Positions 1 through 64,000 of a DNA stretch of 64,000 nt are shown in pieces. A program made the position numbers and the translations under genes. Positions within the stretch are counted from its first letter, which is position 1. Each line of letters starts with the position of its first letter. Origin of the DNA: Persicirhabdus sediminis (GTDB lineage Bacteria > Verrucomicrobiota > Verrucomicrobiia > Verrucomicrobiales > Akkermansiaceae); NCBI RefSeq assembly GCF_016595495.1, contig NZ_JAENIM010000034.1, positions 62,001-126,000 of the forward strand, in the 5' to 3' direction. The notes under the pieces are model-generated. The model did not search any database, was not told the DNA's origin, and saw nothing but the letters and a program-made list of their open reading frames with translations.

Positions 1-1969
1 CACCGTGCCAGTGAAGCACAACGACCATCATCTGCTCGTCGGCGCGCGGCCAGTCGGATCCTCCGAGGTAAATGATTTCCAGCTGAATTCCCTCCCCTAA
101 TGGTAAAACCATGCCTCGCCCGGAAAGCTTCAGCTGGCGGGCATCCAGCTGATCTAAGCATTGCTGATAGAGGTAATTTTCTGCCTGCCGGTGGGCCACC
201 ATCACTTGTTGCAGGGGAAAATCCTCAGCGATGAGAGGCAGAGCTCCATAGTGATTGATATCCGCGTGGCTAATGATCACGGAGTCAACCGGCGCGCCTA
301 ACTGAAAGAGTGACTGGCGCAGCTGACTGCGGTAAAAGTACTCGCTGCCTACATCTAGCAAAACACCGCCACCAAAGCCCAGATAGATCGCTTGCCCGCC
401 ATCGGCCACATCGTAGATGATGACCTTATTTTTCCAGCTAGAAGTATCTTTGAAATGACCCGCTGGCAACTTGCTAGCTAGCTCAGCAGATCCCTTAGCG
501 CCACTGGCAATCAAGCCATTAACGTGATTCACAGGTATAGATAGTGGTGACCAAATCATGCCAACAAAAAGTGAAACCATCGATAATGCTAGAATCAAAA
601 AAGCACATAACAAGAGCGGCACACTAATCAAGATCGACACTGGTGTTAGGATACCAAAATGCACCCATGTGAGTGGTGATGAACCCAGCCAGGCAGCGCT
701 AGAAACCGCCAGTGCATCAGCCATTTTCCTGCGGCAATATAGGCTGGCTAGCTGCCAGCGATCTAGCAAGGATCGCGGCATAAATTCATCGATAGCCGCT
801 AATGGTGCGTACACTTTTTTCCACCAGCTGGCGCTTAAAATGATGGCTAACAAAACGCCGTAGGATAGCTGGAACCCCGGCATGAACAGCTGGTGAGAAT
901 CCCACAAGACCACTATCAAAAAGCTAGCGCATAGCCCATTGAGCAACGCAGGCCGGTAGCGACTCATCAATGCCAGAATCACCAGAAAAGCCATCAGGCA
1001 GGCGCGCACAGCTGGCGGACGAAAGCCGGTGAGACCAGCATACAAAACCATCACTATCAGCGAGAGCAATAAGATAGCCCAGCGCGGCATTCGCAGCCAG
1101 CGCAACACCACACTAACAATGAGACCAACTAGAGCAACATGCAGTCCACTAACCGCAAAGACATGCAAGGCTCCGCTATGGCGAAATACCTGCATCAGCT
1201 CGCTGGTGGCTGGAGGTTTTATGCCCAGAGCAATCGCGGGAATCACCGCGGCTGAGACCTCATCATCCAAGCCAAGTGTCAGCTGATTTTTGATACGTAT
1301 TCTCAGCTGAGTTAGATAGTCGCGCCAGCCAGCGGAGCTGAGAATTTCAGCTGGAGCGGTGGCCACTAGCTGGATGTCGGCACCGCGTCTATGGTTCCAC
1401 TTTTTGCGATCAAACACAGCTGGGTTTCGCTCAGATGGGATCTGCTCGATAATACCTTGCACCTGTACTCTCTGCCCCCAGCGAAGCTCATGGCCAGGAA
1501 CAATAAGAACCAATCTGACAGTTGTCATCTCTAGCCATTCTGCTGATTTTTCTAGCCGACGAATGGCTACAATTTCAGCTAGATAACTAGCGCGTGGGCC
1601 AGCTGCATCATCAACAATACGCAACTCGCTGAGGTATTCCGCTGGTGGTTCGGCCAGCTCGAGAGAGCGCGATTGCTCGGCGATTCTGGCAGTGTGCAAA
1701 GTCCACACCAACAGGGCTACACTGAGGTAGCAAATACAGCGCCAATAGCGGCCTGAAGCTAACAATATGGCTAAGACAACAAGCAAGCAAATGCTAACTC
1801 CTGCCACTACTAGAGCAGGTGAATGATCGGCTAACAAAACCGCTAAGGCCACAGCAATCACTGCTGGAGCGAGCGGATAGAGCACCCACCACTTGGCCGC
1901 AGGGCGCACGGGCATGCGGCGGTTACTGGCAAGTGGCGGCTCAGATCGGTATGAGAATAGCGTATTCAC
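1..1969 (-). CDS. comEC: ComEC/Rec2-type DNA uptake channel protein (3' end outside window)
   Basis: This is an open minus-strand frame that runs off the left edge, so the C-terminus is missing. ComEC forms the inner-membrane channel for single-stranded DNA during natural transformation. An N-terminal pair of hydrophobic segments is followed by the competence-domain motif HSGALHVFAVSGLHV (near 1141-1190), several more membrane helices, and a C-terminal metallo-beta-lactamase-like domain with the motif SHADINHYG (near 247-275). The start is uncertain: GTG at 1969 or ATG at 1915; an in-frame stop lies just upstream. A TPR membrane protein lies upstream on the same strand. The family call is firm. 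Whether the strain is transformable cannot be seen here, although type IV pilus genes lie 9 kb away. Confidence 0.9.
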   Translation of the reverse strand, partial: MNTLFSYRSEPPLASNRRMPVRPAAKWWVLYPLAPAVIAVALAVLLADHSPALVVAGVSICLLVVLAILLASGRYWRCICYLSVALLVWTLHTARIAEQSRSLELAEPPAEYLSELRIVDDAAGPRASYLAEIVAIRRLEKSAEWLEMTTVRLVLIVPGHELRWGQRVQVQGIIEQIPSERNPAVFDRKKWNHRRGADIQLVATAPAEILSSAGWRDYLTQLRIRIKNQLTLGLDDEVSAAVIPAIALGIKPPATSELMQVFRHSGALHVFAVSGLHVALVGLIVSVVLRWLRMPRWAILLLSLIVMVLYAGLTGFRPPAVRACLMAFLVILALMSRYRPALLNGLCASFLIVVLWDSHQLFMPGFQLSYGVLLAIILSASWWKKVYAPLAAIDEFMPRSLLDRWQLASLYCRRKMADALAVSSAAWLGSSPLTWVHFGILTPVSILISVPLLLCAFLILALSMVSLFVGMIWSPLSIPVNHVNGLIASGAKGSAELASKLPAGHFKDTSSWKNKVIIYDVADGGQAIYLGFGGGVLLDVGSEYFYRSQLRQSLFQLGAPVDSVIISHADINHYGALPLIAEDFPLQQVMVAHRQAENYLYQQCLDQLDARQLKLSGRGMVLPLGEGIQLEIIYLGGSDWPRADEQMMVVVLHWHG

Positions 1970-2025
1970 CGCCCGGCATCCTATGCGCACAACTGGCTGG
2001 ATGCGAGCTTTTTACAGCTTACTAG

Positions 2026-2637
2026 CTAGGCATCTTTGACGCCAAGTTCGTTAAGTTTATGGCGAGCATTGGCAGCGTGGCGAGTTTCAGGAAACATCAC
2101 CATCGCCTGCTGATAGAGGTCGATGGCTGCCGCCGCATTGTCTTTATCTTTCTCGTAAATGTCTGCCATGCGGAAGTGGAAAAATGCTTTGTCATTAACC
2201 GGCCAGTCGTGAGATTGCTGCGCCTCCATCAAAGTAGCCAGCGCGGCATCAGGATTTTCTAACTGGTCATGTTGAATTTTAGCAATCTCAACCCAAGCAA
2301 GCCTCGATGAATTGTCAGTTTCAGCAACCTTGCGGTATTCGCGGATAGCACCAGCGTAGTCACCCTGAGCAAAACAAGCACGCGCATCATGCAGCGGATC
2401 GTCTTCGACTTCATCACCCACGCTGTAGACAAGGTCGGTCGCCTTCTCTGTTAGCGCTGGAAGCACATAAAGCAGGAAGCAAATAGCAGAGTAGATCCCA
2501 ATCATCACCACCGTGCCCAGAGCATAGAAGAAAGTGCCCGATCGGCTTTCAGGATCCCCCACTACAAACACCTCGTAACTCAAACAACAAAGGAACAGAA
2601 TAATGACGCCGTGCACAAACCACTTTTTCATAACCAT
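2026..2637 (-). CDS. Membrane-anchored TPR protein
   Basis: The 203-aa protein has two N-terminal membrane segments (about residues 6-24 and 36-60) and a soluble part from about residue 80 with TPR-like repeats. The C-terminal repeat pattern (DIYEKDKDNAAAAIDLYQQA) is typical of TPR or tol-pal YbgF-like modules that mediate protein contacts. It precedes comEC on the same strand with a 56-bp gap, so the two may be co-transcribed. There is an alternative ATG two codons downstream (2631). No specific function is recognised. Confidence 0.75.
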   Translation of the reverse strand: MVMKKWFVHGVIILFLCCLSYEVFVVGDPESRSGTFFYALGTVVMIGIYSAICFLLYVLPALTEKATDLVYSVGDEVEDDPLHDARACFAQGDYAGAIREYRKVAETDNSSRLAWVEIAKIQHDQLENPDAALATLMEAQQSHDWPVNDKAFFHFRMADIYEKDKDNAAAAIDLYQQAMVMFPETRHAANARHKLNELGVKDA

Positions 2638-2799
2638 CTATCATTAGCACAAGCTCCAGCTAGCTGGAAGATAAAAAAGAGACGCCTAATCAAACATAGC
2701 TCGAGATGTTGAAAATCCAACATAACACATTCAATACAAATAGTTCTCGCCAAGCTGATGAATTCACAGCAATGTGATAGACGTCTCATTTTTTACGCT

Positions 2800-3345
2800 A
2801 TGAAAACCATCCTATCTCCCCTTTGCGCCACCGTACTTGTCCTCTCCAGCCAGTTAGCCAATGCCGATCAATGGAATCTCGGCCTCGGTTATGGCAAACA
2901 GCCAAGCGCAAATCCTGACCAAAATAACAGCAGCTTTGATCTCAGCTATACCTTCTATCGTACGAGCCTGTTTGATTGTGACAACTGGGAATTTCAGCTG
3001 GGAGCTGGCTATTCCTATCTATGGACGGATGCTGATATCAATGAGGACCTTCACCTATTTTCTATCAAAACCACCCTGCGTTATTATTTTCTCGAGCGCG
3101 ATTGGATTCGACCATTTCTTAATGTGACCATTGCGCCGGCGTATATGACTGAGGATAGTTTGGGTTATCGCAGACAAGGATCTAACTTCATCTTTGACGA
3201 TCACTTTGGCGTAGGTGCTTATTTTGGAGAAAATAAAGACTGGGAGGTGATGTTCAGCTACCGGCATTTATCTAACGCTAATTTATCAAAACCTAACCCG
3301 GGCATCGATATTCCATTTAACCTGAGCATTGGTAAGAAGTTTTAA
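2800..3345 (+). CDS. PagL-like lipid A 3-O-deacylase (acyloxyacyl hydrolase family)
   Basis: I place the start at ATG 2800, because a good signal peptide begins there (MKTILSPLCATVLVLSSQLANA); an in-frame ATG at 2758 would bury it. The 181-aa product has alternating beta-strand character typical of a small outer-membrane barrel. Near the C-terminus it carries YRHLSNANLSKPNPGID, which matches the catalytic His-x-Ser region of PagL-type enzymes (here His-Leu-Ser-Asn). PagL removes the 3-O acyl chain of lipid A at the outer membrane. The final residue is Phe, as expected for BamA-assembled barrels. The gene stands alone. Assignment rests on the motif and length. Confidence 0.75.
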   Translation: MKTILSPLCATVLVLSSQLANADQWNLGLGYGKQPSANPDQNNSSFDLSYTFYRTSLFDCDNWEFQLGAGYSYLWTDADINEDLHLFSIKTTLRYYFLERDWIRPFLNVTIAPAYMTEDSLGYRRQGSNFIFDDHFGVGAYFGENKDWEVMFSYRHLSNANLSKPNPGIDIPFNLSIGKKF

Positions 3346-3366
3346 GCCCCTCAATGGCTAAGTTAG

Positions 3367-3480
3367 GCCTTCACCTTCCATTTCCCCTTCGGGGAACCTT
3401 TCCTTTGTTGCCATTTCCATGGATGGCACTCGCTGAGCTCGCTTATCCATGACTAAACTCTGTTAGCCCTCCGGGTTACT
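3367..3480. repeat. Intergenic repeat, copy 1 (about 110 bp)
   Basis: This is an imperfect direct copy of 3598-3706. Shared blocks are the start CCTTCCATTTCCCC, the hairpin arms CCATGGAT and ATCCATG around a CACTCGCTGAGCTCGCTTAT centre, and the end GTTAGCCCTCCGGG. It lies in the 600-bp gene-free stretch 3346-3953, which otherwise holds only copy 2 and a terminator. It may be a non-autonomous or REP-like element. Confidence 0.7.
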
Positions 3481-3597
3481 TTCCCAGCTGCCAGCTCGCG
3501 TTTTAAAGATCGCGCGGGCTATTGAGTTCACAACTAGCCAGCTGAGCATTGGTGAATTATCCTAACTAGCTGTAAGTTTAGCTAGGCAGCTGCCGAC

Positions 3598-3706
3598 GCC
3601 TTCCATTTCCCCTCCGGGGAATGAGGTGCTTGCTGGCCTCATCCATGGATGGCACTCGCTGAGCTCGCTTATCCATGGCTAAAGTCTGTTAGCCCTCCGG
3701 GCTACT
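3598..3706. repeat. Intergenic repeat, copy 2 (about 110 bp)
   Basis: Second copy of the element at 3367-3480. The central inverted repeat is more perfect here (ATCCATGGATGG ... TATCCATGG), and the last block forms a small hairpin AGCCC-TCC-GGGCT. A weak third echo (CTCACTCGCTGAGCT) follows near 3736. Confidence 0.7.
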
Positions 3707-3887
3707 CTGCTCATGCTGCTCATCAAGATCAATGATCTCACTCGCTGAGCTATTTTTCCTCAGCTTGACCATTGGTTCGGGGCCAAGTCATTTGCTCTTA
3801 GCTGGGGCACTGGTTCTTAGCTGCGTCTGTTCATGCTGCTTGCGCCAGCCGCTCTGCCCAGCTGGCTGAGGAGAGGACACCGCCAGC

Positions 3888-3925
3888 AAAAAAAATCTCC
3901 AGCTAGCTGGGCGCAGGCTGGAGAT
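3888..3925 (-). terminator. Rho-independent terminator of the MsbA-type exporter gene
   Basis: On the minus strand ATCTCCAGC pairs with GCTGGAGAT, followed by a run of T. It lies 28 bp past the stop of the ABC exporter gene. Confidence 0.85.
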
Positions 3926-3953
3926 GATTAAAGTGTTAGCTTAGGTGATTGCC

Positions 3954-5747
3954 TTAGGCTCCTTCACGCTCGCCGCTTTGGCGTTTGTAGAGTTCGCGAT
4001 AGAGTCCACATGACTGATAGATTTCTTCGTGTGGTCCGTCGGCAATGATCTCGCCTTGATCGAATACCAGAATGCGTGAGGCAATTTTGATAGAACTGAA
4101 TCGGTGGGCGATGATGAATGTTGTGCGACCTTTAACTAGCTGGTCTAGCGCATTTTGAATTTGCGCTTCACTCTCGCTATCGAGCGCGGACGTCGCCTCA
4201 TCGAGAATCAACAAGGGCGAATCCTTAAGGAAGGCTCTAGCAATAGCGATGCGTTGTTTCTGACCACCTGAGAATAGGCTGCCTTTTTCGCCAACTTCAG
4301 ACTGATAGCCAGCTGGCTCGCGGCTGATGAAGTCGTGTGCTTGCGCCCGCTGAGCGGCTTGCTCGATGTCGCTCTGCAGCGCGCCAGGTTTGCCCAGCTC
4401 GATATTTTCACCCACGGTGCCGTGGAAGAGCACGGGGCTCTGCGGCACGAGTGCGATGTTCTCACGCAGCTCCGCCTTGGTGACGCAGCGCAGGTCTTTG
4501 CCGTCCAGCTCGATAGCGCCGGAGTCGATGTCGTAAAAGCGCTCGACGAGGTTCGCAAAGGTACTTTTACCAGCGCCGGATGGGCCAACTAGAGCGACTA
4601 CTTCACCCGGCTGGATGTCGACATTGATGCCGCGCAGCACGGGCTCGTCGTCGTAGGAAAAATGCACGTCTTTGAATGTTACGCGACCTTCTACCTTGCC
4701 GAGCTCGATAGGATGATCTGGATCTGGCAGACTATCTGGCTGGTTGATAATGTACTCGAGACGATCTAACGACGCTTCACCTTGATGCAAGGTATTGACC
4801 AGCGCAGAGAGCTTTTTCACTGGCTCGTAACAGATATACAAACAACCAACAATTTGTGAAAATGCAGCAAAGGTAATGCCAGAGCCCACCGCAAAATAAA
4901 GTGCTATGGCAATACCAAATGCCGACAGCGCCTCGATCATTGGAGATAGAATCTTACCGTATTTGACGATCTTCATGTTCACCTTGAAGATACTATTGAT
5001 GTCTTTCTCGAAGCGGTTCACCTGGCGGTCCTGCATGTTATAAGCACGGATTTCCATCGGCGATTGCAGGCTCTCCGTTAGCGATGAAGTAAGTTCACCC
5101 GTCTCAGTTTGCAGCTGACGAGCCTTTTTGAGCATTCGCTTACCAATTAACCGTACAGGGATGATGACAGCAGGCACCGTAATGATACAAAGTAACAGAA
5201 TAGCATTTTGTTTAGCTGCTATTGATAGATAAATCAAAGTACTCAGAGCACTAATTAAGGTAAGCGGCTCTTTGATGAGATCATTGGATGAGCGAGTAAT
5301 CACCGACTGCAGCATCGCGGTATCGCCCATGATGCGGCTCATCAAATCACCACTTTTGTTTTTACCAAAAAACGCCATTGGCAATGACTGTACCCGGCGG
5401 AACATTTCCACACGCAGAATTTCCAAGATCTTCATGCCGCAGAAGCTCACCCAGTAGGCGTTCAAAAACCCTGATAGACCTCTGACGGTGAAGACGATGG
5501 GTATCAAGAGGCAAGTGCCCATTAACAGGCTCTGTTCAAGTTTGTCCTCCCCTACTACAGAGACTACAATGTTTTGCAGCCACATTGGTGCAGCTTCGTC
5601 GCCAAAGACGACAGGAAATACCGTGCCAATCATCACAGGCATACCAAAGCCGCTCGCTGCAGCGTAAATCAGACCAAATAAAATAGCCGCCAAAAACTGC
5701 CATTTGACCGCCGCGAGATGGCGCATGTACGGAAGAAATCTTTTCAT
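3954..5747 (-). CDS. MsbA-like ABC exporter (transmembrane and ATPase domains fused)
   Basis: The 597-aa half-transporter has about six membrane helices in residues 1-310 and a nucleotide-binding domain in residues 340-590. Visible motifs are Walker A GPSGAGKST (about 386), signature FSGGQKQR (about 490), Walker B LLILDEATS (about 511) and an H-loop in IIAHR. Such homodimers flip lipid A-core, other lipids or drugs across the inner membrane. MsbA is the best guess, given the outer-membrane and lipid A-linked neighbour (PagL-like), but the substrate cannot be read from sequence. It is monocistronic, with its own terminator downstream. Confidence 0.85.
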   Translation of the reverse strand: MKRFLPYMRHLAAVKWQFLAAILFGLIYAAASGFGMPVMIGTVFPVVFGDEAAPMWLQNIVVSVVGEDKLEQSLLMGTCLLIPIVFTVRGLSGFLNAYWVSFCGMKILEILRVEMFRRVQSLPMAFFGKNKSGDLMSRIMGDTAMLQSVITRSSNDLIKEPLTLISALSTLIYLSIAAKQNAILLLCIITVPAVIIPVRLIGKRMLKKARQLQTETGELTSSLTESLQSPMEIRAYNMQDRQVNRFEKDINSIFKVNMKIVKYGKILSPMIEALSAFGIAIALYFAVGSGITFAAFSQIVGCLYICYEPVKKLSALVNTLHQGEASLDRLEYIINQPDSLPDPDHPIELGKVEGRVTFKDVHFSYDDEPVLRGINVDIQPGEVVALVGPSGAGKSTFANLVERFYDIDSGAIELDGKDLRCVTKAELRENIALVPQSPVLFHGTVGENIELGKPGALQSDIEQAAQRAQAHDFISREPAGYQSEVGEKGSLFSGGQKQRIAIARAFLKDSPLLILDEATSALDSESEAQIQNALDQLVKGRTTFIIAHRFSSIKIASRILVFDQGEIIADGPHEEIYQSCGLYRELYKRQSGEREGA

Positions 5748-5904
5748 AACTTAGCCCCGAGGGCGCGTCAGTGTTTACCAGTTGCCCTGCCAGAACAAGT
5801 GTAGAATGCCAACGAGTTTATAAGTGACAATGGCTGCGGGCTGAGGCCACCTGCCTAGCTTTCAGCTGTAGATGCTGGGCTTGATCAAGCATTCAGCTAG
5901 ACGT

Positions 5905-5937
5905 AAAAAACCGCCAGGCAGCTGGCCTGACGGTTTG
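5905..5937 (-). terminator. Terminator of PEP-CTERM gene 1
   Basis: Minus strand: AACCGTCAGGC pairs with GCCTGGCGGTT, then a T run. It lies 26 bp past the stop at 5964. Confidence 0.85.
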
Positions 5938-5963
5938 GAAATGCATGATCCAGCTGGCTGGGA

Positions 5964-7085
5964 TTAGCGCACGCGGCGGCGACGCATGATGGTGGCCACA
6001 CCACCGAGGCCGAGCAGCATGATGGCAGCTGGCTCAGGGATTTTGTCCTGCACGGTGATGGTCCATGAGTTACCAGTATTTTCCCATACCCACTCAAGGC
6101 CGTCATCGAGGTCAGGCAGCGTGATGGAGTCAAACTCACCAGTGATACCGCCATCGGCAGTGAACAAGGTGTAGGAGTCACCAGCTTGGAAGACGCCCGT
6201 TCCCAGCGTATTGATAACCAAATGACCACCTAGTGTCAGCTGACCTTTGATCTGGAAGGTATCGCTGAGGCCAGTATTCATTTCTACTGTCATGGCTACG
6301 GTGCCACCGCCAAATTCGACATTGAGCGCACCATTGCCGGTTTGTACCCATGAACCCAGCCCACCTGAGCCATCTGCATTGGCGCCGATGGTGAGGTTCT
6401 GCAGCTTGAGTGTCTGTGTGGTACCACCTTCAAAGGAGGTGAAAAATCGTCCGTTGCCAGAGAGGTGTTTGATGGAGGCATCTGTATTGATGAAATCCAG
6501 CGCATGACCATTCATGCGGAGAGTGGCCTGAGATAAATCAGCCCCTTCTTTCACTCGAATACCAGTACTAGAGTCCGCCATGGTGATGGTGGCGTGAATG
6601 GTCGCTCCATCATTGAAGTTGAGGTAAGACGTATTGCGCACTTCAAAGTCGCCGTGCACGTGGAGATTTCTCCCCATATCAATCTCGCGCTTGGTTCCAT
6701 CATCAAATCCACCTTGGATATAGTTATTGATGGTTAGATTTGTTGGGATATCACTATTATTTTCCCCAAGGATTTTGAATTTACCAGATTGGTTGCCATT
6801 GTGAGCAATGCGGTAGAGAGCGCCAACTTCAATGTCGCCTCTCATGTTGATTCCCGTTTCACCTTGAGTAATAACCGCCATATCGCGACCATCTTCCCAG
6901 TCAACGTAACTGCCGCTCTCTTCATCCCACCATTGATGCCATGAGAAGTACCAGCTGCTACCACCTGATGGTGGACCATCTGGATTGTCTGGATCAGTTC
7001 CCCCAATAATGAGGGCGGCTTGGCTCAGCCCCATGCTGGCGGCATAAGCGAGCATCAACGAGAGTGTAGTTTTCGGTCTTATCAT
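5964..7085 (-). CDS. PEP-CTERM sorting-domain protein, paralogue 1
   Basis: The 373-aa product has an N-terminal signal peptide (cleavage near SMGLSQA-ALI), a Gly/Thr/Asn-rich beta-strand body, and a C-terminal PEP-CTERM tail: PEP motif, hydrophobic helix AAIMLLGLGGVATIM, then Arg-rich end. PEP-CTERM proteins are processed by an exosortase and are usually exported to the surface or matrix. The body, with phrases such as LTLGGHLVINTLGTG and DSYTLFT, resembles autotransporter-type beta-helical repeats. It is the most diverged of three tandem paralogues (see 7612-8727 and 9253-10380). No catalytic motif was seen, so the function is unknown. Confidence 0.85.
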   Translation of the reverse strand: MIRPKTTLSLMLAYAASMGLSQAALIIGGTDPDNPDGPPSGGSSWYFSWHQWWDEESGSYVDWEDGRDMAVITQGETGINMRGDIEVGALYRIAHNGNQSGKFKILGENNSDIPTNLTINNYIQGGFDDGTKREIDMGRNLHVHGDFEVRNTSYLNFNDGATIHATITMADSSTGIRVKEGADLSQATLRMNGHALDFINTDASIKHLSGNGRFFTSFEGGTTQTLKLQNLTIGANADGSGGLGSWVQTGNGALNVEFGGGTVAMTVEMNTGLSDTFQIKGQLTLGGHLVINTLGTGVFQAGDSYTLFTADGGITGEFDSITLPDLDDGLEWVWENTGNSWTITVQDKIPEPAAIMLLGLGGVATIMRRRRVR

Positions 7086-7199
7086 GATTTTGAGTTAGCG
7101 GTTTCAGCTGGCACCAGTGGCACCTATGCAGATGTGTGACCACAAACTTAACACGCCAAAGGCATTCATTTTCAAGGCTTACCGCACTCTATCATTCCA

Positions 7200-7240
7200 A
7201 ACAAACACCCCTTTCAGACCTTTGTGTGCTGAAAACAAAC
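7200..7240 (-). promoter_or_regulatory. Paired AACAAAC direct repeats upstream of PEP-CTERM gene 1
   Basis: AACAAAC occurs at 7200-7206 and 7234-7240, 34 bp apart, with similar flanks (CTTTCAG and CGACCTCAG). The same arrangement precedes the two paralogues. It lies 115-155 bp upstream of the start. The remainder of the gap 7086-7535 is AT-rich with no gene that I can see. A shared regulator site is inferred. Confidence 0.45.
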
Positions 7241-7535
7241 GACCTCAGAAAAATGAACCGCAAACTAGCTGGAAATATCTGCAATAAATGCACAATTAAC
7301 TCAGGATAAGAACATTAACCCAGATCAAAAAGTCAAGTAATTGCCCCAACTTTACCTCACTTGGACAAAAGCCATTAGGACACGCACGAGAGAACAGACG
7401 TCTCAATACGACAGCTCATTATTTGCAATTTCCACCTCACTAGCAAAAACAGTAGCTCACTCATTTCCAGCTAATTACAACATTGCATAATCTCTGAGCG
7501 TTGTTTTCAGAGGGATGGCAAATGGTCATAAATAC

Positions 7536-7569
7536 AAAAAACCGACGAAGAGAGCTCTCTCCGTCGGTT
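7536..7569 (-). terminator. Terminator of PEP-CTERM gene 2
   Basis: Minus strand AACCGACGG-AGAGAG stem followed by a T run. It is nearly identical to the terminator at 9179-9211, which supports duplication of the whole transcription unit. Confidence 0.85.
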
Positions 7570-7611
7570 GTCAGCCAGCTGGATTTGCTGGCTAGAAAAT
7601 CAATCAATATA

Positions 7612-8727
7612 CTAGCAACGGCGGCGGCGCAGGATGGTAGCCACTCCACCAAGGCCAAGCAGCATGATGGCAGCTGGCTCTGGAATTTTATCCGTCACAG
7701 TGATCGTCCATGAGTTACCAGTATTTTCCCATACCCACTCAAGACCCTCATCGAGCTCAGGTAGGGTAATGGAATCAAACTCACCAACGATGTTGCCAGC
7801 GGTGAACAAAGTATAAGAATCACCTGCTACAAAATTGCCCGTTCCCAAGGTATTGATCACTAGGTTACCACCCAGCGTGAGTGTGCCATTGATTTCAAAG
7901 GTATCGCTGAGCGAACTACCAAGCTCCACACGCATCGTAACCGTGCCCATGTCACCACCGTATTGGCCGCCGAAGTTAACATTGACCGTTCCCTGACCTT
8001 CCATAGTCCATGAAGCTAGACCATTTTCACCATTACCCATGGTGAGGTTGGCAATCGTAAGCGTCTGAGTCGTATCTTTCTTCGCCTCAAAAGTACCGTG
8101 GCCAAAGAGATTACCCACAACCCCATCTGAATACAGGCTAAATCTTTGCCCATCCATGCGCAAAGTCGCCTCTGAAAGATCCCCTCCAGTAATACGAAAC
8201 TCATTCGTTGTAGATGTCATGGTAATATCGGCTTTGATTACCGAACCAGTTAGAGCGATGAATCGATTCGTATCTCTCACATCGAAAGTTCCAGTTAGAG
8301 TTAAATTAGCCACCTCAAATACTTTTGGCGCCCCCTCAAAACCACCGCTGATATGCGAACCAATATTCAGCGTTGTTTTATCAGCTCCCTGACCTTGTAG
8401 CTTCATGGCCTCACTCAGAGGGCCCCCAGTTGACTGACGAGCGATGCTTCTGGCATTGAAGACCCCTTCTCCAACATTCACATTATTACGCGTCCCGTCG
8501 TGCATAAAGATAGCATCCTCACTGCCATCATTCTTCCAGGTCACATAATTCTCACCATCCCACCAAATTGGACTATCGAGATCCCAGGTCAAGCCACCTG
8601 CTGGGCCAGTTGGAGGACCATCTGGATGATCTGGGTCAATCCCCCCAATAATTAGCGCGGCGTGACTCAGCCCCATGCTAGCTGCATAGGCAAGCATCAA
8701 CGAGAGTGTAGATTTAGGATTCTTCAT
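7612..8727 (-). CDS. PEP-CTERM sorting-domain protein, paralogue 2
   Basis: The 371-aa product has a signal peptide (LAYAASMGLSHA-ALI), a repetitive beta-rich body and a PEP-CTERM tail ending RRRRC. It closely resembles the next gene (9253-10380) along its whole length, including the blocks VRDTNRF, VIKADITM, TLTLGGNLVINTLGTG and GEFDSITLPELDEGLEWVW. The role is unknown; it is presumably a surface or extracellular-matrix protein exported and processed by an exosortase encoded elsewhere. It has its own terminator and upstream repeats, so it is probably transcribed alone. Confidence 0.85.
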   Translation of the reverse strand: MKNPKSTLSLMLAYAASMGLSHAALIIGGIDPDHPDGPPTGPAGGLTWDLDSPIWWDGENYVTWKNDGSEDAIFMHDGTRNNVNVGEGVFNARSIARQSTGGPLSEAMKLQGQGADKTTLNIGSHISGGFEGAPKVFEVANLTLTGTFDVRDTNRFIALTGSVIKADITMTSTTNEFRITGGDLSEATLRMDGQRFSLYSDGVVGNLFGHGTFEAKKDTTQTLTIANLTMGNGENGLASWTMEGQGTVNVNFGGQYGGDMGTVTMRVELGSSLSDTFEINGTLTLGGNLVINTLGTGNFVAGDSYTLFTAGNIVGEFDSITLPELDEGLEWVWENTGNSWTITVTDKIPEPAAIMLLGLGGVATILRRRRC

Positions 8728-8841
8728 GATTTCTGGTTACTAGTTTCATTTGCCTCCGAGGGCTCCTTGGCAAATATGTACCCACAAACCTAAGCTGCTG
8801 AACCCATTGATAATCAAGCCATTCAACCACCTATCACATCA

Positions 8842-8882
8842 AACAAACAGCCACTTCAAGCCGCCGTATCCAAAAAACAAAC
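8842..8882 (-). promoter_or_regulatory. Paired AACAAAC direct repeats upstream of PEP-CTERM gene 2
   Basis: AACAAAC at 8842-8848 and 8876-8882 (34 bp apart), each followed by a CACTTCAAG or CGACTTCAAA block. The same arrangement lies upstream of paralogues 1 and 3. The gap 8728-9178 otherwise shows no gene. Confidence 0.45.
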
Positions 8883-9178
8883 GACTTCAAAAAAATGCAG
8901 CTAAACCTGTCCGTGAAAATTAAAATAAAGAATCCAACAAACTAAGCGTTAATTAGTTAGATGAGGCGAAAAAGTCAAGTGACTGGCAAAATTTCACCAT
9001 AAATTCAGTGCCGTCAGCTTGGCCAATTTTCGAGAACACACGTCTCAAATCGGCAGGCAACTAATTCCACTATTGGCCCACAGCAGAAAACCATCAAAAC
9101 GCTTATTTTCAGTCAGTAATAACCTTTTTTGTGACCTGAATGGCTAATAACAACAAAATAAAGCTCATCGCAGACAGC

Positions 9179-9211
9179 AAAAACCGACGAAGAGAATCCT
9201 CTCCGTCGGTT
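9179..9211 (-). terminator. Terminator of PEP-CTERM gene 3
   Basis: Minus strand AACCGACGGAGAGG stem, imperfect loop, then a T run; near copy of the terminator at 7536-7569. Confidence 0.85.
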
Positions 9212-9252
9212 GCCAGCCAGCTAGATTTGCTGGCTAGAAAATCAATTACTCC

Positions 9253-10380
9253 TTAGCAACGGCGACGGCGTAGGATGCGTGCCACACCACCGAGGCCGAG
9301 CAACATGATCGCAGCTGGCTCAGGAATTTTGTCCGTCACCGTAATCGTCCACGAGGTACCAGTATTTTCCCAAACCCACTCGAGGCCTTCATCGAGCTCA
9401 GGCAGGGAGATGGAGTCAAACTCACCAACGATGTTGCCAGCGGTGAACAATGTATACGAATCACCAGAGACAAAATCGCCAGTGCCAAGCGTATTAATCA
9501 CTAAGTTACCACCCAATGTAAGAGTTCCATTGATCTCAAAGGTATCACAAAGCGAGCTGCCGAGTTCGACCGTCATAGCCACTGTGCCTAATTCGCCACC
9601 ATAAGAACCTCCAAAATTAACATTTACAGTTCCAGTTCCAGTCGTTGTCCATGACGCTAGTCCTCCAGAGCCATCAGTATTGGCGCCAATATTGAGGTTG
9701 GCAATCGTCAGTGTCCTATTGCCATTAGACGCCAGTGTACCGTGGCCAATGAGATTGCCCACCACCCCGTCTGCATACAGACCTAGACTTTTACCATTCA
9801 TTCGCAGAGTCGCCTCAGAAAGGTCACCACCTTGAATACGAAACTCAGTAGTAGTAGAAGCCATCGTGATATCAGCCTTAATCACGGAGCCACCTAGAGC
9901 GAGAAATCTATTGGTATCTCTCACTTCGAAGGTGCCCGTAAGCGTCAGATTTTCTACCTCAAATACTTTAGGAGTGCCCACATAACCACCGCTGATATAT
10001 GAACCTACATTCAACGTTGTTTTATCAGCTCCTAGACCTTTAAGCTTTAATGCCTGATTTAGCACAGCGCCTTCAGTAGCCCTCCGCGAGATGGTATTTA
10101 CATTAAATGTGCCTTCGCCAACATTGACTTCGTTTCGGCCACCGTCGTGCATGAAGATGGCGTCTGCGCTGCCATCATTGTTCCATGCGACGTACTGGTT
10201 TTTATCCTCATCCCACCAAGATGGGTTATCGAGATCCCAAGTTAAGCCATTTGATGTTCCCGGTGGGGCCACATTAGGGTCCTCAGGATCTGGAGAACCC
10301 AAAATGAGCGCGCCATGGGTGAGGCCCATGCTCGCTAGATAACCTAGCGCCGTCGCAATCTTATATGTCTGTCTTTTCAT
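9253..10380 (-). CDS. PEP-CTERM sorting-domain protein, paralogue 3
   Basis: The 375-aa product has a signal peptide (LGYLASMGLTHG-ALI), a repetitive beta-rich body and a C-terminal PEP-CTERM tail with an Arg-rich end (RRRRC). It is closest to paralogue 2 and also shares the N-terminal block LTWDLD-PxWWD with it. Three such genes in a row on the same strand, with copied promoters and terminators, point to two rounds of tandem duplication. No enzymatic motif is visible. Confidence 0.85.
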   Translation of the reverse strand: MKRQTYKIATALGYLASMGLTHGALILGSPDPEDPNVAPPGTSNGLTWDLDNPSWWDEDKNQYVAWNNDGSADAIFMHDGGRNEVNVGEGTFNVNTISRRATEGAVLNQALKLKGLGADKTTLNVGSYISGGYVGTPKVFEVENLTLTGTFEVRDTNRFLALGGSVIKADITMASTTTEFRIQGGDLSEATLRMNGKSLGLYADGVVGNLIGHGTLASNGNRTLTIANLNIGANTDGSGGLASWTTTGTGTVNVNFGGSYGGELGTVAMTVELGSSLCDTFEINGTLTLGGNLVINTLGTGDFVSGDSYTLFTAGNIVGEFDSISLPELDEGLEWVWENTGTSWTITVTDKIPEPAAIMLLGLGGVARILRRRRC

Positions 10381-10484
10381 TTTACTTGGAGTTGTTTTTG
10401 TCTGCTATCTTTACAGATATGTTCTGACTAACTTAACCCGCCAAAGACATTGAATATCAAGTGAGAGTGAGCTCTATCAAGACG

Positions 10485-10524
10485 GACAAACGGACACTTC
10501 AAAAGAGCGTAGACGGAAACAAAC
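10485..10524 (-). promoter_or_regulatory. Paired ACAAAC direct repeats upstream of PEP-CTERM gene 3
   Basis: GACAAAC at 10485-10491 and AACAAAC at 10518-10524 (33 bp apart), the first followed by GGACACTTCAA. They match the pairs at 7200-7240 and 8842-8882. The rest of gap 10381-10806 shows no gene. Confidence 0.4.
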
Positions 10525-10806
10525 GATCACTGACAGTTCAGACTTGATAAGAATAATGGCCACCAACAAACCTCCACTAACAAATTAACGATCAATTGGC
10601 TACAGCTAAACATTTAGTTTAATTTGTGTCATTATTTGAACGCATCCCGCCCCCCTGTCTGACCACAAACAGACGTCCTTATACGCAGAGCAATTATTCC
10701 GTAGTTTCAGCTGAGCATGCCGCCATGCTCACAACAGAACACTGGCCTAATACACATCTGAGCCACTAGCTGATAGCTGGAGCCAGCCCATCGCCGTGAT
10801 TTGAGA

Positions 10807-10842
10807 TAAAAAAACCTCAGCCGGCCTGCGCCAGCTGAGGTT
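10807..10842 (-). terminator. Terminator of the pilus-assembly operon
   Basis: Minus strand AACCTCAGC pairs with GCTGAGGTT, followed by a T run, 25 bp past the pilC-like stop. Confidence 0.85.
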
Positions 10843-10867
10843 GAAAATTTGTGAATCGCGAGCTTTT

Positions 10868-12130
10868 CTAGCCAGCCTGATCCACGTTCTGAATCATCTT
10901 GATGAGTGGCAGGAAGAGCGCAAATACGATACCACCAACAACCACCGCGAGGAATACGATCATCAATGGTTCGATGATAGAAGTCAGCGCGGTCACCGCG
11001 TTATCCACTTCATCATCATAGACGTCTGCAATCTTCAGAAGCATCTCAGGCAGCTGACCGGTTTCTTCACCCACGTCGACCATTGAGATCACCATAGATG
11101 GGAAAACGCTGCTGACCTGCATAGGTGTCACGATAGATTCACCTTCCTTAACTGCTTCGTGAATTTTATCGATGGCCTCAGAAATAATCACGTTACCAGA
11201 AGTGTCGCGAGTAATGGTGAGCGCCTGAAGGATAGGCACACCAGAAGTAACCAGCGTACCCAGAGTACGAGAGAAACGTGCAATCGAACTCTTCTGCGTT
11301 AGATCACCAAATACTGGCAATTTGAGCTTCATGTTGTCCGTGATGTGACGCCCTTTGGTTGTCGTTGCCCAGGCTTTCAAGCCCATCCATACGAGACCAC
11401 TGACGAGGAAAATCCACGCGACGTTAGGCAATACAAAGGCCCGCGCTAACATCCAGTCGGACATACCAAAGACGAACTGTGAGATTGCTGGCAGGTCGCC
11501 CTCTTCAGCAAACATTTCGCGGAACTTAGGTACGATGAAGATCATCAGGAAAACCAAGATAGAGATCGCGATGAACAAAACGATCACCGGATAAACCATG
11601 GCTGAAACAATCTTGTTCTTCAGCTTGTTAGCCTTCTCCATGTACTCGGCAAGACGGTCGAGTACGACTTCTAGCACACCACCCAGCTCACCAGCTTTCA
11701 CCATGTTGATGTAGAGCTTGTTAAAGATTTTTGGGTGCTGAGTTAGAGACTCAGAGAATGTGGCACCAGTCTGTACAGATTCAGCTAGAGAATCGATGGT
11801 ATTCTTAAGCACCGGGTTTGGCTCTTGCTTGCCAAGCACGGTAAGACTGCGCAGAAGTGGTAGGCCTGAGTCAATCAATGTCGCCAGCTGGCGAGTAAAG
11901 ATCATCAGCACCTTAGGCTTCACCTTGCCGCCCTTTTTCTTGGCTGATTTTTTCCCTTTAGGCACGCTCTTCTGAGCTTTGCCGCTGCCTTTTCCAGCAG
12001 GCACGACTTCTCTAGGGTAGAGCCCCTGCGCCTTGAGCTGCTGAATCACTTCAGCCTCACTAGCCGCACTTACTACTCCACTAGTCTCCTCACCTTGCGC
12101 GTTAAACGCTGTGTATTCAAAGTTCGCCAT
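10868..12130 (-). CDS. pilC: PilC/GspF-type inner-membrane platform protein
   Basis: The 420-aa protein has a short N-terminal PilC-like domain (MANFEYTAFNAQGEE), a very basic linker at about residues 46-72 (Lys/Gly-rich), and two T2SSF domains (about 80-200 and 280-400) that carry the three to four membrane helices. It forms the inner-membrane platform that couples an ATPase to pilin polymerisation in type IV pili or pseudopilin assembly in type II secretion. It follows two assembly ATPase genes in the same orientation (gap 69 bp), so the three make an operon ending at a clear terminator. Confidence 0.9.
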   Translation of the reverse strand: MANFEYTAFNAQGEETSGVVSAASEAEVIQQLKAQGLYPREVVPAGKGSGKAQKSVPKGKKSAKKKGGKVKPKVLMIFTRQLATLIDSGLPLLRSLTVLGKQEPNPVLKNTIDSLAESVQTGATFSESLTQHPKIFNKLYINMVKAGELGGVLEVVLDRLAEYMEKANKLKNKIVSAMVYPVIVLFIAISILVFLMIFIVPKFREMFAEEGDLPAISQFVFGMSDWMLARAFVLPNVAWIFLVSGLVWMGLKAWATTTKGRHITDNMKLKLPVFGDLTQKSSIARFSRTLGTLVTSGVPILQALTITRDTSGNVIISEAIDKIHEAVKEGESIVTPMQVSSVFPSMVISMVDVGEETGQLPEMLLKIADVYDDEVDNAVTALTSIIEPLMIVFLAVVVGGIVFALFLPLIKMIQNVDQAG

Positions 12131-12199
12131 AGCGTTATCGTTTCGAATTTATTGTGTGTATGTCTTTGGTTGGTTGTTTTTAATCTACTACTGCGCGGC

Positions 12200-13873
12200 C
12201 TAGGTGTACTTAAGTACCTCTTCGATCGTCGTCTGCCCTTCGTAGATATGGCGCAGCCCGTCCTCGCGGAGTGTCTGCATGCCCAGTTCGATAGCTTTCT
12301 GTTTGAGCACCACGGATGGAGCTCTCTCAATAATCAGGTCGCGAAGCGGATCCGTTACGTTGAGGAGTTCAAACAGACCTTGACGGCCTTTGTACCCCGT
12401 ATTGCCGCAAACGTCACAACCGCCACCTGTGTAGAATTCCTTATCTCCCAGCTCGTGTGGAGAAAGTCCCAGCTGGCTGATAATTGCCTCACTTGGTTCG
12501 TAGGAGGCACGACAGCTAGAGCAAATCGTACGCAACAGACGCTGTGCCAACACCCCCTCTAGGGAGGCCGCCACAAGGAATGGTTCAATGCCCATGTCCA
12601 CCAAACGAGTCACCGCACCGGAGGCATCGTTAGTATGCAAGGTTGATAGAACTAAGTGACCCGTTAGTGATGCCTGGATCGCAATCTGCGCGGTATCTTG
12701 GTCTCGAATCTCCCCCACTAGAATGCGGTCTGGATCCTGACGCAAGAAAGCACGAAGCACACGTGAGAAGGTCAAGCCAATGGCATCATTGACGGGAACC
12801 TGAACAATGCCGTCGACATCATATTCCACAGGATCCTCAGCTGTGAGCAGCTTACTATCAATGGTATTGATTCGCTTCAGCGCCGCATAGAGTGTGGTTG
12901 TCTTACCCGCACCTGTTGGCCCCGTACAAATGAAGATACCATTCGGCTTCATCGTCGTCTCACAGATGTAGTCGTAGATGTACTCCGGCATGTTGAGAGC
13001 CTCGAGGCTGAGGTTCACATTGCCGCGATCTAGCACACGCATTACGATACTCTCACCGTACTGAGTAGGTAGAGTAGATACACGCATGTCGACTTGTTTG
13101 TCACCAATTTGCTTAACGATACGACCATCCTGAGGCACGCGGTTTTCCGCAATGTTCATCGCCGACATCACTTTTACACGTGATAGAATTGGCAATGCTA
13201 GATGCACTGGTGGTGGTGACATTTCGAATAACAAACCATCCACACGGTAGCGGATCTTGAATTCTTTTTCGAATGGCTCGAAGTGAATATCAGAAGCACC
13301 TTCGTTAATCGCTTGATAGAGAACGAGGTCTACAAAACGGATGATAGGAGCTGAGTTTGCCTCAGACTCGCCACCGTTAGCGCCGTCCACTTGGAACTCA
13401 GTAGCTGATAGCTGGCTGAGCAAATCTTCCATCGCGTTACCGGTGCCGCCGTAGGCTTCGTTGATCTTGGCTTCGACCACGTGATCTGGCGCGATGACCA
13501 AGAAAATCTCGTACCCTAAGGCAAAGCGAAGGTCTTCAACGACTTGCGGGTTGAGTGGGTCTACCACCGCCATGCTGAGCCCTTCTGCACTAACGGCAAT
13601 AGGCAAACACCCATGCAGACGTGCCGTGCCAACTGGCACCAATTGCAGTAGCTCTGGTGATGGCACCCAGTTAGTAAGGTCTACCATCTCGGCGCCAAGC
13701 TCATTGGCGATAGCTGGCCAAATATCGTCTTTATGGCTGATGACTTCGAAGTCGGCGAGAATCTCCGCCACTTCCTTACCGCTATTATCTACCTCCTGTA
13801 AAATGTCGGTAGCTAAATATTGGTCAATCAATCCGCGATTGATAAATAGGTCGACTAATTGCTGATTATCCAT
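12200..13873 (-). CDS. GspE/PilB-family assembly ATPase, second copy
   Basis: The 557-aa protein has a GspE_N domain (about residues 1-150) and a hexameric secretion ATPase domain (about 180-550). Seen motifs are Walker A GPTGAGKTT (about 314), Walker B/Asp box ILVGEIRD, the His box LSTLHTNDA, and a tetracysteine zinc element CSSC...CDVC. It powers pilin or pseudopilin polymerisation from the cytoplasm. It lies between another PilB-like ATPase (58-bp gap) and pilC. The two ATPases are similar but clearly diverged, so they probably are not redundant. PilB versus GspE cannot be separated without pilin or secretin genes. Confidence 0.9.
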   Translation of the reverse strand: MDNQQLVDLFINRGLIDQYLATDILQEVDNSGKEVAEILADFEVISHKDDIWPAIANELGAEMVDLTNWVPSPELLQLVPVGTARLHGCLPIAVSAEGLSMAVVDPLNPQVVEDLRFALGYEIFLVIAPDHVVEAKINEAYGGTGNAMEDLLSQLSATEFQVDGANGGESEANSAPIIRFVDLVLYQAINEGASDIHFEPFEKEFKIRYRVDGLLFEMSPPPVHLALPILSRVKVMSAMNIAENRVPQDGRIVKQIGDKQVDMRVSTLPTQYGESIVMRVLDRGNVNLSLEALNMPEYIYDYICETTMKPNGIFICTGPTGAGKTTTLYAALKRINTIDSKLLTAEDPVEYDVDGIVQVPVNDAIGLTFSRVLRAFLRQDPDRILVGEIRDQDTAQIAIQASLTGHLVLSTLHTNDASGAVTRLVDMGIEPFLVAASLEGVLAQRLLRTICSSCRASYEPSEAIISQLGLSPHELGDKEFYTGGGCDVCGNTGYKGRQGLFELLNVTDPLRDLIIERAPSVVLKQKAIELGMQTLREDGLRHIYEGQTTIEEVLKYT

Positions 13874-13931
13874 TGAGAAAAATTGTATCTATGAAGTTTG
13901 TCTGTTCATGAATGAATGGCTTACCTGTCTA

Positions 13932-15614
13932 TTAATCAGAATCAGCCATGGTTACGTTGATCACTTCATCCGGCGCGGTCATGCCTGCCAGAATCTTGCG
14001 AATACCATCTTCACGAAGCGTTCTCATGCCTAACTCACGAGCGCGCCTACGTAGCTGTGGCGAGCTCATGTCTTGGTTAATCATGTGACGCACTTCATCG
14101 TCCACTTTGAGGAATTCAAAAATACCCATACGTCCTTTGAAGCCAGTATTGCGGCATTTGCCACAACCATTAGGTCCATAGACGGTATTACCAGTTAGCA
14201 TCTGTGGGTCGATACCCAAGATACGGATTTGGCGATCATCCAGCTCGATTGGTGACTTACACTCTGGGCAGAGTTTACGAGTCAAACGCTGGGCGATCAC
14301 CGCACGCAGTGATGAGGCAATTAAGAATTTCTTCACGCCGATATCTGCCAAACGAGCCACCGCACTTGGGGCATCGTTAGTATGCAGAGTAGACATCACC
14401 AAGTGACCTGTGAGAGACGCGTTAATCGCAATGTTAGCAGTTTCAGCATCTCGAATCTCACCCACCATGATGACGTTAGGCGCCTGACGCATCATCGCTC
14501 GCAGCGCGGCGGCAAAGGTCATGCCAATATCTGTTTTCACCATCACCTGGTTCACACCTGGCATTTCATATTCCACCGGGTCTTCCACCGTGATGATCTT
14601 GCGATCCGGCTTGTTGATGTAGTTCAAACAAGCATAAAGCGTGGTCGTCTTACCAGAACCGGTAGGACCTGTTACCAACACAATGCCGTCTGGTAGGCGA
14701 ATGAGTTTTTCAAAACTTTCCTGGTCATCAGATAAGAAACCGAGCTCGCCGAGGCCAAGCATCAATGCTGACTTATCCAAAATACGCATCACGATACTTT
14801 CACCGTGGTTGCTAGGAACAGAAGATACACGAAGATCAATCTCTTTGCCGCCAAAGCGAATCTGGATTCGACCATCCTGAGGCAGGCGTTTCTCCGCGAT
14901 AGACATCGTTCCGCTCATCACCTTACAGCGGGCAATGATAGCTGGGTGCAGCTTCTTAGGATGCTGGTCCACTTCGATCAGCTTACCATCCACACGGTAG
15001 CGGATGCGCAAATAGGTCTCCATTGGCTCAATGTGAATATCACTAACACGCATCTTAAATGCCTCTGATAGAATATTCTGAACGATGCGGATGATAGGAG
15101 CATCCTCGGCGCTGGCCGTCTCTGCTTTACCGCCACCGGCTCCAATAACAACAAACTCATTAGCAGCTGCATCGTCTGCAGCGGCACCTCCATAGTACTG
15201 GTGGACAACATGCGCTACCGCACTGTATGTAGCCACCACTGGAGTAATTTCACGCCCTAGCAGGTGAGGCAAGCTATCCAACATCTCGAAGTCGAGAGGG
15301 TCAGCCACCGCAACTGTCATATAAACACCATCATCCACAAGTGGCACAAAATGATATCTCTTGGCAGCATCCGCTGGCACGCGAGAAATCAAGTCAGGGT
15401 CGAGTGGCGTATGTGTCAGATCGATAAAATCCATGCTCGAATTATGAGCACAAACTTGTGCCACCTGCTCTTCGCTCAGGTAGTTGTGACGAATTAGTCC
15501 CTCAACTACGCTTTCGCTCCCGTTCAGGTTGGCCCGCACATAATCGATATGCTCTTGAGTCACAAGTTGTGCCTCACATAGCAGCTCTAGAAGATAGTCT
15601 TCGTTGGAATACAC
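13932..15614 (-). CDS. GspE/PilB-family assembly ATPase, first copy
   Basis: The 560-aa protein starts at GTG 15614 and is the first gene of the operon. It has a GspE_N domain, then the ATPase domain with Walker A GPTGSGKTT (about 314), VIMVGEIRDA, MSTLHTNDA and a zinc tetracysteine CPEC...CGKC. A Gly/Ala-rich segment joins the two halves. It is a cytoplasmic motor for type IV pilus or type II secretion assembly. Its divergence from the next gene (557 aa) suggests two motors sharing one PilC. No retraction ATPase (PilT) is present in the window. Confidence 0.9.
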   Translation of the reverse strand: MYSNEDYLLELLCEAQLVTQEHIDYVRANLNGSESVVEGLIRHNYLSEEQVAQVCAHNSSMDFIDLTHTPLDPDLISRVPADAAKRYHFVPLVDDGVYMTVAVADPLDFEMLDSLPHLLGREITPVVATYSAVAHVVHQYYGGAAADDAAANEFVVIGAGGGKAETASAEDAPIIRIVQNILSEAFKMRVSDIHIEPMETYLRIRYRVDGKLIEVDQHPKKLHPAIIARCKVMSGTMSIAEKRLPQDGRIQIRFGGKEIDLRVSSVPSNHGESIVMRILDKSALMLGLGELGFLSDDQESFEKLIRLPDGIVLVTGPTGSGKTTTLYACLNYINKPDRKIITVEDPVEYEMPGVNQVMVKTDIGMTFAAALRAMMRQAPNVIMVGEIRDAETANIAINASLTGHLVMSTLHTNDAPSAVARLADIGVKKFLIASSLRAVIAQRLTRKLCPECKSPIELDDRQIRILGIDPQMLTGNTVYGPNGCGKCRNTGFKGRMGIFEFLKVDDEVRHMINQDMSSPQLRRRARELGMRTLREDGIRKILAGMTAPDEVINVTMADSD

Positions 15615-15854
15615 AGTGTTTAATCTATTTTAGCGTTATCAACCCACCTGCAGCATACAAGGCGAGCAATACGAGCACACTGGGTAAAACTTTCAGACAC
15701 GTCAAGGATGCAAGCATCTAATTTGCCAACGTTTGTAATTTTGTATTACCACGTACATACAATAGACAGACAATCATTTGTTATCATAGGTGTCGATTTT
15801 GGCACGTAAAAGAGAGTTACGCACACAGAAACAGTCATTTACAGTAACTGCACC

Positions 15855-17834
15855 ATGCGTATCGATTTTGTCACTGACACCTATCCGCCTGACGTCAATG
15901 GAGTCGCCATGACACTCGCTAATTTGACCGCAGAGCTGAGAAAGCGAAATCACCTCGTCCATATCTGCCATACAGGCGAGACGCGACGCGGTGAAACTAG
16001 CCATCTGTCACTCAGCTTGCCGGGGTACAATGAAGTTAGAGTTGGGCTGCCAAGCCCGCTCAAATTACGCAAACGCTGGAAGCACAAACGCCCAGACGTC
16101 ATCTACGTGGCCACAGAAAGCCCCATGGGAGCGTCCGCTATCAAGGCCGCTCGCCAGCTAGGCATCCCAGTGGCCACAGGCTTTCATACCAATTTTCACG
16201 ACTACCTAGACAAAAGCAAAGTCCCGCACATGCAGGACATTGCCATGGCCTACCTCAAGCGCACCCATAACAAGGCCGACTGCACCATCGCACCGTCACC
16301 CGACACCGTCGCTATGTTAGAAGACTCTGGGTTCAAAAACGTCAAGCTGATGGGGCGCGGAATTAACCACGAACGCTTCCACCCCAACAAAAGGTGCAAA
16401 CTGCTGCGCAGCTACTGGCAAGCAGAAGCTAACGAGCCCGTTGCTCTCATCGTTGGACGCCTAGCTAGCGAAAAAAACCTGCCGCTAGCCATGCAGACGA
16501 TTCGCGAACTACAAGTCGACTTCCCATCACTCAAAGCAGTCTGTGTGGGCGATGGCCCCGAAAAAGAAAAACTGCAGCTGGCATTTCCCGAGGTCAAATT
16601 TGTAGGCACCCAGCGCGATGATGAACTCGCCGCCCACTATGCCTCCGCAGACTTATTCATTTTCCCTAGCGAGACAGAAACCTTTGGCAATGTGCTCATA
16701 GAAGCAATGTCCTGCGAGCTAACATGCGTTGCCTATGATTACGCAGCCGCCGCCCTCTACCTCAAAGATGGTGAGAATGGCTTCACCGCTAACAAAGGTG
16801 ATCAGGCTGAGTTTAAAAATAAATGCCGACTCGCGCTAGAGCATGTTAGCAGACAAGATAGATCGCTTGGTATGGCGGCGAGAAAGAGCATTTCTCACCT
16901 CAGCTGGCCACAAGTCGCCAAAAAATTTGAATCCCACCTGCGGGAAATTCGCAGCAGCTATCCAGCTAAAAAACAACGTGTCAAAAACCGCCTCAATGTG
17001 CGCACGTTGATTCTATCAGACCTCCACCTAGGCACCCCAGATGCCAAGGCTAGGCAGGTCGTTGACTTGCTTAAAAATACTGACTGTGAGCGCATTATCC
17101 TCAACGGCGACATCATTGATGGCTGGGAGATCAAGCGCGGCGCTAAGTGGCTGAATACACATACACGGGTCATCCGCACACTGCTCAAAAAGATAGAAAA
17201 AGATAAAGTCGAAGTCATCTATCTGCGCGGCAACCATGATGATATCCTAGAGCGATTTTTGCCGCTCAATATGGGCCGGCTTAAGCTCGCTATGGACTAT
17301 CACTTCCAGACGGCAGACGGCAGAAATTACTACATCATCCACGGTGACGGATTTGATAGTGTATCCACTAACCACAAGTGGGTCGCTGTGCTCGGCTCAT
17401 TGGGTTACAACCTGCTACTCAAAATCAACCGCTTCTACAACAAGTACCGGGCCATGCGTGGCAAAGAATACTACTCTATCAGCAAGAAGATCAAAGCTAA
17501 GGTAAAGTCAGCAGTAAACTTCATCTCCAGCTATGAAGAAAAACTAGAAGAACTCGCCGTTTCTAAAAACTGCGAGGGCATCATCTGCGGCCACATCCAT
17601 ACGCCAGCGGATAAAATGATCAACCATACCCACTACCTCAATAGTGGCGATTGGGTAGAGTCTCTAACTTGCATCATTGAAGACCACCATGGCGCGATGG
17701 AAGTGATCACCTATCAAGATTTCCTCAAACGTACCCAGCTAACGCCAGCTCCAGCCGACGAACTCGAGGAGTTTGAGGTCCCATTCCCCAACATCAACGA
17801 GATCCAAGAGCAGCTCGTCAGAGAGTCAGCCTAA
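15855..17834 (+). CDS. Fusion: GT4 glycosyltransferase plus LpxH-like metallophosphoesterase
   Basis: This 659-aa protein joins two enzymes. Residues 1-365 form a GT4/GT-B glycosyltransferase: MRIDFVTDTYPPDVNGVA at the N-terminus, IVGRLASEKNLP and the donor-site block SETETFGNVLIEAMSC (like alpha-mannosyltransferases). Residues about 375-620 form a calcineurin-like phosphoesterase with DLHLG, NGDIIDG, RGNHDD, HGDGFD and GHIHTP, all metal ligands present. The nearest family is the UDP-2,3-diacylglucosamine diphosphatase-like group. In other bacteria such enzymes are often neighbours; here they are one continuous frame with no stop or frameshift. A role in glycolipid or lipid A-linked assembly is inferred. 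The gene is monocistronic and divergent from the pilus operon. Confidence 0.88.
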   Translation: MRIDFVTDTYPPDVNGVAMTLANLTAELRKRNHLVHICHTGETRRGETSHLSLSLPGYNEVRVGLPSPLKLRKRWKHKRPDVIYVATESPMGASAIKAARQLGIPVATGFHTNFHDYLDKSKVPHMQDIAMAYLKRTHNKADCTIAPSPDTVAMLEDSGFKNVKLMGRGINHERFHPNKRCKLLRSYWQAEANEPVALIVGRLASEKNLPLAMQTIRELQVDFPSLKAVCVGDGPEKEKLQLAFPEVKFVGTQRDDELAAHYASADLFIFPSETETFGNVLIEAMSCELTCVAYDYAAAALYLKDGENGFTANKGDQAEFKNKCRLALEHVSRQDRSLGMAARKSISHLSWPQVAKKFESHLREIRSSYPAKKQRVKNRLNVRTLILSDLHLGTPDAKARQVVDLLKNTDCERIILNGDIIDGWEIKRGAKWLNTHTRVIRTLLKKIEKDKVEVIYLRGNHDDILERFLPLNMGRLKLAMDYHFQTADGRNYYIIHGDGFDSVSTNHKWVAVLGSLGYNLLLKINRFYNKYRAMRGKEYYSISKKIKAKVKSAVNFISSYEEKLEELAVSKNCEGIICGHIHTPADKMINHTHYLNSGDWVESLTCIIEDHHGAMEVITYQDFLKRTQLTPAPADELEEFEVPFPNINEIQEQLVRESA

Positions 17835-17853
17835 AATCTAGCTGGCTAACTTT

Positions 17854-17891
17854 TAAAAAGAAAAACCCCCAGCTGGCTGACCAGCTGGGGG
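17854..17891 (-). terminator. Terminator between convergent genes
   Basis: Perfect 11-bp stem CCCCCAGCTGG / CCAGCTGGGGG with a four-base loop. The T run lies on the minus strand, so it mainly serves the coiled-coil gene at 17921. It may also act on the plus-strand gene ending at 17834. Confidence 0.88.
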
Positions 17892-17920
17892 CATCAAAAA
17901 TATCTAGCAATTAGAATCAA

Positions 17921-18970
17921 TTACTTGTGCTTGCTCTCGTACTCAGCCAGCCATTTTTTGCGAGCTTCGAGATTCTCCTTCATGCCAGCCAGTTCGTTAG
18001 CGCGGCGCTTAAGGTCGTCAAACTTGCGGTACATGTCGTCTGAGTCTTGGCGGATATCAGTCATTAGCTCACGGATCATCAGCTGTAGCTCGTGTGCTTG
18101 TCTGCGACCTATCGCCACTGTGCTTGCCTCGTTAGAGAAATCCATCATCTTAGCCAGCTGAGCTTTACGTTCAGCTAGAGCCTTCTCGTTACGTTCGACA
18201 TCTTGCTGATAGAAACCTTTTTGAGCATCAGAAAGTGAACCCGCGTCCAACTTAGCCTGCACTGCTTTAATATCGCGCTCTAGCTCACTAATGCTGTTTG
18301 TTAGTGCATCAATAACCTCTTTGCGTTGCTTGTCTGTCTGAGTGGTTTCACGGCGATTTTGCTTCCACTTCTCATTCACCTTCTCACCACCATTGCGGTA
18401 CCAGCGACCATAGCCATAACCTCCGCCATCGTTGACGTACTTTTTATAGTCTTTGTGGTCAGTAAAAGTTTTTGATAGGTCGACAATTTGGCTGATACGC
18501 TTGTCGATCTTCTCATCAAAGGAATCCACTAACTCTTCGGCCTTTTCATCGTCTGCAGATTTTCCCGCAGCAATATTGTTCATGACCTCGGTGCGTGTCT
18601 TGTTGTATCTATCAATCGAATCACCCAGCGCCTGCATCACGTCTTGCTTAGTTTCAGCCACGCGAATTTTAGAATCTTGTGAATCTTTATATTTCTCCAA
18701 ATTCTCAACAACCTTGCCAACACGTTCTTCGATGCGTGCATCTAACTTTTCGATCTCTCCTATAAGAAGATCAATACGAGCTGTACGGTCAGAAATACGA
18801 GACTCCATCACAGGGATGGAGAGTTTGCGCGTCTGGTATTCCTCTTCAGTTAGCTCAGCTGTAGCAGCTGGACCTGCATCTTCGCGTGGTGCAGTTGGAT
18901 CTTCAGCCAAAGCTGGGTTTGTTAGATAAGCACCCGAAACTAGCGCTATTGTGAGAATGGTTTTTTTCAT
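17921..18970 (-). CDS. Secreted coiled-coil protein of unknown function
   Basis: I start it at ATG 18970, where a clear signal peptide begins (MKKTILTIALVSGAYLTNPALA); a start five codons upstream is possible. The mature 349-aa product is highly charged and predicted to be mostly coiled coil (long stretches of Glu/Lys/Asp/Arg with heptad spacing), interrupted by a Gly/Tyr segment (YGYGRWYRNGG) near residue 190. No enzyme motif is seen. It lies downstream of the 977-aa repeat protein on the same strand, separated by a hairpin terminator. Probably periplasmic. Confidence 0.75.
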   Translation of the reverse strand: MKKTILTIALVSGAYLTNPALAEDPTAPREDAGPAATAELTEEEYQTRKLSIPVMESRISDRTARIDLLIGEIEKLDARIEERVGKVVENLEKYKDSQDSKIRVAETKQDVMQALGDSIDRYNKTRTEVMNNIAAGKSADDEKAEELVDSFDEKIDKRISQIVDLSKTFTDHKDYKKYVNDGGGYGYGRWYRNGGEKVNEKWKQNRRETTQTDKQRKEVIDALTNSISELERDIKAVQAKLDAGSLSDAQKGFYQQDVERNEKALAERKAQLAKMMDFSNEASTVAIGRRQAHELQLMIRELMTDIRQDSDDMYRKFDDLKRRANELAGMKENLEARKKWLAEYESKHK

Positions 18971-18984
18971 AACTGAAGACCACA

Positions 18985-19034
18985 CAAAACAAACGATCCC
19001 TTACGGTCAAGCTCAAAGCTTGCCCATAAGGGAT
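18985..19034 (-). terminator. Hairpin terminator of the repeat-protein gene
   Basis: ATCCCTTA(C)GG(T)CAAGCT pairs imperfectly with AGCTTG(C)CC(A)TAAGGGAT (18996-19034), followed on the minus strand by a T-rich tract. It lies just past the stop at 19062. Confidence 0.7.
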
Positions 19035-19061
19035 TAGATAACATCTAGCTAGCTAGAAAAG

Positions 19062-21995
19062 CTAACGCCTAGACCTGCCAGCCGGACTAGGTCGAGAACC
19101 TGAGCGGCTAGGTGTTGGCCTAGATGGAGCCGATCTACTTGGGCTAGGGCGGAATGATGACGAGCGCTGTGGCGCGGCACGCTGCACTGAACGAGTGCGC
19201 TGCACGCTTCGTTGTGAACTCTGCTGCCTAGCACGACTATCAAAGTTCAACTTGCTAGATGTTGGCCTAGAGTTGTTATAAGTAGGTCGCGCTGCCGGTT
19301 TTGGCGCAGGCCTCGAAGCAGGCTTCGGCGCTGGGCGTGTTGCAGGCTTCGGCGCTGGACGGGTTGCAGGCTTCGGCGCTGGACGGGTTGCAGGCTTCGG
19401 CGCTGGACGGGTTGCAGGCTTCGGCGTCGGACGGGTCGTTGGCTGGCTTGGGCGAGTCGTTGGCTGGCTTGGGCGAGTCGTTGGCTGGCTTGGGCGAGTC
19501 GTTGGCTGGCTTGGACGGGTCGTTGGCTGGCTTGGGCGAGTCGTTGGCTGGCTTGGGCGAGTCGTTGGCTGGCTTGGACGAGTCGTTGGCTGGCTTGGGC
19601 GAGTCGTTGGCTGGCTTGGACGGGTCGTTGGCTGGCTTGGACGGGTCGTTGGCTGGCTTGGGCGAGTCGTTGGCTGGCTTGGGCGAGTCGTTGGCTGGCT
19701 TGGACGAGTCGTTGGCTGGCTTGGACGAGTCGTTGGCTGGCTCGGACGGGTCGTTGGCTGGCTTGGGCGAGTCGTTGGCTGGCTTGGGCGAGTCGTTGGC
19801 TGCCCCGGCTTCACCCCTGGCTGAGTCGGACGGGTTGTTGGTTTTTGCCCCGGCTTAACCCCTGGCTGGCTTGGTCGCGTCGTTGGTTTTTGAGTGGGTC
19901 TCGTAGATGGATTGTTCGGCAGCTTGGTATCTTTCCATTTGCCACTTTCCCTAGTCTGCCAGTTTCCTTTATCTTTTTTATAAACCTTACCGTCTTTACC
20001 AACAAAGACATTGTCTCTGGTGCTCGGGCGGGCAGTAGGTCTGAACCCTTGTGAAGGTTTACTAGGTCGCTTATCAGCGGTAGCTGGTAGACGATTTTTA
20101 TTATTCGCCCAATCTCTGTTGTGAGGTTTCACCCCTTTATTCCAGCCACTCCCATATGGCGTTGGCACTGGGCGTGCACCTGGTCGGCCTGGACGATAGC
20201 CAGGTCTTGGACGTGTTGGGTTATAGGCTGGTCTCCATGATGATCCGTAGCGGTCACCATAGCGATAGTGAGCACGATGGTAGCGGCCTCGATGATATGG
20301 CACAGGACGCACACAGCCACCCCACGGTCCATAACCACGGTAACTTCCGCGATAATAACCACGGCGATACCAGCTATATCTAGCGCCGCAGCCCCAGCCA
20401 ATGTAGGCAGGGCGGTACCAATGATAATGGCTGTGGTTGTTGCCCAGCCAGTAACCAGCTCCAAAGAATAGCAATCCCCGCCACAGATAGCCACCTGTGT
20501 AGCCAGTGGTATACCCCACATCCACGGTGGTTGGGGTGGAATTGTACACGTTGACGTAGGTCACATTGTGTGTCGGGTGCTCAGCTGGAATGGTGTAAAT
20601 TTCCTCTGCCACGTTATCACAAACAACCCATGTCCCATTTGCCGTAGGCGCCTCAAACCACACCCCGTCGTAACAGCAATAATACTTGTTATTGACCAAA
20701 AAGACATCGTTCTCGGTATTGGTGATAAATTGCACCGTAGTGCCTTTGATTGCCTGTAATTGCGGCTCACCATCGTAAGCTACTTCCAGCGTCATATCCG
20801 CACGGTTCACCGTAGCGGTTTGTGGAATCGCAGCGGCCACCGCTGCTTCATCAGCTGCAGACGTTCCCGCTACCGAGGCCAGCACATCAGCTTGCTTACC
20901 ATCTTCAGGGATCTTGGAGAATTCCTCCGGCAGATCAAAAGTAGCCGCACTCCAGCCACGATCCAGCTCCTGCGAGCGGAACCATCGACCAGCGGTCAGA
21001 TAATACCAATTTTTCTCTTCTGGGTAGAAAAAGAGATCATTCTCAGTATTGGTCACCTGCATCAGCTTGGTGCCAGAAATCGGCTCTAAAATAGCCCCGC
21101 CATCGAGTTCCAGCAGCTCACCTGGCTGGTTGGAAACAAAAACCACAGGCCCTTCAGCCACGGGCTCTAAGCTAAGAGCCTCTCTCACAGCTTCCCAGTT
21201 ATCATCCTCAGGCAGTGATTTGAAAGAAGCAGGCAGGCTCTTTGCCGGAGCCCACGGCCCCTTCATCACATCACCCGTCTGCATCCACACGTCGCTAGCC
21301 AGCAGGTAATACTGCGAGCTGGTTCCATCCATCAGCAAATCCCAGTTGGTATTGGTGGCAAAAAGCAGGCTATTGTCGCCCTCTTTCACCGCTTTAAAAC
21401 TTGGGTCGCCCATGAAATTCACCAACACAGCTGGCGTTTCAGAATAAAAAATCGGCGGTGGGTCTAAGCTCACCTCAGCATCTTTCTCGCTCACCTCAGC
21501 TCGGTCCACTGCCGCCACCATCGAGTCCAGGCTCATGGTCAAATCAGTAGATTTATTCACCACCTTGGTCATCAATGCTTCCAGCTGCTTTTTCTGCTCG
21601 TCGCTCTCCGCATCGGGAAAACTCAGCGCCAAGATCTTGCGTTCACCAAAGTGCACCACATTCTCTTCTTTCACCGCCACCGTAGTGGTTTCCAGCATCA
21701 CCGCACCATAGGCAGCCTCCGCATCTTTTTTCTTCAGCGAGCGCACTGACGCCGCCATGCGTGTCTTCAATGTCTTAAAATCCTCCCAAGCATCTATCTG
21801 CGGGCTAAAAAAGATCACTTCATAATCGTCAACTTGATAGCTGACGGGCCAGCTGACATCACCGATGTCATTGGCTTCTTGCTCACTATTGGTAGCTGGT
21901 TCTTGCGCCAGTGTACTCGTCGCTGCCACCATACCAATAGTAACTGCCAGCGGCCAAGCGGCCAGCCAGCTGAGTTTCAGTTTAGGTAATTTCAT
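19062..21995 (-). CDS. Large secreted protein with three Trp-rich modules, Gly/Tyr/Arg region and Pro/Thr/Arg heptad repeats
   Basis: Start chosen at ATG 21995, which opens a signal peptide (KLKLSWLAAWPLAVTIGMV... ending STLAQ); the longer frame to 22061 would bury it. The 977-aa product has three similar modules (about residues 190-290, 290-390, 400-490), each with a pattern like ATNTNWDLL / TNTENDLFFY / TNTENDVFLV followed by YYLL/WYYLTAGRWF and a PEEFxxIPED end. These recall proteins annotated as carbohydrate-binding family V/XII. Then comes a Gly/Tyr/Arg/Trp-rich stretch, about 18 copies of QPTTRPS, five or six PKPATRPA units and a Ser/Arg-rich tail. Function is unknown; a structural or envelope role is likely. 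Confidence 0.8.
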   Translation of the reverse strand: MKLPKLKLSWLAAWPLAVTIGMVAATSTLAQEPATNSEQEANDIGDVSWPVSYQVDDYEVIFFSPQIDAWEDFKTLKTRMAASVRSLKKKDAEAAYGAVMLETTTVAVKEENVVHFGERKILALSFPDAESDEQKKQLEALMTKVVNKSTDLTMSLDSMVAAVDRAEVSEKDAEVSLDPPPIFYSETPAVLVNFMGDPSFKAVKEGDNSLLFATNTNWDLLMDGTSSQYYLLASDVWMQTGDVMKGPWAPAKSLPASFKSLPEDDNWEAVREALSLEPVAEGPVVFVSNQPGELLELDGGAILEPISGTKLMQVTNTENDLFFYPEEKNWYYLTAGRWFRSQELDRGWSAATFDLPEEFSKIPEDGKQADVLASVAGTSAADEAAVAAAIPQTATVNRADMTLEVAYDGEPQLQAIKGTTVQFITNTENDVFLVNNKYYCCYDGVWFEAPTANGTWVVCDNVAEEIYTIPAEHPTHNVTYVNVYNSTPTTVDVGYTTGYTGGYLWRGLLFFGAGYWLGNNHSHYHWYRPAYIGWGCGARYSWYRRGYYRGSYRGYGPWGGCVRPVPYHRGRYHRAHYRYGDRYGSSWRPAYNPTRPRPGYRPGRPGARPVPTPYGSGWNKGVKPHNRDWANNKNRLPATADKRPSKPSQGFRPTARPSTRDNVFVGKDGKVYKKDKGNWQTRESGKWKDTKLPNNPSTRPTQKPTTRPSQPGVKPGQKPTTRPTQPGVKPGQPTTRPSQPTTRPSQPTTRPSQPTTRPSQPTTRPSQPTTRPSQPTTRPSQPTTRPSQPTTRPSQPTTRPSQPTTRPSQPTTRPSQPTTRPSQPTTRPSQPTTRPSQPTTRPSQPTTRPSQPTTRPTPKPATRPAPKPATRPAPKPATRPAPKPATRPAPKPASRPAPKPAARPTYNNSRPTSSKLNFDSRARQQSSQRSVQRTRSVQRAAPQRSSSFRPSPSRSAPSRPTPSRSGSRPSPAGRSRR
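19304..19800. repeat. In-gene tandem repeats (24 bp then 21 bp units)
   Basis: Units of 24 bp (19304-19430, about five copies encoding PKPATRPA) are followed by units of 21 bp (19431-19800, about 17-18 copies encoding QPTTRPS). The 21-bp units differ mainly at one or two wobble bases (GGGCGA, GGACGG or GGACGA variants). The pattern predicts slippage and length polymorphism. All units keep the reading frame because both lengths are multiples of three. Confidence 0.95.
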
Positions 21996-22298
21996 ATCTC
22001 TTGGATAGGTCGTTGATCCATTAGTTGCCCCTTCGACGTCGCCGACGCAGAAAACATTCAAATCTAATGGTGAAATAAACGCTCAGAATCAGTCGATTAC
22101 AAGTGATTTCTAATGAAATCAAAGGATTCCCCCAGCCCTCAATACAATCACTATTGTTCATTCTCATATGAAAAAATCACAAATATCCAAACAATCATCA
22201 TTGAGCCACCCCAACAAAAATGACCTACTAAAGTCTCTTATTCTATGCGTGATACACGATCTAAGAAACCAACAAACTGTTAATTTCCACACAAGAAC
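21996..22298. other. AT-rich divergent promoter region
   Basis: 303 bp between the repeat-protein gene (minus) and the broken PEP-CTERM gene (plus). AT-rich, presumably holding both promoters. I see no further gene and no convincing operator. Confidence 0.4.
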
Positions 22299-22736
22299 AT
22301 GAAATGATCTAAACAAATATGCCTTCCCGCTCTAGCCTTGTTACTGGGCTCAAATTTCGCCTCAGCCGTGGTAATCGCATCATGGGATTTTACCTCTGAT
22401 GTGAACCCGCTGGCTGGCACCTCAGTAAATGACTACGACCTCACTAACAACGGAGAGGTCACATTCTCTACCAGTACAGGAGCTACATTCAGCAGCTCCA
22501 ACAACCTGTACTACGACTATGGCAACCCTAACTCAGGAAGTACTGTACTCGACCCAGACAGCTCATTTGTCATTGGTGCCTATGGAGAAAATGGCGGCAA
22601 TGAACAATCATGGGCCGGCACGATGACAGCAGCAACACTAGACGTCACTCCATTCAATCCAATCCCAGAACCTAGCACCGCCCTCTTATTTGGCGCAGCC
22701 CTCGGCGCACTAGTATTTAATCGCCGACGCCAATAA
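22299..22736 (+). pseudogene. PEP-CTERM protein gene with a stop at codon 3 and an internal deletion
   Basis: The expected start at 22299 reads ATG AAA TGA, then stays open: the next codons give a signal peptide (ICLPALALLLGSNFASA) followed by VVIASWDFTSD. The only downstream start is TTG at 22338, inside the signal peptide. Compared with the intact gene at 23197, the middle is missing: LDPDSSFVIGAYG joins the LDPNS and NSSFVIGAYG blocks, which lie about 100 codons apart there. The PEP-CTERM tail (PEPSTALLFGAALGALVFNRRRQ without break) is intact. I infer a decaying duplicate; TTG initiation with a weakened signal cannot be excluded. Confidence 0.7.
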
Positions 22737-22777
22737 TAACTCATCATTCATATAGACCTAACAAGCCCTCACCTTTC

Positions 22778-22810
22778 GCCCTCACTTGTCCGCAAGTGAG
22801 GGCTTTTTTT
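22778..22810 (+). terminator. Terminator of the broken PEP-CTERM gene
   Basis: GCCCTCACTTG-TCCG-CAAGTGAGGGC followed by seven T. The identical hairpin recurs at 23981, evidence of tandem duplication. Gap 22811-23196 is AT-rich with no gene seen; 22817-22842 loosely resembles the AACAAAC...CACTTCAA boxes of the other PEP-CTERM genes. Confidence 0.92.
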
Positions 22811-23196
22811 GTGCCTACAAACAGGCAAATAGCCACTTCAAATCCAGCTAGAAAAATGCACTGAAAGCTCAAAATCAACAGATTACTTAAATGCATTTAC
22901 ATCCACGAAGGCAAAAAAACTTTTTGTTAGCCAACATGTTTTAACGACTAAACACCTCATCAAAAATAAATATAGCGATCCCTGAACAAACTAATCCTCA
23001 GACAATAACAAATAATCAGACATTCATTTTAACCGAACTAAACAATAAGTCGTTTCAATTAGACTGTCCCACTATCAAAAAGCACAAACCCCCACCATTG
23101 AAACAAACATGCATAATTATTATCTATAGATATGAAATTCTGTCACTCATATCCGGCAATGTGAATGACAGATCTTGACAATCCATAGACGCAATC

Positions 23197-23943
23197 ATGA
23201 AACTAGCAAAACTCATCGCCCTACCCGTTCTCTCCCTCACCCTCATGTCCAATATCGCCAACGCAGCGGTGCTGGCCTCATGGGACTTCACTAGCGGCAC
23301 GCCGCTACAAGATACCTCTGGCAACGGCTATGATCTCTCCAACTACGGCAATGTAACGCCAGGAGAAAATGGCATAGAGATGGATGCCGGTAGCCATCTA
23401 TTCTATGATTTCTCAGATAATCCAACTGACACATCGCTAGATCCAAACAGCTACGCTTCTTGGACACTGAACCTCACTGGTGTCACAACTAACGTTAGTG
23501 GCGGAGCGCAAGCCATCGCCGGAAGCCGTACAGATAGCGGAGTCGGCTGGGAACTTCTTATCAATAAAGGGGAATTAAGATTCTGGCTAAGTAGTGGTCA
23601 AGAGAGTTGGGTAAGGGGCCACAGTGTCATCGATATCGACTTTACCCAGCCACTAGACATCTCCATCAGCTACGATCTGGAAAATAATACCATGAGCATG
23701 ACCGTCAACGGCGAGAATGCATTTGAGCCTTTTGACATCGGCGACCTGAATCCTATCTTTAACAATGGTGTAAACAGCTCATTTGTCATTGGCGCCTATG
23801 GTGATAATGCTGATTCATGGTCTGGCTCAATGACTGGCGCTAGCCTCACTGTTACTCCATTTGATTCTGTGCCAGAACCTAGCACCGCTCTTTTGTTTGG
23901 CGGCGCACTCTGCTCACTTGTGCTCACTCGCCGCCGCAGCTAG
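23197..23943 (+). CDS. PEP-CTERM protein, LamG-like (intact copy)
   Basis: The 248-aa product has a signal peptide (LIALPVLSLTLMSNIANA), then AVLASWDFTSG and a beta-rich domain with IAGSRTDSGVGWELLINKG and ISISYDLENNTMSMTVNG, which resembles laminin-G/concanavalin-like folds. It ends in a PEP-CTERM tail (PEPSTALLFGGALCSLVLTRRRS). Probably an exosortase-processed surface protein. It is the parent-like copy of the shorter broken gene upstream; both have the same terminator hairpin. Confidence 0.85.
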   Translation: MKLAKLIALPVLSLTLMSNIANAAVLASWDFTSGTPLQDTSGNGYDLSNYGNVTPGENGIEMDAGSHLFYDFSDNPTDTSLDPNSYASWTLNLTGVTTNVSGGAQAIAGSRTDSGVGWELLINKGELRFWLSSGQESWVRGHSVIDIDFTQPLDISISYDLENNTMSMTVNGENAFEPFDIGDLNPIFNNGVNSSFVIGAYGDNADSWSGSMTGASLTVTPFDSVPEPSTALLFGGALCSLVLTRRRS

Positions 23944-23980
23944 CAGCTCAACAAAACTAACATAGCTTATGCAAGCTTCC

Positions 23981-24012
23981 GCCCTCACTTGTCCGCAAGT
24001 GAGGGCTTTTTA
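23981..24012 (+). terminator. Terminator of the intact PEP-CTERM gene
   Basis: GCCCTCACTTG-TCCG-CAAGTGAGGGC then T run, same hairpin as at 22778. Confidence 0.92.
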
Positions 24013-24037
24013 ATTTCTAGCTAACTGACCCCTTAGA

Positions 24038-25003
24038 TCAGTTCACCTTATTGCTAGGAGCCCCCAGCTGGAAATTTTGTACATTAGCCACCATGCCATC
24101 TAGCAAACGCTGGCGAGCCTCCACTGAAGTCCACGCTGTGTGTGGTGTGATTAGCAAATTCCCCGCCGCATATTTGAGCAAAGCATTCTCCTTTGCTGGT
24201 GGCTCTTGAGCCAACACATCCAGACCAGCACCACCAATTTCACCAGCTTCCAGCGCCTCTAGCAGCGCCACTTCATCCACCAATGGCCCGCGCCCAGTAT
24301 TAATCAAATACGCGCTTGGCTTCATCAATGATAGCACCTCTGCATTGATAAAATGCTCGGTCTCAGACGTCAGCGGACAATGCAGCGAAACCACATCTGA
24401 GCTGGCAAAAAATGTCTCCCTGTCCACCCTAGCAAGATCGCCGCGTCTAGCATTGCTCGACCCATCGCGAGCCAATACCTGGACTTTCATACCAAAAGCC
24501 TCAGCAATCACCGCCACCTGCTCAGCTATCGCCCCCATGCCCACAATGCCCATCGTCTTGCCAGCTAGATCGTGCACGGGGTAATCTAAGCGACAGAACA
24601 TTTTCTCAGCTGGCCAGCTAGAAATCTCAGCGGCATAACGGTGGATGTTAGTTACTAAATTCAGCAGCAAGGTGAATACGTGCTGCGCTACTCCCGCAGT
24701 CGAGTAACCAGAAACATTACATACAGTAATGCCTAACTCACTAGCAGCTTCGAGATCGATCAGGTTCACACCAGTAGCACAGGCTTGAATCAATTTCAGC
24801 TGCGGATTAGCCTCCATCGTCTCACGTGTCATTGGCACTTTGTTAGTAATCACCGCATCCATCCCAGCCACCCGCTCAGCAATCAACTCAGCTGGCGTAA
24901 GCTCATAATAAACCATCTCCGCCAGCGCTTCTAGCGGAGATAGGTCCAACTCACCACGGTGTAATGTACAGCTATCTAAAAAGGCAATTTTCATCATGCC
25001 CAT
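24038..25003 (-). CDS. D-2-hydroxyacid dehydrogenase (glycerate/phosphoglycerate dehydrogenase family)
   Basis: The 321-aa NAD-dependent oxidoreductase interconverts 2-hydroxyacids and 2-ketoacids; the closest annotated type is glycerate dehydrogenase. Seen are the nucleotide-binding GIVGMGAIAEQVA (about 147-160) and the catalytic triad context: Arg in NTGRGPLVD, Glu in LAQEPP, His in ITPHTAW. Cytoplasmic. It lies 62 bp downstream of the TonB-ABC operon on the same strand and could be its last gene, but no functional link is evident. Alternative starts are the Met codons at positions 3 and 4. Confidence 0.88.
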   Translation of the reverse strand: MGMMKIAFLDSCTLHRGELDLSPLEALAEMVYYELTPAELIAERVAGMDAVITNKVPMTRETMEANPQLKLIQACATGVNLIDLEAASELGITVCNVSGYSTAGVAQHVFTLLLNLVTNIHRYAAEISSWPAEKMFCRLDYPVHDLAGKTMGIVGMGAIAEQVAVIAEAFGMKVQVLARDGSSNARRGDLARVDRETFFASSDVVSLHCPLTSETEHFINAEVLSLMKPSAYLINTGRGPLVDEVALLEALEAGEIGGAGLDVLAQEPPAKENALLKYAAGNLLITPHTAWTSVEARQRLLDGMVANVQNFQLGAPSNKVN

Positions 25004-25065
25004 CTATAATCAACCAATCACCACCTGGCAACTCGATAGCCCAGTAGCTAAACTAGTGATTTGGC

Positions 25066-27882
25066 CTACTGGCCTCCGCGGCCAACGCGTAACAAATCTA
25101 GCGGCTTAGCGAGACCGACGCTGATAGCTGGCACCAATGATGCAAATATCACTAAGACCAAGGTCATCACCACGCCGATGAGGATGCTAGAGATCGATAA
25201 TTCTAGCTCTGTTGACATCCCGCCGAAGAAACTAACATGCTTTGATAGAGCCGTACCACACCAGCCAAATAAAATTCCAAACAGCGAGCTAACAAAGCAG
25301 CCAACCAAGCCAATTAATACAGCCTCAACAACCACCAAGCGCGCGAGTGTCCAGCGGGAAAACCCTATCGCTCGCAATACTCCCAGCTGCCAACGGCGCG
25401 ACCTAACTGAAGCCACAATAACGGTCATTACCCCCAGACAGCCAATCAACAAAGCAACTAAAGGCAAGACGCTCGCAGCCCACAGCCACTTCGTCGCGCT
25501 CGTGCGAATATTTTCCCTCACGTCCTCTATCTCCGTCCAATAAAGATAGCTGTGCTCGTCCGCTGAATCTTTATTCTGCAGCGACCGGTGCTCGGCTCGA
25601 TCGGCCCAATTATAGACCGTCACCTCTTCAGCTAGACTCGACTGATAGTCAGCCCTCAGCTTATCCAGCCACGTCTCATCAGCTGCCGAATTGCGCACCA
25701 TGGCAAATCTAGGTTTGAATAGGTCAAAGTCACCAGCAACGACCTGAGCATCAGCAATCACTAATGCCGCCGTTCGGTGTGTGCGAACTCGCAGCCCAAC
25801 AGATTTAGTTAGCCAATGCCAGCCAGCCATGTCGACAGTAGCTGAAATCTTGTAGCGCACTATCTTTGCAGGATCCTCAGGGGCCACTACTTCAAATTCA
25901 TCTCCTAACACCAATCCCGTATCACTGAGAAAATGCTCAGGCACAATACAACCTCGTTGGTAGCGAATTTCGTTTTTAATCCTCTCTGCCTCCGCATCCG
26001 AAAAATCAAAATCGAATGGGCTGAATGAACGACCCGCCCTAGCAAAATCGGCACCCACAATGATGACATTGTCTTGTCTGGTAATGCTGGCCCGTTCTTG
26101 GCTGCCGGTGATGTCTACTCGCAATCGCGGCTGCTCAACAAATACCGGGCTCACTGTAGCCCCCATTTTCTCATAACTATCAGCTTCGTCTAGCAATGCC
26201 TGTGACCTAACGCCATAGGGCTCGAAACGAACCACCTCAGTTGGGCACCATTGCCCAGGCACAAACTTCTCAAGCATCGTCATGCCCCACACTTGAATCG
26301 ATATAAAAATCCCCAGGCCGACACTTACTAATATTGCTGAACCCACAGTACGTCCCATGTTTGCCGACATCTGCTGCTTTAGCAATGACGGCTCAATAGA
26401 TAAGACTCTAGCCAGTACTGGAGAAACCAATTTTTCTACCAACTGGACAGTAGCTGGAATTAATAAAATAACCCCCAAAACTAACAACACGACAACCGCT
26501 AGTAAGATCAAAAACGCGTGCAACTCTGCATCAGGAGCGCTTGAGAAGGCCAAGCCACATGCGCTCGCGCTGCACACTATTCCTAGAAACGCCAACAAGC
26601 AGACCTTCCAAAGTGACCAAACTGACAAACGCTGCTCGGGAAGAACCAAAGCATCTAATGGACTCGTCGCATAACTCCGCCACGCTGGCACCAGTGCAGC
26701 AAGCAGAGCTGCACCTAATGTCGTTACCCCAGCAGCCAGCACCGCTGTTGGGCTCAATACAAGCAACTCTGATAAAACATCGCCAGACGACATGTTAGTC
26801 CATATCTGCAGCATATAGTAGATAAACAGGCTAATAATAAATCCCAGCGCAGCAAAAACCAGCGATTCAACCATCACGATGCCGGCAATCTGACCGCGAG
26901 TCATGCAGATAGATCGCAGCATGCCAAATATTCTAACTCGCTCAGAAACGCCCATATTCAAGGCGTGGAAGATGACTAAAAAGGCCAATAACATTGCAAG
27001 CGCTGTGCTCCCTATCGACTGCATTTTCAAATTCTTCGCGGATGATTGCTCATCCAGCTGCTCCTCCAGATCAAAGTCTTGCTGAAATTGAACCGGCGGA
27101 TCCAGTTGGCCTAAACTTGGCCCCCAACGGTAACGAAATTTATGAATATCAGTCTCCGCTGCTAGTTTGATACCAAGAAAACTTACCATTTTGGCTCGTT
27201 TGAAGATGGTCTCCGCAGCGGGAAAACTAACAAACGCATCCGCTACGCTAGGACTTGGTAATTTTTTGCTCGCTCCCATTTTTCCTGTCAGCGGCTTTGG
27301 TGGATCCGTAACTATCCCTATCACCTTAAGCGACAGCTCATGATCACGACTCCCCAACAACAACTCTCCACCAACATAGAGGTGATAGAGATCAGAAATC
27401 GACTGGCTAATAACAACCTCCAACAAGTCACCTCTACTTTGTGACGCCAGCCATTTCCCGCTGGCCATATCAAAAGGCGCCGCATCAGCTTCCGTAGCCA
27501 CAATCAACACCTCATCAGCTACACCAGTGCTCTCAGAAGTTGATCCCGGTGGCGGTTTCACCTCCTCTTGTAGGGGATTTAGAATAGCAAGCGATCCAGA
27601 CCACATCGCGTCAGCAGACTCAACACCATCCAAAGCTCTAACGAACTCCACAGCTTCGCTGCTCAGATGTCTATCGAAACGCTGACTGATAGGATCAACT
27701 ATAAGGTCGTATTCGCCCATAGCACGCTGCGCAAATTCCTTATGAGACCGCAAAACCGCATCGTAGCTAGACAACATCCACAGCACCAAACAGCTAGCTG
27801 AGCCAATAGCTAACGCTGCCCACACCAGCCGCACCTTACTTGCCAGCGCCAGCCGCAAAGCGAATTTTACTATCATTCTCAT
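25066..27882 (-). CDS. FtsX/MacB-type ABC permease, second of the operon
   Basis: The 938-aa permease has an N-terminal helix, a large periplasmic domain (about residues 45-300), a first block of membrane helices (about 300-540), a second periplasmic domain (about 540-800) and a C-terminal FtsX block (about 810-935) with the family-like sequence RSRRWQLGVLRAIGFSRWTLARL. This is the ten-helix layout of YbbP/LolC-related permeases, which move lipoproteins or other substrates mechanically rather than by importing small solutes. The start ATG overlaps the stop of the ATPase gene (TGATG), so the two are translationally coupled. No MacA-type adaptor is present. Confidence 0.85.
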   Translation of the reverse strand: MRMIVKFALRLALASKVRLVWAALAIGSASCLVLWMLSSYDAVLRSHKEFAQRAMGEYDLIVDPISQRFDRHLSSEAVEFVRALDGVESADAMWSGSLAILNPLQEEVKPPPGSTSESTGVADEVLIVATEADAAPFDMASGKWLASQSRGDLLEVVISQSISDLYHLYVGGELLLGSRDHELSLKVIGIVTDPPKPLTGKMGASKKLPSPSVADAFVSFPAAETIFKRAKMVSFLGIKLAAETDIHKFRYRWGPSLGQLDPPVQFQQDFDLEEQLDEQSSAKNLKMQSIGSTALAMLLAFLVIFHALNMGVSERVRIFGMLRSICMTRGQIAGIVMVESLVFAALGFIISLFIYYMLQIWTNMSSGDVLSELLVLSPTAVLAAGVTTLGAALLAALVPAWRSYATSPLDALVLPEQRLSVWSLWKVCLLAFLGIVCSASACGLAFSSAPDAELHAFLILLAVVVLLVLGVILLIPATVQLVEKLVSPVLARVLSIEPSLLKQQMSANMGRTVGSAILVSVGLGIFISIQVWGMTMLEKFVPGQWCPTEVVRFEPYGVRSQALLDEADSYEKMGATVSPVFVEQPRLRVDITGSQERASITRQDNVIIVGADFARAGRSFSPFDFDFSDAEAERIKNEIRYQRGCIVPEHFLSDTGLVLGDEFEVVAPEDPAKIVRYKISATVDMAGWHWLTKSVGLRVRTHRTAALVIADAQVVAGDFDLFKPRFAMVRNSAADETWLDKLRADYQSSLAEEVTVYNWADRAEHRSLQNKDSADEHSYLYWTEIEDVRENIRTSATKWLWAASVLPLVALLIGCLGVMTVIVASVRSRRWQLGVLRAIGFSRWTLARLVVVEAVLIGLVGCFVSSLFGILFGWCGTALSKHVSFFGGMSTELELSISSILIGVVMTLVLVIFASLVPAISVGLAKPLDLLRVGRGGQ

Positions 27883-28652
27883 CAGCGAGTTTTTGTCAGT
27901 TGCTTCTGCTGGTGAACGATCTGCTGATATTTAACAGCCAGCTCAGCTTCGTTGTCACATTCAGATGTTGCAAAGCTATCTACAATCTTGCCGTCACTCA
28001 GCACATGAACTCGGTCAGCCGCAAAGGCTACTGCGGGCTCATGAGTGACCATCGCTATCGTGCATTGTTGTTCATCGCATAGCTGCCTTAGCAATTGGCA
28101 AATATCCTCTTCCGCTACCGAATCTAAATTACCAGTAGGCTCATCAACTAACAAAACATCAGGTTCAGTGATCAAAGCCCTAGCAATCGCTACTCGTTGC
28201 TGTTCCCCACCTGAAAGAGCATCAGGCCGATGATGGCGCCTATCCTTCAAACCCAGCCTATCTAGCAGCTTCTCCAATTGGCTATCTGTCACTTTCTTTC
28301 CAAGCAGTGGAAGCTTGATATTCTCCTCAGCTGTCAAAAACGGCATTAAATTATAGGCTTGGAAAACAAAACCTAGATGATTTCTGCGAAACAAAGTTAG
28401 ATCATGATCACCGTAGCCGCTGATATCAGTTCCGTTAATGATAATTTCTCCACGATCGGCATTTGTTAAGCCCCCAATGAGATGCAGCAAAGTACTTTTG
28501 CCCGACCCAGACGCCCCCATGATGGCGACAAAATCTCCTTTGTCTACGGCAAGACTAACACCATCTAAAGCGGCGATTTTCTGCTCGCCGTGCGAGTAGT
28601 ACTTTTCTAATGAGCGAATCTCTAATGTTCGATTATCACTTTTCATGATCAC
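27882..28652 (-). CDS. LolD/MacB-type ABC ATPase, second of the operon
   Basis: 256-aa ATPase with Walker A GASGSGKST (about residue 47), Q-loop VFQAYNLMPFLTAEEN, signature LSGGEQQRVAIARA, Walker B LLVDEPTGNLDS and H-loop MVTHEP. These are the marks of the MJ0796/LolD/MacB group that pairs with FtsX-type permeases. It is coupled to the permease downstream (1-bp overlap) and follows the first permease by 14 bp. It energises the transporter from the cytoplasm. Confidence 0.92.
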   Translation of the reverse strand: MIMKSDNRTLEIRSLEKYYSHGEQKIAALDGVSLAVDKGDFVAIMGASGSGKSTLLHLIGGLTNADRGEIIINGTDISGYGDHDLTLFRRNHLGFVFQAYNLMPFLTAEENIKLPLLGKKVTDSQLEKLLDRLGLKDRRHHRPDALSGGEQQRVAIARALITEPDVLLVDEPTGNLDSVAEEDICQLLRQLCDEQQCTIAMVTHEPAVAFAADRVHVLSDGKIVDSFATSECDNEAELAVKYQQIVHQQKQLTKTR

Positions 28653-28666
28653 AATTCTCCTAAAAT

Positions 28667-31492
28667 CTAATGATGTTGTTTCCCTGCTGTAAGTAGCTGA
28701 AGCGTAGACCTTCGCGCCATTCCTATCGCTGGAATGATCACCGCTAGTAATGATACCACCACGGCGAGGACAATACCTAACAACAGTTTAGCCCATGGAA
28801 CTACCAACTCCACAGTGATCCCGCTAAAGATATAAGCATAATGTGCCATCTTTGCACTCGTATAGCCGATATACAAACCAGCTAACAAACCTATCAAACC
28901 ACCGCTCAATCCAATGATTAATGCTTCAGCTAACACCAACCTTACCTGCTGACTCACCGGCATCCCCAATGATCGCAGTACTCCAAAGGACCATCTGCGG
29001 TTCCACACCGAGCTCATGAGCACACTAAAAAGTGCCAGTAAAACTACCTGCAAGAACCAGAGCGGAATGCGGCTCATCTTTGCTATCATCCGGCTTGCGT
29101 GGCTATTGGTTTCATCTATCACCTGCCCCAGATCTCCAACCCTGAACCACGGTCTCTCAATGTGATACTTTTTGCCCCCGCGCGGCAATCGATAATTAAA
29201 TGACGGGTAATTTATTAACTTAGCATCGATTTCTCGATTCAAGCTCATCACCCTATCAGCATAAGCTACTTCAGAAAAATCATCCGTATATTGGCCCCAC
29301 GCCACATTATAACTAGAATCGAAAGCTAATGGTTTAAATGATTCCGGCCCAACAAAAACCATCGCCATACATCGATTTCCAGCACCGTGCACGTCTCTCA
29401 TGCCACCCTTTTTAGTTAATAAATGCCACGGCGTTGTATAGATCCCTACCACCGTGAACTCCCTATCCATCGCATTTTTCGCTTTTCCGCCATCAGCTGG
29501 CGCGCCCAGCTGCAGTTGATCTCCAAGCTCCAGACCTGACTGCGCAGCGAATGACGCTGGGATCACGCAGGCGTCGCCTGCTAATAATTTCTGCGAAATA
29601 GTTTCAGCCTCACCAGTTGATAGACCGAGGTCAAACAATGGTCTTTCCCCAAGAAAAGTCCTCGCTCCGTCAACTGACAGCACTAGTACGTTAGACGCTT
29701 TAGATTTCACCATTGCGTTATTTTCAATGGTTCCAGCTAGATCGCTGCCTAGAGTAAACTGACGCATCTGCATCGGCTCGAACTTAGCAAAGTTGTCTAT
29801 CTTCGCTAGCTCATCCATTGTCTCGGCCGAGACTCCAGTTGGCGAAAAACGTAATACCAAATCAGGACATTGAGCATTAGGTAAAAATGGTTTCAGCATG
29901 CTAGCCCCCCAGGTACTAACTGCTGTGTAGGCGCCGATACAGATAGCCACCATCATCGTTAGACTGAGTACGCGCTTGAAACAGCCCTGAAATTCGCCCA
30001 GCAATAGCTCAGCGGGGAAACGTAACACTCTAGCAAATGCAGGAATCAGAATAACGGCAAACAGACGCAACAGCGTAGGAGCTAGGCACAGTGCCCCAAT
30101 CACAAAGCCAGGCAAAGCAATAGTTGTGTAGAGTATCGCTCTGATTGAGAATGTACAGTTAGGTAATAAAGGAACGACTAAAGCCAGAGAAGTACAGGCT
30201 AAAGCAATGCCCCCCTTTCTCTTGGAGAGTCTCCCCAATGGCTGTCGTGCCATGGCTGGTAATTTCAACTCTGCTAGATCTGATTTTAACAAACGAAATA
30301 TCGCCACACACGCTGCTATAGCGGATCCACCTAGACTACACACGAACGCCCAACACACCGCTGGATAGTCTATGCGCAAGCCATCAGGATAAACTAAGGG
30401 ATCGGCCCAAACTGTCAGCTGCAATAACAAGGCGCCGACAACCAAACCTAACACCCCGCCTAGCAAACCAACGATGAGGCATTCACTAATGACCAAGACC
30501 CTAATAAACCTCCGCCTAGCTCCTAGTATCATCAGTGTGAAATACTGTCCTATCCTTTTGCTTATGCCAACGCTGAGACTAACATAAATAATAATCCCTG
30601 AAACCATACAAGCCAGCGCAACCACCAAGGGCCTGAGGTCGCGCCCTCGACTCCCCGCAGCCGCCTGCTTGTCCAGCAGCGCCTGTAGGCTCGATTCATT
30701 TAGTTCGGCATAACTCTCAGTATGCAAATGACCTAACTCGGCCCTATCAACTCCACGCACAGCGAGTAAGTTTGGAGTTAGTTCGCTTTCCTCGCCCATC
30801 AAGCTTCTGGCCGTTTCTTTGACGACGTAGACGTTTCCTTTTTGACCAAACTGACGGGAAATCTCAACGATGCCCACAACGGCTATCAGCTCTCTACCAG
30901 CTGGGCCAACTAACTCAATTTCATCGCCAATCTCAACAGCCATACGGTCTGCTTGCTGCCTATCAATGACCACACCAGCAGACTGTCCCTCTTGAGAACT
31001 CAGCCAGTGCTCCTCATCTAACTGTGGCGGCGGGTTAAAATGCTCAGGATCAACGGCAAACATCACCGCTCTCAGGCTGGGACCAGTCCACGGCAGATAA
31101 TGCTGCAGCATCACTTCGTTAGCAAAGGCCATGTCCACCCCATCAATGCCTGACGCCCAGTCTAACTGGCCTTCAGACTGAGATCTTCTTGTTCCCTTCC
31201 TCGCTCGCTCTCGGCCTCCCTTAGCTTTGGCTTTAGCCTTGGCCTTAGCTGTATTGACAGGCCCACCTCTACTTTGGTAGGGGTTTTCCGCTGCTAAATA
31301 GTAATCATAAGAACCTAATAACTCAGCTGCATAGGCTGTGTTTTGCTCTTCTTTGGTATCCAAGATACCGTGCATCCACACCACCGCAGTGACTGCGATG
31401 GCTACGCCTAATACGGCGACAAGGTAGTATAGCTTATTGCTTTTTAATTCAGCCAAAGCTAACATCCACACCACTAAAAATGACTCTTTCAC
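28667..31492 (-). CDS. FtsX/MacB-type ABC permease, first of the operon
   Basis: The 941-aa permease has the same two-periplasmic-domain, ten-helix plan as the second permease and is its distant paralogue (shared NAQCPDLVLRF / GQWCPTEVVRF region and WNRRWSFGVLRSLGMPVS near the C-terminal FtsX block). Unusual is a Lys/Ala then Arg-rich stretch at about residues 81-110 (AKAKAKAKAKGGRERARKG), in the first periplasmic domain, absent from the paralogue. Its ATG overlaps the upstream ATPase stop by four bases (ATGA). Substrate unknown. Confidence 0.85.
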   Translation of the reverse strand: MKESFLVVWMLALAELKSNKLYYLVAVLGVAIAVTAVVWMHGILDTKEEQNTAYAAELLGSYDYYLAAENPYQSRGGPVNTAKAKAKAKAKGGRERARKGTRRSQSEGQLDWASGIDGVDMAFANEVMLQHYLPWTGPSLRAVMFAVDPEHFNPPPQLDEEHWLSSQEGQSAGVVIDRQQADRMAVEIGDEIELVGPAGRELIAVVGIVEISRQFGQKGNVYVVKETARSLMGEESELTPNLLAVRGVDRAELGHLHTESYAELNESSLQALLDKQAAAGSRGRDLRPLVVALACMVSGIIIYVSLSVGISKRIGQYFTLMILGARRRFIRVLVISECLIVGLLGGVLGLVVGALLLQLTVWADPLVYPDGLRIDYPAVCWAFVCSLGGSAIAACVAIFRLLKSDLAELKLPAMARQPLGRLSKRKGGIALACTSLALVVPLLPNCTFSIRAILYTTIALPGFVIGALCLAPTLLRLFAVILIPAFARVLRFPAELLLGEFQGCFKRVLSLTMMVAICIGAYTAVSTWGASMLKPFLPNAQCPDLVLRFSPTGVSAETMDELAKIDNFAKFEPMQMRQFTLGSDLAGTIENNAMVKSKASNVLVLSVDGARTFLGERPLFDLGLSTGEAETISQKLLAGDACVIPASFAAQSGLELGDQLQLGAPADGGKAKNAMDREFTVVGIYTTPWHLLTKKGGMRDVHGAGNRCMAMVFVGPESFKPLAFDSSYNVAWGQYTDDFSEVAYADRVMSLNREIDAKLINYPSFNYRLPRGGKKYHIERPWFRVGDLGQVIDETNSHASRMIAKMSRIPLWFLQVVLLALFSVLMSSVWNRRWSFGVLRSLGMPVSQQVRLVLAEALIIGLSGGLIGLLAGLYIGYTSAKMAHYAYIFSGITVELVVPWAKLLLGIVLAVVVSLLAVIIPAIGMARRSTLQLLTAGKQHH

Positions 31493-32238
31493 GACGATAA
31501 CAAACAGCTTTGATAAAAATCATTGAGGCCATCTAAATCATGCCCTTTCGGCTGGTAAACATTGTCGTTTAACTTGCCATCTATCAGCACACGAACAGAG
31601 TCGCACCAGCTCGCAGCTATCGGCTCATGAGTCACCATCACCACCGCGCATTCTACGCTAGCACACAAATCTGCTAGAACACTACACAGGCCATCTGCCG
31701 CCGCTCGGTCAAGATTACCACTCGGTTCATCAGCCAAGATAATACTTGGTTCAGTAATCAAGGCCCTAGCAATAGCAGCTCTCTGCTGCTCACCTCCACT
31801 CAGCTGATCAGGAAAATGCCCAGCTCTATCAGCTAGGCCAAGGCGCTCCAACAGTGAATCAAGCCAATCTGATGGGCATTTTTCTCCACGTAATCTCAAG
31901 GGCAGCTGGACATTTTGAGCCAGCGTCAGCATCGGTAATAAATTATACGATTGGAATATATAACCTAGCTGGTGTTGGCGGATTTTTGACAAGAGCTTCT
32001 CGTCACTCGTGCAAACATTCTTACCAGAAATAGCTACCGAACCTTTATCAGGACTGTCTATTCCTGCTGCAATGTTCAATAGCGTACTTTTACCTGAACC
32101 ACTCGGTCCCATGATCGCTACAAACTCGCCTCGCTTTACTGTTAGCGAAACCTCATGTAATACCTCAACTCGCTTAATCCCCTGTCGATAAGATTTACAA
32201 ACGTCTCTCATCTCCAGACATATCTCTTTCTCACTCAT
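31489..32238 (-). CDS. LolD/MacB-type ABC ATPase, first of the operon
   Basis: 249-aa ATPase: Walker A GPSGSGKST (about residue 43), Q-loop IFQSYNLLPMLTLAQN, signature LSGGEQQRAAIARA, Walker B ILADEPSGNLDR, H-loop MVTHEP. It begins two bases after the TonB-receptor stop and overlaps the permease start, so the five-gene unit is tightly coupled. It is a paralogue of the second ATPase. Confidence 0.92.
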   Translation of the reverse strand: MSEKEICLEMRDVCKSYRQGIKRVEVLHEVSLTVKRGEFVAIMGPSGSGKSTLLNIAAGIDSPDKGSVAISGKNVCTSDEKLLSKIRQHQLGYIFQSYNLLPMLTLAQNVQLPLRLRGEKCPSDWLDSLLERLGLADRAGHFPDQLSGGEQQRAAIARALITEPSIILADEPSGNLDRAAADGLCSVLADLCASVECAVVMVTHEPIAASWCDSVRVLIDGKLNDNVYQPKGHDLDGLNDFYQSCLLSS

Positions 32239-32240
32239 CC

Positions 32241-34358
32241 TTAAAAACTAGTTCTGATAGCTATTTCGAAATTTCTAGGGTCTCCAGGGAAGGCCTGATA
32301 GTAATGCCTATTGGACTCGATATAGCGTTCATTAAATATATTGTTTAACCTGAAAGTAAGCTCTGCCTTATCTGAGCCACCAAACTTACTCAGCGCCATA
32401 CTCATGGAAGCATCAAAAACATGTGACGCCTTCACGAAGTGATCCTCGCTGATGTACTCAGCTCTGTGCGTAGTGCTGTACTGATCTCGATAGCGATAAC
32501 TTACACCTAACAGCACATCTTGCAAATAACCCGCTGGGATGCGGTAGGACAATCGTCCGGTAAACGAGTGCGGTGGGTGTCTATCAAAGTGACTCCCCGT
32601 ACTGAGGTTTCTGTAGTCGTTATAGGCGTAGGCGGCGTACACTGATAGATCGTCACTTATCTCGCCTGTGACAGACAATTCTAACCCCTGTGAACGAACC
32701 TCGCCCTCAGTCTCGTAATAATTAGAATCAGGGATCGCCAAAGCAAATCCGCGCTGGTCAATTTGATAAACGGAACCGCTAAACCATAGTGATTCTATTG
32801 GAGAATATCTCATGCCTGCTTCGTACTGCACCGCCCTCCAAGAATCGGTTAGTTCTTCATCAACACCTGACATATAACCAAAATTTGGTGATTCAGTGAG
32901 TGATATATTGCCAAACAAAATAACTCTATCACTAGCTAGGTAGCTCAAGCCACCACGTGGGCTGAAAGAATTGGCTGTGTTGCCCAAATGACTTTTGTGA
33001 TAATCGTAGCGTATCCCAGCTAGCGCCCGCCACTTGTTCCAGCTCATGTAATCTTGGACTAAGAAACCTAACCTATCTGTTCGCGTATATTGGTAATCAT
33101 CTTCGCGCCAGCTCCAGCCTGGATCATACTCGGGCACAGAAGTGAAAAAGCTATAGCCCTTCCTCACCTTGCGGTTGAAATCAGCCTGCATTAAAACCTG
33201 ATGATCTACATTCCCACTGGAAAGCATCGCATTAGCCCGAGCGTAAATATTATTCTGCTGATAGACAGAATCTCCAGCCTGATGCTCTAATGGTTTCTGG
33301 TCATACGAGCCACCCGCATAGGCAGACGAACCCAGGTGTTCAAAGTCTAAGCTAGCGCGTGAGATGCCAGCTCCTAGCTTATACTGCCATCTATCATTAG
33401 CATCATATTCGACGTAAGCTTGCAGCGTTAGACCGTGATAACGATCCCGCATGTCCTCTGTGGATAGATTTGAATCCCAATCGAATCCAGGCAGTGGCTT
33501 CCCCTGATAGATGGGGATTCCTTGATAGCCCGGCTGGTCGAGATATTGATAACTCATCGACATGCCTAGACGCAAATCATCACGCACGGCGTAGGTGATC
33601 GAAGGGGCAAAAAAATACGATTCTCTAGCTGGATAATCACTCGCCCAGAATGATTGCCCTATATCAAAGTTGAATGGCAGACGAATGGCCAATCGATCAT
33701 CTAGCAGCGAGCGGTTGATATCACCACCTAGCTGGTATCTTTGCATGTCACTGCCAAAGTTTGTTTGCAAATGGTAATCGCTAAAGTTCTCATGCAAACG
33801 CGCTGACTTCATTACCAAGTTCACTGACCCGCCTGCGCCATAAGCTCCTAAGGTCGACCCCGCCCCACCTTGAGTAGAGCCAACTGGCCCCTTAGCGAGT
33901 TCAACACGTTCCAGCGCACTGGTATCCATAAATGTCCCCATAGGTCCAGCTAGACCTAACGATCCATCTATCGTTGCCTCGCTGCCAGACATGCCGCGAA
34001 TTGTATACTGACCTGATGTCCTATCCAGAAAGGTCTTCCCGCCCGTGTAAATCCCTGGAACTGTTCTCAGCAGATCGTGCAAATCGTGTGGGTTTGCCTC
34101 TTTGATGTAATCATCAGTTAGCACATCAATGGTCACAGGTAGTTCTTCAGGTGGTACATCTAGCAATAGTGCTGTGGAAACTGATTCGACGTGATATTTA
34201 GATAAAGGCACCGCCTCAATAACCGTCTCCTCCAGCTCACCCATGGGTTCGGCCTGCGCCAATATAAGCATCGCCCCCAGCATGCCTATCGTACACCTGC
34301 GCACGCTTATGGCTGCCAGTTTCCGCCCCCCTAAATTTATCTCTCCAACACACTTCAT
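32241..34358 (-). CDS. TonB-dependent outer-membrane receptor
   Basis: The 705-aa receptor resembles TonB-dependent siderophore-type receptors. After an N-terminal signal (start ATG 34358; Met 26 is an alternative) it has a TonB-box-like ETVIEAV, a plug domain (about 65-185; VDLL-like DLLRTVPGIYTGG, YTIRGMSGSEATIDG, VELAKGPVGSTQG) and a beta-barrel ending in Phe (NFEIAIRTSF). It takes up ligands such as iron chelates or cobalamin across the outer membrane using TonB energy. It is the first gene of an operon with two ATPase-permease pairs, an unusual partner for a TonB receptor. No Fur or riboswitch signal was clear upstream. Confidence 0.9.
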   Translation of the reverse strand: MKCVGEINLGGRKLAAISVRRCTIGMLGAMLILAQAEPMGELEETVIEAVPLSKYHVESVSTALLLDVPPEELPVTIDVLTDDYIKEANPHDLHDLLRTVPGIYTGGKTFLDRTSGQYTIRGMSGSEATIDGSLGLAGPMGTFMDTSALERVELAKGPVGSTQGGAGSTLGAYGAGGSVNLVMKSARLHENFSDYHLQTNFGSDMQRYQLGGDINRSLLDDRLAIRLPFNFDIGQSFWASDYPARESYFFAPSITYAVRDDLRLGMSMSYQYLDQPGYQGIPIYQGKPLPGFDWDSNLSTEDMRDRYHGLTLQAYVEYDANDRWQYKLGAGISRASLDFEHLGSSAYAGGSYDQKPLEHQAGDSVYQQNNIYARANAMLSSGNVDHQVLMQADFNRKVRKGYSFFTSVPEYDPGWSWREDDYQYTRTDRLGFLVQDYMSWNKWRALAGIRYDYHKSHLGNTANSFSPRGGLSYLASDRVILFGNISLTESPNFGYMSGVDEELTDSWRAVQYEAGMRYSPIESLWFSGSVYQIDQRGFALAIPDSNYYETEGEVRSQGLELSVTGEISDDLSVYAAYAYNDYRNLSTGSHFDRHPPHSFTGRLSYRIPAGYLQDVLLGVSYRYRDQYSTTHRAEYISEDHFVKASHVFDASMSMALSKFGGSDKAELTFRLNNIFNERYIESNRHYYQAFPGDPRNFEIAIRTSF

Positions 34359-34612
34359 TATTGCTAAGCCAATTAAGATTAATCAGCTATAGTCAGCCAA
34401 TAATGACATGAACACCTTTATTTCGTGATCCTAGCATATTGCGCTATACGCATGTTTAGATTTTATAAATTTCTAATTTTCCCGCTAATTCGATCGTTAT
34501 TACTAATTCGAATTTCACTGACATCTACTCACACAAGCTCATTTCACCCCATACAGCTGTAGCTACTGCCGATGCCACGCTATGCATATGCGGAAGATGT
34601 CTCGTATAAAAT
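34359..34612. other. Gene-free upstream region of the TonB-ABC operon
   Basis: About 250 AT-rich bases that must hold the operon promoter. I looked for a Fur-like palindrome and a cobalamin riboswitch and found neither convincingly. Confidence 0.4.
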
Positions 34613-34660
34613 AATGGGTGGCAGACAATAGGAAACCAGTCCTGTTATCTACCACCCATT
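34613..34660 (-). terminator. metH: Hairpin terminator after metH
   Basis: On the minus strand AATGGGTGGTAGATAACAGGA can fold on TCCTATTGTCTGCCACCCATT (three mismatched or wobble pairs), then ATTTTAT. It lies 38 bp past the metH stop. The T tract is short, so terminator strength is uncertain. Confidence 0.6.
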
Positions 34661-34697
34661 GTCAGCAGGCGCGTACGTCTACCTCTCAAAGATTACA

Positions 34698-37600
34698 CTA
34701 ACTATCAGCCAGCCATGGTCCGAGCCAGCGCTCACATTCTTCGATCTCCATGCCCTTACGAGCTGCGTAGTCTTCTAGCTGATCCCGCTGGATGTCCGTA
34801 ACCGCAAAGTAGCGGCTCTCCGGATGCGAGAAGTACAGACCACAAACAGCAGATCCAGGGTGCATAGCACAGGACTCCGTGAGCTCCACACCAGTCAGTT
34901 TCTCAGCATCTAGCAAATCAAACAATATAGGTTTCTCAGTATGATCTGGCTGGGATGGGTAACCTGGAGCTGGACGGATACCACGGTAGTTTTCATGAAT
35001 CAGCTGGTCTTTGGTTAGCTCATTCTCAGTTTCATACCCCCACTCACAGCGTGCGCGGTGATGCAGCAGCTCGGCATAGGCTTCGGCAAATCGGTCAGCT
35101 AGAGCCTTGATCATGATCGCCTTGTATGGGTCATGTTGTTTGTGCTCCACCTCATCGGCGTATTCATGAGCGCCGTGAATACCAACCACAAATCCACCTA
35201 GATAGTCAGGCAAACTATCACTACCAGCCACTCCAGCTGGAGCCACAAAATCAGCTAAGGCGTAATTAGGTTTGCCGCTGGTTTTCTTAAACTGCTGACG
35301 TAAGGTGTGGAAACGGGTTTTCTCTTCACTACGAGATTCGTCCGTCCAAACAATAATGTCATCACCGTCGCTGTTAGCTGGATAGAACCCATAAATTCCC
35401 TTTGGCTGCAGTCGTCCTTCAGAAATCAAAACCTCTAGCATCTCCTGAGCCTCCGCATACATTGTTTGCGCTTGTTCAGCCGCTTCAGGGTTTCTTGTCT
35501 TGAGGATTTTCTTCTCACTATCCCATACGCCACGCAACTCCCAAGTATGGAAAAATGGTGACCAATCGATATATGGCACTAGGTCTCTCAAAGTGATAGA
35601 GTCTTCGATACGACCACCAGTGAATGATGGTTTGGCTGCTTCATAGTTAGTCCAGTCTGGAGTAAACTTCAGCTGCTGAGCTTCAGCTAGAGAGATGAAT
35701 TCATTCTTCGAGCCGCCTTTATACTTATCGCGCAGCTTCTGGTGGCGCGCTTCGTTCTTGGCGACAAAGTCAGCATTCTGATCATCACTGATCAGAGAAG
35801 TGGCCACTGGCACTGAGCGCGAAGCATCGAGCACATGGACAATCGTTCCTGAGTAATGAGGCGAAATCTTAATCGCTGTATGAGCCGCTGAAGTCGTAGC
35901 GCCACCTATCAGAATAGGTGTCTTTATCCCTTTGCGCTCAGCTTCCTTAGCGACAAATGCCATTTCATCTAGCGATGGAGTAATCAACCCTGATAGACCG
36001 ATAATTTTGGCTTCGAAGCGCTCAGCAGCTTCGAGGATTTTATCACACGAGCACATCACGCCTAGGTCGATAACTTCAAAACCATTACAGGCTAACACCA
36101 CTCCAACAATATTTTTGCCAATGTCGTGCACATCGCCTTTCACCGTAGCCATGATCACCTTATCAGTCTTGCTTACCGTTCCAGCGGCCGCTTTCTCCTC
36201 CTCCATGAATGGAGTCAGCCAAGCGACCGAACGCTTCATCACACGAGCGGATTTCACCACCTGAGGAAGGAACATTTTACCGTCACCAAAGAGGTCTCCA
36301 ACAATGCCCATGCCGTCCATCAAAGGACCTTCGATCACATCTAGCGGACGACCTAACTTCAACCGAGCTTCTTCAGTATCCTGATCGATGAACTCGGTAA
36401 TGCCTTTCAGAATAGCGTGCTCAAGGCGCTTCTCTACACTCACTTCCCGCCAGCTGAGGTCAGCTTCTTTGGCTGCCTTAGTGATGCCGCGGAATTGCTC
36501 AGCGTAATCTAGCAGTTCGTCAGTAGCCTCAGGCGATTTGTTCAAAACCACCGCTTCAACGTGCTTGAGCATTTCAGGAGCGATTTCATCATAAACCTCT
36601 AACATGCCCGCATTCACAATGCCCATATCCATGCCTTCTTTACCAGCATAGTAGAGGAACACCGCGTGCATCGCTTCACGCACTGGGTTATTGCCACGGA
36701 AGGCAAATGAGATATTAGACACACCACCAGAAACTTTAGCTCCAGGCAGGTTCTCTTTAATCCAACGGGTCGCTTTGAAGAAATCAACCGCATAGTTGTT
36801 ATGCTCATCAATACCCGTGCCAACGGTCAAAATCGCAGGGTCAAAAATGATGTCTTCCTTCTCAAATCCTTCTTCAATGAGAATGTCGTAGGCTCGCTTA
36901 CAAATTCTAACTTTGTCTTCATAAGTAGCTGCCTGGCCGTCTTCATCAAAGGCCATCACCACAACTGCCGCACCGTAGCGCATCAGCTTGCGTGCCTCTT
37001 CACGATATGCCTCTTCGCCACCCTTAAGCGAAATTGAGTTGGCGATTGCCTTACCCTGCAAACACTGTAGTCCGGCCTCAAGGATGCTCCATTTGGATGA
37101 ATCTACCATGATAGGCACGCGGCAGATGTCTGGTTCAGATCCTATCAGGTTCAAAAACTGCACCATCATCTCCTCACCTTCAATGAGGCCGTCATCAAAA
37201 CAAATATCTATCACCTCAGCACCATTGTCCACCTGCTGACGGACGATAGCTAGCGCGTCCTCCAGCTTACCTTCTTGCACTAGGCGTTTGAACTTCGGTG
37301 AACCCGCAACGTTAGCGCGTTCACCAATCATTAGAAAATTCTTATCTGAAGTGTGGTTATAAGGTTCGAGACCAGATAGACGCAGCATTGGCTCTATCGT
37401 TGGCAACTTACGTGGCGTGATGCCATTCACCCCATCAGCAATCGCCGCAATATGCTCAGGAGTCGTTCCACAGCAGCCACCCACGATGTTCAAGAAGCCG
37501 CTCTGCGCGTAGTCCTGCATGAAGTCATGCATATGGTGAGGCTCTTGATCAAACCCGGTTTCTGATAGTGGGTTAGGCAGGCCAGCATTGGCGTAGATAG

Positions 37601-38480
37601 AAATATAACATGGCGCCACGCGTGATAGCTCTTGCGCGAACGGTCGCATCGCATCCGCTCCCAGCGCACAGTTGATACCTACAGAAAATGGTTTGGTGTG
37701 AGAAATTGAATTCCAAAAAGCCTCTACAGTCTGGCCTGATAGAGTCCGGCCAGCGTTATCCGTAATGGTCATTGAGATCATCACTGGCAGGCGGTTAGGA
37801 GTCGTCTCAAATACTTCTTCAATCGCCGCCAGCGCCGCCTTAGCATTCAGAGTATCAAAAATGGTCTCTACTAACAACAAGTCCACACCACCTTCAATCA
37901 AAGTCTCAACCTGTTGTTTGTAGGCAAACTTCAGCTGAGAGTAGCTCACTTGGCGGAAACCAGGATCATTAACATCTGGTGATAGAGACGCCGTGACCGG
38001 CATCGGGCCAATCGCTCCAGCTACATAGCGAGGGCGACCAGTTTCAGCAGCCACCTCGTCACACACCTTTCGCGCCAGCTGCGCACCAATAAAGTTCACA
38101 TCGTGGACAACCTCTTGGATAAATTCGTTATCAATCGTCTCTTGAAAATACTCCTGCCCTTTGCGCTCGCCCTCAGGAAGGTCCGGCATGAAATAATCAT
38201 TCTGTCCAATAGTCGTCGCCGAGAAGGTATTGGTCTCAATGATATCCGCCTGACCAATGGTCAAAAATCGTCGGTGAATATCCTCAATGATCTCAGGTTT
38301 AGTCAGCAATAACATTTCGTTATTGTTAACCAAATCCTTCTCGTTGTCCTTAAATCTCTCGCCACGATAATCCGCCTCAGTCGGCTTAAATCGCTGCACA
38401 TTCGTGCCCATCGCTCCGTCGAGAATCACTATTCTCTCCGCCAGCAAGGCCTTTAATTCTTCAGTACAATCAGGACGCAT
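34698..38480 (-). CDS. metH: Cobalamin-dependent methionine synthase
   Basis: MetH transfers a methyl group from 5-methyltetrahydrofolate to homocysteine through cobalamin. I start it at ATG 38480 ([27 protein letters not shown]-region), giving 1260 aa, the normal full length; a TTG at 38522 would add 14 residues. Domains: homocysteine-binding (about 1-340, zinc Cys in INCALG and [10 protein letters not shown]), pterin-binding (about 365-620, from [13 protein letters not shown]), cobalamin-binding (about 655-900, His ligand in [10 protein letters not shown] near 780) and SAM-activation domain (about 935-1250, [12 protein letters not shown]). It is monocistronic, flanked on both sides by hairpins that contain CCACCCAT. 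Confidence 0.97.
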
Positions 38481-38528
38481 GCCGTCGACGTAACCGACAC
38501 AAAGCCGCTTGGCAAGCCCCAATCCAGA

Positions 38529-38563
38529 CCACCCATCAATAAATCATGATTTGTTGATGGGTG
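38529..38563. promoter_or_regulatory. Hairpin in the metH leader
   Basis: CCACCCATCAA pairs with TTGATGGGTGG (11 bp) around a 13-base loop, about 50 bp upstream of the metH ATG. There is no T run. It does not match a cobalamin, SAM or SAH riboswitch that I can recognise. A leader regulatory structure or an upstream terminator is possible. Confidence 0.4.
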
Positions 38564-38742
38564 GCTAAATTCCGTTTCATCACCCGGAATTATCATCGCA
38601 TCCGTCTATCAAGCCCCAACCGCACCACAGGCATCTTAAGTAAGCATGAATCCAAGCGCCCTAAACACCTGCTCAGCCAATGATGATTCACCTCACCCCA
38701 GACTTCACATTTCCGCTGCCATAGTCTAAGTTTCAGCCAGCT

Positions 38743-39126
38743 ATGAAAATCGAACATTTTGCCATTCAAGTTGCTGATTCAAAAGAACTCGCTATCTGGT
38801 ACGAAAAACACCTCGGCATGACCACCAAGCGCTCAGGTCCAGCTCCAGCTGATGCCCGCTTCATTGCCGACTCTAGCGGAACCGTCATGATTGAGGTTTA
38901 TAACAACCCAGCTGCCAGCACACCTAACTACTCAGAAATGCACCCCCTGCTCGTCCACCTCGCCTTTGTCTCCGAAGACGTGCAGGCAGATAAAACCAGA
39001 CTGATTGCAGCTGGCTGCACTGAGTTCAGCGACGACGTCACGCCTGACGGTGACAAGCTCGTCATGCTGCGCGACCCATGGGGCATCGCCCTGCAGCTTT
39101 GCCAACGCAAAGACCCGATGATTTAA
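38743..39126 (+). CDS. VOC-superfamily (glyoxalase/bleomycin-resistance fold) protein
   Basis: 127-aa single-domain protein with the paired beta-alpha-beta-beta-beta modules of the vicinal oxygen chelate fold: it opens MKIEHFAIQVADSKELAIWYEKHLGM and ends with MLRDPWGIALQLCQR. Metal-ligand positions seem to be His near the N-terminus and Gln near the C-terminus, but not all usual Glu ligands are evident. The reaction is unknown. It is divergent from metH and alone. Confidence 0.85.
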   Translation: MKIEHFAIQVADSKELAIWYEKHLGMTTKRSGPAPADARFIADSSGTVMIEVYNNPAASTPNYSEMHPLLVHLAFVSEDVQADKTRLIAAGCTEFSDDVTPDGDKLVMLRDPWGIALQLCQRKDPMI

Positions 39127-39139
39127 TGGGATAGTTTTC

Positions 39140-39192
39140 AGTTAGTAGTTTTCAGTGTGCAGAAAATAATGCTCTGCACACCACTACTAACT
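39140..39192. repeat. Inverted repeat after the VOC gene
   Basis: AGTTAGTAGT(TTTCA)GTGTGCAGA and TCTGCACAC(C)ACTACTAACT form long imperfect arms around a nine-base loop. It may act as a terminator or be a small decayed element. It opens the gene-free stretch 39127-39534. Confidence 0.65.
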
Positions 39193-39243
39193 TGGGTTCT
39201 GACCGCCCCATAATAAAGAATCTGCAGTCACAAAGAATCTGGC

Positions 39244-39423
39244 CTGAAAGCCAATCAGAACGCAGCTCGGACACCTGAGCTGAAGGTGCTCTGGAACAAA
39301 ACCAGGACACTTGAACTGAAAGTCAATCAGAGCAAAACCCAGACACCTGCACGGCTGCCCTATAAGCACCCAGCTCGCAAAATTGGGCTGAAAGCCCGTC
39401 AGAACAAAGCTCGGGGCTTCAGC
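39244..39423. repeat. Degenerate tandem repeat with an exact 36-bp period
   Basis: Units begin at 39244, 39280, 39316, 39352 and 39388, exactly 36 bp apart. Typical unit features are CTGAAAG, then ATCAGAAC, then CAGCTCGG, then ACACCTGAG. Units match at perhaps 55-75% of positions; the fourth is the most decayed. The last ends in GGGGCTTCAGCCCC, an inverted repeat. No CRISPR-like unique spacers exist. Confidence 0.75.
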
Positions 39424-39534
39424 CCCGAGAAATACCCCCGTCTAACGCACCCTGAAAGGGTGCTAAAATAGCAGCTAGCCAGTTGGGACTATCTGCAAAA
39501 ACACCTAGCTGGCGACCGATTTGATCAAGAACTG

Positions 39535-40779
39535 CTATAAGTTTCCATCATCACCTAACTCATAACCAAGCTCAGCTAGAGCTTGACGAAGTTTTTGTTT
39601 ATCCAGCTGGATGCCAGTAATCGTCAACTTATTGTTAGCTGGATCTCCTACTACCGAGCTGGCTAGTTTCTCCTCCACTAGCTTAGCGCGGATTTTACTC
39701 ACACACCCTTGGCAGCCCATGCCATCAACATCGAGCTCGATGGATTCATCTCCTTTAGCTAGTAGGCCAGCCAGCCAAGTTTTTGCGTCGCGTAGCGCAA
39801 ATAATAACAAAAACCCAACAAAGGCCACAGCTCCAGCTAGAACCAGCCAGCTAGATGATTCTCCGTGGTGGTGGCCAATATGCTCGGGCATTTTCACCTG
39901 AATCACCGAGGCAAATAAGACCGCACAAATCACACTGCCAACGCTAACCGACAAGAGGTAGACCACTGTGAATAGGCGTCCAAAACTTTTATAAATCAGA
40001 CCGATAGTCGCAATGTTAGTCGCGGGACCAGCGATAAGAAAAACAATCGCCACCGCTGGTGACATGCCCTTGGCGACCAATGCCGCCGCTATCGGAACCG
40101 AGCTCGTTGCGCAAACATACAGCGGAATAGAGAGAAAAAGAGCCGCGATAGATCCCATCAATGGATCAGCAAACAGGCTATTGCCAAGAAATTCCTCGCT
40201 GACAAAGGTAGCGATCAGAGCTGCAGCAATCAGGCCCACAAACATCCACCGCCAGAGGTTATAAAACAGATCATTGATGGCAAAATCGTAGAGCTCTTTC
40301 AGACTAACACTGGATCGCTCCACTGGCTGAGCGGATTCAATTTCCCCCGCAGCTGCAGGTTTTGACTTCGCCAGCACATGGTGCAAACAGCCAGCAAAAA
40401 TGCCGATCACAAAGGCGCTAGCTAATTTAAAAAAGGCAAATGGCCAGGAGAGAAATGACGCACTAACCATCAGCGAATCTACACCAGTCTGCGGCGTACT
40501 AACAAGAAATGATAGGCAGCTGCTTTTACTCGCCCCCTTTTTTTTAAGAGCCAACACAGTAGGCACCACACCGCAGGAACAAAGCGGCATCGGCACACCA
40601 ATAAATGCCGCCTTCACCACATTGGCAAACGAGCTCTTGCCCAGCCAGCGCTGAAACAATCCAGCTGGCACAAACAAATGCATCAGCCCAGCAATCAAGA
40701 GCCCCAACAGGAACCACACCCCCAGCGCCTCACAGATCGCCCATAGATTTTGCAAAAATACCATCATCGCGTCGGCCAA
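39535..40779 (-). CDS. SO_0444-family Cu/Zn efflux permease with C-terminal heavy-metal-associated domain
   Basis: The 414-aa protein has a permease core of about eight to ten helices with the conserved metal motif MPLCSCGVVP (about residue 60) and SFLVSTPQTGVDS, typical of the SO_0444/UPF0718 permeases linked to copper, zinc or arsenic export. A C-terminal HMA-like domain (about 345-412) carries GMGCQGC, a CxxC metal site. It acts in the inner membrane. It stands alone; no metal-responsive regulator is adjacent. Confidence 0.85.
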   Translation of the reverse strand: MADAMMVFLQNLWAICEALGVWFLLGLLIAGLMHLFVPAGLFQRWLGKSSFANVVKAAFIGVPMPLCSCGVVPTVLALKKKGASKSSCLSFLVSTPQTGVDSLMVSASFLSWPFAFFKLASAFVIGIFAGCLHHVLAKSKPAAAGEIESAQPVERSSVSLKELYDFAINDLFYNLWRWMFVGLIAAALIATFVSEEFLGNSLFADPLMGSIAALFLSIPLYVCATSSVPIAAALVAKGMSPAVAIVFLIAGPATNIATIGLIYKSFGRLFTVVYLLSVSVGSVICAVLFASVIQVKMPEHIGHHHGESSSWLVLAGAVAFVGFLLLFALRDAKTWLAGLLAKGDESIELDVDGMGCQGCVSKIRAKLVEEKLASSVVGDPANNKLTITGIQLDKQKLRQALAELGYELGDDGNL

Positions 40780-40813
40780 AGTCTACACGAAGATGCCCTG
40801 CCCGCCACCGAAA

Positions 40814-41527
40814 TTAATCAGCTGTATCGTCGGCAAATTTTCCCGTCTTCAGAAAGCGCGCTGTTAGCTCGATAGCATCGTCATTTTTCATGATCATCGG
40901 ATGGGTGGAGTGGATCACTACATGATCGCTCATGCCCTCTACCTTGGTGCGCTCTACGGAAACTTTGCCATCGTCGTCACCATCTATCATCATGCTATTG
41001 ATGCCATTGATAGATCGATCACCAGCAATTACACCCAGCTGGAATTTCACCGCTCCTAGCTGGTTAGGCACGCTGCTCTCCGCCGTCGATAGCTGCTGGC
41101 CAGCTGGACCATTGAGCTTCTTAAATGCCTTCCAGTCGCCAATTTTATCCACCACCTCACTGCCTTGGTTAGGTGGCGCTAACATCACCACGCGACCCAG
41201 CTGAGGAAGTTTATTATTGGCCAAATAATGCCTTACCATGATACCGCCCATCGAGTGGGTGACAAAGTGAACTTTATCTGCCTGCTGCTCATTGCATTCT
41301 AGCAGCACTGCCGAGATCACCTCCTCGCTCAACTCGCTAATCTCAGCGGTGCGCGATTCATAGTCAACATTATGCACGGTATATCCCAGCTCACTTAGCT
41401 GCTCATTCATCTTTTCCATCGACTTGCTAGAACGACACAAACCGTGCAGCAATACTACATGCTCAGCAGCTGTGGTCACCGCCAGTCCAGCCAGCGCTAG
41501 AGTCGTCTGAAAAAGAATCCGTTTCAT
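40814..41527 (-). CDS. Exported alpha/beta-hydrolase, lipase/esterase type
   Basis: Starting at ATG 41527 gives a signal peptide (MKRILFQTTLALAGLAVTTAA) and a 237-aa product; the longer frame from 41587 would bury it. The fold begins HVVLLHGLCRSSKSM (oxyanion region), the nucleophile is Ser in THSMGG, and candidate acid and His lie in DGDDDGKVSV and STHPMIM. It resembles LipA-type triacylglycerol lipases without a lid. Probably hydrolyses lipids or esters in the periplasm or outside. Alone on its strand, 34 bp from the Cu/Zn permease stretch. Confidence 0.8.
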   Translation of the reverse strand: MKRILFQTTLALAGLAVTTAAEHVVLLHGLCRSSKSMEKMNEQLSELGYTVHNVDYESRTAEISELSEEVISAVLLECNEQQADKVHFVTHSMGGIMVRHYLANNKLPQLGRVVMLAPPNQGSEVVDKIGDWKAFKKLNGPAGQQLSTAESSVPNQLGAVKFQLGVIAGDRSINGINSMMIDGDDDGKVSVERTKVEGMSDHVVIHSTHPMIMKNDDAIELTARFLKTGKFADDTAD

Positions 41528-41620
41528 CACCCGTTCAGCATAAACCCCTCCAGCCAGCTGAGAAGAAAAAAAATCTCCTGCTAGCAACTTCTCATTGAAC
41601 TAACAATCATTCTGTCGGGA

Positions 41621-41752
41621 TCATAACCACAGCAAGTAAACTTGCTGCTCGCGTTTGTCATCAGAACAGGAGCTGAGCAGGGTCAGGCTGATCGCCGTGG
41701 ATAGGAAAATACCGCCCACAGGCTTGCTAAAGGTGAGTTGATTAGAATGCAT
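41621..41752 (-). CDS. Small lipoprotein or truncated lipoprotein start
   Basis: A 43-aa minus-strand frame from ATG 41752: a signal with hydrophobic core GIFLSTAISLTLLSSC (lipobox LSSC), then SDDKREQQVYLLWL and stop. The lipobox is convincing, but the mature part is only about 16 residues, so it may be the 5' remnant of a longer gene. It lies downstream of the toxin/immunity remnant in the otherwise empty stretch 41528-41929. Confidence 0.4.
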   Translation of the reverse strand: MHSNQLTFSKPVGGIFLSTAISLTLLSSCSDDKREQQVYLLWL

Positions 41753-41929
41753 TGCGGTCGATTGTATTAAGTTTGGTGACTACTGCTGAAGATGTGGGAA
41801 TGGTGGGGAGGGCGGCCACTCGCTTACGCTTAAGCTCCAATGAGACTTTTGAATCGCACACTGCAGCTCTATGAATGGAGCAAAATGCACATGAGCCTAA
41901 TGATTTGTTTGTCTCTTTATTTCTATCAT

Positions 41930-42622
41930 TCAGGAAATGATGCAATCATTCTGAGCGCAAAACTCGATAAACTTCGCTGAATGAAGGTCGTTTGAGGCAT
42001 AGAGGTACACAAAATCAGAACTGTTTAAATACATCTGGGTCTCTAGATCATCAGCGAGAGGCTCTTCCACGAGCCCTGACTCCAAGAGTGAAACCATCCG
42101 CTTATAGTTGATAAACTCACAGTGGCCATGCTTCGATTTTACAATCTTAGAGATAGGAACCCCAGATGTCAGTAGCTCAGAGTAGGCTTGCCCACCCATG
42201 ACGTAGTCGCTCAAGTCTATCGCAACATCTATCTGTTCATAGGCCTGCTGATTCGCTTCTATGAAGGCTTTATTTGCAGGGCTGTTGATGTCTCTTCCTA
42301 TATCCCATCGATGAGATCCTAAATATGTGCCTCGATGTGAGCCCGTGAACTTTACATTTGAATACAGACACGCATCAAATCGATTGATAGATTTGAACCA
42401 GCAATTCTCAAATTCAACATTATGAAAAGAAACCCCACACCAATCAACTTGTTTAAATTGACAGTTCGTGAATTTGACGTCTGAGATCACGATTCTTTTA
42501 CGCGGATCACGTATATCAGTTCCCATATAGCTACCGCTGAAGATACATCTTTGATAATGAGCTGAACTCCAAGAAGGTAGATTTTCATCCTGACTATAAT
42601 CGCATTTTGAATAAGTTTCCAT
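41930..42622 (-). CDS. Probable immunity protein with pentapeptide-like repeats
   Basis: 230-aa cytoplasmic protein. Residues about 20-80 show a pattern with Phe or Trp/Val every five residues (IVISDVKFTNCQFKQVDWCG), like pentapeptide repeats. The C-terminal half has no recognised domain. It starts 11 bp after the stop of a Hint-linked toxin tail, the usual place for the cognate immunity gene. It contains no CAGCTG word, unlike core genes around it, which fits acquisition. The immunity role is inferred from position only. Confidence 0.55.
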   Translation of the reverse strand: METYSKCDYSQDENLPSWSSAHYQRCIFSGSYMGTDIRDPRKRIVISDVKFTNCQFKQVDWCGVSFHNVEFENCWFKSINRFDACLYSNVKFTGSHRGTYLGSHRWDIGRDINSPANKAFIEANQQAYEQIDVAIDLSDYVMGGQAYSELLTSGVPISKIVKSKHGHCEFINYKRMVSLLESGLVEEPLADDLETQMYLNSSDFVYLYASNDLHSAKFIEFCAQNDCIIS

Positions 42623-42633
42623 ACTGTAGTTAG

Positions 42634-43542
42634 TTAATAGGCTGGAACCAAAACATCATCTCCATATTTCTGGAATTTGATGCCTGAATGGTATTGTTTT
42701 ACAGTGGTGACATCAAATTCCAACCCTTTAAACTGCCCGTGACCAATGAAATCTACGCTTGGCGCGCCGCCTCCATCTCCCACATGAGAGTATAGACGCC
42801 TCAAGGAAGATTTGTCTTTCACTAACTTAGCCACCCTTAGCTCAACAGCTTTGCCGTAAAACGCCTTATACAGGCCCGGTTTGTCACGAAGAGCCTTCAT
42901 TCTGGGTCCACCAAGTACATCCCTCATTAAACCGGGAGAAGTAGCCAGATCGCTGACAGATTTATTCGTCAGTTTCTGCATGATCGCTAAACCCCTTATC
43001 CTTGTAATATCATTTTTGTTCACGATGCCTCTCGCTTCGAGGCGGTTTAGATACTTCTTACCATGCTTCAGGTAACCTTCCATAGCCCGGTGTGTGCCTT
43101 CAGCACAGAGGTTATGCACCCAGACGGCTTGCTCGGTGGAGCTTTCACCTTGTGGGGTGACGAAGTAGGTATGCCAGTCGGCGACCTCGAAGTTGTAGGT
43201 AGAGAAGTGCTCGCCAGCAGCGGATGTTTCCAGCTCGGTGCTCTCGATGACGGCGGTGCTGCCATCGGCCAGCTCGAGCCTTTCGCCCACTTCCAGCTCG
43301 CCCATGGTGATCCAGGCGAGGCGGTCGAGCGACCAAAACGGGTGCTCTGGGGTGCCGACTAGGGTCTGGCTAGATTCAGGTTGGCGACTCCCCTCGGGGT
43401 CATCGTCATCGCTGGCTGCCAGAGTGCGGCTGCTCTGCGATGAATGGGTCTTGTAACCCTTACTACGGTAGGTGAGGTGAACCAGCTGGGTCGGCTTGCT
43501 GCGGAACAGCTGAACGACGGGCTTGAAGCCTACCCCCCACGA
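42634..43542 (-). pseudogene. 3' remnant of a polymorphic toxin: Hint (intein-like) part plus C-terminal toxin domain
   Basis: The open frame runs from 43542, just after an in-frame TGA, to 42634, but has no early start; the first ATG is at 43305. Read in full, it gives FKPVVQLFRSKPTQLVHLTY, then LVGTPEHPFWSLDRLAWITM, YNFEVADWHTYFV and WVHN, the Hint-domain core with the His-Asn cleavage end. The N-terminal Cys half is lost. The tip (about 150 aa) ends SVDFIGHGQFKGLEFDVTTVK, compatible with a PD-(D/E)xK nuclease-type toxin. The gene for the large delivery part is absent, so this is a displaced tail next to its immunity gene. Confidence 0.75.
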
Positions 43543-43593
43543 TCAGTTAGAAGAATTAAAATTCCTCACTTTGCACGGCTGGCGGGATGCGCT

Positions 43594-44133
43594 ATGCCAT
43601 TGGCGACGATGGACAAGGAGAGCATCAAAGAGAAAGTCATTCCCAGCGGACCTAAGGAAGTGGCTGAGCCAGAAAAAGAGCTACGCTTCACGCGTGCTGC
43701 TCAGGCGCCGCTGTTCTATTTGTTAGCTATCATATCATTCTGTGTGGCGATGGCATTTTTCATCCTCTCTACACAGAACTGGAGCACCAGCCCGCTGCTA
43801 CCTGGCTGGTGGTGGGTATGTTTTCCCACCCTCATACTGTTTGTGATTTTCCTGCGGCTGGGCATGCGCTGTAGCCGCCACGCCTACATCCTGCTCACGC
43901 CGCTGGGTGTGGAGGTTTTCCCCTTTTTCAAACCTGAGAAAAACCTACAAGTGATTTATTGGTCTGAGATTGCCGACGCCGAGGTGCAGCTGGAAAAATG
44001 CCAACTAACATTGCATTACAACCAAGAAAAAACCGGCGGTGTCGTGGTCACACTCAAACCTATCTTGCCCGCCCAGCGCAAGCTACTCGCCACAGCTGTC
44101 AATGGTGTGATGGCGAAACTTGCTAAAAGCTAA
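43594..44133 (+). CDS. Two-helix membrane protein with PH-like C-terminal part
   Basis: I favour ATG 43594 (179 aa) or 43609; the longer frame from 43444 overlaps the toxin remnant. After a charged N-terminus come two membrane helices (about residues 45-68 and 78-98) and a cytoplasmic beta-rich domain, in which LLTPLGVEVFPFFKPEKNL and IYWSEIADAEV resemble bacterial PH-like domains. Function unknown. It is convergent with the DoxX gene. Confidence 0.6.
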   Translation: MPLATMDKESIKEKVIPSGPKEVAEPEKELRFTRAAQAPLFYLLAIISFCVAMAFFILSTQNWSTSPLLPGWWWVCFPTLILFVIFLRLGMRCSRHAYILLTPLGVEVFPFFKPEKNLQVIYWSEIADAEVQLEKCQLTLHYNQEKTGGVVVTLKPILPAQRKLLATAVNGVMAKLAKS

Positions 44134-44167
44134 GGACCTCACAGCTAGCTTATGGTTTTCAAAAAAT

Positions 44168-44485
44168 CTAGCCAAACGCTACGATCAGCGCACATAAAAC
44201 AAGCACTAGAATCGCAGGAAATGACTGTGAAATCGGGTGCTTTACTTTAATATGATTCGCAATGGCGCCTAACATCATCAAAACCATGCCCCCTGCTGCA
44301 TATTGACGCAGGCCAGGTAACCATAAGCCAACAGCGGCCGCAACCTCAGCCAAACCTATCAAACGCATCGCTATCTTGGGTAAGCCAAATTCGGCAAATT
44401 GCTCCACCATGGGTTTGATACCCACCATTTTCAGAATGCCTGCTAGAGCCAACAAAATCGTTGCTGAATAAATAATAATATTCAT
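44168..44485 (-). CDS. DoxX-like small membrane protein
   Basis: 105 aa with four predicted helices and the DoxX-family pattern (ALAGILKMVG, FAEFGLP, IGLAEVAAAVGLWLPGL). DoxX-like proteins are linked to redox stress or quinone metabolism, but their activity is poorly defined. It lies 80 bp downstream of a MarR regulator on the same strand and is probably co-regulated by it. Confidence 0.85.
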   Translation of the reverse strand: MNIIIYSATILLALAGILKMVGIKPMVEQFAEFGLPKIAMRLIGLAEVAAAVGLWLPGLRQYAAGGMVLMMLGAIANHIKVKHPISQSFPAILVLVLCALIVAFG

Positions 44486-44565
44486 GTCCTTTAATTTCTA
44501 ATTTAAATCTTAGTCGTTCAATTTGGATATTCGATGCTCGTTCATCACTGGATATTTCAGTTACT

Positions 44566-45021
44566 CTAGCCTGCTAAATTTTCTAGCATCCGCACCAACA
44601 TAGCTTTCAGCTCCCGCTCTTTTGCTTTAGAAATCCCGTGCATCGCCTGCTTCCTCAGCGCCATGGTCACAGGCATGCTAGATGCCACTAACTGACGACC
44701 TTTTGCGCTCACTGAAACTTCAACCACCCTGCGATCAGTCACCGAGGGAATACGTTCTACCAAGCCAGCTTTCACCAAGCCATCTAGCTGGCGTTTCAAT
44801 GTCGTTGCATCGCGGCCTAATATTTCAGCCAGCTCACTCATCTTTTTGGCCGAATCCATATTGGCTAACGCCGTTAAGATGCTCACACCCTCGGCTGATA
44901 GGGAAATCCCAGCATCATATAAGGCTGTAGCTAAACGTAGCTGAAGCTGATGAGCAACTCGCCCAACAAGAAAGCCAGTCGCCATTTCTGGATCAATTGA
45001 TTTTAGTTTTTCTTCGCTCAT
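44566..45021 (-). CDS. MarR-family transcriptional regulator
   Basis: 151-aa regulator starting at ATG 45021 (MSEEKLKSIDPEM); a start nine codons upstream would sit inside its own operator. The winged helix lies at about residues 50-115 (KKMSELAEILGRDATTLKRQLDGLVKAGLVERIPS-type pattern) with the wing motif DRRVVEVSVSAKG. It likely represses itself and the DoxX-like gene downstream. Two palindromic sites overlap its promoter. Confidence 0.92.
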   Translation of the reverse strand: MSEEKLKSIDPEMATGFLVGRVAHQLQLRLATALYDAGISLSAEGVSILTALANMDSAKKMSELAEILGRDATTLKRQLDGLVKAGLVERIPSVTDRRVVEVSVSAKGRQLVASSMPVTMALRKQAMHGISKAKERELKAMLVRMLENLAG

Positions 45022-45022
45022 T

Positions 45023-45039
45023 ACCTGTACTATACAGGT
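45023..45039. promoter_or_regulatory. MarR operator O1
   Basis: Palindrome ACCTGTACTATACAGGT, two bases upstream of the marR start and containing the -10 element. Near copy at 45063-45079, 40 bp away. Confidence 0.75.
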
Positions 45040-45056
45040 AAAATTCACGCTGTCAA
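45029..45056 (-). promoter_or_regulatory. marR promoter (probably leaderless transcript)
   Basis: Minus strand -35 TTGACA (45051-45056), 16-bp spacer, -10 TATAGT (45029-45034). Only seven bases separate the -10 from the ATG at 45021, so transcription should begin at or next to the start codon. Confidence 0.75.
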
Positions 45057-45062
45057 AAAAGT

Positions 45063-45079
45063 ACCTGTATTATACAGAT
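45063..45079. promoter_or_regulatory. MarR operator O2
   Basis: ACCTGTATTATACAGAT, near-palindromic partner of O1, just upstream of the -35 element. Confidence 0.7.
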
Positions 45080-45211
45080 ACTTTCTATAATAGCTCAAGC
45101 ATGATGGGCCTGAATGGCTTATGCGAAGGTAGATTTTCTACCCTGATCCGCCACGCAGGAATTTAGCAATACCTAAGGGTTTGTAATCCCAGCTGGCTAA
45201 CTGAGTCCAAA

Positions 45212-45949
45212 TTACCTCAGCGCGCGGTGAAATAAGTCGAGCACCAGGCGCTGGGCTAACATCGCCAGCTCTGGGTCGTAGCGATCGCCTTCGTCACGCA
45301 TGAAGGCATGCGGCGCATTCAGCTCATGCCAGGTGAAGTTAACTTCGTTATCGGTGAATTTTTGATAGATCAGCTGGCGACCCTCCACTGGCACATGTGG
45401 GTCCTGACGACCAAATAACATCATCACCTCGCCATTGATCTCGCGCAGACGATCAATAGTCTGTGGCAAGTTTCCAGCTGGCATGGTGCAGGAATGAACA
45501 TCGGTAGCGTAGTAACAAGCGGCGGCACTCACGCGAGCATGCAGCGCAGCGCGCAGCGCAAGATGGCCACCGAGACAAACTCCCCAGGATCCTAACACGC
45601 CATTGCAGAAATCCTGCTCGTCCAGCCAGCTAACAATCGCTTCAGTATCGGTGTCGTGATCGCTCAGCGGCTTGGTAAACTTATCGTCATTACCTTTGTC
45701 TTTTCCTTCATCATCGTAGGCTAACACCGTGCCAATAGGATTGAGTTCATGAAAAACCTCGGGCACCACTACCACATAGCCGTGACCAGCTAGAAATGCC
45801 GCGGTGCGGGCAATCGGTGCGGTGATCTGAAAAATCTCTGAATAGAAAATAACTGTTGGATAAGCTCCAGCTCGCTCGGGGCGGAAAATTCCACAGCGCA
45901 TCGTGCCTGTAGCTGTTGATAGATCGACAGATGATTGGGTGATAGTCAT
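45212..45949 (-). CDS. Dienelactone-hydrolase family protein
   Basis: 245-aa alpha/beta-hydrolase with the DLH pattern: nucleophile Cys in GSWGVCLGGH, acid Asp in LFGRQDPHVP and His in NAPHAFMRDEG. DLH-family enzymes open enol-lactones, but many members act on unknown esters. An insertion rich in Asp/Lys (DDEGKDKGNDDKFTKP) lies at about residues 78-95. Cytoplasmic, single gene. It lies upstream of the MarR gene on the same strand, with the MarR promoter between them. Confidence 0.88.
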   Translation of the reverse strand: MTITQSSVDLSTATGTMRCGIFRPERAGAYPTVIFYSEIFQITAPIARTAAFLAGHGYVVVVPEVFHELNPIGTVLAYDDEGKDKGNDDKFTKPLSDHDTDTEAIVSWLDEQDFCNGVLGSWGVCLGGHLALRAALHARVSAAACYYATDVHSCTMPAGNLPQTIDRLREINGEVMMLFGRQDPHVPVEGRQLIYQKFTDNEVNFTWHELNAPHAFMRDEGDRYDPELAMLAQRLVLDLFHRALR

Positions 45950-46168
45950 GACTATGATCTAGCGCAAACTCGATGCCATTCAATCACATAGAAAAATTTG
46001 TCTGGCATGAATCCATGCAGGATCGACAGCTTCCAGCCTAACTCATCCAGCTAGTTGGTATTCGATTTCACTCCCAACAGGTCGATTTTTGAGACCCTAG
46101 CTAGACTTGTGCTCCTACAGGTGATTAGGCCCACTTACGACACGCTAGCATGTCTCATGCTTCACTCA

Positions 46169-48328
46169 CTATTCCAAACCAGCCCGGGCCACCACGAGGC
46201 GCAGGAACACCTTTGTTTCTGTAGCTGGTACACTAGCCGTAATTTCACCATCGGCATTGATAGGTGTCAGGCTCACACCTTGGCTATCCCAATCGATTAG
46301 GTTATGACTCTGTTCCACAAAGTAATCCACCCCTAACTCTTCGGCTTTAAAAGTAATCTCCACAGTTTCCTGCTGCAGATCGGCCTGCGGCATCTGTGAA
46401 GCCAGATGATCATCCGGATCTAGGCCCAATGCCTTCGCCATAAATAAACTTACACCATCTCCAGAGTCATCAGCAAAAACATCCACGTCATGGTCACGAT
46501 TCTGAGAAATCAACCACTCAGCCTCAGGGTAAATAGACCTATCTATTTCTTCTGATTTCACCCCCATCCAATTAGGTGAAGTAAAGCCTGTGCGGTCTGA
46601 GAAATAATAAATGATAAACTCATTTGGTAAGTTATTAAATGCTTCTGATCCAGCAGGAGCATCCCCTAAGAAATACACTGCTCTTAAGGCTAGGCACCAG
46701 CTAACAGCACTCACAGATAGATTATTTACACTCGTAGGAATAACCATGGATTCTATATAGGTACACCCCCAAAAAGCTTGCTCTGCAATACTTTCTACCG
46801 AGTCCGGCAGATGATAAACTGACAATTTTTTGTCTACAGGGTAAAAGATCAGGTGCTTTTGGGCTGCATCAAACAAAACTCCATCAACAGAGCTATAGCT
46901 AACATTTCCAGTGGTAACATTGATGGCCCCCAAAGAACTGTGGGTAAACGCACCCTCATCTATCCTCTCCACACTCGCTGGCAAATCTAGCATCCTCAGC
47001 GAAGTACACGAAGCAATAATATTACTTCCGATCGTCAGAAGCCCTTCTGATAAAATTAGTTCTTGCAAACTCGAGCACCCAGCAAATGTACTAGTGGCGA
47101 GAGCTTCAACACTCCCCGGAAGACGAACTTTACCTAATGAGCTACAATTAATGAACGCATAAGCTCCAATGCTCTCGATCCCCTCTGATAGGCTGATCGT
47201 TTCCATCTTTTCACAATAATAAAATGCTCTCTGCCCAATACTCTTCACACTCGAGGGGATACTTATCTCAACGAGACTTATACAATCTAAAAAGGCAGCA
47301 TCACCGATGCTATCTACTCCGCTAGGAATGTTTATTGACTGTAATTTATAACAACATGAGAAAGTGCCAGAATCAATCCGAGCGATCTGGCTAGGTAATG
47401 TAACAGATTCTAAAACTTCGCAGCTAGCAAATGCATCAGGCCCGATATTTCTAACTTTCAGCTGAAACTCTATGCTCTTCATTTGTGTACAATCGGAAAA
47501 TGCTTCCTCTCCAATATCCGTCAGATAGGCTGGCAGCTCTACTGATGTGATAGAACTACAGTTTTTAAAGGCTCCATCTTCAATCACTAACACCGGAAGT
47601 TGATCTATGTAATCAGGAATGTTCATCGCTCCAGAAAACGAGGTGTCGCAACTTTCGATGTGAATGGCCCCGTCTAATTCAAAATAGCTTAGAGCCTCGA
47701 TTCCATATAAGAATGGGCTAGACAAAACGATGCCTCCTCCCCAATGCTCATGGTAGAAGCCACTAGCAGTATCACGGCAGTGAACAGTGACCCAGTATTC
47801 CACCTCACCTTCTATTATGTCCTCGAATATATAAGAATTTATCGAAGGTGCGTCACCTTCAAAATAAATGTCTGTGAGGGATTCACAGGCAACGAAAGCT
47901 CGCTGACCTATGTGACCTACACTTGCAGGAATAACGACTTCATTGAGGCTCACACAAGCTACAAAGGCATCAGAACCTATGCTTTGAAGGTTTGATGACA
48001 ATTGGATACTCACGAGCGATCTGCACTCGCAAAATGCTGAAGCACCAATTTCAATTACACTATCTGGCAACTCTATCTTAGTTAGCAAATCACACCCATC
48101 AAATGCATGTTGCTGAATAACTTTCACAAGATGGCCTTCTATTTTTTCGGGGATAATCAACTCACCACTAGCCTTATCATTACATCTCTCAATAATGATC
48201 GTCTCATCATCTTGAATCGACCATTGCAGATCATCTATATCAGCTGCTAGTGATGGTTGTAGAGCCGCCAAACAAAGACTCGCTAATAGAAGCAACAGAT
48301 ATGGGTAGCGTGGAAGAGCCGGGTACAT
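46169..48328 (-). CDS. Secreted BspA-like leucine-rich-repeat protein
   Basis: 719 aa with a signal peptide (YPYLLLLLASLCLAALQPSLA) and more than ten LRR_5/BspA-type repeats (pattern AFxxCxxLxxIxLPxSVxxIGxxA) over about residues 45-560. The C-terminal part has a GDGVSLFMAKALGLDP segment and a beta domain (FVEQSHNLIDWDS) that I have seen as a tail in extracellular proteins of this phylum. BspA-type LRRs often bind host or matrix ligands. Repeats are Cys-rich. CAGCTG is rare here compared with neighbours, which may hint at acquisition. Confidence 0.85.
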   Translation of the reverse strand: MYPALPRYPYLLLLLASLCLAALQPSLAADIDDLQWSIQDDETIIIERCNDKASGELIIPEKIEGHLVKVIQQHAFDGCDLLTKIELPDSVIEIGASAFCECRSLVSIQLSSNLQSIGSDAFVACVSLNEVVIPASVGHIGQRAFVACESLTDIYFEGDAPSINSYIFEDIIEGEVEYWVTVHCRDTASGFYHEHWGGGIVLSSPFLYGIEALSYFELDGAIHIESCDTSFSGAMNIPDYIDQLPVLVIEDGAFKNCSSITSVELPAYLTDIGEEAFSDCTQMKSIEFQLKVRNIGPDAFASCEVLESVTLPSQIARIDSGTFSCCYKLQSINIPSGVDSIGDAAFLDCISLVEISIPSSVKSIGQRAFYYCEKMETISLSEGIESIGAYAFINCSSLGKVRLPGSVEALATSTFAGCSSLQELILSEGLLTIGSNIIASCTSLRMLDLPASVERIDEGAFTHSSLGAINVTTGNVSYSSVDGVLFDAAQKHLIFYPVDKKLSVYHLPDSVESIAEQAFWGCTYIESMVIPTSVNNLSVSAVSWCLALRAVYFLGDAPAGSEAFNNLPNEFIIYYFSDRTGFTSPNWMGVKSEEIDRSIYPEAEWLISQNRDHDVDVFADDSGDGVSLFMAKALGLDPDDHLASQMPQADLQQETVEITFKAEELGVDYFVEQSHNLIDWDSQGVSLTPINADGEITASVPATETKVFLRLVVARAGLE

Positions 48329-48621
48329 ATAGAAAATCTACACATCACGTTAGAGCGTGAAAGCAGATAATCAATTTCGCAGGCAAAAAAAATCACCCTA
48401 AGCAACAGATTCTAAAGAAATAAGGGAGCTGGATAATCTGGACCATTCCCAATGCCCAACAGCAGCGCATTGGAGTGTAGATCGCTTTATTGGGGCGTCA
48501 CGACATGCCGGTTCTATGCTAGCTAGCCATCGACTTCATTTACAAAAATGCCAAGTTTATTTGCTCTGTGACAAACAAGTAATAACTGGACAAATCATAC
48601 ACTCGTGCTGAACTGAAATTG
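48329..48621. other. Gene-free region between LRR and AraC genes
   Basis: About 290 bp between divergent genes, presumably holding both promoters. No repeat, operator or small gene that I can support. Confidence 0.35.
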
Positions 48622-49494
48622 ATGTTGATAGCGGATCTAATTCACACACTGAGAATCAAGGTGTACTCGATCGAGCATCTAACGATTGGCGATTGGTGGT
48701 CATATAAAAATGTCAACAGCCCGTTCACGCGGCTGTATTTCACACCGCGATCATCGCGCACCTATATCGAGCATCACGGTGAACGATTTTTGCTAGAACC
48801 GGGGACTATGGTCATTGCTCCGCCCTATACACCGGTGAACTATATCTGCGAAGATTTCTGCGAGATGTACGGGGTGATTTTTTCCGCTCAGCTGGGCTCG
48901 GAAGTTGACCTGTTCACCTTGAATGATCTCAATTGGTCGCAGCGTGCTGAGGGATTTATTCCGTCCTTATTTGAGCGCTTGGTAGAGATCAACCCGGACC
49001 GGCAAATGAAGATCGCTGATCCCTTTCACAAAGCCTATAATGCGACCATAACAGCGCAACATGACTACCAGCAACCTTTCCACGAGTCGATGGAAACGGA
49101 GGCAATCATCAAGCTCATCATCTCGCGCTTTCTCGAATCTGATGCGAATCCAAAACCGTGCCAGAACCAGCTCAACCAAGAAAGAGTTCTGCAGGCGATC
49201 GACTATATCGAGAGCCACATGAGCGAAAACCTAACACTGGACAAATTATCGAGTTTGGCCAATGTGCACCCAACGTATTTCTCCAATGTGTTTGTGGATA
49301 TATTAAATGTTAGACCGTCAGTATACATCCAACAAAAACGCATTGAAAAAGCCCAGCTTCTGCTAGTTTCGACGAGTAAGCCAGTCAAACAGATCGCCAC
49401 AGAAGTGGGCTTCAAAGACCCCGACTACTTTTTCAGGGCCTTCAAAAAAGTCACTGGCTGCACACCGCGCAGCTACCGTATTTCCTACGCCTAA
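48622..49494 (+). CDS. AraC-family transcriptional regulator
   Basis: 290 aa from ATG 48622 (a TTG lies one codon upstream). The N-terminal half is a cupin-like sensing domain (FLLEPGTMVIAPPYTPVNY). The C-terminal half holds two helix-turn-helix motifs typical of AraC/XylS: LTLDKLSSLANVHPTYFSNVF and PVKQIATEVGFKDPDYFFRAF, then TPRSYR. The effector is unknown. It converges on fmt, the stop codons overlapping by four bases. Confidence 0.92.
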   Translation: MLIADLIHTLRIKVYSIEHLTIGDWWSYKNVNSPFTRLYFTPRSSRTYIEHHGERFLLEPGTMVIAPPYTPVNYICEDFCEMYGVIFSAQLGSEVDLFTLNDLNWSQRAEGFIPSLFERLVEINPDRQMKIADPFHKAYNATITAQHDYQQPFHESMETEAIIKLIISRFLESDANPKPCQNQLNQERVLQAIDYIESHMSENLTLDKLSSLANVHPTYFSNVFVDILNVRPSVYIQQKRIEKAQLLLVSTSKPVKQIATEVGFKDPDYFFRAFKKVTGCTPRSYRISYA

Positions 49495-50450
49495 GCAAGC
49501 TGATCACCTGTGGTGATTTTTCCTGAGCGGGCGAAGTCTGCTGCGCTCATGCGCTTGCTACCATCTGGCTGCAAGGTGGTGATTTTCAGCGCTCCAGACC
49601 CGCAGGCTACGGTGATGCCGTCATCTCCAGCTGAGATGATAGATCCTGGAGTTAGGGCGTCATTGCCAGCTAGCTCGACGAGCTCAGTCTGCGGGAAAAT
49701 CTTCAGTCGTTTCGGCCCTTTGGCATCTGAGAAGGTGGTGTAGGTTCCTGGCCACGGGTCGTAGGCGCGGATGCGGCGCTCGATGTTTTCAGCTGGCTGG
49801 CTCCAGTCTAGCAGTCCGTGGTCGCGGAGAAGTTTTGGCGCGTAGTTAGACAATGCATCATCTTGTGGCTGGCGGCTGGCACTGCCGTCGATGAGTTTTT
49901 CTAATGCCTCCATCATGGCGGCTGGAGCTATATCTGCTAGGCGGTCATGTAGCTGCCCTGCGGTTTCTTTTTCACCGATGGCGGTGGAGTGCAGGACGAT
50001 GATGTCGCCGGCGTCGAGCTCTTTGACTACATGCATGACGGTCATGCCTGTTAGCTGATCTCCTTGATCAATGGCAGTTTGGATACATGAGGCGCCGCGG
50101 TGTTTGGGCAGTAGTGATGCGTGGAGGTTGATGATGGCTTTGCTAGGGATGTCTAGCAGCGCTTGGGTAAGGATTTGGCCGTAGGCCATGACAATGATGA
50201 TGTCTGGCTGCAGTGCTTCTAGCTGGGCGAGGAATTCGCCATCACGAGCTTTTTCTGGCTGCATCACGGGGATGCTCGCTTGCTCGGCCATGACTTTGAT
50301 CTTTGGCGGCGTGACGATTTGCTTGCGACCGACTTTTTTATCTGGCTGGGTGACCAGCGCTACGGTCTCGAGATCTGAATCTAGCAATGCCTGCATGGAT
50401 GGCAGGGCGATGTCGCCGGTTCCCATAAAAATAACACGTGGAGCACTCAT
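49491..50450 (-). CDS. fmt: Methionyl-tRNA formyltransferase
   Basis: 319 aa, normal length. Fmt formylates initiator Met-tRNA using 10-formyltetrahydrofolate. Seen are the N-terminal FMGTGDIALPSMQALL, the catalytic Asn-His in INLHASLLPKHRGAS, Asp in ELDAGDII, and the C-terminal OB-like domain from about residue 210. The segment RGASCIQ replaces the usual RGAAPIQ, a mild variation. Cytoplasmic, single gene; a bidirectional terminator lies upstream. Confidence 0.95.
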   Translation of the reverse strand: MSAPRVIFMGTGDIALPSMQALLDSDLETVALVTQPDKKVGRKQIVTPPKIKVMAEQASIPVMQPEKARDGEFLAQLEALQPDIIIVMAYGQILTQALLDIPSKAIINLHASLLPKHRGASCIQTAIDQGDQLTGMTVMHVVKELDAGDIIVLHSTAIGEKETAGQLHDRLADIAPAAMMEALEKLIDGSASRQPQDDALSNYAPKLLRDHGLLDWSQPAENIERRIRAYDPWPGTYTTFSDAKGPKRLKIFPQTELVELAGNDALTPGSIISAGDDGITVACGSGALKITTLQPDGSKRMSAADFARSGKITTGDQLA

Positions 50451-50483
50451 GATTGGTTAGAAATATTTGCTAGTAAGTAGATA

Positions 50484-50513
50484 AAAAAGGCGCCCGCTAT
50501 TGGACGCCTTTTT
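50484..50513. terminator. Bidirectional terminator (after adenylate kinase)
   Basis: AAAAAGGCG ... CGCCTTTTT with a 12-base interior; T runs on both strands. It lies 23 bp past the adenylate kinase stop. Confidence 0.85.
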
Positions 50514-50535
50514 AGAAATGATTTTCAGCTAGAGA

Positions 50536-51141
50536 TTAGAGGTCTAGCTTGGTGATTTTGTTGAGGATATCGGAGAGCGTTTTGACTGGTGTCTGCAGCG
50601 CGTCGATATTGGCGATCGCGTCCTCTGAGTAGAACTCAAGCATTGGCTTGGTTTCAGCTTCGTAGGTGGCGATGCGCTTGTTGATGGTCTCTTCGTTGGC
50701 GTCGTCGAGACGGTTTTCTTTAACCGCGCGGCGCTTCATGCGGCGAACGAGTTCTTCGCGATCTGGGCATGAGAGATGGATGACTTGGATAACGTCGACG
50801 TATTGGTCGAGGATCTTCGCTTGGTTGAGGCTACGTGGGATGCCGTCGAGCAGGATGATGTCTGAGTCTGGTGAGTAGACGCCACTGTCGATCCACTTTT
50901 TCACTTGAGCCACCCAGAGTTCCACAGTCATTTCATCAGGGATGAGCTGGCCGGTGGATGAGACTTCAACGAACTTTTTGCCGAGTTCGGAGTTGGTGTC
51001 TAGTGCGCGGAAGACGTCGCCACATGCACAATGGAAAAAACCTGGAATTTCACCAAGTACGCGGCCTTGAGTTCCTTTACCGGATCCTGGAGCACCGAAT
51101 AAAACGAAAGCTTTAAGGCGTTTTGGAAATGCGTCAGTCAT
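50536..51141 (-). CDS. adk: Adenylate kinase-family nucleoside monophosphate kinase
   Basis: I use ATG 51141 (201 aa), three residues before the conserved core; the longer frame adds 13 unrelated residues. It balances adenine nucleotides (AMP + ATP to 2 ADP). P-loop GAPGSGKGTQG, AMP-site region LLDGIPRSLNQA and RRMKRRAVKENRLDD of a short LID (no zinc Cys cluster). The Pro in the usual DGFPR is preserved, but Phe is replaced by Ile (DGIPR). UMP/CMP-type specificity cannot be excluded. Confidence 0.88.
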   Translation of the reverse strand: MTDAFPKRLKAFVLFGAPGSGKGTQGRVLGEIPGFFHCACGDVFRALDTNSELGKKFVEVSSTGQLIPDEMTVELWVAQVKKWIDSGVYSPDSDIILLDGIPRSLNQAKILDQYVDVIQVIHLSCPDREELVRRMKRRAVKENRLDDANEETINKRIATYEAETKPMLEFYSEDAIANIDALQTPVKTLSDILNKITKLDL

Positions 51142-51229
51142 AGATGGGCGGGAACATAGATAATGTCCCGCGTCATGCAAGAGGATTTGCGTACCATTCG
51201 TCGCAAATTTTCATTTTTTTTACGAATGA

Positions 51230-51253
51230 CAAAAAACCAGCTAGCCAGCTGGT
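51230..51253 (-). terminator. Terminator of the glycine-zipper lipoprotein gene
   Basis: ACCAGCT-GGCT-AGCTGGT then a six-T run on the minus strand, about 88 bp past the stop at 51341. Confidence 0.7.
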
Positions 51254-51340
51254 GAGCTCTCTAGCTGAGTGATTTACACCTCAGAGAGAAAAAATACCTT
51301 GCTGGGTGGAGGATTTCCCCCCACGCCAGCTGGCAGAAAA

Positions 51341-51595
51341 TTAGTTACGAGTATAGCTACTGGTATTGCTATAGGTGCCGTACTTTGGGTCACCCGTGGA
51401 GGTGGCGTAGCCGAGCACACCACCGGCTGCGGCGCCTGCTGCAGCACCTTCCCAGCCACCAAAAGCACCACCGATGGCACCACCGATGATGGCGCCAGTG
51501 AAGCTCTTGGCTGTGTGTTCAGGAGTGGCGCAGCTGCTGAATGCTAAGCAGGACACCATTGCTAAAGACAAATAAACCTTGGTCTTCTTGATCAT
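51341..51595 (-). CDS. Small glycine-zipper lipoprotein
   Basis: 84 aa from ATG 51595: signal MIKKTKVYLSLAMVSCLAF with lipobox FSSC, then a Gly/Ala-rich zipper (GAIIGGAIGGAFGGWEGAAA) over about 40 residues, and a Tyr/Ser/Thr tail. Resembles the OsmB/SlyB-type glycine-zipper outer-membrane lipoproteins. An envelope-structural or stress role is likely but unproven. Monocistronic. Confidence 0.8.
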   Translation of the reverse strand: MIKKTKVYLSLAMVSCLAFSSCATPEHTAKSFTGAIIGGAIGGAFGGWEGAAAGAAAGGVLGYATSTGDPKYGTYSNTSSYTRN

Positions 51596-51715
51596 GAATA
51601 AAAAACTGCACACGAATCGCCGAGGCGACAAGCATCTAATCGCCTATTTAGCGCATACAATCCTTAGTTTCAAAGGGCTGAATCAAACGCGCCGCCAGAT
51701 CCTCAGCTGGCTGAA

Positions 51716-52618
51716 TTAGTTATCCAGCTGCTCGAGTTGTTTGGATTTGGCCACTGCCATATCAACAAATTCTTGGGCGATGGGTTTGAGTTCCCCTTGG
51801 TACATCAGGCCCACTTTGACAGTCGGGAATCCAGCTAGTGGGATAGCTTTGACCTGCGGTGAGATTTTCACCCCGGGGATGCGCACGGCGACGCCCACAC
51901 CAAACCCGCTGGCCACATACCGCTCCATCATGTCTAGCGAGCTGACTTCTACCGAGCTCTGCCACGCTACCTTGCGGCGGCTGAGTTCGCGCTGGAAAAT
52001 CACATTGAGCACCTCGTGCTCTGGCAGCGAGATGAGCGGCATCTGGCTGGTAAATTGGCGACCGAGGGCATCGGTCACTAGTAGGTCGTCGAAGCTGGTA
52101 TGATCACAATCAGCTGGCAGCAATAATAGCAGCTCTAGCTGGGCGAGCTCGATGGAGCGCAGCCCGTCGCCAAGTTTGTCGTGCACCACGCTGAGTCCCA
52201 CATCGGCCTCTTGGCTGGTGAGCAATCCGTGAATCTCGGCGGGATCGACATCGCGCAGCGTGAGCTTGAGCTCTGGTTGTTGTTGTTTGAGCTGGGCGAG
52301 CACATCTGGCAGGTGGTAGCGCAGGATGCTGGCGGCGGCGGCAATGCGTAGGTGTTTGCTTTCATCACCAGCCAGCCGCGTTTCCATATCGGGCAGGCGG
52401 GAGAAAAAAGGATATACAAAATCATATAAAAGCTCCCCCTCGCGAGTGAGGGCAAATGGCCGACGATTGAATAACTTTACACCGAGAGATTTTTCCAGCT
52501 GTAGCAGTTGCCCGCTCACCGCTGGTTGCTGAATGCCAAAGGGCATCATCCTTACTGCAGCCGTAATCCCCTCGTATTTAGCTACATAATAAAAAAGCTC
52601 TAGATGGTGCACATTCAT
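51716..52618 (-). CDS. LysR-family transcriptional regulator
   Basis: 300 aa from ATG 52618 (MNVHHLELFYYVAKYEGIT). HTH at residues 1-60 (VRMMPFGIQQPAVSGQLLQLEKSLG, LFNRRPFALTREGE), followed by a LysR substrate-binding domain. It is divergent from ackA with 141 bp between starts, the classic arrangement for a regulator of the neighbouring unit, so control of ackA-pta is plausible. No T-N11-A site is certain. Confidence 0.92.
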   Translation of the reverse strand: MNVHHLELFYYVAKYEGITAAVRMMPFGIQQPAVSGQLLQLEKSLGVKLFNRRPFALTREGELLYDFVYPFFSRLPDMETRLAGDESKHLRIAAAASILRYHLPDVLAQLKQQQPELKLTLRDVDPAEIHGLLTSQEADVGLSVVHDKLGDGLRSIELAQLELLLLLPADCDHTSFDDLLVTDALGRQFTSQMPLISLPEHEVLNVIFQRELSRRKVAWQSSVEVSSLDMMERYVASGFGVGVAVRIPGVKISPQVKAIPLAGFPTVKVGLMYQGELKPIAQEFVDMAVAKSKQLEQLDN

Positions 52619-52759
52619 CACCAACAGCATGGCCTAGCTAGCCCGCCAGTGACAAGCTCATCCAGCAAAATATGCGTAAAATGCAAATTGTGTCATTTGC
52701 TATGCATCTCTGCTTTCCTCTTGCTTTCCTGCCTAGTCAGGGTGAGCTTACCCACAATC

Positions 52760-53932
52760 ATGTCGATACTCGTTCTAAACAGTGGTTCTTCATCACTCAA
52801 ATTTGCCATATTCCCAGAAGGTCAAGAGGACGCCAGCGTGGAAGGCATTGCTGAGCAACTCAACTCTGATGCCGCACAAGTCGTCATCAAACGTGATGGG
52901 AAGAAAAGTGAAACGGCTCTCAGCGGAGCTGACCATAAACAAGCGCTACAGTTCATCCTTGAGCAGCTGCCTGAGACACCTCGCGCTGTGGGGCACCGCA
53001 TCGTTCACGGCGGAGAACACTTTACTGAACCAGCACTCGTCACCTCTAAGGTGATTGATGAGATCCGCGCTACCGTACCTCTCGCGCCGCTGCACAACCC
53101 AGGCAGCCTGCTGGGCATCGAGACCATGGTCGAGCTCTATCCAGAGCTCCCGCAAGTCACCGTATTCGACACCGCATTTCACCAGACATTGCCTGAGTTT
53201 GCCTACCGCTACGCATTGCCAGAAAAATGCTACCGCGACTACAGCGTGCGCCGCTATGGTTTCCACGGCACCAGCCACTCGTACGTCTCCAAAGCAGCTG
53301 CCGCTGAACTTGGTTTTGATTTAGAAAACTCACGTGTGCTGGTAGCTCACCTCGGCAATGGAGCTTCTACATGCGCCGTTCTCAATGGCAAAAGCGTTGA
53401 TACCAGCATGGGACTCACACCGCTCGAAGGCCTCGTCATGGGCACACGCAGCGGTGATGTAGATCCAAGTTTGCACCAATACCTCGCCACCGCAGCTGGC
53501 ATGAGCTTGGAAGAAATCAACAACATGCTCAACAAAGAGTCCGGCTTGCTCGGCCTCAGCCAAGGCGCCTCCAACGACATGCGCACACTGCGCGGACTCG
53601 CCAGCGAAGGCAACCAGCCAGCCGCATTAGCCATTGAAATTTTCTGTTACAGACTAGCTAAGTCATTGGCGGCGCTATGTGTGGCAACGGGCGGCTTAGA
53701 CTACCTCATCTTCACGGGTGGCATTGGAGAAAATGATCCAGCTATTCGCGAGCGAGTGACTGAGAAGCTAGCCTTCCTCGGCCTAGAAATAGATGCCGAT
53801 GCCAATGCCAACCACGGCGAAAATAATCACGGAATCATCACCACTGCCGACAGCCCAGCCACCGCGCTGACTATCTGCACGAAGGAAGAATTCATGATTG
53901 CCCAGCTTACTGCGCAAACCATTTCTAAATAA
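52760..53932 (+). CDS. ackA: Acetate kinase
   Basis: 390 aa from ATG 52760 (MSILVLNSGSSSLKFAIFP); the frame continues upstream to 52604 without family similarity. It interconverts acetyl phosphate and ADP with acetate and ATP. Seen motifs: NSGSSSLKF, FDTAFHQTLP, YGFHGTSH, HLGNGAS, MGTRSGDVDP and TGGIGEN, all standard. It is followed by pta after 9 bp, making the acetate overflow/assimilation operon. Confidence 0.96.
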   Translation: MSILVLNSGSSSLKFAIFPEGQEDASVEGIAEQLNSDAAQVVIKRDGKKSETALSGADHKQALQFILEQLPETPRAVGHRIVHGGEHFTEPALVTSKVIDEIRATVPLAPLHNPGSLLGIETMVELYPELPQVTVFDTAFHQTLPEFAYRYALPEKCYRDYSVRRYGFHGTSHSYVSKAAAAELGFDLENSRVLVAHLGNGASTCAVLNGKSVDTSMGLTPLEGLVMGTRSGDVDPSLHQYLATAAGMSLEEINNMLNKESGLLGLSQGASNDMRTLRGLASEGNQPAALAIEIFCYRLAKSLAALCVATGGLDYLIFTGGIGENDPAIRERVTEKLAFLGLEIDADANANHGENNHGIITTADSPATALTICTKEEFMIAQLTAQTISK

Positions 53933-53941
53933 ACTACTATC

Positions 53942-56065
53942 ATGCACACCTTCCTCATCGTTCCAGCTGGAATGCACGCAGGCCTTACGTCCGCCTCCGT
54001 GGGTCTTGTTCACTCACTAGACCGTCTCGGTATGCGCGTGGGATTTTTCAAACCCATCAGCCAATCGTACGACGAGCGCGGCAGCGACCTCTCATCTGAG
54101 TACGTCCGCGCCATCTCTGCGGTTGAAGCACCTGACCCAATCTCCGTAGACGCCGCTCGCGAGTGGACATCTACCGCGCATACAGAAAACCTGCTTGAGG
54201 AAATTGTCTCGCGCTTCCAGACCGCCGCCGAAGGCATGGACGTCATGGTCGTGGAAGGCTTACACGTTTCCCACAACCACGCATTTCTCAACTCACTCAA
54301 CCCAAAACTGGCCAGAGCACTCAATGCCGACGTCATCCTCGTATCCAACTGCCAGGACATGGACGCCGCCCAGCTCAACCAGCACATCGAGAGCGCCGGC
54401 GAACCATTTGGTGGTGCCGCTAGCGCCAATGTGATTGGCTGCATCCTCAACCAAGTCAAACCATCCGAGCTGCTCGGGCCACGCCTCGACGATACCGAGC
54501 AAGTCAACTGGGCATACAACAAAATCATCCGCCAAGTCACCTGCTTCCGCAAAGAACACCTGCACCTACTTGGCGTCATTCCATTCCGTGAGTCGCTCAC
54601 ATCATTCCGTACTTCAGACCTGATCAGACCACTCGAAGCCACCGTGCTTTTTGAAGGGGAAATCGACACCCGCCGAGTCAGCGAGACTCACCTGTGCGCA
54701 CGCGACATTTCCCATCTCCCTCAGGTCTATCACGCCGGCTCATTAGTCGTCACACCAGCTGACCGCTCAGACGTCATCATCGGCTGTGCCTATGCGGCGC
54801 AAAAAGGCATCCAGCTGGCTGGACTCATCCTCACCGGCGACCTCGAGCCAAACCAAAACGTGCTCGATTTCTGCGGCTCAGCCTTCGAGACCGGTCTTCC
54901 AGTGATGGCGGTGAAAACCACCTCATTCGAAACCGCTCGCAACCTCACTGCCGTCAGCCCAGAAATTCCAGCTGACGACGTCGCTCGCCTGCAGCAGCTG
55001 GTTGGCCACATCGCCCGCCACATCGATACTGGCTGGATGGAAAACCACTGCTCAGCACCGCAGAAAATCCGCCTTTCACCACCGGCATTCCGCCACCTCA
55101 TCAACCAGAAAGCACGCAGCAATCCAAAACGCATCGTGCTGCCAGAGGGCTGCGAACCACGCACCTTGGAAGCCGCTGTAATCTGCCACCGCCGCAAGAT
55201 CGCCGAGCCCGTTCTCATCGGTTCACCAGAGGAAGTCAACAGCGCGGCCAAAAAACACGGTATCGCCCTGCCAAGCGACATCGAGATCCTCGATCCAGTT
55301 CTCCACCGCGCTCGCTACGTCAGCTCACTCTACGAGCTGCGTAAGCACAAAGGCATGACTCCAGCTCAGGCAGAAAGCACGCTGGAAGACAATATCACCC
55401 TCGCCACCATGATGCTGGCCAAGGGAGATGTCGACGGCCTCGTTTCCGGAGCTATCCACTCCACCGCAGACACCATTCGTCCAGCTCTCCAGCTGATCAA
55501 AAAAGCGCCATCAGCCGCTGGTGTTTCCTCAGTCTTCTTCATGTGTCTGCCTAAACAGGTGCTGGTTTACGGTGACTGCGCCGTCAACCTCGATCCAAAA
55601 GCCGAGCTGCTCGCAGACATCGCCATCCAGAGTGCTGAGTCAGCCGTTGCCTTTGGCATTGAGCCGCGCATCGCCATGATTTCCTACTCCACCCTAGGAT
55701 CTGGCGGTGGTGCTGATGTAGAAAAAGTCATCGAAGCTACCAAACTCGTGCGCGAACGTCGTCCTGACTTACTCGTCGACGGCCCACTGCAATACGATGC
55801 CGCATCCAACTCAGGCGTCGCCAAAACCAAAGCACCTGACAGTGAAGTCGCTGGTCGCGCCACCGTATTTGTCTTCCCAGACCTCAATACCGGCAACACC
55901 ACCTACAAAGCCGTGCAGCGTTCCGCCAACGTCGTTTCTGTCGGCCCAGTGCTGCAAGGCCTGCGCAAACCAGTCAACGACCTGTCCCGTGGAGCCAACG
56001 TCGACGACATCGTCTTCACCATCGCCATCACCTCCATTCAGGCGCAACAAGCTCAGACGGTCTAA
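53942..56065 (+). CDS. pta: Phosphate acetyltransferase (long form)
   Basis: 707 aa, the long proteobacterial-type Pta: an N-terminal P-loop-derived domain (about 1-210), a DRTGG domain (about 215-330) and a C-terminal PTA_PTB catalytic domain (about 375-705; SGAIHSTADTIRPALQLI, DCAVNLDP, NTGNTTYKAVQRSA). It converts acetyl-CoA and phosphate to acetyl phosphate. The N-terminal part may sense metabolites. Second gene of the ackA operon, ended by a strong terminator. Confidence 0.95.
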   Translation: MHTFLIVPAGMHAGLTSASVGLVHSLDRLGMRVGFFKPISQSYDERGSDLSSEYVRAISAVEAPDPISVDAAREWTSTAHTENLLEEIVSRFQTAAEGMDVMVVEGLHVSHNHAFLNSLNPKLARALNADVILVSNCQDMDAAQLNQHIESAGEPFGGAASANVIGCILNQVKPSELLGPRLDDTEQVNWAYNKIIRQVTCFRKEHLHLLGVIPFRESLTSFRTSDLIRPLEATVLFEGEIDTRRVSETHLCARDISHLPQVYHAGSLVVTPADRSDVIIGCAYAAQKGIQLAGLILTGDLEPNQNVLDFCGSAFETGLPVMAVKTTSFETARNLTAVSPEIPADDVARLQQLVGHIARHIDTGWMENHCSAPQKIRLSPPAFRHLINQKARSNPKRIVLPEGCEPRTLEAAVICHRRKIAEPVLIGSPEEVNSAAKKHGIALPSDIEILDPVLHRARYVSSLYELRKHKGMTPAQAESTLEDNITLATMMLAKGDVDGLVSGAIHSTADTIRPALQLIKKAPSAAGVSSVFFMCLPKQVLVYGDCAVNLDPKAELLADIAIQSAESAVAFGIEPRIAMISYSTLGSGGGADVEKVIEATKLVRERRPDLLVDGPLQYDAASNSGVAKTKAPDSEVAGRATVFVFPDLNTGNTTYKAVQRSANVVSVGPVLQGLRKPVNDLSRGANVDDIVFTIAITSIQAQQAQTV

Positions 56066-56091
56066 GCAGCCAGCTGAAAATCCATTTCTCC

Positions 56092-56127
56092 ATGACGGCA
56101 TCCACCTGCGGATGCCGTCATTTTTTT
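56092..56127 (+). terminator. Terminator of ackA-pta
   Basis: ATGACGGCATCC-ACCTGC-GGATGCCGTCAT followed by seven T. Confidence 0.93.
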
Positions 56128-56376
56128 ACCGCCAACTCGGCTGAGCTGACGTAAAACCATCACCATCTCGCAGGCTAGACGAGCGCCAGCGGCACATTGC
56201 CAATCTGGTGAAAACTTCACCCCCCTTAAGCATCCAAATCTGCCAGATTGCGGCAAATTTGCCCAAATCCACCCCAAATCACCCAAATTGTGGAAAAAAT
56301 CATACGCAGATTCCTCTGATTACGAATTCCCGCCTTGCCACTCAGGGTCTTGTTGGCTATGCACTGCATCAAGATT

Positions 56377-57195
56377 ATGGCAGAAATTCCAGCACCACTC
56401 GCAGAGATCGAAACTGGCCCATCAAAACTCGATCAGTTCCTCGACCAACACTCGAAAAAGTTACTCATTGCCGCCGTTCTTATCGCCATTGCGGTAGGTG
56501 CCTACGTCATTTATGACGGTGTGGCTGAAGGTAAACTTCGCGATGCCGGCGCCGCCCTCACGGCAGCAGAAGGCACCGACGGACTCGAACAAGTTATGAC
56601 CGCCTACGACGGCACCGCCACTGGTGGTAGCGCCATGCTCATGCTTGCCGACCTACAGCGCGAAGAATCTGTGGATTCAGCCATCGGCACACTGCAACAG
56701 TTCCTCATCAAATACCCAGAACACCCAGCAGTAGCCAGCGCACAAACCAAACTCGGCCTGCTACTCATCAACCAAGGTAAAGCTGACGAAGCCGCCACCT
56801 ACCTTGACAAAGTCATTGCTAGCCAGAATGCTGGTTACATCGCCCCACTCGCCAACATTGCACTCGGCGACATCGCCAAAGCCAAAGGCGACCTCGCAGC
56901 AGCTAAAGATTTCTACACCACAGCAGTAGAAAGTGGCATCGCCCTCAGCGATGATGAAGATGCCTTCCGCCAAAACCCGTTCAAACAAACCGCACAAGAC
57001 CGCGTTTTGCTGCTCAATGCTGAAGCTCCTGTGATGATCAAGCCTGTCGCTCCTAAGGCTCCAGCCTCATCACCAGCCCTGCCAGCTATCCCTCAAGCAG
57101 GCGGTGACGACGATATCCAAGCGCCATCATTCGCTCTGCCAACGCAACTGCCAGAAAGCTCACCTGCTGAGCCAACTGAAACACCCGCGCCATAA
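56377..57195 (+). CDS. Single-helix membrane protein with TPR domain (YfgM-like)
   Basis: 272 aa from ATG 56377 (MAEIPAPLAEIETG); the TTG at 56335 is less likely. A cytoplasmic head is followed by one membrane helix at about residues 30-50 (LLIAAVLIAIAVGAYVIY) and a TPR-like periplasmic domain (about 60-210; YPEHPAVASAQTKLGLLLINQ), then a Pro-rich tail. The layout resembles YfgM/BamD-type TPR proteins, which act as scaffolds for envelope chaperones. No enzymatic role is seen. A bactofilin gene follows. Confidence 0.8.
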   Translation: MAEIPAPLAEIETGPSKLDQFLDQHSKKLLIAAVLIAIAVGAYVIYDGVAEGKLRDAGAALTAAEGTDGLEQVMTAYDGTATGGSAMLMLADLQREESVDSAIGTLQQFLIKYPEHPAVASAQTKLGLLLINQGKADEAATYLDKVIASQNAGYIAPLANIALGDIAKAKGDLAAAKDFYTTAVESGIALSDDEDAFRQNPFKQTAQDRVLLLNAEAPVMIKPVAPKAPASSPALPAIPQAGGDDDIQAPSFALPTQLPESSPAEPTETPAP

Positions 57196-57337
57196 CTCCC
57201 GTATCCAAATCAAACCCCCAATCAAATTTCATTAATTAGAAATTTGAATTTTATGAGAATTGCCTTGTAATAAGGTATTCTATTTCCACTTATTAGCAGT
57301 GCCTAAACTGCATAAACTATTAGCCAACTGATTCGCC

Positions 57338-57988
57338 GTGTTCAAGAAAGTCATCGGGCAGAAGCCCACCCAGCCAGGCGCAGAATCTGCGCCAAAATCT
57401 CCAGCTAGCTCCCCAGCTCCAAGCGCAGCACCCGCGCCAAAAAGCCCTGCACCTACAAATGCCACACAGAAGCAAATGCCAGTAACTCAACCAAGTAGCG
57501 CTCCAGCTGCCCGTAAATCCGCCGCCGCACCAAGTGGTCGCAACGTCCTCAGTACTGACGTAGAAATCACCGGTAGCATCAAATTTACCAACGATCTCGT
57601 CGTTGACGGCCGCATCGAAGGCAACATCGAATCTGACGGTTCTCTTACCGTTGGTGAAAATGCTGTTATCAAAGCCGCCATCAATACCCGCTCAGTCATC
57701 ATCTACGGCAAAGTAGAAGGTAACATCACCGTCACAGAACGTGTAGAGCTCAAAGAAAATGCCGAACTCATCGGTGACATCGCTGCCGCCACCCTCGCTA
57801 TCGAGCCAGGCGCGATCTTCTCAGGTAAGTCAGTCATTGGCAAACCAAGTAAAACCCCAGCCCAAGCTACGCCGGCAAAAAAGCCAAATAGCAAGTCAGA
57901 GACCCGTAAACCAGCCCAAGCAAAAGCTGCTCCTGCAGTTCAGCAAATGGGCAACACTCAGCGCGTTACCATTAAGGCCAACGCCTAG
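57338..57988 (+). CDS. Bactofilin
   Basis: 216 aa with GTG start 57338. A Pro/Ala-rich N-terminal region (about 1-65) precedes the polymer-forming bactofilin beta-helix (about 68-170; VDGRIEGNIESDGSLTVGEN, VIIYGKVEGNITVTERVEL), and a basic Lys/Ala tail ends it. Bactofilins form cytoskeletal filaments tied to cell shape or curvature and polar structures. It is followed by a strong terminator. An M23 peptidase often seen beside bactofilins is not present. Confidence 0.9.
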   Translation: MFKKVIGQKPTQPGAESAPKSPASSPAPSAAPAPKSPAPTNATQKQMPVTQPSSAPAARKSAAAPSGRNVLSTDVEITGSIKFTNDLVVDGRIEGNIESDGSLTVGENAVIKAAINTRSVIIYGKVEGNITVTERVELKENAELIGDIAAATLAIEPGAIFSGKSVIGKPSKTPAQATPAKKPNSKSETRKPAQAKAAPAVQQMGNTQRVTIKANA

Positions 57989-58038
57989 TTCGCTTTTTAA
58001 AGCCACTCCGGCTTGCTAAATATTCCCAGAATTTCCCC

Positions 58039-58069
58039 ACGCCCGTCGCCCACGCGACGGGCGTTTTTT
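58039..58069 (+). terminator. Terminator of the bactofilin gene
   Basis: ACGCCCGTCGC-CCAC-GCGACGGGCGT followed by T run. Confidence 0.93.
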
Positions 58070-58130
58070 CTTCCTCCACAGCCAGCTGCCACAGGACAAC
58101 GCAAAAAATGCTGTATTTTTCACTGGAATC

Positions 58131-59087
58131 ATGCAACTTGCCGCCATGTCCAGCACGCCCGCTCTCGATCTGACTGAGGATATCCTCCGCCTGAAAAAGG
58201 AACGCAATGCCGTCATCCTCGCCCACAACTACCAAACTGGTGACATCCAAGATCTCGCCGACTACGTAGGAGACTCCCTAGGTCTCGCCTATCAAGCTCA
58301 AGCAACGGATGCAGACGTTATCGTCTTCTGCGGTGTCCATTTCATGGCCGAAACCGCCAAAATCGTCAACCCAGGCAAAACCGTCATCCTGCCAGACCGC
58401 GATGCCGGCTGCTCGCTAGAAGAATCATGCCCAGCTGACCAGCTCGAAGCATTCCTCAAAGCCAACGCCGAGAAAAACTACTACGTCATCGCCTACATCA
58501 ACTGCTCAGGCGGCGTCAAAGCACTCTGCGACGTCATCTGCACCAGCGGCAATGCCGTCAAAATCGTTGATCAAGCGCCAGCTGACCGCCCAATCCTCTT
58601 TGTGCCCGACCAAAACCTCGGCGCCTGGGTAATGGAGCAAACAGGCCGCAAGATGGACCTCTGGCAAGGATCCTGCTACGTGCACATGGAGTTCACACGC
58701 GACTCCATCAACAAAATCAAAGACGAGTACCCAGACGCCGTCGTCGTCGCTCACCCAGAGTGCCCGACCGCCGTTCGCCTACTCGCCGACGAAGTCTGCT
58801 CAACCGAAAAGATGATCCCATACTGCCAAAATACACCGGCAAAAAACATCATCATCGTCACCGAGTCCGGCATGCTCCACAGGCTCGAAAAAGAATGCCC
58901 AGACAAAAACTTCATCGCTGGCCCAACTGATAAATGCGCCTGCAACGACTGCCATTTCATGAAAATGAATACGCTGGAAAAACTCCACGCATGCCTAGAA
59001 AACCTCAGCCCAGAAGTGCAGATGCCTGAAGACCTGCGCAAAGCCGCTGAAGCACCACTCCTGCGCATGCTCGAGCAGTCAAAATAA
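58131..59087 (+). CDS. nadA: Quinolinate synthase
   Basis: 318 aa; ATG at 58131 or 58146. NadA condenses iminoaspartate with dihydroxyacetone phosphate to quinolinate in NAD synthesis using a [4Fe-4S] cluster. Motifs seen: HNYQTGDIQD, CGVHFMAETAKI, CSLEESCPAD, TESGMLH and a late Cys cluster CACNDCHFMKMN. Monocistronic with terminator. Its last 114 bp, stop and terminator are copied at 62428-62639, and an accessory array starts right behind it. Confidence 0.95.
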   Translation: MQLAAMSSTPALDLTEDILRLKKERNAVILAHNYQTGDIQDLADYVGDSLGLAYQAQATDADVIVFCGVHFMAETAKIVNPGKTVILPDRDAGCSLEESCPADQLEAFLKANAEKNYYVIAYINCSGGVKALCDVICTSGNAVKIVDQAPADRPILFVPDQNLGAWVMEQTGRKMDLWQGSCYVHMEFTRDSINKIKDEYPDAVVVAHPECPTAVRLLADEVCSTEKMIPYCQNTPAKNIIIVTESGMLHRLEKECPDKNFIAGPTDKCACNDCHFMKMNTLEKLHACLENLSPEVQMPEDLRKAAEAPLLRMLEQSK

Positions 59088-59145
59088 GCCAGCCAGCACC
59101 ACACCACTCAAGCCGCTAGAACCACCCCCATTCCAGCCAACTACA

Positions 59146-59171
59146 GCCGCCTCAAACGAGGCGGCTTTTTT
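59146..59171 (+). terminator. nadA terminator
   Basis: GCCGCCTC-AAAC-GAGGCGGC followed by six or seven T. Copied with the nadA tail at 62600-62625. Confidence 0.93.
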
Positions 59172-59225
59172 GCGCCCAGCTACATCCCCTCCAGCTGAAA
59201 AACCAACCCGCACCAGCCAGATCAA

Positions 59226-59328
59226 CTCAGGAAAAACCCAAAAACACCCAGCTACTTTAACCAGCGAACCCAATAAACATAAGCATTCCAGCTGGATACG
59301 ATTTCCAGATGCCTGACATGTTTTTTTT
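59226..59328 (+). repeat. Long array repeat, copy A (behind nadA)
   Basis: A block from CTCAGGAAAAACCCAAAAA through AATAAACATAAGCATTCCAGCTGG to CAGATGCCTGACATG and eight T. Copies B (59876) and D (62681) match along most of their length. Confidence 0.85.
59306..59328. repeat. Short motif copy A
   Basis: CAGATGCCTGACATG + T8. Its left part CAGATGCCTGA also occurs inside the nadA 3' end (59019-59029). One reading frame gives QMPDMFF. Confidence 0.8.
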
Positions 59329-59460
59329 AGTATTTTTGATGGAACTATCAATGGAGGACGGTTACTAAAAACGCTGGGCATACCCGTCGCGAAGATTATT
59401 GCTAAAAATGCAGATGCCTTTATGATAATGGCATCGGAACTGATAGAAGATAAGCAATAG
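59317..59460 (+). pseudogene. Start-less toxin-like coding tail, module A
   Basis: Open frame directly after motif A (in-frame TGA inside the motif) reading DGTINGGRLLKTLGIPVAKI then a tail ending MASELIEDKQ and stop at 59460. It is protein-like but lacks a start. The next gene begins one base later. I infer the displaced 3' end of a toxin gene. Confidence 0.55.
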
Positions 59461-59637
59461 ATGTCTAGATTATATATAGTGATGTGTTTAACTCTCACAT
59501 TTATAAGTGCTTCGTGCTTAGTTTTTTTATATTTAACAAATGATAGAAGTGATGATTTCAGATCCGTTATGCAGAGTACATTTGGATTCATATTATTTAC
59601 GATATATGTAATATATAGATATAAGAAGGATAGGTAA
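59461..59637 (+). CDS. 58-aa membrane protein, probable immunity protein
   Basis: ATG immediately after the stop of the toxin-like tail. The product has two hydrophobic segments (MSRLYIVMCLTLTFISAS and FGFILFTIYVIYR) flanking a charged loop, and a basic C-terminus. Small two-helix proteins directly behind toxin tails are typical immunity proteins against membrane-acting or exported toxins. AT-rich, with no CAGCTG word, unlike core genes. Inferred from size and position. Confidence 0.5.
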   Translation: MSRLYIVMCLTLTFISASCLVFLYLTNDRSDDFRSVMQSTFGFILFTIYVIYRYKKDR

Positions 59638-59695
59638 TAAAGATTCCAGGAGTCTTTTGAAGGTAGCTCACTGATTATGTACTATATTGGTGAAT

Positions 59696-59815
59696 ATGAA
59701 AACTCCTCAACCAGCACAGAATAAGGAAGAACCAGCTGAAGTAGAAGAATTGACACCTCTTCAGCTGGCGGATTGTAAAACGGATTTTTCCGTTGGTAAT
59801 GCGCAAATACATTAG
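59696..59815 (+). CDS. Possible 39-aa small gene or N-terminal fragment
   Basis: ATG 59696 gives MKTPQPAQNKEEPAEVEE then LTPLQLADCKTDFSVGNAQIH and stop. Pro/Glu-rich and hydrophilic. It could be a truncated gene start. It shares core-like CAGCTG words (two copies). Weak support. Confidence 0.25.
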   Translation: MKTPQPAQNKEEPAEVEELTPLQLADCKTDFSVGNAQIH

Positions 59816-59850
59816 ACAGACAAACTGAGGAATAGGAAGGTGGCTGTTTT

Positions 59851-59869
59851 CAGATTCCTGACATTTTTT
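59851..59869. repeat. Short motif copy B0 (degenerate)
   Basis: CAGATTCCTGACATTTTTT, immediately before the long repeat copy B. Confidence 0.65.
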
Positions 59870-59875
59870 AACTGA

Positions 59876-59979
59876 ATTCAGGAAAAACCCAAAAACACCC
59901 AGCTACTTTAAGCTGGGAACTCAATAAACATAAGCATTCCAGCTGATTCTTACGCCCAAATGCCTGACATCTTTTTTTT
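59876..59979 (+). repeat. Long array repeat, copy B
   Basis: TTCAGGAAAAACCCAAAAAC through AATAAACATAAGCATTCCAGCTG to ATGCCTGACATCTTTTTT. Ends with a short motif copy (59958-59979). Confidence 0.85.
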
Positions 59980-60027
59980 ATTTTTTTCAATGCAGGAGAG
60001 GCGATAGATCCATTAGACTAAAAAGAA

Positions 60028-60624
60028 ATGACTAGAAACATCATTAAAGAACTCGATCTCACCTCAGTATGTGAAGAGAGAACCTACTACGATCAGGGGG
60101 AAGTTGACGCCTTCCAGAACCAATACAACATTCAGCTACCTGCTAGCCTGCTCTTCGCCTTAAAGGAGATAGGCTCTGCCGTGATGTGCTCAAAGATATT
60201 TAAGCCCATTCAGTCGACTGGTTTGACAGGTGATGATGCCTATTTGGATATCCTATCTTTTTATTGCGGTGCTCTGAAAGGATCCGATAGTTTAGGTGGA
60301 GCTAATAAGACCTTTGCCGGCAGAATGAGCCCAGACTTGGTGGTGATTGCGGACGCTTCAGGAGGTGACCAAATTTGTATCGATGTGAAGACTTCAAAGG
60401 TCTATTATTGGCGACATGACGCCTGCGAAGGTGAATTGTCTGAGATCCTCATTGCCGATAGTTTTGATGCTTTTATTGATCGGCTCGAGACGCCGGTAGA
60501 GCCTGAAAGAATGGAATTTACTGACGCCGAAATTGCAGCTACAGACGCTCGCATATTGAGGGAGCGTGGCCCTGAGTCATTAGAGCGTGTCCGTAAAATT
60601 AGAGCGAAGTATGAGAAAAAGTAG
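60028..60624 (+). CDS. SMI1/KNR4 (SUKH)-type immunity protein
   Basis: 198 aa. The segment VDAFQNQYNIQLPASLLFALKE is the classic SUKH opening (E...LP..L), followed by DGD-like ADASGGDQICIDVKTSKVYYWRHD and a C-terminal Asp/Glu-rich helix. SUKH proteins neutralise nuclease toxins. It starts six bases after the stop of a short start-less tail (in-frame NAGEAIDPLD, stop at 60021), itself joined to motif B. No complete toxin gene is present, so it is an orphan immunity gene. It contains no CAGCTG word. Confidence 0.8.
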   Translation: MTRNIIKELDLTSVCEERTYYDQGEVDAFQNQYNIQLPASLLFALKEIGSAVMCSKIFKPIQSTGLTGDDAYLDILSFYCGALKGSDSLGGANKTFAGRMSPDLVVIADASGGDQICIDVKTSKVYYWRHDACEGELSEILIADSFDAFIDRLETPVEPERMEFTDAEIAATDARILRERGPESLERVRKIRAKYEKK

Positions 60625-60654
60625 CGCGCCTGTATTTCAATCGTAGTCCTTTTT

Positions 60655-60672
60655 CAGATACCTGACATTTTT
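60655..60672. repeat. Short motif copy C (degenerate)
   Basis: CAGATACCTGACATTTTT, 30 bp after the SUKH stop. Confidence 0.65.
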
Positions 60673-60749
60673 CCAAGAACAGCTTATCTCAACAGCTAGA
60701 CAGACATTCTGAGAGTTCTCTCTCGTGTCCTCTACACTGCGGATCACCT

Positions 60750-61847
60750 TCATAGACTCAGATGATAGCGGGTATATTTCAGCTGGCCAGTTTTGCTCAG
60801 CCCTCCCTTAGCTACTAAGTCATTCAGGTCACGAGTGACTGTGGCACGCGCTGCTCCGGTGATGGAAATGTAGTTCTCAGCGCTGAGACCACCTTTAAAT
60901 CCATCCACGCCTTCGCGAAACATGCGTCCGATGACCTTTTGCTGACGTTGGTTGAGCTGCCCGCGCAGCCGATCGTATAGTTTGGTTTTCTGGATGAGGA
61001 AGTCGATGCGCTTGGCGGTATTTTCCTGTGCCTGCAGAATCGTTTCGCCAAAGTAAACCAGCCAGTCAGTAATGTGGTTGTGTTTGTTGCTATTTTCCAG
61101 CTGCTCGTAATACGCCTTGCGCTTGCGCTCGATGGTATAGGCCAGCGCGATGAGCGACGGACGGCCCAGACTTTGAGCGAGTGATTTTTCCGCAATCGCT
61201 CGTGCGATGCGACCATTCCCATCTTCAAATGGGTGAATGGATACAAAATACAAATGCGCAATGCCTGCGCGAGTGAGTGGCCGTAGTGCTTGCTGGCCAG
61301 TGGCTGCACTTTGATTAAAGAAGTCGATAAACGCTGCCATTTCAGCCTCCATGCGGGAAGATGGCGGCGCCTCAAAGTGAATGCTCGGCTCGTACATTGC
61401 CCCCGATACAATACGCATCGGCTCAGCATGAGTTCGGTAGGCGCCAACGCTACGGATATCTTGGCGACCATTCATCAACATGCCATGCCACTGCAATAGA
61501 CATTGTCGATCCAGCGGAGATTTGTATCCCTGGTAAAGATCCATCATCATGGCCGCAACACCCTGCTCAGCAGGAGGGACCTGACGGTGGTCGCTGGTGA
61601 GGCCAAATTGCCGACCAATAGACGACTGCAGGCTATCTCGATCGAGAATTTCCCCTTCAATCTTCGATGTTTGCATCGCCTCTTCGCTGATAAGTTCTAC
61701 TTTCAGGCGATTTTTATCCACCTCAGCAACATGTTTAAACGCGCCAAGGTTTTCTCCTGAAAGACTTAAAAACTGCGCCTCCAGATCGTCCATCGCCTTA
61801 CTCTCATAGCTAAATTCGGGCCAATCGTTTTGTTGCCAATTCCACAT
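60750..61847 (-). CDS. Fic-family protein with C-terminal winged helix
   Basis: 365 aa. Fic_N domain in the first half with the class II inhibitory helix motif TSKIEG (matching [S/T]xxxE[G/N]), then the Fic core with HPFEDGNGR (about residues 208-218). The C-terminus carries a winged-helix segment (ISITGAARATVTRDLNDLVAK). Fic proteins transfer AMP or similar groups to target proteins; the intact inhibitory helix predicts self-inhibition. It is in opposite orientation to the surrounding modules and lies inside the duplicated nadA-tail boundaries. It has few CAGCTG words. Confidence 0.9.
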   Translation of the reverse strand: MWNWQQNDWPEFSYESKAMDDLEAQFLSLSGENLGAFKHVAEVDKNRLKVELISEEAMQTSKIEGEILDRDSLQSSIGRQFGLTSDHRQVPPAEQGVAAMMMDLYQGYKSPLDRQCLLQWHGMLMNGRQDIRSVGAYRTHAEPMRIVSGAMYEPSIHFEAPPSSRMEAEMAAFIDFFNQSAATGQQALRPLTRAGIAHLYFVSIHPFEDGNGRIARAIAEKSLAQSLGRPSLIALAYTIERKRKAYYEQLENSNKHNHITDWLVYFGETILQAQENTAKRIDFLIQKTKLYDRLRGQLNQRQQKVIGRMFREGVDGFKGGLSAENYISITGAARATVTRDLNDLVAKGGLSKTGQLKYTRYHLSL

Positions 61848-61927
61848 AATGATTCATAGAATGTGATTCTATAACTCAAAATTAGCCTAATAATGAGTAA
61901 TAGCAAGGGTTTCTATAACTCGCCTGA

Positions 61928-62116
61928 TCCTCCAAGAGGAAAACCGCTTACGATACTACTTCAGCTACGTTGGCCGCTCGTAAACCACTAGAGCAAGGTG
62001 AAAAATCCACACCCGAAATCATCATGCACCTAAAGGCTCAGCAGGTTGATCAGCTAGAGAGTTTGACTTTTTTGCGGGGCCTGATGACTGACTCAAACTT
62101 TGTGTTTTTGATCTAA
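61928..62116 (+). other. Possible coding fragment (start-less)
   Basis: An open plus-strand frame without an early ATG ends PEIIMHLKAQQVDQLESLTF then a short hydrophobic tail and stop at 62116. A 30-aa version could start at ATG 62024. Composition looks coding, but no family is recognised. It lies in the otherwise gene-free stretch 61848-62427. Confidence 0.25.
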
Positions 62117-62221
62117 CTCTAATCATTGAATCAGTGATAAAAAAATTCCCCTCGATGGTGGGCGGAGTTCCAGAGCAAAATCATAGATGTACCCAAACTG
62201 CAGCATTGGCTTTCCCAATGA

Positions 62222-62350
62222 GGATTTATGCTGATTTTCTCTGGTGCAGCGTTCACTATTCAATGTGATTAAGCTTCGCCCCTTCGCTACCAGCTCATTA
62301 ATATCACGCATGGCAGTGACCCTCGAGTCAGCTAATTTTGTTACGCTCAT
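62222..62350 (-). pseudogene. Remnant of a second Fic-type winged-helix tail
   Basis: Minus-strand reading SVTKLADSRVTAMRDINELVAK aligns with the C-terminal segment of the neighbouring Fic protein (ISITGAARATVTRDLNDLVAK), then diverges. The rest of a Fic gene is absent. Confidence 0.5.
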
Positions 62351-62427
62351 CGCCACCCCAACAGAACAATTTTGTTGGTAATTGCATTTCTTGCTTTCAC
62401 AATTTAAACCTGTCTTTTTATATAATA

Positions 62428-62639
62428 CTGGAAAAACTCCACGCATGCCTAGAAAACCTCAGCCCAGAAGTGCAGATGCCTGAAGACCTGCGCAAAGCCG
62501 CTGAAGCACCACTGCTGCGCATGCTCGAGCAGTCAAAATAAGCCAGCCAGCACCACACCACTCAAGCCGCTAGAACCACCCCCATTCCAGCCAACTACAG
62601 CCGCCTCAAACGAGGCGGCTTTTTTGCGCCCAGCTACAT
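62428..62639 (+). repeat. Duplicate of the nadA 3' end and terminator
   Basis: Matches 58974-59185 over 212 bp with a single mismatch that I can see (CACTCC versus CACTGC). It contains the last 37 codons of nadA, its stop, the spacer and the terminator hairpin. It cannot be expressed as NadA. Similarity continues at a lower level to the array repeat copy D. Confidence 0.95.
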
Positions 62640-62680
62640 TTCCACCCAGCTGGAAAACCCGCCCGAACCAGCCAGCTAGA

Positions 62681-62783
62681 CTCAGGAAAAACCCAAAAAG
62701 ACCCAGCTGCTTCAAGCTGCAAACCCAATAAACATATGCATTCCAGCTGGATACAATTTTCAGATGCCTGACATCTTTTTTTT
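62681..62783 (+). repeat. Long array repeat, copy D
   Basis: CTCAGGAAAAACCCAAAAAG through AATAAACATATGCATTCCAGCTGG to CAGATGCCTGACATC + T. Closest to copy A, with the same nadA-tail context on its left. Confidence 0.85.
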
Positions 62784-62856
62784 CAGAGGAAGCGGTCCGC
62801 CACATTTATATACTCCAAATCAGGCAACAGCTAAAGAAGCAGAAGAAAATAACTAA
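62784..62856 (+). pseudogene. Start-less coding tail, module D
   Basis: In the frame of MPDIFF from motif D: RGSGPPHLYTPNQATAKEAE then a short end and stop TAA at 62856. Another frame is also open for a shorter distance, so the reading is less certain than in modules A and H. It precedes the 118-aa gene. Confidence 0.35.
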
Positions 62857-62893
62857 AGTTTGATACTTTCTTTTAAACCAGTAGGGTGCTGTG

Positions 62894-63250
62894 ATGCTGA
62901 AAATTAATGGGATAATGTATTCTTTCCATGATTCTGTATTACTGTCGCTCTCTAATCGAGATGGCTATTTCGAGTGCGCCGCTGAATATGTGGGAAGAGG
63001 TGAGCATGAAAATGGAGTCCTAAAAATGAAATTGTACTCAGAGTCGAAAAAGTTGGACGCCATAAGGGCACAAATATCTAAAGGCTTCGACGGTTCCGTT
63101 ATCTGCTTTGATGATTTTGAAGGGAGACTTAAGCTTGTCGTTAATTGGGAAAAATATTGCCCAATGGAATCATTCATCGAAGAATATATGATCGAATATA
63201 AGTCGATTGAACCTATATCGTATGAGTGCACTGAATGGTATTCAGATTAA
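62894..63250 (+). CDS. 118-aa protein, probable immunity protein
   Basis: ATG 62894 with an AGGG box upstream. Product is acidic and soluble: MLKINGIMYSFHDSVLLSLS at the N-terminus and FDDFEGRLKLVVNWEKY in the centre. The family is not recognised; size, acidity and position behind a coding tail fit an orphan immunity gene. No CAGCTG in the gene. Followed by a short sequence (AAATAAAGATTCCATGAAG) also seen after the 58-aa gene. Confidence 0.6.
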   Translation: MLKINGIMYSFHDSVLLSLSNRDGYFECAAEYVGRGEHENGVLKMKLYSESKKLDAIRAQISKGFDGSVICFDDFEGRLKLVVNWEKYCPMESFIEEYMIEYKSIEPISYECTEWYSD

Positions 63251-63300
63251 TATAGTGTAAATAAAGATTCCATGAAGTAAGCCTGTGAAGACTTTGTTTT

Positions 63301-63321
63301 AAGATGCCTGACATCTTTTTT
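63301..63321. repeat. Short motif copy E
   Basis: AAGATGCCTGACATCTTTTTT. Perfect small hairpin AGATG-CCTGA-CATCT plus T run. Confidence 0.8.
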
Positions 63322-63335
63322 CTAGGGCCATAGCG

Positions 63336-63419
63336 CTACTTGTCGAGCGGGCGGAAATTGACCTTGGAGGCTTTTAATCGATCGAGGTGGGTTTCGAGCC
63401 GCTTGAGGAATGAGGCGTT
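63336..63419 (-). pseudogene. Coding fragment between motifs E and F
   Basis: Minus-strand reading NASFLKRLETHLDRLKASKV then FRPLDK and stop at 63336; the frame is cut at motif F (63421). It looks like a true C-terminus; family unknown. Confidence 0.35.
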
Positions 63420-63420
63420 C

Positions 63421-63440
63421 CAGATGCCTGACATGTTTTT
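63421..63440. repeat. Short motif copy F
   Basis: CAGATGCCTGACATGTTTTT directly abuts the coding fragment on its left. Confidence 0.8.
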
Positions 63441-63490
63441 AGAGTTCGGATTGAAATAAAGGTACTAGACATCTTGCTAGTGTAACCCCC

Positions 63491-63508
63491 AATGCCTAGC
63501 ATCTTTTT
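63491..63508. repeat. Short motif copy H (degenerate)
   Basis: AATGCCTAGCATCTTTTT. A still weaker copy (TACTAGACATCTTG) lies about 35 bp to the left (near 63463). Confidence 0.6.
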
Positions 63509-63621
63509 ATCGGCGAAGAAGAAGCCGAGAAATTCATCAGCTCAGTCAACTTCGTCATGGGCCAACGCCGTGGCTCCATGATCTGGTACGGCGAGCTGGA
63601 GATGGCTATTGATCAGCTCTA
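63500..63621 (+). pseudogene. Start-less toxin-like coding tail, module H
   Basis: Open frame from the motif (in-frame TAG inside it) reading GEEEAEKFISSVNFVMGQRR then a short end WYGELEMAIDQL and stop at 63621. Protein-like but no start before an internal Met. It precedes the lipoprotein gene by about 50 bp. Confidence 0.5.
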
Positions 63622-63672
63622 AGTGTTTGGATATGATCCATCTAGTATGACTCTGAAAATTCACCCAAATAA

Positions 63673-64000
63673 ATGATGGTAAGGTATGTATTATTCTTAT
63701 GCGTATCAGCGGCTTGCTTGAATTCATGTAAAGCAGCTCCCGAGAAAAAGAAGCATCTGGGCAAGGCTGACAACAAGGGTTCTATGCAAAAAAAGGCTGG
63801 TGAGATGAGACCCGAGATATCTCGTCAACAGCTCGAAGAAATGGCAGCAGCTATTCGTTTGATACGAGAGACGAGCACTGGAGCGCCTGATGCCGACGAG
63901 GCTGTTAAAGCGGTGCGTCGTGTTAGGGAATTCTTAAAAGTATGGCAGCCAATAGGGAAAAACTCAGATGAACTGACCGAGTTATTAGGTGAACCTACAA
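63673..64000 (+). CDS. Lipoprotein, possible immunity protein (3' end outside window)
   Basis: ATG 63673 (or 63676) opens a lipoprotein signal (MVRYVLFLCVSAACLNSC with the lipid-modified Cys) and a charged, helical mature part (LEEMAAAIRLIRETS, VWQPIGKNSDELTELLGEPT) that runs off the right edge. It follows a start-less tail in the same way as the other immunity-like genes, so an exported immunity lipoprotein is possible. No family recognised. Confidence 0.7.
   Translation, partial: MMVRYVLFLCVSAACLNSCKAAPEKKKHLGKADNKGSMQKKAGEMRPEISRQQLEEMAAAIRLIRETSTGAPDADEAVKAVRRVREFLKVWQPIGKNSDELTELLGEPT

Follow-up and report, generated by a model that had tools for sequence, protein, structure and literature searches.

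To our knowledge, TonB-dependent pathways pass their ligand on to a binding-protein-dependent importer, to another permease or to a reductase. MacB has a fused ATPase and four helices, the pyoverdine system PvdRT-OpmQ includes an adaptor and an outer-membrane channel, with PvdRT tied to siderophore handling, and ADOPs are orphan permeases. We take FetB and FetC of Campylobacter jejuni to be FtsX-type as well. No characterised Type VII transporter is known to us to import, nor do we know of a published case in which mechanotransmission ABC pumps are coupled in this way to a receptor of the outer membrane. YbbAP is reported to pull hydrophobic compounds out of the inner membrane, and the published YbbP topology comprises 10 TM helices with periplasmic domains between TM1-2 and TM7-8 (PMC12646458). 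C. jejuni FetBCD, composed of two homologous permeases and one ATPase, is described as an ABC transporter required for iron-limited growth, the iron permease being another protein; the words FtsX and MacB are absent from the text of that paper (PMC10783030).

The window, i.e., the whole 64,000-nucleotide stretch of DNA that was analysed, carries an operon of five abutting genes on the minus strand, in the order receptor, ATPase A, permease A, ATPase B and permease B. The TonB-dependent receptor (TBDR, P0005; 32241..34358), 705 aa long, of the siderophore-receptor type and with a Plug domain (PF07715), is followed after a gap of 2 bp by ATPase A (P0004, 249 aa; 31489..32238; ABC_tran E 2.4e-34), which overlaps by 4 bp permease A (P0003, 941 aa; 28667..31492), with a YbbP-like fold, two FtsX stretches and MacB_PCD. 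After a gap of 14 bp comes ATPase B (P0002, 256 aa; 27882..28652; ABC_tran E 4.1e-37), with a GTG start, which overlaps by 1 bp permease B (P0001, 938 aa; 25066..27882), with two FtsX stretches and the signature GWHW.TK. The gene order and tight spacing described in a sequence-only reading of this DNA were thus recovered for all five ORFs. An in-frame ATG lies two codons downstream of the GTG start of ATPase B, and the N-terminal EETVIEA of the receptor is, by eye, a possible TonB box.

The operon is split from the upstream metH gene by a terminator-like hairpin followed by a U-run (about 34613..34660, minus strand), with a fold of -31.1 kcal/mol (z -5.12) equalled by 0 of 200 shuffles, although it is absent from the list of a simple terminator scan. 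A cobalamin link via metH was rejected, proximity being its sole support and the hairpin lying between the genes, and no riboswitch was found in the window at the gathering threshold. The best Fur-like box (10/15) equals the commonest shuffle maximum. On the other side, 62 bp downstream of the operon and on the same strand, lies a 2-hydroxyacid dehydrogenase gene (24038..25003; PF02826/PF00389), which is not among the recurrent neighbour families listed for related loci. No adaptor, binding protein or BtuCD-type importer was recognised among the 23 window proteins scanned with Pfam; the absence of a MacA-type adaptor from the operon, claimed earlier, holds for its five identified genes.

The two ATPases are 49% identical, with Walker A, LSGGEQQR, Walker B and H-loop motifs intact in each, and their best NCBIfam matches are MacB, LolD, DarD and YbbA. 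All family scores stayed below the cut-offs: for the YbbA equivalog NF007879 (cut-off 336), 201.1 bits with ATPase A, as its best NCBIfam match, and 194.1 with the other; for MacB NF007826 (966), 217.2 and 192.8 over the two ATPases; for LolD TIGR02211 (307.75), 215.3 and 196.8 over the two; for LolC/E TIGR02212 (362.45), 31.3 with permease A; and for ADOP TIGR03434 (622.3), 79.3 with permease B, as its best NCBIfam match, and 26.3 with the other permease. The two permeases share only 25% identity; FtsX (PF02687) is found in both with E about 1e-25 and MacB_PCD (PF12704) in permease A only. The model of permease B (pLDDT 85.0, pTM 0.85) shows 10 long helices and two periplasmic domains, a layout that hydropathy indicates for both permeases, and the model of permease A (pLDDT 77.6) has the YbbAP structures 9ge6 and 9ge7 as top matches. 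Both models align with E. coli YbbP over the whole length, and the structural comparison with YbbP gave VIA Z 23.6 and 21.8; at the profile level, hhalign against E. coli YbbP gave a partial alignment with probability 37.9 and E 0.00034. The folds also match MacB, whose structures cover residues 1-415 of the permease model, as well as LolCDE, BceAB and HrtBA.

Each permease holds two FtsX halves in one chain, with about 10 membrane helices in the model; the sequence-only reading had overlooked this, as well as the low identity between the two permeases. The pump class appears to be YbbAP-like Type VII ABC rather than MacB/LolCD proper; an FtsX permease with a MacB-like core and a LolD/MacB-class ATPase with intact motifs were both found, as in the Type VII systems MacB, LolCDE and YbbP. 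The earlier label MacB/LolCD-like is therefore better replaced by YbbAP-like Type VII ABC, both permease models matching YbbP from end to end. The idea of a LolCE-like heterodimer of permeases A and B lost ground, since both halves are already present within a single chain.

Compared with the described systems, the locus resembles E. coli YbbAP-TesA in its 10 TM helices, two periplasmic domains, separate ATPase and whole-length structural match, but identity in the structural alignment is about 14%, YbbP has 804 aa against 938-941 aa here, and a TonB receptor is linked in place of a TesA-type hydrolase, which is missing among the five operon genes. With FetMP-FetABCDEF, the precedent for the role proposed here, it would share an ABC transporter that iron uptake requires although another protein serves as the iron permease; the Fet system differs in having one ATPase for two permeases, FetM/FetP and thioredoxins, and no TonB receptor. 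An FtsX-type permease with a matching periplasmic fold is common to this locus and MacAB-TolC, whereas here the ATPase is separate, the chain has 10 helices and the operon has no adaptor gene. The duplicated FtsX permease recalls ADOP, from which the locus is set apart by its own ATPases and a score far under the family cut-off. Finally, like BtuB/FhuA-BtuCDF uptake it has a siderophore-type TonB receptor at the outer membrane; unlike it, the operon has no binding protein or FecCD, and neither was found in the genomes of family f29 tested.

The receptor scored 174.5 bits against TIGR01783 (TonB-siderophor), under the cut-off of 223.5, in an alignment spanning positions 2-649 of the 649 of the model, and its best PDB sequence matches are 6i96, labelled CntO (E 1.8e-23), and 6z8a, labelled FoxA (E 3.7e-23). 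Among eight pump-linked receptors from elsewhere, three exceed the cut-off (L033, 316.6; L036, 314.2; L146 from Planctomycetales bacterium 10988, 238.4) and five fall short (L037, L038, L064, L069 and L131). The three form part of a second, distinct receptor lineage linked to the same permease family. Judged by these scores, the pump-adjacent receptors sit within or beside the TonB-siderophore subfamily.

A search of 387 genomes from the phylum detected receptors of the P0005 type in 40, with at most two candidates scored per genome, so that extra copies may be missed. In 29 of the 40 the receptor adjoins the permease or its ATPase: the receptor-pump linkage is conserved in many Verrucomicrobiota, and the neighbourhood search suggested earlier thus found a grouping that is neither confined to one genome nor one whose ABC genes always lie elsewhere in relatives. 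The permease occurs in 32 of the 40 receptor genomes vs 26 of the 347 others (Fisher p 1.4e-23, relatedness not corrected), and 11 of 13 receptor-bearing genera have at least one genome carrying both. Within genus g2, 13 of the 23 genomes present in both searches have receptor and permease and 10 have neither. In 11 of the 40 genomes the receptor has no permease next to it, and six of these 11 gave no permease match at E 1e-20; a nine-row receptor subclade is unlinked to the pump. The neighbours of unlinked receptors are mixed (M24 peptidase, BPD_transp_1, FAD oxidoreductase, argininosuccinate synthase, pilus-type ATPase) and gave no ligand hint. The receptor of L131 was tagged as having no ABC genes by the three-gene rule, its pumps following a few genes further. 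ORFs were called by simple greedy rules, with some starts too long (negative gaps beyond -4) and the ATPase of L156 (G044) not called.

For the phylum, 56 of 57 other permease-bearing genomes were examined, G263 (a 4-kb contig) being left out. A plug domain is missing altogether from 11 of the 29 other permease-bearing genomes tested, and most planctomycete loci have no linked TBDR, so the core job of the pump needs no receptor. In planctomycetes and Lentisphaerae the pump lies near DUF1559 pseudopilin-like and toroid proteins. Among the neighbour families recurring in at least four loci, judged by eye and for a few by Pfam, no adaptor was recognised, and no relatives were found in viral contigs.

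The inner-membrane partners were followed most closely in family f29, where the pump adjoins 10 of 11 receptors and a single plug domain was counted in eight of nine genomes. FecCD permeases were absent from all seven f29 genomes tested, Peripla_BP_2 binding proteins from all six and PepSY_TM from all 11, while FeoB was present in 11/11 and ExbD in 7/7; overall, FeoB was found in 23 of 23 genomes tested. In some genomes no inner-membrane partner other than the pump was found for the receptor. Other contigs of the source genome encode a FecCD permease and binding proteins, and PepSY_TM proteins also occur elsewhere in it, so the earlier claim of a missing importer and binding protein applies to the operon and not to the genome. 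TolC-type OEP domains occur in 21 of 21 genomes tested, the source genome having TolC-type channels outside the operon.

The two ATPase-permease pairs read from the window are indeed present; they are not, however, the usual form, which is one pair, mostly in the order receptor-ATPase-permease. A second permease of this family was found in 0 of 56 other loci of the phylum, while another collection contributed eight loci with two, every one of them combining one B-clade permease with a different one; the B clade, to which permease B belongs, is represented by a single member at all nine two-permease loci. Permease A has a long branch (1.86 and 2.43) and its placement is unsure; it was put into a clade of 25 rows, some of them receptor-linked permeases. 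Clusters and trees left out six loci from repeated genomes (L091, L092, L093, L096, L102 and L103), and no permease ORF was obtained for loci L148-L154. A simple in-lineage duplication of one pair is not favoured, since the two permeases belong to separate clades with good support, subject to the unsure position of the long-branched permease A. These different clades, together with the repeated pairing of unlike permeases, indicate that the two are not redundant copies and probably split two species or two steps between them.

The sequence-only reading proposed a non-classical envelope system, perhaps one that acts on a metal chelate or a lipid-linked ligand. In outline this is supported by the conserved linkage, by receptors that sit within or beside the siderophore subfamily and by permeases folded like YbbP, a reported extractor of hydrophobic compounds; its pump class, number of pairs and lack of an importer were corrected as given above. 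We favour, with a probability of roughly 45%, TonB-dependent uptake of the siderophore type in which a YbbAP-like Type VII ABC inner-membrane arm replaces the BtuCD-type importer. For ligand, direction and metal release we infer the following course. The receptor, driven by TonB-ExbB-ExbD, would import a ferric siderophore, or a comparable chelate, as far as the periplasm, as its family suggests; in both ATPase-permease machines ATP would drive the periplasmic domains, the ligand being worked on where the inner membrane faces the periplasm. The machines could lift the amphiphilic or emptied chelator from the membrane and help to part chelator from metal, and Fe(II) might then enter via FeoB. 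Several results count against the uptake reading: the receptor of this operon scores under the siderophore cut-off, as do five of the eight from elsewhere; the Fur box gave a null result; FecCD, binding proteins and PepSY_TM occur elsewhere in the genome; 11 receptors are non-adjacent; and the plug-free permease genomes and the planctomycete loci with no linked TBDR show that the pump does its core job without a receptor.

The f29 genomes with receptor and pump and without FecCD, Peripla_BP_2 and PepSY_TM, like the tightness of the three-gene cassettes, would also suit a true importer, in which the Type VII machines replace BtuCD and themselves bring the complete chelate out of the periplasm into the cytoplasm. 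We consider this unlikely, since YbbAP is reported to extract (PMC12646458), HrtBA, a structural match, is a heme exporter, and FeoB gives iron a route without whole-chelate import. It is similarly improbable that these are co-transcribed envelope genes with no common substrate, the pumps servicing, e.g., lipids or lipoproteins: the plug-free genomes and the unlinked nine-row subclade speak for it, but the linkage survives deep divergence and two receptor lineages, and presence and absence agree in g2, although a single cassette loss could explain the latter.

The general presence of TolC-type channels and the MacB match over residues 1-415 leave some room for an unlinked tripartite efflux system like PvdRT-OpmQ, with adaptor and TolC channel encoded elsewhere, that would return the emptied siderophore to the outside; the lack of a recognised adaptor among the recurrent neighbours and the YbbP-type 10-helix layout, which is not that of MacB, make it distinctly unlikely. 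Export through the receptor, with the pumps lifting a lipid, lipopeptide or protein and the TBDR as outer-membrane exit or delivery site, fits the outward work of Type VII machines, the reported requirement of the TBDR Oar for PopC secretion (PMC6434023), the great abundance of the inferred Akkermansia receptor and the pseudopilin-like and toroid neighbours; we hold it to be decidedly improbable, as the receptor families point to siderophores and the receptor cassettes contain no gene recognised as a candidate for the exported product.

In the open-access literature we found no description of this receptor-pump linkage, nor does it appear in the accessible portions of the Porphyromonas papers. 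The cassette is present in a genome inferred to be that of the gut bacterium Akkermansia muciniphila, where its receptor would be Amuc_0336, a very abundant outer-membrane protein; no paper was found on the two ABC genes beside it, which would be Amuc_0335 (ATPase) and Amuc_0334 (permease). A large part of the Verrucomicrobiota, Akkermansia included, may have a dedicated inner-membrane arm for TonB-dependent uptake, formed by a YbbP-like Type VII ABC machine in place of BtuCD importer and binding protein, in which double pumps would combine a conserved B-type and a lineage-specific machine for two ligand-handling steps, a proposal we make tentatively and with some doubt. This would give a candidate role to the inferred major outer-membrane protein Amuc_0336 of A. 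muciniphila and the two adjacent ABC genes. The pathway is widely conserved, its neighbour genes are machines of the membrane-extraction type and not the usual TonB partners, and the question it raises, by what means these bacteria get the ligands of such receptors beyond the periplasm, can be tested.

The five genes at 25066-34358 of the window abut on the minus strand in the order P0005 (receptor, with a TonB plug domain), P0004 and P0003 (ATPase A and permease A), P0002 and P0001 (ATPase B and permease B), which bears out the claim of the sequence-only reading that a TonB receptor and two ATPase-permease pairs form one operon. The two ATPases are 49% identical to each other, and the permeases, each with two FtsX stretches, share 25% identity over their whole length. 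P0005 aligned full-length with the TonB-siderophore model at 174.5 bits, short of the cut-off of 223.5, and its closest solved structures by sequence were entries labelled CntO and FoxA. A strong hairpin and U-run 3′ of metH, which lies upstream, indicate that transcription of the operon probably starts afresh downstream of metH; no riboswitch above threshold was found in the window.

Elsewhere in the window, an ArsP-type permease (39535-40779) carries an HMA metal-binding domain at its C terminus, and an Acido-Lenti-1 RNA match (39384-39429) lies on the same strand just past the 3′ end of its gene. Three tandem PEP-CTERM proteins of 373, 371 and 375 aa (5964-10380) are alike by eye, Pfam having been run on the first only, and a 999-aa ORF (19062-22061) that contains a long repeat of TTRPSQP type has no Pfam match. 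A Pretoxin-HINT domain fragment (42634-43305), followed by a pentapeptide-repeat protein (41930-42622), looks like a polymorphic-toxin gene tail with a possible immunity gene.

Using permease A as query against 387 genomes of Verrucomicrobiota, relatives were found in 58, Persicirhabdus sediminis counted. Surroundings were examined in 56 of the others, and 27 of these have a TonB receptor on the strand of the permease, no more than three genes away. This gene-neighbourhood search places the receptor-ABC grouping in more than one genome, and the linkage extends more widely than the sequence-only reading could show. The commonest arrangement among linked loci is receptor, ATPase, permease, with a receptor-ATPase spacing of 0-117 bp (mode 15 bp) and three overlaps besides, from over-long ORF calls; at two loci (L037, L040) the receptor comes after the permease. 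No second permease of the family was seen in any of the 56 other stretches. The receptor query against the same 387 genomes identified a discrete subfamily in 40, with matches of at least 328 bits except in G107, where the match is split into pieces of 233 and 194 bits. Twenty-nine of these receptors adjoin a permease or ATPase, including two at contig ends (G148, G312) where only the ATPase start is visible, and 11 do not. The permease is present in 32 of the 40 receptor genomes versus 26 of the 347 others (Fisher p 1.4e-23, kinship ignored), and it was later seen in two more receptor genomes (G026, G044). Within one genus (g2), 13 genomes carry both and, among genomes listed in both searches, at least 10 carry neither.

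Scanning of a named genome collection gave 66 loci (permease ORF in 59), by title mostly from Planctomycetota, Verrucomicrobiota, Lentisphaerae and Kiritimatiellae, with one labelled Bacteroidales. Eight contain two permeases of the family, with the pumps in tandem as in the window (L090; L094, Blastopirellula marina; L099; L131, Verrucomicrobia) or partly divergent (L089; L095 and L119, Rhodopirellula; L146, Planctomycetales). Each of these eight loci, and the window as well, has exactly one permease inside an 18-row B clade and its second permease elsewhere in the tree; a smaller mixture-model tree without L095 gives the same split. The double pump is thus made of unlike permeases, and a local duplication is not favoured as its origin. 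A receptor together with two pumps occurs in two phyla, counting the window, L131 and L146: L131 has a receptor and, directly after it, an ExbB-like gene (L131:2389-5616) upstream of two ATPase-permease pairs, and L146 has a siderophore receptor between its two pumps.

The pumps had been described as MacB/LolCD-like; the FtsX type holds, but all curated families tested (YbbA, LolD, LolC/E, MacB, ADOP) scored far under cut-off for the operon proteins, and the best fold match was E. coli YbbAP. In the model of permease B, built from 42 aligned sequences (mean pLDDT 85.0, pTM 0.85), the chain forms ten long helices of membrane type, and a large periplasmic domain follows each of helices one and seven. 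This layout matches that described for YbbP, a 10-helix protein whose periplasmic domains lie between helices 1 and 2 and between helices 7 and 8 (PMC12646458). Foldseek against the PDB placed YbbAP best (9ge7, E 1.8e-20; 9ge6, E 4.6e-20), followed by BceAB (E 1.2e-12). In VIA, YbbAP aligned over 631 residues with rmsd 10.9 (Z 23.6) and over 726 residues with rmsd 6.1 (Z 21.8); BceAB (Z 21.8) and MacB (Z 21.7, a half-length match) were near runners-up. The same two entries, 9ge6 and 9ge7, were the top structure matches of the permease A model (pLDDT 77.6). The operon proteins differ from YbbAP in falling outside the YbbA family by sequence score, and the profile match of the permease to YbbP is partial only. 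The family carries a signature of its own: W35, P136, G171, W532, P547, G660-D661, W688-H689, R698 and W738 (permease B numbering) are among the residues invariant in 21 diverse members. In the wider 42-row alignment W532, P547 and G660 are still invariant, W35, G171, W688 and R698 keep at least 90% conservation, and P136, D661, H689 and W738 drop off the conserved list.

The receptor-ATPase-permease cassette is also carried by G113, taken as Akkermansia muciniphila ATCC BAA-835, whose whole genome contains two plug domains; two TonB-dependent receptors were predicted earlier for this species (PMC3422733). One belongs to the cassette receptor (about 394,920-397,178; 83.4 kDa counted from the first start codon) and the other lies apart at 2.04 Mb. 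From protein size and gene order, we infer that the cassette receptor corresponds to Amuc_0336, a TonB-dependent receptor of 82 kD. Amuc_0336 is reported to be one of the three outer-membrane proteins of highest abundance; in cells grown on mucin or glucose, these three account for 20-40% of the outer-membrane protein (PMC4960237). Among the papers searched for Amuc_0334, 0335 and 0336, only 0336 was mentioned. At 2.34 Mb (C1:2340735-2344310) G113 also encodes two FecCD proteins and one binding protein; among the 13 genomes of genus g2 tested, strong FecCD matches occur only in G113 and G096.

In the family f29, whose genomes are drafts (87-94% complete per tables), a single plug domain was counted in eight of nine genomes and two in the ninth (G291). 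FecCD permeases were absent from 7/7 genomes tested, Peripla_BP_2 from 6/6 and PepSY_TM from 11/11; FeoB and TolC-type channels were found in 11/11 and ExbD in 7/7. Among the partner kinds searched, the pump is the sole inner-membrane partner found for the receptor in the f29 genomes tested. The Persicirhabdus sediminis genome is less bare, with seven plug domains, one strong FecCD (303 bits) on contig C47 with a binding protein nearby, two PepSY_TM matches and TolC-type channels.

TonB-siderophore was the best NCBIfam model for all eight linked receptors scanned from other genomes; three pass its cut-off, all in a distinct receptor lineage. Against a siderophore reading, 11 of the 29 other genomes tested that carry the permease have no plug domain. 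The pump also lies near DUF1559 pseudopilin-like genes in 36 of 108 loci (upstream and on the same strand in 30) and near alpha-alpha toroid genes in 23 (upstream in 12), these neighbours being found in planctomycetes and Lentisphaerae. Since genomes of these groups hold many members of both families, chance may account for part of this proximity. Across L089-L147, DUF1559 (SBP_bac_10) and prenyltransferase-type toroid genes often precede the same ATPase-permease pair, which suggests a different operon type around the same pump. Together with the genomes lacking a plug domain, these neighbours argue that the basic activity of the pump needs no receptor, and the receptor is possibly one among several envelope partners.

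In the limited set of papers searched, no description of a linkage between a receptor and a YbbP-like pump was found. YbbP with TesA is reported to extract hydrophobic compounds (PMC12646458). The reading that fits the operon best is siderophore-type uptake that depends on TonB and has a YbbP-like Type VII pump, doubled in Persicirhabdus sediminis, as its inner-membrane arm. A siderophore-type ligand would be taken up by the receptor via TonB and the pump would serve the inner membrane, where the species moved may be iron or the chelator, in either direction.
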